Virus record (IMG/VR): IMGVR_UViG_3300025141_000627
Location: 1-26,372 of that record
Source: a virus
Length of the DNA: 26,372 nucleotides
Direction: 5' to 3' (one strand)
The notes under the pieces were generated by a model. The model was not told the origin of the DNA and did no database searches. It saw nothing but the letters and a program-made list of their open reading frames with translations. Below are positions 1 to 26,372 of this stretch, one piece after another; within the stretch, counting starts at the first letter, position 1, and each line of letters opens with the position of its first letter. The translations under genes were made by a program, and so were the position numbers.

Positions 1-27
1 CCTTCTGGGCCTTTCGCAGTAAGATAA
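1..27 (+). CDS. possible 3' end of an upstream gene (partial)
   Basis: The first bases can be read as the tail of a gene entering from the left. Frame 1 ends PSGPFAVR at a TAA at 25-27; frame 2 ends LLGLSQ at a TAA at 20-22. The sequence does not decide between them. By position, just before tail genes, a capsid or other structural gene is plausible, but this is inference. Confidence 0.25.
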   Translation, partial: PSGPFAVR

Positions 28-43
28 AAATTAATAGTTGTAT

Positions 44-90
44 AAGGAGACATCTCGCCTCGCAAGACAACTGAAACAATAAAGGAGACA
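44..90 (+). promoter_or_regulatory. duplicated Shine-Dalgarno-like AAGGAGACA
   Basis: AAGGAGACA occurs twice, at 44-52 and 82-90. The second copy sits directly before the ATG at 93 and is a strong ribosome binding site for that gene. The first copy has no ATG, GTG or TTG at a usable distance. It may be a leftover from a duplicated leader or lost start, or part of a 5' untranslated structure. Confidence 0.5.
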
Positions 91-92
91 AC

Positions 93-428
93 ATGGCAAA
101 CCTTCAAAAACACAGAGCACACGAATCTTTAAATTTAGATTCAGCTGCTGATTGGCAAGTACAATCTGCAGTTACAGCAGATTCAGATGGAGTAGCAGTT
201 AATGTTACTTCATATCATACAATTCACTTACAATCTGATAATGACTTTTATTTTACATTCAATACTACAGGTACTGATTCAGATGTATCTGTTGATAATG
301 ACTTATATTTAATGGGTGGCGATACAATATATTCATTAAAAGTACCTAGAGGATTAGGTGATAATATTTATTTAATAATGGAAAGAAAGGGCGGTTCTGA
401 TGCAACTGTCAAAGTAATTTTAGCTTAA
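93..428 (+). CDS. small beta-rich probable virion protein (111 aa)
   Basis: Product unrecognised at family level. The 111 residues alternate polar and hydrophobic residues, with many Asp, Thr and Ser and few long helices, and end in a short hydrophobic strand (VKVILA). This is the look of a small beta-sandwich decoration, head-closure or fibre accessory protein. There is no signal peptide or membrane helix. The ATG is well supported by AAGGAGACA at 82-90. The next gene, the large tail fibre, starts 10 bases after its stop with its own strong ribosome binding site, so both are probably made in quantity late in infection. A structural role is inferred from position, composition and initiation signal only. 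Confidence 0.7.
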   Translation: MANLQKHRAHESLNLDSAADWQVQSAVTADSDGVAVNVTSYHTIHLQSDNDFYFTFNTTGTDSDVSVDNDLYLMGGDTIYSLKVPRGLGDNIYLIMERKGGSDATVKVILA

Positions 429-438
429 GGAGATAATT

Positions 439-3400
439 ATGAAAAGTAGCATTATATCAACAACTGCTGATTCAATATCTTCAGGCGGTACAATATCTGG
501 CGACCTGACCATTTCAGGTGATTTAACTGTAAGTGGTAGTGGGGGATTCGATTATTCAGAAGTTTTAACTGGTGATATGGCAATTACCAATACAGCGGAT
601 ACTGTTGGTCTTACTATAACTCAAAGTGGTGATGGGTCGGCTCTTCTTATTGACCAAAATCATGCTACGGCACTTGGATTATATGTAGATGCTGAAACAA
701 CAACTGGAACTTCAGTTGAGCTAAACAGCAACGCTTTAACTACTGGAACTGGGACATTAATCACTTCTAATTCTTCTAATACAGGAGCGTTTAATATTTG
801 CCATATTAGAAACGACAACGCATCAGCAACTGGTGCTACTGCATTAAAGATTCAGCAAGATAGTTCAGGAAATGCAATAGAATCGTCAGGTAAAGTCGAA
901 TTAGCAATCAGCAGTACAGATGCTTATACACCAACTGCCTATAATGATTTTCCAGTATTAACTATAAAGCACACAGATGGAGATACTTATTACGGAAATA
1001 TCAGATTTACTAATAGTTCGGGTGACTATGAAAAATTCTTTGGTAGTGTTCAAACAAGTGGAAATACTTCTGATTTGGTATTTCAGGGATATGACAGAGC
1101 GGCAACTGCATTTAAAGAATATCTTAGAATTAAGGAAGATGGCAATGTCGGAATTGGGGAGACATCTCCAGATACTTTATTTCACATGACTAAAGATGGA
1201 GTAGCAGAATTAAAGATAGAAGCGTTGGGTAATGCCAATGGAAAATATCCAGTTATTACTTTCTATCGAAACGATGCAGTAGCAGGTTATGTAGGAGTAG
1301 AAGATTCTGACGGTGGTGCTATACTAACTGGTACGGCTGGTGCGGAAATGGTAATTAGGTCTCAAGATGATATATGGTTTGCAACGGGTGGTAATAATAA
1401 AAGAATGCTTCTCGATGACAATTCCCGAATCTCGCTATCGAATAATGATTTAGGTGGTACTGGTGGTTCAGATAGTTTAAGTGCGAATACACTTCTTGGA
1501 CATTTAGCAGGTGAGGACATTGCTTCGGGTGGTGTGGATAACACATACTTTGGACATAAGGCAGGTAATAATAATGCGACTGGGGATGATAATACTTTTA
1601 TTGGTTCAAATGCGGGTAAAGGAGTTAATGGAAATAGCAATGACGACAATACTGGTATAGGCTCTGATTGTATGTTGGCAATCACAACAGGAACCAGAAA
1701 TACAGCCATAGGAAGAGGTTCTGGTGATGGTCTTACTACAGTAAATAGGACTGTATTAATTGGTGATTCTGCTGGAAGTGGAGTAATGATTACTAATGGA
1801 AGCGGTAGTATTCCAAGTTATGCAGATGGTACAGTTGCCATTGGATATTCGGCTCTCTACGCCCTCACATCTGGTGCAGGTAATACGGCTATTGGGTATC
1901 AAGCTCTTGCTACGGAAAATGATGGTGAAGCTAATACTGCTGTGGGTTATCAAGCATTTACTAAATTAAATACGGCGAGTGGTTATGGGGCTGGAGTTGC
2001 TATCGGAAAAGTAGCAGGAGCGGCTCTTACAACGGGTATTAATAATACAATAGTTGGAGCATATGCTTTAGATGCGGCTACAACCGCACTCAATAATGTT
2101 GCCATTGGTACTGAGGCGATGTCAGCAGTTCCATCTGGACAAGCTGTTGATGGATGTGTATCAATCGGTTATCAGGCATTAACAGGTGCTGGTGGTACAA
2201 CTACTGGAATAAATAATAGCATTGCTATTGGTAGTCAAGCTCTTAAAGCCCTCACAACTGGTGGTAATAATGTTGCTATTGGGTATGAGGCAATGTTGGA
2301 AGAAACAACTGGTGCAAATAATACTGTTGTAGGGCATCAAGCTATGAATGATTCTCTTGCTGGTTTAGGAAATAATAATGATACATTCATTGGTTATAAT
2401 TCAGGTGGTGGTACTTGGTTGACTGCTGCTTCATCTGGAAATACAGCAGTTGGGTCTAACACTATGATTGGTGCTATGAATGGGGCTGGAAACAATACTG
2501 CTGTTGGATATAACGGATTAAATGCATTGACTACTGGAGATGACAATGTGGCTGTCGGTAGGAGTGCCTTATTATCGGTCAACTCAGGAGCTTACAATAC
2601 TGTAATGGGGACATACGCAGGTGATGCCATAACGACATCAAGTAACTGTACATTAATCGGAAGAGCGGCTGGTAGTAGCATAAATGATAATGCTGCCAAT
2701 GGGACAGTAGCAATAGGTTTCGGGTCTCTTGAGGCACAGACATCTGGTAATGGAAATACGGCTGTGGGGTATAATTCTGGGACGGCTCTAACAACTGGTA
2801 CTAATAATACATATATTGGATTTGGTGCGGCTGATGCAACTCATATTGACAGTAGTTCTAACACAGCAATCGGCTCTGGTGCTATGGGAGGTAGTCAAGG
2901 AGCAGGGGCTTCAAATTATAATGTTGCTGTTGGTAATAGTGCTATGGGGTCTGGAACATTAAATGCGGCAGGAAGCAATGTAGCTGTCGGGTGGCAGGCA
3001 CAACTCTCATTAACAGAAGGAGATTCAAATGTTGCTATTGGCTCAAAGGTAGATTCAGGTAATTTAGCTCCTTTATTCACAAATACTGTTGGTTCTTATT
3101 GTATAGCAATAGGTACTGGTGCTTTAGGTACAGCAAATGAAAATGATAATGATGGGACTGTAGCGATTGGACATTTAGCGTGTGAAGTTCAAGCTGGTAC
3201 TGGTGGAGCACAGTTTGCTAATGCGACAACTGCTGTGGGATACAAAGCACTTACCGCACTCACAACTGGTGCTGGGAATACGGCTATGGGGTATCAAGCG
3301 GCAATAAATATAACAACTGGTTCATCCAATACAGCAGTAGGTTATGAATCACTATATACTGAAGACTTAGGTTTTGGTACTACTGCTATTGGTTATAGGT

Positions 3401-4293
3401 CGTGCTATTACCAAAATTCAGATGATGCTGATGAGGTTACGGGAAATACAGCAGTTGGATATGCCTCGATGCATGTAAATGTGGATGGTCAGTTTAATAC
3501 CGCTGTTGGTTATCAATCTCTATATACTATGGAGCCTGGCTCCGATAATACTGGTGAAAATACAGCAGTCGGATACCAATCGGGAAAATTTGTTTCTGTT
3601 GGTCTAAATAATACTTTTGTAGGTGCAAGTTCTGGTTTAGGAATTACTGGAACACCATTGGAAGGGAATAATAATACTGCTTTGGGGTATAAGGCTGGAT
3701 TAGAACTTGAAGGTGCGGCTCATTCTAATACATTTTTAGGTTCAGTGGCGGGAAATACAACTGAAGCAGGTGTTGAAAATACTTGTGTAGGTTATAATTG
3801 TTTAGCTGAAGATGATACTGCTACCAATCAAGTTGTTATAGGTAATAATGTAACTGGAACAGCAGACAACGCAGTTCATATTGGTAATGATACAAGCCAT
3901 ATAAGGTGTGATTTCAATTCTGACCAAACATGGGACGCTTCATCCGACAGAAGGCAAAAGAAAGATATAGAAGAATCTGAATTAGGTCTTGATTTTATTA
4001 ATGATTTAAAGCCATCTAAATATAGATATAAATCTCCAAGTGAATTTCCAGAAGAATGGAAAGCACATGACCCAGAGGATAAATCCCCAATGGGTGGTTC
4101 AGACAAATATTACTATGGATTCATTGCCCAAGAAGTAAAAGAATCTATTGATAAATACGATGCTTCTGATTATGGAGCTTGGAGTTCTGACCCAGATGGT
4201 AGACAAAGAATATCAAGAGAGCAATTTGTAGTAAGTCTTGTAAAAGCAGTACAAGAATTAACAGCAAGAGTAAAGGAATTAGAAGACGCATAA
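439..4293 (+). CDS. tail fibre/spike with YadA-head-like repeats and C-terminal S74 endosialidase chaperone
   Basis: A 1284-aa receptor-binding or fibre protein. The N-terminal part (about 1-230) is rich in Thr, Ser and Gly; around 234-243 is the fibre motif DGNVGIGETSP. Residues about 349-1150 form a long array of NTAIGY-type repeats like the left-handed beta-roll head of YadA trimeric adhesins. The C-terminus from about 1169 matches the intramolecular chaperone of endosialidase (peptidase S74): S1169-D1170 followed by RRQKKDIE, later YYGFIAQEV, and a final short coiled coil. In this family the chaperone drives trimer assembly and cleaves itself off before the Ser of the Ser-Asp pair, here expected between S1168 and S1169. 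AAGGAGA at 427-433 supports the start. The adhesive role is inferred; the chaperone call is strong. Confidence 0.9.
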   Translation: MKSSIISTTADSISSGGTISGDLTISGDLTVSGSGGFDYSEVLTGDMAITNTADTVGLTITQSGDGSALLIDQNHATALGLYVDAETTTGTSVELNSNALTTGTGTLITSNSSNTGAFNICHIRNDNASATGATALKIQQDSSGNAIESSGKVELAISSTDAYTPTAYNDFPVLTIKHTDGDTYYGNIRFTNSSGDYEKFFGSVQTSGNTSDLVFQGYDRAATAFKEYLRIKEDGNVGIGETSPDTLFHMTKDGVAELKIEALGNANGKYPVITFYRNDAVAGYVGVEDSDGGAILTGTAGAEMVIRSQDDIWFATGGNNKRMLLDDNSRISLSNNDLGGTGGSDSLSANTLLGHLAGEDIASGGVDNTYFGHKAGNNNATGDDNTFIGSNAGKGVNGNSNDDNTGIGSDCMLAITTGTRNTAIGRGSGDGLTTVNRTVLIGDSAGSGVMITNGSGSIPSYADGTVAIGYSALYALTSGAGNTAIGYQALATENDGEANTAVGYQAFTKLNTASGYGAGVAIGKVAGAALTTGINNTIVGAYALDAATTALNNVAIGTEAMSAVPSGQAVDGCVSIGYQALTGAGGTTTGINNSIAIGSQALKALTTGGNNVAIGYEAMLEETTGANNTVVGHQAMNDSLAGLGNNNDTFIGYNSGGGTWLTAASSGNTAVGSNTMIGAMNGAGNNTAVGYNGLNALTTGDDNVAVGRSALLSVNSGAYNTVMGTYAGDAITTSSNCTLIGRAAGSSINDNAANGTVAIGFGSLEAQTSGNGNTAVGYNSGTALTTGTNNTYIGFGAADATHIDSSSNTAIGSGAMGGSQGAGASNYNVAVGNSAMGSGTLNAAGSNVAVGWQAQLSLTEGDSNVAIGSKVDSGNLAPLFTNTVGSYCIAIGTGALGTANENDNDGTVAIGHLACEVQAGTGGAQFANATTAVGYKALTALTTGAGNTAMGYQAAINITTGSSNTAVGYESLYTEDLGFGTTAIGYRSCYYQNSDDADEVTGNTAVGYASMHVNVDGQFNTAVGYQSLYTMEPGSDNTGENTAVGYQSGKFVSVGLNNTFVGASSGLGITGTPLEGNNNTALGYKAGLELEGAAHSNTFLGSVAGNTTEAGVENTCVGYNCLAEDDTATNQVVIGNNVTGTADNAVHIGNDTSHIRCDFNSDQTWDASSDRRQKKDIEESELGLDFINDLKPSKYRYKSPSEFPEEWKAHDPEDKSPMGGSDKYYYGFIAQEVKESIDKYDASDYGAWSSDPDGRQRISREQFVVSLVKAVQELTARVKELEDA
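1484..3890 (+). repeat. coding tandem repeats (NTAIGY-type) in the tail fibre
   Basis: This stretch encodes more than 40 degenerate repeats by hand count, each built round an [NT]-[TV]-[AF]-[IVL]-G core usually followed by Y, S or H, and commonly preceded by a TTG turn. Spacing varies from about 14 to 30 residues. DNA copies such as AATACAGCAGTTGG and AATACGGCTATGGGG recur with synonymous differences. The array could gain or lose copies by recombination. Confidence 0.85.
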
Positions 4294-4335
4294 ATAACTT
4301 CCCAATAATTTAACTAACAAACAAGGAGTCAAATA

Positions 4336-4569
4336 ATGGCTAAAGACAAAAAAGAAAAGCCAGTCCTGAATCTAGATGATAAAGAGTACATTATCGAAGA
4401 TATGACTGACGAACAGAAAATGATGGTAAATCACATTAACGATTTGCAGAACAAACAGAATACGAATCAGTTTATGGCTGACCAGCTATCTGTTGGTAAA
4501 GAAGCGTTCATTAATATGCTACGTTCATCTTTAGAACCTGAACCTGAAGAGGCTGAAGCAGAAGCATGA
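4336..4569 (+). CDS. small acidic protein downstream of the tail fibre (77 aa)
   Basis: A short, charged, soluble protein. An N-terminal Lys-rich tip (MAKDKKEK) precedes a small beta-like segment (LNLDDKEYIIEDM), then a predicted helical hairpin or coiled coil (residues about 24-66) and an acidic tail EPEPEEAEAEA. The pattern, a short D-x-K-E-Y strand followed by a helix with regular Leu and Gln, reminds me of the DUF6447 family of small phage proteins; that is memory, not a search. AAGGAG at 4323-4328 is a good ribosome binding site for ATG 4336. Its stop overlaps the next start by ATGA. A fibre-assembly or accessory role is possible from position only. Confidence 0.75.
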   Translation: MAKDKKEKPVLNLDDKEYIIEDMTDEQKMMVNHINDLQNKQNTNQFMADQLSVGKEAFINMLRSSLEPEPEEAEAEA

Positions 4570-5015
4570 TAGTAAGAAGGTGTAGTCAGGGTCATCGAGT
4601 GAGGATTCATAGAAATACAACTCCCGGTGCTACTCGCACAAAAACATATGCAGATGGGTCTACTGAGACTCTGACTTACCCTTCGTCTTATGATTACTTT
4701 GTTGATGTAGATGGTACAGTAGCAAAGAAAAGTAATAGTTTTAAAGTTGTAGAAGAGTTCTTTGTTGCTGAATGTGCTAAAAAACATGGTGATGGACATG
4801 GTAGATTGATAGTAGGAGGTCATCATATCATTAATGGTGTCGCTACTACACAAGCAGATTATCCTACAGATGCAAATACTAAGTCAGAAATAAAAGACTT
4901 CTATGATAATCGTGGAGTTGCTTATGGTGGAAGTGAAACTAAATCAGAACTTCTTTCAAGAATAGTGCCTCAAATGAGTGGTGATAAAGAAGTATCTCAA
5001 CATTTAAAGGTATAG
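4566..5015 (+). CDS. hypothetical protein with C-terminal HeH/SAP-like segment (149 aa)
   Basis: The N-terminal 110 residues are not recognised; they contain several His (KKHGDGHGR, GGHHI), a Cys at 6 and a Cys in VAECAKKH. The last 35 residues, TKSEIKDFYDNRGVAYGGSE and then TKSELLSRI, have the helix-extension-helix layout of HeH/LEM/SAP-like motifs, which in phage proteins often form a short nucleic-acid-binding or protein-binding tail. Translation is coupled to the upstream gene by ATGA. The function of the main domain is unknown; I see no peptidoglycan hydrolase signature, so I do not call it an endolysin. The HeH call is moderate, as it rests on the K-x-E-I-x-x-x-x-x-x-x-G-x-x-Y plus T-K-x-E-L-L pattern. 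Confidence 0.75.
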   Translation: MIVRRCSQGHRVRIHRNTTPGATRTKTYADGSTETLTYPSSYDYFVDVDGTVAKKSNSFKVVEEFFVAECAKKHGDGHGRLIVGGHHIINGVATTQADYPTDANTKSEIKDFYDNRGVAYGGSETKSELLSRIVPQMSGDKEVSQHLKV

Positions 5016-5016
5016 T

Positions 5017-5076
5017 ATGGAAAATATTTCAACATCATATGACATCCCTGTAAAATATGCTTATGTGGGATTATAA
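5017..5076 (+). CDS. possible 19-aa microprotein
   Basis: An ATG one base after the preceding stop opens a 19-codon frame (MENISTSYDIPVKYAYVGL). AAAGG at 5006-5010, six bases upstream, is a better ribosome binding site than the one available to the following gene at 5097. It may be a real short peptide, or a leader that couples ribosomes towards 5097, 20 bases beyond its stop. Too short to judge by composition. Confidence 0.35.
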   Translation: MENISTSYDIPVKYAYVGL

Positions 5077-5096
5077 TCACCAAATAGTATGTTTAA

Positions 5097-5414
5097 ATGG
5101 CTAAACCTGAGACTGCTAGAAGTTACAAGGGTACTGTGGTTGACGATAATGCTATCGTTAGTATTAACCTCAAATGGTTGGGGCAGTTACTTGTTTTGGT
5201 CGGCATGCTTGTTTATGGTTATTGGCGTATCGAATCAAGGTTGGGACAACTTGAGAATGAAATGCTATCTGCTGACGTTAAAATTGAAGACTTACTTGAC
5301 AAGCATATGGCTGAAGAAAAGATACAAAGAGAGCAATTAGAAGAAAAAGTAAACTTCTATGAAAAAGAATTTAACATTAATCCCTTATCTTGGGGAAAGC
5401 GTAACAAGAAATGA
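5097..5414 (+). CDS. single-pass membrane protein with coiled coil, holin-like (105 aa)
   Basis: One transmembrane helix at about residues 26-43 (LKWLGQLLVLVGMLVYGYW) is followed by a charged heptad-rich helix (about 45-90, ending EREQLEEKVNFYEKEF in character) and a basic tail. The N-terminus before the helix is polar. This is the topology of several small phage holins or membrane-bound coiled-coil proteins, but I cannot assign a family. A different frame, ATG 5089 to 5340, is also open and hydrophobic; I prefer 5097 because it gives a normal membrane-plus-coil protein and because its stop overlaps the next gene by ATGA. No clear ribosome binding site is seen, so coupling from 5017-5076 is possible. 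Confidence 0.75.
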   Translation: MAKPETARSYKGTVVDDNAIVSINLKWLGQLLVLVGMLVYGYWRIESRLGQLENEMLSADVKIEDLLDKHMAEEKIQREQLEEKVNFYEKEFNINPLSWGKRNKK

Positions 5415-5677
5415 CTTCTGATATTATAATATTAATACAGGAGTTAGGTTTTCCAGTTGCTATTAGCCTCGGATTAGCCTTTGCTTTATATAGTGTAGTA
5501 AGATTTATTTTAAAAGAGAAAGTAGAAGATACTTTAAAAAGGTTTGACGAGAAACACGAAAACTTGCAACACAGATTGGATATAATTATGCAGGAACTTG
5601 GCAAGATAAAAAAGTGGAATGCAGAGATTAAGTCTGATTTAAAAATTTATATTGATTTAGTAATGAGAAATAAGTAA
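5411..5677 (+). CDS. single-pass membrane protein with coiled coil, holin-like (88 aa)
   Basis: A hydrophobic N-terminal helix, about residues 4-34 (IIILIQELGFPVAISLGLAF and on), is followed by a long charged helix with heptad spacing (ILKEKVEDTLKRFDEKHENL, then a repeat-like HRLDIIMQELGKI) ending in a basic tip. It repeats the layout of its two neighbours without obvious sequence identity. Start and upstream stop overlap as ATGA. Holin, spanin-like or membrane-anchored scaffold are all possible; the one-helix N-out or N-in topology cannot be fixed by eye. The position in a block of small membrane genes next to tail genes fits a lysis cassette, but no endolysin is recognisable nearby. Confidence 0.75.
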   Translation: MTSDIIILIQELGFPVAISLGLAFALYSVVRFILKEKVEDTLKRFDEKHENLQHRLDIIMQELGKIKKWNAEIKSDLKIYIDLVMRNK

Positions 5678-5690
5678 GGTAATATGAATA

Positions 5691-6008
5691 ATGGATTTTA
5701 TGGCGATATACTCAGAAGCTGGAATGATTGGCGTTGTTGGAGCAATGTTTGTGTTCATGGTTTATCAAAATGCCAAGAGAGCAGAACAACAAGCTGAAGA
5801 CTTGGAAGCATTAAAGATTGAAAATGAAGGTCAGTCAAAAAATATTGAAAATATTGAGGCAATTGTGCTTAAATTCTTAGATAGATGGAACCGTTCTGAC
5901 GAAACAAGAGACAGACGGCATGAAGATTTAGTAAAAGAAATAAATGACATGAGTGATGTTCTTATGGAAATTAAAGGTTCTTTAAGTAGAATAAATGGAA
6001 GAAGCTAA
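5691..6008 (+). CDS. single-pass membrane protein with coiled coil (105 aa)
   Basis: The third membrane-plus-coil protein in a row. A short helix (about residues 8-25, EAGMIGVVGAMFVFMVYQ) is followed by an Ala/Glu/Gln-rich coiled coil (AKRAEQQAEDLEALKIENEG), an Arg/Asp-rich middle (RWNRSDETRDRRHEDLVKEI) and a second amphipathic helix. TAAGG just upstream (5675-5679) supports ATG 5691; ATG 5700 (codon 4) is an alternative. Its stop overlaps the next start (TAATG). Holin-like by topology only; a membrane-bound adaptor of the virion or of lysis timing is equally possible. Confidence 0.75.
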   Translation: MDFMAIYSEAGMIGVVGAMFVFMVYQNAKRAEQQAEDLEALKIENEGQSKNIENIEAIVLKFLDRWNRSDETRDRRHEDLVKEINDMSDVLMEIKGSLSRINGRS

Positions 6009-6274
6009 TGAAGTTAGCAGAATTATATAATAAAGGCTCGCAACAAAAGGCATCTCCACAGGAGACAGAGCAACCTAAACAACCAAACAAGTCTAATGTG
6101 AATATTATAGTTAAGTTCCCAGAAGTCTCCGCTTTGATTAAACATTTAGATATGTTGTATTCTCATATGATAATAAATAATATGAATAATTCATCTAATA
6201 ATTCTATGTGGGAAAAAGTTGGTTGGTTTAATCCCGGTCAAGGTGCAGTTAAGCAATCACAGAGTGTGAACTAA
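6008..6274 (+). CDS. hypothetical protein, Asn/Gln-rich (88 aa)
   Basis: Unrecognised. The first 35 residues are polar and probably disordered (Gln, Pro, Lys, Ser), followed by a compact part with a strand-like NVNIIVKFPEV and a helix SALIKHLDMLYSHMIIN, then an Asn-rich linker and a short W-containing tail (WEKVGWFNPGQGAVKQ). No membrane helix and no Cys. It is coupled at both ends by TAATG junctions to membrane-protein genes at 5691 and 6274, so it is part of the same translation unit and may work with them. Real coding is supported by this tight packing rather than by homology. Confidence 0.65.
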   Translation: MKLAELYNKGSQQKASPQETEQPKQPNKSNVNIIVKFPEVSALIKHLDMLYSHMIINNMNNSSNNSMWEKVGWFNPGQGAVKQSQSVN

Positions 6275-6420
6275 TGGATAGTTTAAAAGTAACAGGCATA
6301 AGTACAAGTTTAGGTCTAGTATACTGGACAGATTTACTTTCAGGAGTGCTAATGTGTATAATGTTTTCAGCGCAGATTTACTACCTGTATTTAAAAACCA
6401 AAAAGATAAAGGAAAAATAA
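6274..6420 (+). CDS. 48-aa single-pass membrane protein
   Basis: A 48-residue protein reading MDSLKVTGISTSLGLVYWTD at its start. Residues about 13-38 form one hydrophobic helix containing a Cys, with a basic tip KTKKIKEK, so the tail should face the cytoplasm. The size fits minimal holins and other small phage membrane proteins. It begins in the stop of the upstream gene (TAATG) and is followed after one base by the next start. The coupling and the positive-inside pattern argue that it is real. Function unassigned. Confidence 0.65.
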   Translation: MDSLKVTGISTSLGLVYWTDLLSGVLMCIMFSAQIYYLYLKTKKIKEK

Positions 6421-6421
6421 T

Positions 6422-6598
6422 ATGTTAATGAAAATGGTAGCTAATGAACTTTTCTCTGATGAAACTAGAGATGAGCTAATTGATGAAATAAATAAAGCGG
6501 TTGATATTCCAATCATTTCGGAAAAGACCGAAAAAGCTATAATGGAAGCGGTTTGGAAACTAATCAAAGCTGTTCTATTGAAAAAGTTGGGAGTGTAA
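6422..6598 (+). CDS. 58-aa helical protein
   Basis: A short helical protein (MLMKMVANELFSDETRDELI at the start) with an acidic front half and a C-terminal amphipathic to hydrophobic helix (AIMEAVWKLIKAVLLKKLGV) that could lie on a membrane. AAAGGA at 6408-6413 with an eight-base spacer supports ATG 6422; ATGs at 6428 and 6434 are less well placed. The next gene starts one base after its stop. It belongs to the chain of small membrane-related genes; it could associate with the membrane through its last 20 residues, but I recognise no family. Confidence 0.65.
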   Translation: MLMKMVANELFSDETRDELIDEINKAVDIPIISEKTEKAIMEAVWKLIKAVLLKKLGV

Positions 6599-6599
6599 A

Positions 6600-6788
6600 A
6601 TGAAAGCAATTACTACAATCTTTTTAATCAGTATTCTTAATAGTTCTCAACCTCAGATAGTTGTATTAGAAACTACTGAAGTTGCTATGTCGGAGATTAA
6701 GAAGAAAAAGAAGAAAGGTAAGAAAATTAAGAAGAAAGGCAAGAAGAAAAAGAAAGGATTCTTTTCAAAATTCAAAGGTGCTAAATAA
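6600..6788 (+). CDS. extremely lysine-rich small protein with hydrophobic N-terminus (62 aa)
   Basis: Two very different halves. Residues 1-29 are uncharged and hydrophobic (MKAITTIFLISILNS and on), like a signal peptide or membrane anchor. Residues 31-62 are almost pure Lys and Gly (SEIKKKKKKGKKIKKKGKKK), ending FFSKFKGAK. The start at 6600 has GGGAG about seven bases upstream. An internal ATG at 6687 would give only the Lys-rich 33 residues but lacks a ribosome binding site. The tail could bind DNA or anionic phospholipid; which is inference. The DNA of the tail is a nearly unbroken purine run (about 6690-6752). Confidence 0.6.
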   Translation: MKAITTIFLISILNSSQPQIVVLETTEVAMSEIKKKKKKGKKIKKKGKKKKKGFFSKFKGAK

Positions 6789-6789
6789 T

Positions 6790-6936
6790 ATGCCAGCAAT
6801 AAAGAAACAACCTAAGAAGGTTAAGAAGTCTGATAATACGTCAGAAAACCTTAACAAAGCTGTCACATTTCTTCTTGATGAATTAGATACCATAAGAGCT
6901 AAAGTTGATAAAATGGCAGGTAGAATGGGATTGTAA
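6790..6936 (+). CDS. 48-aa basic protein with C-terminal helix
   Basis: The protein has a basic front (MPAIKKQPKKVKKSDNTSEN) and a helix (LNKAVTFLLDELDTIRAKVD) that looks able to dimerise as a coiled coil. ATG 6790 is chosen over the longer in-frame reading from 6682, which would run through the lysine tract of the previous gene and add a purely Arg/Lys stretch. AAAGG at 6774-6778 lies somewhat far (11 bases) from the start. The stop overlaps the next ATG (TAATG). Function unknown; the basic-plus-coil layout would suit nucleic-acid or virion-interior binding. Confidence 0.6.
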   Translation: MPAIKKQPKKVKKSDNTSENLNKAVTFLLDELDTIRAKVDKMAGRMGL

Positions 6937-7163
6937 TGGCTGATGTCATTGGATTATCCGATGTATCTACACCAGATACAGGTAAAGGAAGTCAATTAAA
7001 AACAGGTGGAAGGAGAAAACATAATATGCCGAGTAAATCTAAAAGATTAATAGCATGTATGAAAAAGGCAAAAGGAAATGCTAGTAAAGTAAAAGCTTGT
7101 AAAATACAATTCGCAGCTCAAACTAATACAGCGAAACAACATGGTTGGAAACCAAAGGGGTAG
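6936..7163 (+). CDS. 75-aa basic protein with two cysteines
   Basis: A Lys-rich soluble protein. The first 30 residues are Gly/Ser/Thr-rich and flexible; the remainder (MPSKSKRLIACMKKAKGNAS, then KVKACKIQFAAQ) is helical with Cys at about 41 and 55. Short proteins of this style, with K-x-x-x-A-C repeats, occur in many phage genomes but have no assigned role that I know. It begins inside the stop of the preceding gene (TAATG). An internal ATG in frame at residue 31 (MPSK) is a possible alternative start, preceded by the purine-rich GGAAGGAGAAAAC about ten bases before it, so a shorter 45-aa form may also be made. Confidence 0.6.
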   Translation: MADVIGLSDVSTPDTGKGSQLKTGGRRKHNMPSKSKRLIACMKKAKGNASKVKACKIQFAAQTNTAKQHGWKPKG

Positions 7164-7165
7164 AT

Positions 7166-7336
7166 ATGCCGGGTGAAGAAAAATGTAAAGGATGGAAAAA
7201 GATGGGGTATGGAAGTTTTAAAGATTGTAGAGATTATAAAAAAATCAAGCAAAGTCTTTATCCTACATCTGAAAGTATAAAAGAAATGAAAAAAGGTAAA
7301 GTAAAAAGTAAATATACACGATATAAAGGTAAATAA
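7166..7336 (+). CDS. 56-aa basic protein with two cysteines
   Basis: The protein is short, basic and aromatic: EEKCKGWKKMGYGSFKDCRD near the front and a Lys/Tyr-rich tail (KVKSKYTRYKGK). The Cys pair, C6 and C19, with K-x-M-G-Y between them, echoes the previous gene and suggests a related mini-fold. A longer TTG reading from 7145 exists, but ATG 7166 follows AAAGGGG at 7154-7160 with a proper spacer, so I use it. The stop overlaps the next start (TAATG). A nucleic-acid-binding role is only suggested by charge. Confidence 0.6.
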   Translation: MPGEEKCKGWKKMGYGSFKDCRDYKKIKQSLYPTSESIKEMKKGKVKSKYTRYKGK

Positions 7337-7512
7337 TGTCTAAGCGAGTAGATTTATTTGGGCATGATAAAGGGGTTGGTGATACTATCAGCCGTGTAAT
7401 TAAAACTGTCACTCGTGGCAAAATAGAGGAGTGTGGAGGATGCCAGAAGCGTCGAGATACATTGAACAAGATAATTCCTTACAGGAACAACGAGAAGAAG
7501 CGTTACGAGTAA
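7336..7512 (+). CDS. 58-aa CxxC protein (zinc-ribbon-like)
   Basis: The 58-residue protein MSKRVDLFGHDKGVGDTISR ends in a basic helix and contains ECGGCQKRRDTLNKIIPYRN, a single CxxC (C33, C36) followed by RR and a conserved-looking N-K-I-I-P-Y. One CxxC could bind zinc as a dimer or act as a redox pair. AAAGG at 7325-7329 with a six-base spacer supports the ATG. The last 73 bases, including the codons after the CxxC, also encode the start of the next gene in another frame. I have an impression of similar CxxC mini-proteins next to tail genes in environmental phages, but no name for them. Confidence 0.7.
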   Translation: MSKRVDLFGHDKGVGDTISRVIKTVTRGKIEECGGCQKRRDTLNKIIPYRNNEKKRYE

Positions 7513-7667
7513 AAGACGGTGGTTCTATAGAGGGAGTTGAAGGTGGACTACGATTAGACGTATTCGACCATGATGACCCTGAAGATTTACAATGCATTTG
7601 TGATTTACCTGAAAATGCACAAGACTACATTATACAAGATATAGAGTACGAAGACTCTAATGCCTAA
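7440..7667 (+). CDS. 75-aa acidic protein overlapping the CxxC gene
   Basis: A strongly acidic protein, in contrast to the basic genes before it: DVFDHDDPEDLQCICDLPEN and a tail DYIIQDIEYEDSNA, with a CxC pair. It could be a partner that neutralises or chaperones basic proteins, which is speculation. GAGGAG at 7427-7432 with a seven-base spacer favours ATG 7440 over the GTG at 7431 that would add three residues. The first 73 bases overlap the CxxC gene out of frame and the last 8 overlap the 860-aa gene (ATGCCTAA), so it is translationally tied to both. Confidence 0.65.
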   Translation: MPEASRYIEQDNSLQEQREEALRVKDGGSIEGVEGGLRLDVFDHDDPEDLQCICDLPENAQDYIIQDIEYEDSNA

Positions 7668-10242
7668 ACAGATTATAGAAATTAACCCTTTCCATGGTGG
7701 TCTTAATAACAATGGAGACCCAAGAGATATAAGAGTAGAAGAACTATCTCAAGCCCAAGATATAATGGTAGATGAGATAGGTAAAGTACGAACAATGGGC
7801 AGTCATGTTGCTCATGATGCTGGTTCTAAATCAGTAACTATTACTGAAGGTCATGGTTTATTTTATTTTTCACATGATAGACTGGGAGCTCAAGATGCTC
7901 CCGCAGCTGGTAATGCGACTGGTGACGATTATTTAGCATTAGCTAATTCAGACGCAGGTGCAGATATTGAGATATATTCTAATGAAGATACTAGTTGGAG
8001 CTCAGGCGCTAGAATAGTATTAGGAGATGGCACCAGCGATGCGGGTATGAAAGCTGTTTATTATTACGCTGATGGTAATTTAAGAGTAGGGGATGGAGCT
8101 TTTGGGTCAGATAAAAGAGTACAATGGTATGGATATATAAATAGACAGTTTTACGGAGATGGTTCGACTGGGTATGGTACTGGAGATGCGGATAATGGAT
8201 GGATTGTAAATACATGGCACACTGGGAATGCTAGTTTAGAACCATTAAAAGCTCAAAGAGTTATGGGGTTTTTTGGGGCAAGTCAGTCCCCAGATACTAC
8301 AGAACCAGTAACAATAGACGTTGATGGTGGTTCTTTATCTTATAGGGATTGCTCTGGAGATGCTAAGCCAAAAAGTGAAGATGATACAGTTAAGTTAAAA
8401 GTAACTTGGAGTGCTGCTGCTGATAGTGTTACAGATGCTTCTGACACGACAGGTGGTTTTACTTATTTTTGTTCAGCAGGCGATACCTTAATTTTTCATG
8501 GTTCAACAGCTAATGATAAGGTTATGTTTACAGTTAAACTTGTTACTACTACTGTTATATTTTTTAATGAAGCTGTTACTGGGAGTGAAGCTGATGATAC
8601 TCCATTTTGTTATAATCTTTCAAAAAGCTTATGGTTTAATTCAGAGTATCCAAATTTTGAATTTGCACTAAGTACTTTATATGATGATGAAAAACAAGAA
8701 TCTCCTCTTTTTATTTGTGAAGATATATATTGTAATTACGATGGGAATTTTATTGATAAAACTGGAGCTAGTGGGGGAGCTGGTTCAACAGCATCCTCAT
8801 TAACTCCTCATGATATTGTAAGGGCTAGTAATGGTTTTGGAAAATTAAAAATAGATTTTCATACTTTTGCAAATTTTACTGGTGATTCTACCGATGGGTC
8901 AACTGGGTTACACGATGTTAGCCCCCGAGTTTCTGGTTTTAAGATATATATGAGAAGGGAGGGTCAAACTACTTGGTATTTGCAATCTGAAATAGATATA
9001 ACCAAAGGTGGTAAATGGTTTGAAAGAGGCGGTTATAATATGTGGGATGTTTCTGAAGAAATTTCCAACGCCGCTCACTGTGAAGGAGAATACACAGAGT
9101 CTATGAGGCAAATTGAGACTTATGAAACTGAGACTGGATATGACCAAGAGAATCCCAATATTGGATTTAATGCAGATGGGTTAGGGTTTAAAACTGCTGT
9201 TGTAGCAAATAGAAGAGCTTATGTGGGTAATGTTTCTATTAAAGATGAGTCTGGGATAGTTCATGTTAAACCAGATGCTATTTTAAAGTCTCGTGTTAAT
9301 TCGTTTGATGCATTTTCAATAAGAGATATAATTGAAGCTACAGTTAATGATGGTAGTGATATAGTTAAACTTGAAGAATATGCGGATAGATTGCTTGAAT
9401 TTAAAAAAGATAAAATGACTTTAATTAATATATCCCAAAGTGTAGAATTTTTAGAAGATACATTTATGCATAAAGGAGTTGCTGTTCCATCCGCTACTTG
9501 CAAGACAGATTATGGAGTTGCTTGGGTGAATGAGAATGGTTGCTATTTATATGATGGTAAACAAGTAAATGATTTACTTGAGAAAGGAGGGATGCAAATT
9601 ATTAAAGAAAGTGAATGGCGTTCTTTTATTGGAACCACTCCTATGATTGGGTATCTTCCTAAGAAAAGACAACTAATTGTAGCTAAATCAGCTGGTACTG
9701 GGTCAGGTAATGGTGATATTTATCTATATGATTTAGTTACTAAAAGCTGGGTACAAGGTGATTCAAAGCTAACAGATAACCAAATACAAACAAACTTTAT
9801 TACAGATTGGAATGGGGATTTAGTACACGCTCATACAAGCACCACTGGTACTGTAGTTAAATGGGATGATGCATCAGCTGCTACTTCTAATTTATTATTT
9901 GCTACAAAAGATATGACATTTGGTCAACCGGGACAAAGAAAGAAACTTCATAAAGTTTATATTACATACAAGGGAGATGCTAGTTCTTTAGTAGTTAAGT
10001 ATGCTATTGATGGTGAAACAGATTCAAGTGATTTTCTACAATTTAATAGCACTGATACTCCTTTAGCTGATAAAAGTTCTGCTGAAAATTTAGAGTCTTG
10101 GCATCTTGCAGAATTAAAACCTACTACATCATCTGATGCTAATAATCTCTATAGTGCAAAATTCCATTTAAGTGGCACTGCTGGTGCTGGTTTTGAGATT
10201 AATGATATTAATGTAGTATTTAGGATGAAAAATATAAAATGA
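7660..10242 (+). CDS. tail structural protein, probable beta-propeller-type (860 aa)
   Basis: A large soluble virion protein. The N-terminus (IIEINPFHGGLNNNGDPRDI, then EELSQAQDIMVDEIGKVRTM) is typical of phage tail or stabilisation proteins that begin by folding back on a hub. The middle (about 520-680) holds strand-rich blocks such as RRAYVGNVSI, KLEEYADRLLEFKKDKMTLI, TDYGVAWVNENGCYLYDGKQ and IYLYDLVTKSW, a repeat style seen in beta-propellers. The C-terminal 120 residues (FGQPGQRKKLHKVYITYKGD) look like a beta-sandwich. No membrane helix or signal peptide. I infer a tail-tube, hub or stabilisation role of the podovirus type; the family name is not certain. It overlaps the acidic gene by eight bases and the next by ATGA. 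Confidence 0.8.
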   Translation: MPKQIIEINPFHGGLNNNGDPRDIRVEELSQAQDIMVDEIGKVRTMGSHVAHDAGSKSVTITEGHGLFYFSHDRLGAQDAPAAGNATGDDYLALANSDAGADIEIYSNEDTSWSSGARIVLGDGTSDAGMKAVYYYADGNLRVGDGAFGSDKRVQWYGYINRQFYGDGSTGYGTGDADNGWIVNTWHTGNASLEPLKAQRVMGFFGASQSPDTTEPVTIDVDGGSLSYRDCSGDAKPKSEDDTVKLKVTWSAAADSVTDASDTTGGFTYFCSAGDTLIFHGSTANDKVMFTVKLVTTTVIFFNEAVTGSEADDTPFCYNLSKSLWFNSEYPNFEFALSTLYDDEKQESPLFICEDIYCNYDGNFIDKTGASGGAGSTASSLTPHDIVRASNGFGKLKIDFHTFANFTGDSTDGSTGLHDVSPRVSGFKIYMRREGQTTWYLQSEIDITKGGKWFERGGYNMWDVSEEISNAAHCEGEYTESMRQIETYETETGYDQENPNIGFNADGLGFKTAVVANRRAYVGNVSIKDESGIVHVKPDAILKSRVNSFDAFSIRDIIEATVNDGSDIVKLEEYADRLLEFKKDKMTLINISQSVEFLEDTFMHKGVAVPSATCKTDYGVAWVNENGCYLYDGKQVNDLLEKGGMQIIKESEWRSFIGTTPMIGYLPKKRQLIVAKSAGTGSGNGDIYLYDLVTKSWVQGDSKLTDNQIQTNFITDWNGDLVHAHTSTTGTVVKWDDASAATSNLLFATKDMTFGQPGQRKKLHKVYITYKGDASSLVVKYAIDGETDSSDFLQFNSTDTPLADKSSAENLESWHLAELKPTTSSDANNLYSAKFHLSGTAGAGFEINDINVVFRMKNIK

Positions 10243-10421
10243 CAAGACAAGAAAGAATTGCTTTACATAAAAAGCAAGAAAGATTACAAGTTAAAACTGG
10301 TTCTCCAACTACAAATGATTTAAAAGAAGGAGTTCCAGAATTAAGAAAAACATCGGAAGGCGTTGTTGAATATGTTAAACATAACAATGTCTTATATAAA
10401 AAACTATTAGATAAAGCATAG
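10239..10421 (+). CDS. 60-aa small protein coupled to the tail protein
   Basis: A basic N-terminal helix (MTRQERIALHKKQERLQVKT) leads to a compact end (VPELRKTSEGVVEYVKHNNV, then LYKKLLDKA). The E-x-R-x-T-x-E-G-x-V-E-Y pattern followed by Y/H-N-N-x-L-Y looks like a short beta hairpin plus helix that recurs, as far as I remember, in small phage genes and at the ends of phage tail proteins. Its start overlaps the 860-aa gene (ATGA), so the two are likely made together and may sit together in the particle. A virion role is inferred. Confidence 0.7.
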   Translation: MTRQERIALHKKQERLQVKTGSPTTNDLKEGVPELRKTSEGVVEYVKHNNVLYKKLLDKA

Positions 10422-10442
10422 CATTGTTGGTAAATTAGTAAT

Positions 10443-11096
10443 ATGGCAAAGAGTCTCTATTCAGCTTATACCGCTGCTGGCAAATCAGCTGGTCAGTACA
10501 AAGCAAGTTTAACTGAAACATTTAATTGGGCGGATAAGTTTGACTTTATTGGCAAAGAAACTGCTTGGGAAGAAGAGAAGACATCGAGAAAAGTAAAAGC
10601 TATTGGTGATACACTAGAGCTTGTTAGTACTATTGGTGGAGGACTTGCGGATAAAGAAAAATTTGAAGGAAAATTAGGAGCTATGGAAAGTGCTAAAACC
10701 TCGGAGGGCTCCCTGAAATATGGAAAGTTACAGCCAGATACAAGAAGCTTTGGACAAAAATCATGGGATTATTTCTCTGGCAAAGAACAAACATATACTT
10801 TTGGAGAAGGCGACTCTGCTAAAACATTTAGTAGAGCTGGGGTTGAGACTAAAGGAGCACTGTTGCTAGGTGAGAGTATGTATGACGAATGGTTTAATCA
10901 ACAAGAAGGTGGAATGACTACAGAGCCTATAAAGGAAACAAAATTTGAGGGAATGCCAAAATTTGAGATGCCAAAATTCGGTCAAAATTTTCCTAGTGGA
11001 TTTTCTAAGATAGGTAATCAACCAACTAATACGAATACAGGTGATAATTTTTGGTTTACAGATGAAGAATCAGCTGACATAAAGAATTGGCAATAA
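10443..11096 (+). CDS. putative virion protein of the ejection block (217 aa)
   Basis: Unrecognised. The N-terminal half is helical (SLYSAYTAAGKSAGQYKASL, then TSRKVKAIGDTLELVSTIGG) with a small Ala/Gly-rich hydrophobic stretch near 54-66. The C-terminal third is low in complexity, with repeated MPKFEMPKFG-type units and an Asn/Thr-rich tail. Not cysteine-bearing, no clear membrane helix. It heads the run of genes 10443-24681 that look like internal virion or ejection proteins. There is no strong ribosome binding site; the start is the first ATG after a 21-base gap. Confidence 0.65.
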   Translation: MAKSLYSAYTAAGKSAGQYKASLTETFNWADKFDFIGKETAWEEEKTSRKVKAIGDTLELVSTIGGGLADKEKFEGKLGAMESAKTSEGSLKYGKLQPDTRSFGQKSWDYFSGKEQTYTFGEGDSAKTFSRAGVETKGALLLGESMYDEWFNQQEGGMTTEPIKETKFEGMPKFEMPKFGQNFPSGFSKIGNQPTNTNTGDNFWFTDEESADIKNWQ

Positions 11097-11102
11097 AAAT
11101 AA

Positions 11103-11945
11103 ATGAGAAACACATTAGCAAATAAACATTTATCAGAAGCTGCTTTAGGTCGATATGGAGATACTGAAATGTATAAGACTTCTCCATCTGGGCCGGGTAA
11201 AGGCAGAGAATGGCATGTGAATAAAGAAGAAAAAGCTTTAATGAATATGTATGGGTCTGAAGGTGAAAAGCTTGTAGATGCAGTAGGTTCTGGTACAATA
11301 AACCCTTATACGGGTAAAGAAGAAAAGTTTGTTATAACAGCTGGGGTATTAACTGCTATTGCGGCTATTGGTAGTGTTGCTTTAGGGGCATATGAAGGTT
11401 GGAAGTCTGGTAGTACTCAGGAGACTGCCGCAAATAAGAAAATAGAAGCAGCCACATCTGGCATTGCCTCTACTGAAGAAGCCCAAAAAAAATTAGAAGA
11501 ATCTATTGGAGCTAAAAAAGAAGTTTATCAATTAGAATTTGAAAAAGCTAACCAAGATTTAAGTCGACAAGCTGGGTATGCTTCTGAGAAATCAAGAGAA
11601 CAACATGATTCATTAGAGGCTAAAACTGGAATGGCAACTTCTGGTACCGTTGCTAGAGCTGAAGAAAAATCAAGAGAGCGTCTAGGAGCTGAGACAAAAA
11701 GTAGAACTGAAGATTTGATTTCCCAGCTTGGGAGAAACATGGGTGGCCTTATGGAAGAATATGAATCAGAAAAAGCAAGGCTTAAGTCTGAGAAAGAAAA
11801 GTTTCAAAGAGAGGCAGACCTCGCTGAAGAACAATCTGAAGCTTGGTACTTAGGAAAGAATGTTAAAAAAGCACATAACTGGACAATGGGTAAATACAAA
11901 GGAGCTTTTGATAAAGCTAAGGGTATGACAGCTTGGGGACAGTAA
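11103..11945 (+). CDS. putative internal virion/ejection protein with membrane helix and coiled coil (280 aa)
   Basis: Residues about 75-97 (FVITAGVLTAIAAIGSVALG, AYEGW) form a hydrophobic Ala/Gly helix of the kind that inserts in a membrane. From about 105 to 265 the protein is a continuous charged coiled coil rich in Glu, Lys, Ala and Ser, with repeated EKSRE elements. The end (AWYLGKNVKKAHNWTMGKYK) is basic. This layout, a soluble front, membrane helix and long coil, resembles small internal virion proteins (the gp14 group of T7) that leave the capsid and form a channel for DNA. The match is by layout, not sequence. It lies directly before two further ejection-type genes. The upstream leader is A-rich without a Shine-Dalgarno. 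Confidence 0.65.
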   Translation: MRNTLANKHLSEAALGRYGDTEMYKTSPSGPGKGREWHVNKEEKALMNMYGSEGEKLVDAVGSGTINPYTGKEEKFVITAGVLTAIAAIGSVALGAYEGWKSGSTQETAANKKIEAATSGIASTEEAQKKLEESIGAKKEVYQLEFEKANQDLSRQAGYASEKSREQHDSLEAKTGMATSGTVARAEEKSRERLGAETKSRTEDLISQLGRNMGGLMEEYESEKARLKSEKEKFQREADLAEEQSEAWYLGKNVKKAHNWTMGKYKGAFDKAKGMTAWGQ

Positions 11946-11966
11946 TCTTATAAATGGTAATAAATA

Positions 11967-13037
11967 ATGAGTCAAGCACTACAAGCATTAAATAGGATAT
12001 TACAATATCAGCAGCAACGTGATAGGGACGATGTCCAAGAAGCATTACAATTGATGCAATTTGCACAATCATCAAAATTAGCTGAAGCTCAGTTAACTCA
12101 ACAAAAAAGAGCCGCTGATATACAAGTATTTGGTCAATCTCTTGATTTAGTTAGAAAAGAGAATCAACAAATGAAATTGAGCAGTGCATCAAAATTTCTA
12201 CAGGATTCTGGTTTATCTGCGATATACAGCAAATACAAAGATGAAGACAATGGAATAAGAAAGGCTGTACAAGAATTAGCTGGTAAAGAAGGATTCTTTA
12301 AGGATACTAAGACAGGAGTAGACGAAAGAATAGCGGAAGATTTAATATTAGCCACTTGGTCTTCTTATGAAGCGCAAGACCCCGGTTCTATTATAGATAT
12401 AGCTTCTAGATTGCATAATTTAGACGATAAGGAAGCCGCACAAAGTTCTTATAATAAAAAATTACTTAGCTCTTTTAAGGCTATGGGTATTTTTAGCAGT
12501 CAATATGACTTAGATGAGCAGCTATCTAATTTCAAAACAATGAAAGATACCATTGACAATGAAACGATGGTTAGAAAAGAAATTGGAGAGTTCACAAAAG
12601 GTGAGTATGAAATACAAAGAAATTTTAAATTTGTTGATAAAGTTTTAAACAGAATTGAAATAGAAGGACTTACTCCTAGAGGTTTGAAGACAGAAGTGGA
12701 CGATATGACTGGTATTCTCCCACCAGACAAAGTTGTAGCTTATTATCAAAATAAAGAAGCAGATATTGAAGAAAATATATCAGTTAAAGAAGAAGCATTG
12801 TTAGCGACTAAAGACGCAAAAGCTAATATTGCTTTCATGCTTAAACATGGGATGGAAGTTTCAGAAGAACAAATAGCATCAGCAGGTACACCAGAAGCGC
12901 AATTTGAAATTGAGAGTCAATTATCTGAAGAATATGAAAACTTAAGAGTAGCTAAATTGAAAACACAAAAAGTTAAAAGTAGCATACAATCTGATATTGA
13001 AGAAAAGTATCCCGGTTCTTATGATTATGGATTTTAA
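11967..13037 (+). CDS. putative internal virion/ejection protein, all helical (356 aa)
   Basis: An all-helical, Gln-, Glu- and Lys-rich protein without Cys or membrane segments. The N-terminus is strongly heptad-like (MSQALQALNRILQYQQQRDR, then QEALQLMQFAQSSKLAEAQL). A middle region with helices separated by Gly and Pro (about 100-200) leads to another coiled coil. This is a common shape for the second protein of podoviral ejection sets. It sits 21 bases after the 280-aa gene and 6 bases before the giant gene at 13044. The start is the first ATG in an A/T-rich leader with no Shine-Dalgarno. Role inferred from neighbours and shape. Confidence 0.65.
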   Translation: MSQALQALNRILQYQQQRDRDDVQEALQLMQFAQSSKLAEAQLTQQKRAADIQVFGQSLDLVRKENQQMKLSSASKFLQDSGLSAIYSKYKDEDNGIRKAVQELAGKEGFFKDTKTGVDERIAEDLILATWSSYEAQDPGSIIDIASRLHNLDDKEAAQSSYNKKLLSSFKAMGIFSSQYDLDEQLSNFKTMKDTIDNETMVRKEIGEFTKGEYEIQRNFKFVDKVLNRIEIEGLTPRGLKTEVDDMTGILPPDKVVAYYQNKEADIEENISVKEEALLATKDAKANIAFMLKHGMEVSEEQIASAGTPEAQFEIESQLSEEYENLRVAKLKTQKVKSSIQSDIEEKYPGSYDYGF

Positions 13038-13043
13038 TAATCA

Positions 13044-16000
13044 ATGGCTGATTCATTAACAGATAAATATATTGCAGATTTAGAAAGAAAAATTCGAGAA
13101 AGAAATCAATCTAAATCTCCTTCTTTAAACCAACCCCAACAACAAGGCGTAAGCCTTTATGAGCAACTCTCTTCTGAGTTTGTACAAGAACCCGATATAG
13201 TTAATAATAAAAAATCTGGAGCATTACATGGTGTAGGTGCATTAATGTGGAACGCTTTAGACAGCGCCTTAATTGGAGTCCCCGGTTTGGCATATGAAAA
13301 AGCCACTGGAGAAGACAGACCTTATAGATTGGCAATAGAAGGAGAGAGTGATGTTGAAGGATTAGCAACTTTTGGAGCTGCGGTTGGGCAAGCAGCTGGA
13401 TTTTTAGTACCTATGGGATGGATTGGTAAAGGTGCGAGAGCAGTTGTTTCAGCTACAAATAAAGCTGGGACTGCAAGAATGATAGGGCATGCTTCTACGA
13501 AAGGAGCTCAGGCGGCTAAAGGGTTTGGTTTAAGTAAAGAAGTCGCTCAAAAAGCAATTTCAAAAGGACTGAACGACTCTAAGCTAAAAGGCCCAATAGG
13601 CCCATTGTCAAAATATGAATTAAGTTTTGAAAAAATGGATGAAGTTCAAGGCACATTAAGGTCTTCTATTTTTGATTCAATGGCGAGAGAATTTGGAGCT
13701 GACTCACCTAATAAAGTAAGGGAATTACATAAAATAGCTGACGTAGCTACAAATGCTTTAAAAGACAATGGTGTACATATAAACAATGTAAGTAAAGTTG
13801 TTGAGAAAGCATTGAACTCTACGTTTAGTGTCTCAAATCAAAGCAAACTTACATCCTATGTTGCGAGAGCGGCTGAGCAAGCAGTCACTTTTGGAACTTA
13901 TAATTTATTGTATGACGGTTTCCAATCAATAGCTGGTGAAAAAGACTTTGACCCTGTGGGTGATGTTACTTCAGCTTTAATATTCTCATCAATACTTCCT
14001 GCTATAGATTTGATTGGAGGAGGCGGAAAAGTCCATGTGATGAGGCAAGCTAAGAATTTATTTAAAACTACTAGAGATGTAAAGAAAAGAGTTAGAACGG
14101 GATTTTATGATGACCTTAGCGAGAAAGAAGTTAATGGTTTACTAAGAATTTTATCTAGAGATAATTATCTTGAAGATACTTTAAAAGCAAAAGCCACTTC
14201 TTATGTCTCCAATACAGATACTATGATACCGAAAAAGAAAGCTTTAAAATATTTGAAAGAGATATATGCTAAAGCTGACATTGATAGTATGTGGGGAGCT
14301 TTTAGAAAAGAAGCAAAGGATGATTTTACAGCTTCGCTTGGGAGGATGTTTGTTGGAGGTTTAATATTTGATTTAAATGTTATGCTTGATTATAATTTAA
14401 TTAGGGCTTTGCCGGGTGATGAGATATTATCTCACATGCTTGTTGGGGCCGCAATGTCTAAAATTCATAGACCACTACACAATGAACCATTTCGGAATTT
14501 AACTAATTTTGATAAAAGAGTTAGGGCTTTAGAATACTTTGGATTAGATGCTAAATCCATGGAACATTATGGAATGTCTTTTGGAACAGATGTAGATATG
14601 GGAGCTACTTATTCTGGTTTATTAGAAAATGAAAACGTAAAACAAATAGAAAATATATTTGAAACAGATGAGCATAGACAACAACAAACTGGAAAAAACA
14701 AGAAAGGTGAACAAGTCGATGTTGGAAAACCTGTCGCTGATAGAGATAATATAACAAGAAAACATCAACTTGCTTTATATGGACATGAATTATATAAAAT
14801 GGTTGCTCTTACTAGAAATATTTCTGACCCAAGAGCTGATGATAGTCACATAAGATTAGAAAATTTAACTGAAAATCAAATAGCAAACATAGCTTCAAAG
14901 CTTTCTGAAATTGATGTTTTTATAAATAAAAAGAGTCAAGATGATGGAAAAACAGAAAAGCTTTCAATCCATAACTTTGATGATTTTCAAGAATATACAT
15001 CTGGAGTTGCTTTAGAAAATATAGCCATAGAACATCTTAAAGCTATAAAAGATATAGCTGATTTTGAGGGGATGAATTTAAAATATGAACCTGTAGATGC
15101 ATTTAGTATAGACAAACCTTTTAGATTAGGTTCCTTAGATGATGTGATGGCTTCTCTTGAAAATAAAAGAACTAAACCAGAAAATCTACCATTACGTGAG
15201 CTTCATAATATTATTGCAGAATTAAAAAATGCTGAGTTAATAGAGACATACAAAGAAACATCTGACCAAAGGAAACAATTAGAAAATATAGAAAATATAG
15301 AAAATGTAGAAAAATATATAAATGAAAGATTGCAAGTTTTAAATGACAAAATAATTTTAACAAATTATGGTGAGAACTACCATAGTATGGGAAAAAAATA
15401 TGATTTTATAGATAATCCATGGTTAAGTGAAGTTAAAAATTATAAAAATGTCAAAAAAAGAAATTCATTATTTCATATAGCTGAAGGGAGTCTTCATAGA
15501 TTAAACGAATCACAAAGAGACCTTTTTAATATATTGCAAGAACAATTTGGAAATAAAGTTCCTAAAATATCTGAAGGCGAAACAGTTAGAGTTGAGCTTC
15601 CTACAGATATTAAAGATTCTGATAAAAAGAAAATATTAGACCCATATAATGATGAAGGATTAATTAGTGTTCAAAATCAATTAAATCATTTAGCAAGAAT
15701 TTGGGGGACTGGAGGTCAAAAGTCTACAGGAGATTTGCAAGTAGCGAAAGATGGAGTTGTTCCGTGGGAAGATGCTCTATCAATTATTAAGAAATTTAAT
15801 AATCAAGGGTATGTCATTACAAAAGAAATGGCAGATTTCCAACAAAGATGGCATTATGCTAGAATACTTAGGTCTCCGCATATTACTCCAAGACATATTG
15901 CTATTATAGAAAGTATGAAAGAATCTGGTTTTGCAAATTTAAAACCAAGAGATGGTGTAAATAGTGTTCTTGAAATTCCAAATAGAGATGCAATTAAAAG

Positions 16001-19000
16001 GGGTTTGGTTGATGATAATTATAAATCAGATACAAAAGAATATAGAGATTTTCTAAAAAAATATGACAAATCTATGGAAGCTTTGCGAAGAGTGACTGGA
16101 GATTTTGTACAAGTAGAAACTAAAATACAATTAGACCAATTTAAAGATATAGCAAGCTCTATTAATGAAATGTACAGGTCAACATTTGCATTTGATGAAC
16201 AGTTTATTAATGAATATAAAGAAGTAGTAGAAAGCAACCAATTTAATATAAAACAACTTTCAGATTTACAATCTATTGTAGACAAATTATATGTTGATGT
16301 TGATAAAAAAGAAAGAAATCCCGTAGATAATAAAGAATTACATGATGATTTAATTTTAAAAATTAATAAAGTATTAAAAGACCCCCCATCTGGAATGGAT
16401 AAAAATTTTGTGGCAAATCTTGAAGATTTAAAAAGGAATATTGGGGATGAATTTCAAGACGAACAAACACTACGGGGAGTGACTACTGTTGGTAAGACTC
16501 TTCAAAATATTATAAATGATTACGTACCTCAATATATGGCTCAAAATAGAGCTCTAGATAACATTTTGTTTAATAGTGAGTCCTTCTCAACGGATAGGAT
16601 GCAATTTGTACCAAGAAACGATAGGATGATTAAAAGGCTTATTGATTATTTAAATAAAAATTTCGATGTTGTAATGCCTGAAGCACCCAGTTTCAAACAA
16701 ATTATTGATGAATATAACAGGCATGGTAAAACATCAGAAGTTACTAAAAAACTTGTTAATCATTTAGAAGTCTGGGAAAGAGGATATAATGAAACGGAGT
16801 ATTTTAAATCCCAAGCTGAAGAACAAGCAAGGTTTGGAGACCCCTCAACTTTATTTTCAAAAAAGCAACAAGATGTTTCTCCATCTAATATATCAGCTAG
16901 GTATGAAAGATATAATGAAAATCTAAGACATGATAATTTTAGAGAATTAACTGAAGCTCATTATGAAAATCACAGGTTGTCTTTATTTGCAGAAACACCA
17001 GCTGATAGAAAAATGTATAGAAAAGCGGCTGAGGAATCTAGAGATAATATAAGAGATGAAGTAGAATCAGCTATATATGAAAAGCATGGAGTTGAAATAG
17101 GAGTTAATGAAAAAGATATTCCTTCTAAATTAAAAGACGAATTAGAATCTTTTAGAAAAAATACATATTTACCTTTAATTCTTCAGCAGATGGGCCGTGA
17201 AATGGTTCCAACATTTAAACTATATCAAGACAGTGATGGAGCTGGGCTTGAGATGTCAAAAACATTTGTAGGCAATGGATTACTTGCTGATTTTAGAGCA
17301 AGGATGAGGCAGATTGATAATGAAGGCGTTATGGGCAAAGACGGATTTGATATTGTAATGCTTGAAAATAGTGGAGTATGGAAAGGAAATAAAATAAATG
17401 TAAATCAAATAAAAAATATACAAGAATTAATTAATGAAGCTGTCATTACAACCGAATCGTATAATGCAGTCAAGCAAGGTCTTCAAGGGAAGGCAGACGA
17501 AGCTCAAGCAGCTTTTGAGCATAATAAGTATGTAGATAATTCAACATTCCAAAACCCTGTTAAGGTATCAGTTAGTCATAACGTTTCTTTAATAGTATCA
17601 AAAGGTCAACTTCAAGATGGAAGATTAAATAGGCAATTCAAAAATTGGTATGATAATAAAATAGAACTTTTGAAAAAGAATAAGCCTGAAGGCTATGAAA
17701 GAACAATAAAACATTTTGAAATTATATACGGAGATTTTCTAAAAGACATCGTAGATAAAGATGGAAAAGATGTTGAATACAATACTCCTAAACCAGATAT
17801 TAAACAAATGGTCAGAGCTATGTATTGGGATAGTTTATCTTCTGATGGTTTTAATGACGTAATAAACGCAGCTAATAATAGTCAGACTATGAATAGCCTT
17901 GGTTCAAGCTTTTTTAAATACGTTGTTTTGGGAGAAGCTACCGGAGCTAAGACACAAGCTCAGCAAGAATTTTTAAGAATAGCATTAGAAGATGATAAAA
18001 AAATAAATATTTTAACTGATAGACAAAAAGAAGCTATTAGCAATTATAAAGATAAAGATGGGTTTAATTTAGCTGGAATAGGTGATGAGATGGATGGAAG
18101 CCCTCTCAATGCTAATTATATTGTGGAGAAGGCATTACAAGATATGGTAGATGGTGGTCAGGTGGCTAAAGATATGATTCCAAAAATTAAAGATGTTTTA
18201 AAAAGTTTAAATAGCTCATCTGTTAATGCTCAATCTTATTTAGGACATGATGCTGCTAGCATACTATACTTACATAAAGGAAGAGATTCTGAAGATGCTA
18301 AGTTCGGTACAGCTGGAGTAAAACCAACTGGATGGTTTAATGATGGAGTTGAAAGCGTATTGCTTAAAACTAATTTTGTGTATGATAAGAAGATTGCAGA
18401 TGTCATGCAAGAAGCGGAAATAGATATATTAACAAATCAATCAGCTCTAAAATCATTTTCAAAAGACCATATAGAAATAACTAAAAACGAAGTTGATGGG
18501 GCTTGGTTTAAAAAGAGAGACCCTCTCGGTATGGTAGAGCTTGCTTTGGGGCCTGGAAAAGTTAAAGAAAACAACATAGCTAAAATGAAACTTGAAAATT
18601 TATTTTTAGGTAAAGTTGAAGACCAAAAAACTCTAACAAATATTACATATGCATTAACAGACTTTATGAATGACGCTGGTTATCAATCGTACATGAGTAA
18701 TTTTGTAGGTTATGAACAAAAATTAAAAAATAGACTAGGTAAATTAGGAGATGTTGTAATTGGGACTGGTGATAGGTATGCAAGTACAAATTATTTATTA
18801 AATCAATTAAAGGAGGCTGATGCATTATTTGAAAATTCTTCGGATGGATTAACCGAAATGATAATAAGAGCGGGAGCTGACCCTAATTCTCTTTTAGTTA
18901 ACCCAGCTATACAGAGAATAGCGGCAAGAGGGGTTATAAATGCTTTAAGAAAGCCTAAAACAGAAGGAGCCTCTTACTCAGTTTTAATTCCATATATAGA

Positions 19001-21983
19001 AGGCTCTATGCCTGTTTATAGCAATATTGATGACCCAGCAAATAGAAAACAAATCATAGCTGGTGGTAAAAAACTTTCACATTTGGATGGTCAGGTTGTA
19101 GTGGATGATGTTTCTAAAGTTCAATATCTTGTAAATATAACTAAAGATGGTATAAATAGGGATGTTCAAATAGGAAGGCATAAGGATGAATGGACTATAG
19201 AAGACCCCTATGAAACAGTTGTTCTTGATGATTTAAAAAAAGAAATAAAAGTAATAAAGTCAAATGAAGATAAATATATAGGAAATGATTTAAAACTATA
19301 TAAAATTCATGATGAATTAGCAAACCATAATAATACTACAAAATTAAAATCAAAATTATTCTTACACTCTCTATCTTTAAGGATGCCGAATCTAGGAGGA
19401 GATGTTGCTGTGCATAGAGTTGAAGGATTTTATGACCAAGAGCAGGGGAATGTTGTTGGTATAAATGCTTTTGATATAGCACTTATACACCAAGCTGACT
19501 TTGATGTTGATATGTCATTTAGTTACAATTTAAAACCAACACAATTATCACATTCTGTTTATAATTTAGCTGGGGCTTCTCTCGATGCATATGTTTTCCC
19601 GTCAGATGATTTTTCAATGGATTTTCTTGGGATGGGAGATAGAATGGGAAGAGCTGGTTCTGGGTATGAGACTGGAGATAATCTTGATACACATATACAG
19701 AACTTTCACCAATCTAAAAGGAATTTTGGGACTGTTAAAAAATTATCGACTCAAATATCAGCTTTAATGAGACAGCCGGATTTAATTAATATTCCAGACG
19801 TAGAAATGGTCAGACAAAAAGACAAGGCAGAGTATTCTACTTTTTTACAGGGTTATAAAAATACATTACAATCTATTATAGACGCAGTTAAAGTTCCAAA
19901 TTGGGCAAGTAAAGCAGATGCCAGCCTTATAAAGAAATATATATTGTTTGGAGGTGAGGGCATTTCCGAAAGTCTTAAAATAGATTTAAAGGGTACTGGG
20001 GATAATGCTTTTGCGAATGATAATATAAGAAGAACTCAGGAAGAATTTAAAGGATTTTTCAAATTAGACAAGGATTTACCGAAAGACGAAAAAGAAATCA
20101 TTAAAGATGCTTTAATTGAAATGGTTGATGTAATGTCTCTTCCCCAAAGAGTTTTGACTGATGTATGGGATGAGTCTGGTAGAAGACCACCAGATGCGAA
20201 TGAAATTTCTCATATAAAAGGTGAGTTAGATGATTTTTATGATAGTCCTAATAAATACATATATGATAAATTAATTGATAGAAATTTTGGTAAAAAAGAC
20301 AAACTCGCATCTATACATAAGTTTTATTATGGAGATGTTTTAAATAACCTAGAAGATTGGAGAAAGGTTTGGAAAAATCCCAAACAATATGTTCCCAAGA
20401 GAGATTTTATTAATATAAACCCAGATAATATTAAATTATTAAAAGACAATACGGTTGGTTCTTTTATTGTTTCTAGATTTAATAGCAGTCAAGCATCTCT
20501 TCAGGGATATTCAGATAAATATACAAAACCTGATGGTTTGGATTCTAGAAATGCATCTAAAAGAATAATGCAAAGGATTGATGATGTTTCAGCTTTATCT
20601 AATTTAGATACTCATGAAAAGATAAGAACATTTTTAGATAATGATGAAAATATTAGTGGGACATTTCTTGATGAGTACTCTAATCACCTTAAAGGTGACC
20701 AAATTATTAATGAAAAGTATGTAAGACAATCATCTCTTATGATGGCTAGCTTAAAACATGACCAAAGAAGCATTATGCATTATATTGAAAATGCAAATGC
20801 TAACGCTCCAAGTCGTCAAATTGAAAGAGCCTCTAGAAGATTGATGAGAACAGAAGCTTTGTTAGACCATATATCTAATAAACAAGCAGAACATATTGAG
20901 AAAATCGGTGAGAAGGATGACTTTAGAGAGTATGGAGTTCAAAGAATGAAATTAGGTAGTTACAGACCAATTAAAAATCCTAGATTAAATAAAGATACTC
21001 ATGTTTATAGGAAAGTTGTTAGAAATGGAAGAACGCATATGGAATATGCTGGCTGGATAAGACCCGGTGGCGATTATTCCTTTGATGCTGGTGAATATTA
21101 TCTATTAAAAAATCCAGTTTCATACGAAGCTATGAATAAAAGAGAGTTTTTAGATGGATACTCATTCTTGTTTACTACTGGGGATGTGCAGATAGAACAT
21201 TTATTTGGACATGCTAGTAAAAACCAGCAAGATAATTTCATTGAGAGCTGGGATAGTCTCAAAAGAACTATTGGGAGAATGACTTCTGAAACATTTAAAC
21301 AAAATAAAAAGAACCCTTATTATAAAGAAAATTGGCAACTTGCTAGGTATCAAGAAGATGCTATAATTAAAAACTTTATAGATAAAAATTTAAGATTTGT
21401 ATCTGGCTCTAATGATAAGGGTGAAATAAACAGCACTTCAATCGCTAATTTAGCAAGATACATGATGAAACCTTCTATAGTACCGGGCAAATTCGTATTA
21501 GCTGACGCTGGGAATATTAGGCTACCATCTTTTAAAATTAATCAAAGAATGGTAAAAGCTGTTTCAAGATATTTAGTAGAAAATGGTCATAGGGATTTGT
21601 TTGAAAACATAATGAAACAGTATGGTAATGAATACAGGAGAAGATTAGACAATATAATGCCAGAAGATACAGAATCTTATTTTAAAAGTAATTTTACAGA
21701 TTATAAAGATGAGAATTTCTGGAGAAATTTAGATAATCCAGCTTTAGAATTGATGCAACATACTGGCCAGTTGTATAAGTTTCCTCATTTAAGAGCTCAT
21801 TGGAGTGAACCATTATCAAGGAAGGCTGACGTGTCAAAAAATACTATTGACATACATGGTAATTTAAAATTGATATATAAATTTGGTACTTATGACCAAG
21901 TATTACAAAAAGAGCAGTATGAATTTTTCTATGAAAAAGAAAAGTCAGTTAAAGAAAAACAAAAGGATTGTGGCAATGTATAG
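13044..21983 (+). CDS. giant virion protein with probable DPBB-type RNA polymerase core (2979 aa)
   Basis: The largest gene of the window. The N-terminal 130 residues contain two hydrophobic or amphipathic stretches (about 65-84, GALMWNALDSALIGVPGLAY; 106-128), typical of ejected proteins. Charged helical regions follow to about 1650. Residues 1728-1732 (NAQSY) open a region with K1775 (LLKTNF) and K1803 (SALKSF). Then R2113-M-P2115, G2119-D2120 and ADFDVDM with D2152, D2154 and D2156. In multisubunit RNA polymerases RxP followed by DFDGD marks the catalytic barrel binding Mg2+; in crAss-like virion polymerases the Gly is replaced, as here by Val. I infer an injected single-chain RNA polymerase. 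The C-terminal 700 residues are unassigned. Its last 8 bases overlap the next gene. The virion role is fairly sure, the polymerase role moderately so. Confidence 0.75.
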   Translation: MADSLTDKYIADLERKIRERNQSKSPSLNQPQQQGVSLYEQLSSEFVQEPDIVNNKKSGALHGVGALMWNALDSALIGVPGLAYEKATGEDRPYRLAIEGESDVEGLATFGAAVGQAAGFLVPMGWIGKGARAVVSATNKAGTARMIGHASTKGAQAAKGFGLSKEVAQKAISKGLNDSKLKGPIGPLSKYELSFEKMDEVQGTLRSSIFDSMAREFGADSPNKVRELHKIADVATNALKDNGVHINNVSKVVEKALNSTFSVSNQSKLTSYVARAAEQAVTFGTYNLLYDGFQSIAGEKDFDPVGDVTSALIFSSILPAIDLIGGGGKVHVMRQAKNLFKTTRDVKKRVRTGFYDDLSEKEVNGLLRILSRDNYLEDTLKAKATSYVSNTDTMIPKKKALKYLKEIYAKADIDSMWGAFRKEAKDDFTASLGRMFVGGLIFDLNVMLDYNLIRALPGDEILSHMLVGAAMSKIHRPLHNEPFRNLTNFDKRVRALEYFGLDAKSMEHYGMSFGTDVDMGATYSGLLENENVKQIENIFETDEHRQQQTGKNKKGEQVDVGKPVADRDNITRKHQLALYGHELYKMVALTRNISDPRADDSHIRLENLTENQIANIASKLSEIDVFINKKSQDDGKTEKLSIHNFDDFQEYTSGVALENIAIEHLKAIKDIADFEGMNLKYEPVDAFSIDKPFRLGSLDDVMASLENKRTKPENLPLRELHNIIAELKNAELIETYKETSDQRKQLENIENIENVEKYINERLQVLNDKIILTNYGENYHSMGKKYDFIDNPWLSEVKNYKNVKKRNSLFHIAEGSLHRLNESQRDLFNILQEQFGNKVPKISEGETVRVELPTDIKDSDKKKILDPYNDEGLISVQNQLNHLARIWGTGGQKSTGDLQVAKDGVVPWEDALSIIKKFNNQGYVITKEMADFQQRWHYARILRSPHITPRHIAIIESMKESGFANLKPRDGVNSVLEIPNRDAIKRGLVDDNYKSDTKEYRDFLKKYDKSMEALRRVTGDFVQVETKIQLDQFKDIASSINEMYRSTFAFDEQFINEYKEVVESNQFNIKQLSDLQSIVDKLYVDVDKKERNPVDNKELHDDLILKINKVLKDPPSGMDKNFVANLEDLKRNIGDEFQDEQTLRGVTTVGKTLQNIINDYVPQYMAQNRALDNILFNSESFSTDRMQFVPRNDRMIKRLIDYLNKNFDVVMPEAPSFKQIIDEYNRHGKTSEVTKKLVNHLEVWERGYNETEYFKSQAEEQARFGDPSTLFSKKQQDVSPSNISARYERYNENLRHDNFRELTEAHYENHRLSLFAETPADRKMYRKAAEESRDNIRDEVESAIYEKHGVEIGVNEKDIPSKLKDELESFRKNTYLPLILQQMGREMVPTFKLYQDSDGAGLEMSKTFVGNGLLADFRARMRQIDNEGVMGKDGFDIVMLENSGVWKGNKINVNQIKNIQELINEAVITTESYNAVKQGLQGKADEAQAAFEHNKYVDNSTFQNPVKVSVSHNVSLIVSKGQLQDGRLNRQFKNWYDNKIELLKKNKPEGYERTIKHFEIIYGDFLKDIVDKDGKDVEYNTPKPDIKQMVRAMYWDSLSSDGFNDVINAANNSQTMNSLGSSFFKYVVLGEATGAKTQAQQEFLRIALEDDKKINILTDRQKEAISNYKDKDGFNLAGIGDEMDGSPLNANYIVEKALQDMVDGGQVAKDMIPKIKDVLKSLNSSSVNAQSYLGHDAASILYLHKGRDSEDAKFGTAGVKPTGWFNDGVESVLLKTNFVYDKKIADVMQEAEIDILTNQSALKSFSKDHIEITKNEVDGAWFKKRDPLGMVELALGPGKVKENNIAKMKLENLFLGKVEDQKTLTNITYALTDFMNDAGYQSYMSNFVGYEQKLKNRLGKLGDVVIGTGDRYASTNYLLNQLKEADALFENSSDGLTEMIIRAGADPNSLLVNPAIQRIAARGVINALRKPKTEGASYSVLIPYIEGSMPVYSNIDDPANRKQIIAGGKKLSHLDGQVVVDDVSKVQYLVNITKDGINRDVQIGRHKDEWTIEDPYETVVLDDLKKEIKVIKSNEDKYIGNDLKLYKIHDELANHNNTTKLKSKLFLHSLSLRMPNLGGDVAVHRVEGFYDQEQGNVVGINAFDIALIHQADFDVDMSFSYNLKPTQLSHSVYNLAGASLDAYVFPSDDFSMDFLGMGDRMGRAGSGYETGDNLDTHIQNFHQSKRNFGTVKKLSTQISALMRQPDLINIPDVEMVRQKDKAEYSTFLQGYKNTLQSIIDAVKVPNWASKADASLIKKYILFGGEGISESLKIDLKGTGDNAFANDNIRRTQEEFKGFFKLDKDLPKDEKEIIKDALIEMVDVMSLPQRVLTDVWDESGRRPPDANEISHIKGELDDFYDSPNKYIYDKLIDRNFGKKDKLASIHKFYYGDVLNNLEDWRKVWKNPKQYVPKRDFININPDNIKLLKDNTVGSFIVSRFNSSQASLQGYSDKYTKPDGLDSRNASKRIMQRIDDVSALSNLDTHEKIRTFLDNDENISGTFLDEYSNHLKGDQIINEKYVRQSSLMMASLKHDQRSIMHYIENANANAPSRQIERASRRLMRTEALLDHISNKQAEHIEKIGEKDDFREYGVQRMKLGSYRPIKNPRLNKDTHVYRKVVRNGRTHMEYAGWIRPGGDYSFDAGEYYLLKNPVSYEAMNKREFLDGYSFLFTTGDVQIEHLFGHASKNQQDNFIESWDSLKRTIGRMTSETFKQNKKNPYYKENWQLARYQEDAIIKNFIDKNLRFVSGSNDKGEINSTSIANLARYMMKPSIVPGKFVLADAGNIRLPSFKINQRMVKAVSRYLVENGHRDLFENIMKQYGNEYRRRLDNIMPEDTESYFKSNFTDYKDENFWRNLDNPALELMQHTGQLYKFPHLRAHWSEPLSRKADVSKNTIDIHGNLKLIYKFGTYDQVLQKEQYEFFYEKEKSVKEKQKDCGNV
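15282..15317 (+). repeat. short in-frame tandem repeat (GAAAATATA)
   Basis: Four tandem 9-base units, GAAAATATA and near copies, encode a short E-N-I repeat inside a charged helical part of the giant protein. The unit length keeps the frame, so slippage would lengthen or shorten the helix without breaking the gene. Confidence 0.6.
19380..19511 (+). other. candidate RNA polymerase catalytic segment (RxP ... GD ... DFDVD)
   Basis: The segment codes for residues 2113-2156 of the giant protein: R-M-P, a GGDV turn, HRVEGF, a short strand pair (GNVVGINAF), then ADFDVD. R to the first catalytic Asp spans 39 residues; in E. coli RpoC the comparable span (R425 to D460) is 35. RNAi-type polymerases share the order R-x-P, GD, D-x-D-G-D. 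The three Asp would bind the catalytic Mg2+. Confidence 0.65.
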
Positions 21984-24681
21984 TGTTTGTTCAAATGTAG
22001 GAGACCAAGAAAGAAATACTAGAAATAGTCTTGGCAAGCTTCGTCAATTATTTAATGGTGATAATGTTGAAATAGATGGGAAAAAATATAATATTGGAGA
22101 TTCTATTTCTAAGTATTATGGGAAGACAGATTCTGATGGATTTGGGGAAAAGATGTTTGATGAAATTGTTTGGCGTTCAACTTATAAACCAGCTTTTGAT
22201 TCTTATACCGATTTTAAACCGGGTGACTTCAAAAGAATAAAAAATGAAATAATAAAAGAATCTAAGAATCTAAACAATCCTAAATTAAATTATCTAGAAA
22301 GATATGGGTTTGTTAGAAGAGGTGTAATGCAAAAATTTGCAGTTACTAAATATATGAATGATAAGATTAATCAAGTTGCTAGTTATGAACGTAATCAATT
22401 TCAAAAATATTTAAATAGTCACATTGAGATAACGGGATTATTAAGAGCAGAAATTTTAGCAAAAAATGGAAAATCTAAATATTGGCCATCTGAAATGACA
22501 TGGAAAAAATTAGAGAAATTAGAAAATGATTTAATTATTGCTACAAGTGACCCAAATAAGATTAATAGAGCACAGAATATTTCAGAAGAAATTGCAAAGT
22601 TACTGGATTCAGAAGGAGGTAAAGTTTTGGAAGACCTCAGGTTATTACTTGAGGGAGATGGTCATTTCGAAAAAAAATCAGTCAAAGTTGGTGGTGAAGA
22701 GGTTGAAAGATGGTTTAAAATTTTAAAAGAGAATACTGATGAGGGGAATATAGGAGATGAAGTTAGAGTTAGTGACAATATAGTTAAAGCCGCTAAAATA
22801 TCAAGAAATTTATTAGATGATATGGGCGATGTCATGATAAGTGGATTAGAACAACATAAAAAAGTAGTTAGACAATTTTATTTAAATACAAATGAATCTT
22901 TATTAACTGAGAGTGGGACAAAAGTAAAAAGATATGAAAAAACAATTAATGAAGAAATAAAAAGAATAAAAGATGGCAAAAAAGGCGGTAAGTACTTTCC
23001 TCACTATCTTGTTGAAGCTATGATTAATATGGAAAGAGTAATGGATAGAGCTGAAAATCCAGAGTCAAGAGATATAAATAAAGATTTGCCAGAATTATCT
23101 GAGATTATTTCAGAAACTCATTTAAAAATGGGGACTCCTTCTTCAACTAAATTTAGAAAGTCTGTTCCTTATGAGAATTATCTTAAAAACCCTATCGGAG
23201 TTATGAGAAAATACTCATTAGATGCTATTTCATTTAATAAAGCAAATTTTTTAAGGAATACATATCAAGAAGGACTGAGAAGGTTGCCAAGAGACGCTGA
23301 TGTTGCTATTGGTTTAGAGAATTATCTTCAGGACACATTTACATTAGCAAATAAAGGATTTAATGACAGGCCTCAGTGGGTAAACAAAACAGTAAGAGCT
23401 TTAACTGGTTTTCAATTTTTAAGTAAACTTGGATTTGGGCTTGGGACAGCAGCTAGAAATACAATGTCTGGTCTTTATTTCGTTCAGGGAGTTGGTAATA
23501 GAGCTTTCTCAAAATATCTTTCTGATTACAGAAATCCAATTAATTCAGATATTGTTAAAAAAATAGAAGATGTAGAAAAAGAAATGGGATTTACTTTTGA
23601 AGATATATCGGCTCCTATTTTTACTGAAGGATTAGTCCCGACTAAAGGAGTTCAAGTAAATGATTTAGATATTAGACAAGATGATAATGGGAATCACACT
23701 CTTCAATATAGAGATGGAAAAACATGGAAAGCTTTTGATTCAGCATTAACTGCAGCTACTGGTAAAGGTGCTATTTTTCAAAGAATGACTGAGAATAAAT
23801 TAAGACAACATATGTTTAGATATTCTTTTATGACTAAATATAATGAATTAGTTAAAGGAGGGTTAAATGAATCTAAAGCCACTGGTAAAGCAAAGAGACA
23901 TGCCGTAGACCAAGTTGGTAAATATGCTTTTGAATACTCAGCTAGTCAAAAAGCTCCAGTTGCAGGTGGAAGCGGTACTAAGTTGGGAGCCGCTGGACAA
24001 ATCGCTTTTCAGTTTATGCACTATCCAATGTCTTTTTTACAACTTCAGTCTGAGGTTTTAAGAAAATCTAAAGATGCCGCTATTGCTGGTCAATGGAGTT
24101 CTCCAGACTTAGTAGTCCCATTAAGGTTTGCTGGCCTATATTTATTTACCGAATTAATGAGTGGTATAGCTAATTTAGACCTTCATAGGTTAATGGAAAA
24201 TGATACAGTTGAAAGAATCCAAACCTTAAAAAAAGCACTAGACGGAGAAGAAGATGTGAAAGGTCGTGGTTTTTTGGGGCCTACAATAAGTGATTTATAT
24301 TTTTATGCAACTATGAACGACTGGATGCAAACGCCAGACCATGTTGTAGCTGATATAATAGTTGGGTATAGTGATGCTTATGGTATGACAGATGAACAAA
24401 AAAGAGCTAGAATGATGTCTACTTTAAATGTTCAAGCTTCTAAGATTATAAATAAAGATTTAAAAGCTTTGAGAAATGGTAATGGCTGGGATGTCATGAT
24501 GCATGAGTTTGGAGTTTATCCTACTAAAGAAACTAGAGAAATGAGGAAAAAACAACCATATAAAACTATTTTCCCAGAGAAAAAAGATAAAAAGGAAAAA
24601 ACTCCAGCTCAATTAAAAGCTCAAAAACGTATAGATAAGGATGTAGAATTAACAAAACTTTATCGAGCGATGGGTATTTAA
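21976..24681 (+). CDS. large putative ejection/virion protein with hydrophobic core segment (901 aa)
   Basis: A large helical protein paired with the giant gene. The frame is open from 21883, but ATG 21976 is the likely start: it overlaps the upstream stop by 8 bases (ATGTATAG) and follows AAAGG at 21962-21966; the earlier ATG would overlap by 101 bases. The first 480 residues are charged and helical. In the last half come an amphipathic hydrophobic segment (RALTGFQFLSKLGFGLGTAA, then RNTMSGLYFVQGVGN), a second one (AGQIAFQFMHYPMSFLQLQS) and FAGLYLFTELMSGIANL. The L-S-K-L-G-F-G-x-G-T-A-x-R-N pattern gives an impression of other large phage virion proteins that contact membranes. The tail is Lys-rich. 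I infer co-packaging and ejection with the 2979-aa protein; no enzyme motif was found. Confidence 0.7.
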   Translation: MYSVCSNVGDQERNTRNSLGKLRQLFNGDNVEIDGKKYNIGDSISKYYGKTDSDGFGEKMFDEIVWRSTYKPAFDSYTDFKPGDFKRIKNEIIKESKNLNNPKLNYLERYGFVRRGVMQKFAVTKYMNDKINQVASYERNQFQKYLNSHIEITGLLRAEILAKNGKSKYWPSEMTWKKLEKLENDLIIATSDPNKINRAQNISEEIAKLLDSEGGKVLEDLRLLLEGDGHFEKKSVKVGGEEVERWFKILKENTDEGNIGDEVRVSDNIVKAAKISRNLLDDMGDVMISGLEQHKKVVRQFYLNTNESLLTESGTKVKRYEKTINEEIKRIKDGKKGGKYFPHYLVEAMINMERVMDRAENPESRDINKDLPELSEIISETHLKMGTPSSTKFRKSVPYENYLKNPIGVMRKYSLDAISFNKANFLRNTYQEGLRRLPRDADVAIGLENYLQDTFTLANKGFNDRPQWVNKTVRALTGFQFLSKLGFGLGTAARNTMSGLYFVQGVGNRAFSKYLSDYRNPINSDIVKKIEDVEKEMGFTFEDISAPIFTEGLVPTKGVQVNDLDIRQDDNGNHTLQYRDGKTWKAFDSALTAATGKGAIFQRMTENKLRQHMFRYSFMTKYNELVKGGLNESKATGKAKRHAVDQVGKYAFEYSASQKAPVAGGSGTKLGAAGQIAFQFMHYPMSFLQLQSEVLRKSKDAAIAGQWSSPDLVVPLRFAGLYLFTELMSGIANLDLHRLMENDTVERIQTLKKALDGEEDVKGRGFLGPTISDLYFYATMNDWMQTPDHVVADIIVGYSDAYGMTDEQKRARMMSTLNVQASKIINKDLKALRNGNGWDVMMHEFGVYPTKETREMRKKQPYKTIFPEKKDKKEKTPAQLKAQKRIDKDVELTKLYRAMGI

Positions 24682-24721
24682 GTTTGAACCAACAGGAGCT
24701 ACCCACCGCCCGTAAAGAAAA
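24682..24721 (+). other. 40-base convergent junction with GC-rich motif
   Basis: The junction between the plus-strand structural genes and the minus-strand replication genes is only 40 bases. It holds GGAGCTACCCACCGCCCGT (24701-24713 is the richest part, CCCACCGCCCG), clearly higher in GC than its surroundings. I see no stem followed by a T run, so no classical terminator. A 13-codon TTG frame (24684-24725) crosses it. Confidence 0.5.
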
Positions 24722-24913
24722 TTAATAACTCATTGTTATTCCTAATTCATATTTCTCAAACAGTATTATTTTAAAAACAATAGTTTTCATTTCATAATCC
24801 CTGTTATACATAAGAGATATTGGAAACATATTTATTTTTGCTATATAACTATCTAAGTCTTTATTGTTGAATCTTTTAGTCAGTATTCCAATTAAGTTGT
24901 TTCCTATTATCAT
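24722..24913 (-). CDS. 63-aa hypothetical protein
   Basis: A small protein, mixed hydrophobic and basic (MIIGNNLIGILTKRFNNKDL at the front, YEMKTIVFKIILFEKYELGI near the end), with no Cys and no clear membrane helix. It is the last gene of the minus-strand unit. Its start overlaps the resolvase stop as ATGA, and a strong ribosome binding site (GAAGGGGAG on the minus strand, 24919-24927) precedes it, so it is very likely expressed. Function unknown; coupling to the resolvase suggests a shared role in DNA metabolism. Confidence 0.65.
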   Translation of the reverse strand: MIIGNNLIGILTKRFNNKDLDSYIAKINMFPISLMYNRDYEMKTIVFKIILFEKYELGITMSY

Positions 24914-25389
24914 TTTTGCTCCCCTTCATGTTTGTCAAACAGTCCATACATTGTTATTAATATAGCATCCGCATTATATAATGTAATCTTTTTGTCTGTA
25001 TAATGTGAGGCTATCTCTTTTAACTCTCTTTTTCTACTAGATTTATCTTTCGATAATTTGATGTTTAATTTGTCTTTCCAATACTTCATCCATCTTTGGG
25101 GAGATACGAGTGTGGTGGGTACTTTAAACGCTCCTAAGATACCTAACCACTTACCATAGTTAGTCCCAAATTTGAATAATGAACTTCTTCCGTCATGTGG
25201 CATAGCATGAACGTGTTCCATATAAGCATAGACTTCTCTTATATTTTTTGTTTTGTTTATTAAAAGGGATTCTTTTACTATATCTGCCATTTCTTCTACT
25301 GCATTTGGACACTTATATATTTTTGATATTCCCTTATCCCAAACTGCCATAGCCCCACCTGCACCGGGGTCTATTCCTATTATAATCAT
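24910..25389 (-). CDS. RuvC-like Holliday junction resolvase (159 aa)
   Basis: A member of the RNase H-like RuvC group that cuts four-way DNA junctions, in phages used to resolve recombination or replication branches before packaging. MIIIGIDPGAGGAM at the N-terminus gives the first catalytic Asp, D7. E58 lies in YAYMEHVHAMPHDGRSS, the usual E-x-x-x-x-M-P motif. Near the end NADAILI supplies D141; the position three residues before, often His or Asp in RuvC, is Tyr here, so the fourth metal ligand is uncertain. Length is normal for phage RuvC-like proteins. AGGAGAG (25397-25403 complement) precedes the start, and the ATGA overlaps the upstream gene stop. The neighbouring helicase supports a replication role. 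Confidence 0.88.
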   Translation of the reverse strand: MIIIGIDPGAGGAMAVWDKGISKIYKCPNAVEEMADIVKESLLINKTKNIREVYAYMEHVHAMPHDGRSSLFKFGTNYGKWLGILGAFKVPTTLVSPQRWMKYWKDKLNIKLSKDKSSRKRELKEIASHYTDKKITLYNADAILITMYGLFDKHEGEQK

Positions 25390-25664
25390 TGTGCGTCTCT
25401 CCTGTGTGTATATTTATGCGGGCTCTTTACCCACTTCTTTTTATATGTCGGTCTTTCATACTTATCGCTAAGTATTTCTCCATCAAATAATTCTATTATA
25501 TGGCGATGTTGTTCCAATTCCGACATTTCCGTATTCTTGTATTTACTACAACCTTTTTCCATTGTCTCAATGGGGATTGTTTTGGGTGCTAAATTTTGGT
25601 TCACTTTAAACCAGTTACATTTATTGTTTACTTCAAAGTAACACCCATAACAACTTTTATGCAA
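25386..25664 (-). CDS. cysteine-rich small protein between helicase and resolvase (92 aa)
   Basis: The N-terminal half carries four Cys (C5, C8, C16, C39) in CYGCYFEVNNKCNWFK and EKGCSKYK, which suggests a zinc site or, less likely, an iron-sulfur cluster. The second half is charged with a basic tail (YKKKWVKSPHKYTHRRDAQ). The pattern CxxC-x7-C-x-W-F ... P-x-E-x-x-x-K-G-C resembles small zinc-binding proteins found beside phage replication genes; no defined family. The start is TTG at 25664, with an overlap of 8 bases into the helicase gene; no ATG exists before the first Cys. Its stop overlaps the resolvase start (ATGA). The TTG may keep expression low or couple it to the helicase. Confidence 0.7.
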   Translation of the reverse strand: MHKSCYGCYFEVNNKCNWFKVNQNLAPKTIPIETMEKGCSKYKNTEMSELEQHRHIIELFDGEILSDKYERPTYKKKWVKSPHKYTHRRDAQ

Positions 25665-26372
25665 TATTATCTTTCTCTGCCATAGAAGAGTTCATGTAGA
25701 ATTTGCATCTACCTCCATTGAATCCTACCATATGTGTACCTATCTTTCCATAACGACTCTTAGCAACTATAATCTCACTTTTATATGGATTAAATTTGTC
25801 ACTATCAAAGTTATGCCCATAGAATACAAACATAGCTGATTCAGCAGTTTGTTCAATTACACCTGACTCTGCATAATCACTCATACGTGGTCTAGGGTCT
25901 AATCTCTTTTCTATCTCTCTATTAAGCTGTGATACTAATATTGCAGAGCAATTCTCCTGTTTACATATCCATTTATATTCTTGCATTATCTTTTCTATCT
26001 CGAACCTTCTTCCTTCCTTTACTCCTTCTACTCCTATCAACTGAATGTAATCATCAATTACAATATCTGGTTTATGTTTAGCAATCTCTCTTAAACAATC
26101 ATCAAGACCTCTTATGTTATCATACATAATAAATTCTTTATAATTATTCTTTATCTTATCAGATACTACTTCGAACTCATCCTTATCGTTATCAGATAGG
26201 TCATTTCGTCTTATATCCCCATATTTTAGAGAATTTGAGTCCATCACCACCATCTTCTTTAACATCTCCGTATTGCTCATTTCTCGATTAAATAACATTA
26301 CTCTGTAACCTTGTTCAATAAGACCTTTAACTATGTTTATTACAAGTGTAGTTTTACCATGTCCCGGTCTTC
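25657..26372 (-). CDS. DnaB-type replicative helicase, C-terminal part (partial at window edge)
   Basis: This gene continues past the window edge. It begins in the window with the Walker A loop RPGHGKTT (about 26347-26370), so the internal ATG at 26298 is not the true start. A Walker B-like segment (KPDIVIDDYIQLI), a motif-3 segment (AILVSQLNREIEKR), a PRMSDYAESGVIEQTA segment and a KSRYGKIGT loop follow in the order of the RecA-like domain of DnaB. DnaB-type helicases unwind the duplex at replication forks. Only the ATPase domain is visible; the N-terminal primase-binding domain, if present, lies outside. It leads the minus-strand unit with the Cys-rich protein and the resolvase. The gene ends at 25657 with an 8-base overlap to the next gene. 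Confidence 0.9.
   Translation of the reverse strand, partial: RPGHGKTTLVINIVKGLIEQGYRVMLFNREMSNTEMLKKMVVMDSNSLKYGDIRRNDLSDNDKDEFEVVSDKIKNNYKEFIMYDNIRGLDDCLREIAKHKPDIVIDDYIQLIGVEGVKEGRRFEIEKIMQEYKWICKQENCSAILVSQLNREIEKRLDPRPRMSDYAESGVIEQTAESAMFVFYGHNFDSDKFNPYKSEIIVAKSRYGKIGTHMVGFNGGRCKFYMNSSMAEKDNIA

Follow-up and report, generated by a model that had tools for sequence, protein, structure and literature searches.

A predicted giant single-chain two-barrel RNA polymerase, probably of the virion type, in an uncultured ~52-kb phage lineage

Described single-chain polymerases and the 2979-aa protein

The closest described system is the virion RNA polymerase (vRNAP) of the crAss-like phage phi14:2, named gp66 in the literature and gp077 (AGO48955.1) in KC821624, with its structure in PDB entry 6VR4. 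Phage P23-45 also has single-chain two-barrel RNA polymerases (RNAPs), namely the vRNAP gp96, which is a fusion with a tape measure protein and has no clamp (PMC10770324), and the non-virion gp64 (represented by P74-26 gp62, 8F5M). The RNAi-type polymerases QDE-1 and plant RDR2 share the single-chain two-barrel fold, but are eukaryotic and also accept RNA templates. The vRNAP of phage N4 has a size of ~3500 aa. N4 is a short-tailed phage (PMC5512222), and its enzyme is a giant virion-carried RNAP, as proposed for the protein analysed here, but has a T7-like fold and an unrelated catalytic core.

We analysed positions 1–26,372 of the viral record IMGVR_UViG_3300025141_000627 (hereafter the window, 26,372 nucleotides). 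The window contains an open reading frame (ORF) of 2979 codons on the late strand, located between genes for probable tail or internal virion proteins and opposite the replication block:

7660–13037, + strand: ORFs of 860, 217, 280 and 356 aa, presumed from their context to be tail or internal virion proteins, upstream of the RNAP gene
13044–21983, + strand: ORF of 2979 aa for a predicted single-chain RNA polymerase of the two-barrel (double-psi beta-barrel, DPBB) type, probably a virion RNAP
21883–24681, + strand: 932-aa ORF directly downstream of the RNAP gene, which travels with it in the same cassette
25657–26370, − strand: DnaB-like helicase, partial in the window, which begins the opposite-strand replication/early block

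The four upstream ORFs thus place the RNAP gene in a late structural cluster. Within the 2979-aa protein, the following segments are distinguished:

13044–14603, + strand: N-terminal domain, residues 1–520, common to clades A–C as judged by invariant residues and BLAST between clades
18225–18242, + strand: NAQSYL element, residues 1728–1733, aligned at low stringency by hhalign with [T]DAQAW of crAss-like vRNAPs
18306–18461, + strand: DPBB-B segment GxKP...LLKTNFVY...DIL..SAxK, residues 1755–1806, with K1760, K1775 and K1803, aligned with K...K...SxxK of crAss-like vRNAPs
19380–19511, + strand: DPBB-A catalytic segment, R2113-x-P2115...D2152-F-D2154-V-D2156, predicted Mg2+ site, with strands in the structural model and the best profile match to crAss-like vRNAPs
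19716–20192, + strand: segment beyond the catalytic loop, in which G2229, Q2269, D2280, L2301-F2302 and E2359 are invariant, candidate bridge-helix and trigger-loop region; structural alignments span model residues 430–979

The protein resembles phi14:2 vRNAP in being a single chain in which DPBB-B precedes DPBB-A, in having a matching Lys pattern, and in having, downstream of RxP, a DFDxD motif in which a beta-branched residue takes the place of Gly, whereas P23-45 gp96 and gp64 have DFDGD/DYDGD. In contrast to phi14:2 vRNAP, it comprises 2979 rather than 2180 aa, its N-terminal part is unrelated as far as can be seen, and its phage has a genome of ~52 kb rather than ~100 kb (Crassvirales-type genomes being ~90–100 kb). 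The N-terminal domain has, by hydropathy, four hydrophobic segments (around residues 64, 104, 308 and 435) and invariant residues G115, G119, P123, R434, M435, G468 and G500, and it possibly has a role in packaging or ejection. The NAQSYL element is suggestive only of a counterpart of [T]DAQAW.

Conservation, profile homology and predicted fold

A preliminary description of this DNA had pointed out a polymerase signature in the protein, and its residues are located where it placed them: R2113-x-P2115, G2119-D2120 and D2152-F-D2154-V-D2156 are all present, with nucleotides 19380–19511 corresponding exactly to R2113 through D2156, and so are K1775 and K1803. Taken alone, without conservation, the catalytic motif is suggestive only, because RxP followed after 25–60 aa by DxDxD arises in 6.7% of 5000 shuffles of the 2979-aa protein; the RxP motif with [AG]DFDxD arises in 0.02%.

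Homologues of the protein fall into three deep clades (A–C), with identity down to 16%, in which DxDxD reads DFDVD (A), DFDVD (B) and DYDAD (C). Across 21 sequences of these clades, 39 of the 2979 positions are invariant, including R2113, P2115, D2120, D2152, D2154, D2156, K1760, K1775 and K1803, while F2153 and V2155 are variable. A fourth clade (D), with two members in the final scan, keeps RxP and has DHDGD, the version carried by the giant protein of relatives G010, G006 and G012. Addition of clade D leaves 11 invariant positions, including K1803, R2113, P2115, D2152, D2154 and D2156, and residues 2101–2156 are the best-conserved stretch of the entire protein. Every homologue that spans this region keeps the three Asp residues and RxP, and K1775 and K1803, named in the preliminary description, not only are invariant in clades A–C but also align with conserved Lys residues of crAss-like DPBB-B. 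The "GD" element of the signature held in part: D2120 is kept, in clades A–C only, whereas G2119 is replaced by S in clade B and N in clade C. Retention of Asp, RxP and Lys amid such drift looks like selection on catalysis, and, judged from the alignments, the invariance of the motif across deep clades is not chance. The deep clades thereby reveal probable catalytic needs, with three Asp, RxP and Lys fixed and the Gly/Val/Ala/Ile position free.

Profile comparison links the protein to the crAss-like enzymes. In hhalign, the family matches a profile of 11 crAss-like vRNAP cores in active-site register with a probability of 94%, an E-value of 1.4e-7 and a score of 76.2, whereas none of 20 column shuffles scored above 16.5 and reversal gave 16.6. 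With clade D included, the probability is 95.6% and the E-value 1.2e-8; clade D by itself is marginal (27.5 versus a shuffle maximum of 25.6, and 25.3 versus 23.8). Outside the active-site block, the alignment to crAss-like vRNAPs is of low confidence. Comparison of a 9-sequence profile with the single phi14:2 sequence gave an off-target alignment, single-sequence comparison being too weak, and the profile aligned out of register with a single P23-45-type RNAP sequence. Similarity to phi14:2 vRNAP is undetectable by BLAST or HMMER, sequence similarity to QDE-1 and RDR2 is undetectable, and the A6 profile found nothing in crAss genomes by HMMER. The family has no match in Pfam, PHROGs, NCBIfam or PDB sequence searches, and a contig scan of 84,980 prokaryote genomes found no relatives.

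The structure of residues 1500–2480 was predicted by AlphaFold2 from 22 sequences without crAss rows (pLDDT 68.8, pTM 0.61), with lower confidence at parts of both barrels (model residues 253–270 and 616–657); an earlier model from 11 sequences (pLDDT 54) had no usable barrels and was replaced. Foldseek, proposed earlier as a check against the phi14:2 enzyme, returned 6VR4 as the best match (E 1.8e-5, probability 1.00) and as the sole PDB match under E 0.001; nearly all weaker matches listed are RNA polymerases. VIA-align gave its highest Z for 8F5M (9.5; 282 residues, 4.7 Å), with 6VR4 at 8.7 or tied at 9.5 and lower values for plant RDR2 (8.4) and QDE-1 (6.8), values of 8–9 being close to the level reachable by unrelated models. 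The superposition on 6VR4 is non-rigid (rmsd 15.5 Å over 511 residues), and a search of BFVD returned many crAss-like proteins. The modelled region therefore matches two-barrel RNAPs, that of phi14:2 first, and the medium-confidence model supports a fold of two DPBBs. Of the two outcomes that the preliminary description would have taken as refutation, a structure lacking double-psi barrels and loss of the Asp residues and RxP in homologues, neither was observed.

Proposed role and competing readings

The predicted polymerase assignment is well supported by the motif and its conservation, by homology at the profile level and by the matching fold, which bears out the preliminary reading of a giant single-chain two-barrel RNAP, and the 2979-aa protein is very probably an RNA polymerase distantly related to the particle-borne enzyme of crAss-like phages. 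In the predicted enzyme, the core (approximately residues 1500–2480) would consist of DPBB-B (the K1760/K1775/K1803 region), a long connector, and then DPBB-A, with RxP and the metal-binding D2152/D2154/D2156. Gene position and analogy further suggest that the protein is located in the virion, enters with the DNA, is active on a DNA template and acts early. Specifically, it would be synthesised late, packaged in the particle beside the neighbouring internal proteins, and ejected together with the DNA via portal and tail; independently of the host RNA polymerase, it would then transcribe the earliest genes, those of the helicase/resolvase block on the opposite strand. Because no second phage RNAP is recognised in the relatives, later transcription would pass to the host enzyme. 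We regard this explanation as highly probable, the course from packaging to first-gene transcription being its proposed mechanism.

A two-barrel RNAP that is made in the cell and transcribes genes of the middle or late phase, in the manner of YonO or P23-45 gp64, has a precedent in that P23-45 owns a non-virion enzyme of this type (PMC10770324), but is unlikely here: the gene is flanked by probable tail and internal virion genes and lies on the late strand, with the replication block on the opposite one, and the protein, like giant virion-packaged RNAPs, is almost 3000 aa long and has a conserved N-terminal domain that contains hydrophobic segments. Less probable again is a protein that descends from a two-barrel RNAP but has lost its activity and is retained for ejection or as a scaffold. 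In clades A–C, the Gly that most RNAPs have in DxDGD is indeed replaced by Val or Ala; phi14:2 vRNAP, however, is active with Ile at the same position, and the three Asp residues, RxP and Lys persist at an overall identity of 16% while the flanks drift.

Invariance, the profile match and fold matches to single-chain RNAPs across both barrels argue against another double-psi-barrel enzyme (for example, a DNA polymerase of the PolD kind) or a structural protein in which the motif arose by chance, which we consider very improbable even though the bare motif recurs in shuffles at the rate given above, PolD likewise has two DPBBs (PMC10770324), and a search of 11 related records turned up no family A DNA polymerase. 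Neither PolD nor an N4-type RNAP is among the structure matches listed, which is compatible with weak similarity. An N4-type (T7-like, single-subunit) vRNAP would be comparable in size and role, and the terminase has weak similarity to those of N4-like phages, but the profile and fold results, with matches to two-barrel RNAPs, largely refute it and leave it a negligible probability; RNA_pol (PF00940) was unmatched in Pfam and in a direct genome search that lacked a working positive control.

Exchange of the polymerase gene and phage type

Phages with 88–91% terminase identity carry, at the same locus, polymerases of different deep clades (A, C and D) that BLAST can hardly relate to one another, which is how an exchangeable cassette behaves. 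It is probable that this ~52-kb uncultured phage lineage has a previously unrecognised two-barrel vRNAP at a fixed locus, exchanged as a cassette with its downstream partner gene. If so, swapping the polymerase of the first genes would swap the early promoters too, or would evade a host factor or a defence against the incoming polymerase, and exchange on a near-constant head and replication backbone makes early-transcription switching and promoter co-movement testable. A search of two related genomes for repeated early promoter-like elements yielded just chance-like short repeats.

Under this assignment, virion-type two-barrel RNAPs would no longer be confined to the crAss-like phages and a single group of Thermus phages but would also occur in a separate phage lineage, which has many relatives in IMG/VR and whose proteins are nameless in current family libraries. 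The phage that carries the RNAP gene has a P22-type portal, the best matches of portal and terminase are to phages other than crAss-like ones, and the related records are 51–54 kb with an SU10-type MCP.

Active-site motif and its conservation among relatives

The preliminary description had recognized RxP, GD and DFDVD in the predicted virion-type RNA polymerase (RNAP), and all the residues it named are present in the 2979-aa protein, with R2113 to D2156 corresponding exactly to positions 19380-19511.

13044-21983, + strand, 2979-aa ORF, predicted RNAP (ORF translation)

The bare RxP/DxDxD pattern occurs in 6.7% of shuffles of this protein and is not rare at such a length, so the case had to rest on relatives. 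Stray DxDxD strings (DVDID, DFDID) also lie at clearly unrelated positions, near residue 1681 in stretch L132 and in an ORF of record G002 (28290-29372), and the bare motif is therefore not diagnostic.

No BLAST relative is encoded in public phage records, and with the full protein as query IMG/VR yielded just one record, 43.5 kb long, from this same virus. The 130 residues around the motif retrieved nine IMG/VR homologues (41-55% local identity), all of which, where their sequence covers the motif, carry LRMPNLGGD...H-Q-[AG]-DFDVD without change. Profile searches added a distant relative at 23% identity (L025, clade B) with RIP...QGDFDVDK and, from phages with a terminase similar to that of the window phage, clade C, comprising 2.88-kaa proteins with RNP...EGDYDADK. 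This terminase has relatives in at least 567 IMG/VR stretches, so its lineage is well represented there and apparently uncultured.

A comparison of 21 sequences from clades A (which includes the window protein), B and C left 39 of the 2979 positions without variation, including R2113, P2115, D2120, D2152, D2154, D2156, K1760, K1775 and K1803. Random scatter would place all eight named residues among these 39 with p ~1e-15, as estimated by a simple product. The positions between the three Asp vary across clades A-C, as expected if the metal ligands alone are fixed.

Relationship to known RNA polymerases

Sequence similarity among two-barrel families is often restricted to the surroundings of DxDxD (PMC10770324), and the same holds for the window family. 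Aligned by hhalign with the core of crAss-like virion RNAPs (phi14:2 vRNAP, identified as PDB 6VR4, and ten others), the A+B+C profile gave a probability of 94%, an E of 1.4e-7 and a score of 76.2, versus at most 16.5 for 20 column shuffles and 16.6 for the reversed profile; the aligned block is RxP...DxDxD. At full length, a low-stringency alignment runs collinearly and pairs K1760, K1775 and K1803 with crAss-like lysines and NAQSYL with DAQAW, its confidence being low outside the active-site block. P23-45 gp96 and gp64 are out of register in single-sequence comparison.

The model of residues 1500-2480 was built on 22 sequences that included no crAss-like phage protein (mean pLDDT 68.8, pTM 0.61). 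The suggested Foldseek comparison supports the assignment, ranking 6VR4 first in the PDB (E 1.8e-5, probability 1.00); it is the sole match below 0.001, and nearly all others listed are RNA polymerases. The VIA-align list is likewise made up of polymerases (P74-26 gp62, Z 9.5; 6VR4, 8.7; plant RDR2, 8.4; QDE-1, 6.8), where differences below 1 are ties and Z values by themselves are indecisive. Among predicted viral structures, unnamed proteins rank highest, and many crAss-like proteins come next. Computation thus shows that the 2979-aa protein contains a two-barrel RNAP core with intact catalytic residues. The Gly position of DxDGD is occupied by Val or Ala in the family and by Gly in a probable fourth clade, and Val resembles the Ile of the active phi14:2 enzyme; the substitution is therefore no argument against the predicted activity.

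Virion RNAPs consisting of one giant chain have been described in crAss-like phages (review PMC10136315) and in P23-45, where the enzyme is fused to the tape measure protein (PMC10770324). The window family is absent from Pfam, PHROGs and NCBIfam models, and a literature search, with subscription journals mostly outside its reach, found no description of it. We therefore set this RNAP apart and do not call it a member of the crAss-like family.

Gene order and the virion reading

In the 43.5-kb record, genes for a terminase, a P22-type portal, a scaffold and an SU10-type capsid protein lie upstream of the window. No gene of the late-strand structural block is larger than that of the RNAP, which is followed by a 932-aa ORF, while a resolvase-DnaB block occupies the opposite strand. 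Portal and gene order suggest a short-tailed phage and a virion location for the RNAP. The enzyme would be packaged and ejected together with the DNA, entering the cell with it as the preliminary description proposed, and could transcribe the first genes independently of the host RNAP, with a later hand-over to the latter.

The related record G003 (about 51 kb) has a fibre gene split across both ends, and so seems to be circularly permuted and almost complete; it showed no second RNAP-like protein with DxDxD. A search of 11 related records, G003 among them, found no family A DNA polymerase, with a working control; PF00940 gave no match, and its control gave no signal either. The window also encodes a 1284-aa fibre (439-4293) with many NTAVGYxA-type repeat units and a C-terminal S74 intramolecular chaperone. 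Phage stretch L027 carries, immediately before the large terminase, a SET-domain protein (3341-3781; Pfam SET E 3.6e-7, above cut-off), which is unusual in a phage.

Probable cassette exchange and a probable fourth clade

Three related phages (G007, G008 and G011) share with the window phage 88-91% identity in terminase, 75-78% in portal and 64-68% in capsid protein; their RNAPs belong to clade C and align with that of the window over 4-15% of the length, at 22-31% identity. The terminase of G003 is 70% identical, and its clade-A RNAP is alignable over 96%. Two others (G006 and G010; terminase 88-89%, DnaB 85-87%) encode at the RNAP locus a 2.5-2.7-kaa protein.

L137:7140-15344, - strand, RNAP-locus protein with RWP...QADHDGD and VDNAKE
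L140:3-7595, + strand, RNAP-locus protein with RWP...QADHDGD and VDNAKE

This protein aligns with the polymerase family in the correct register, only marginally above shuffles, and probably represents a fourth clade of polymerases, one that keeps the canonical Gly. In these five phages, conservation is high in the head and replication genes, whereas the RNAP and the downstream ORF differ deeply; the simplest reading is that the two are probably swapped as a cassette. The fourth-clade protein also contains a GNAT-like stretch at residues 1228-1289, below cut-off.
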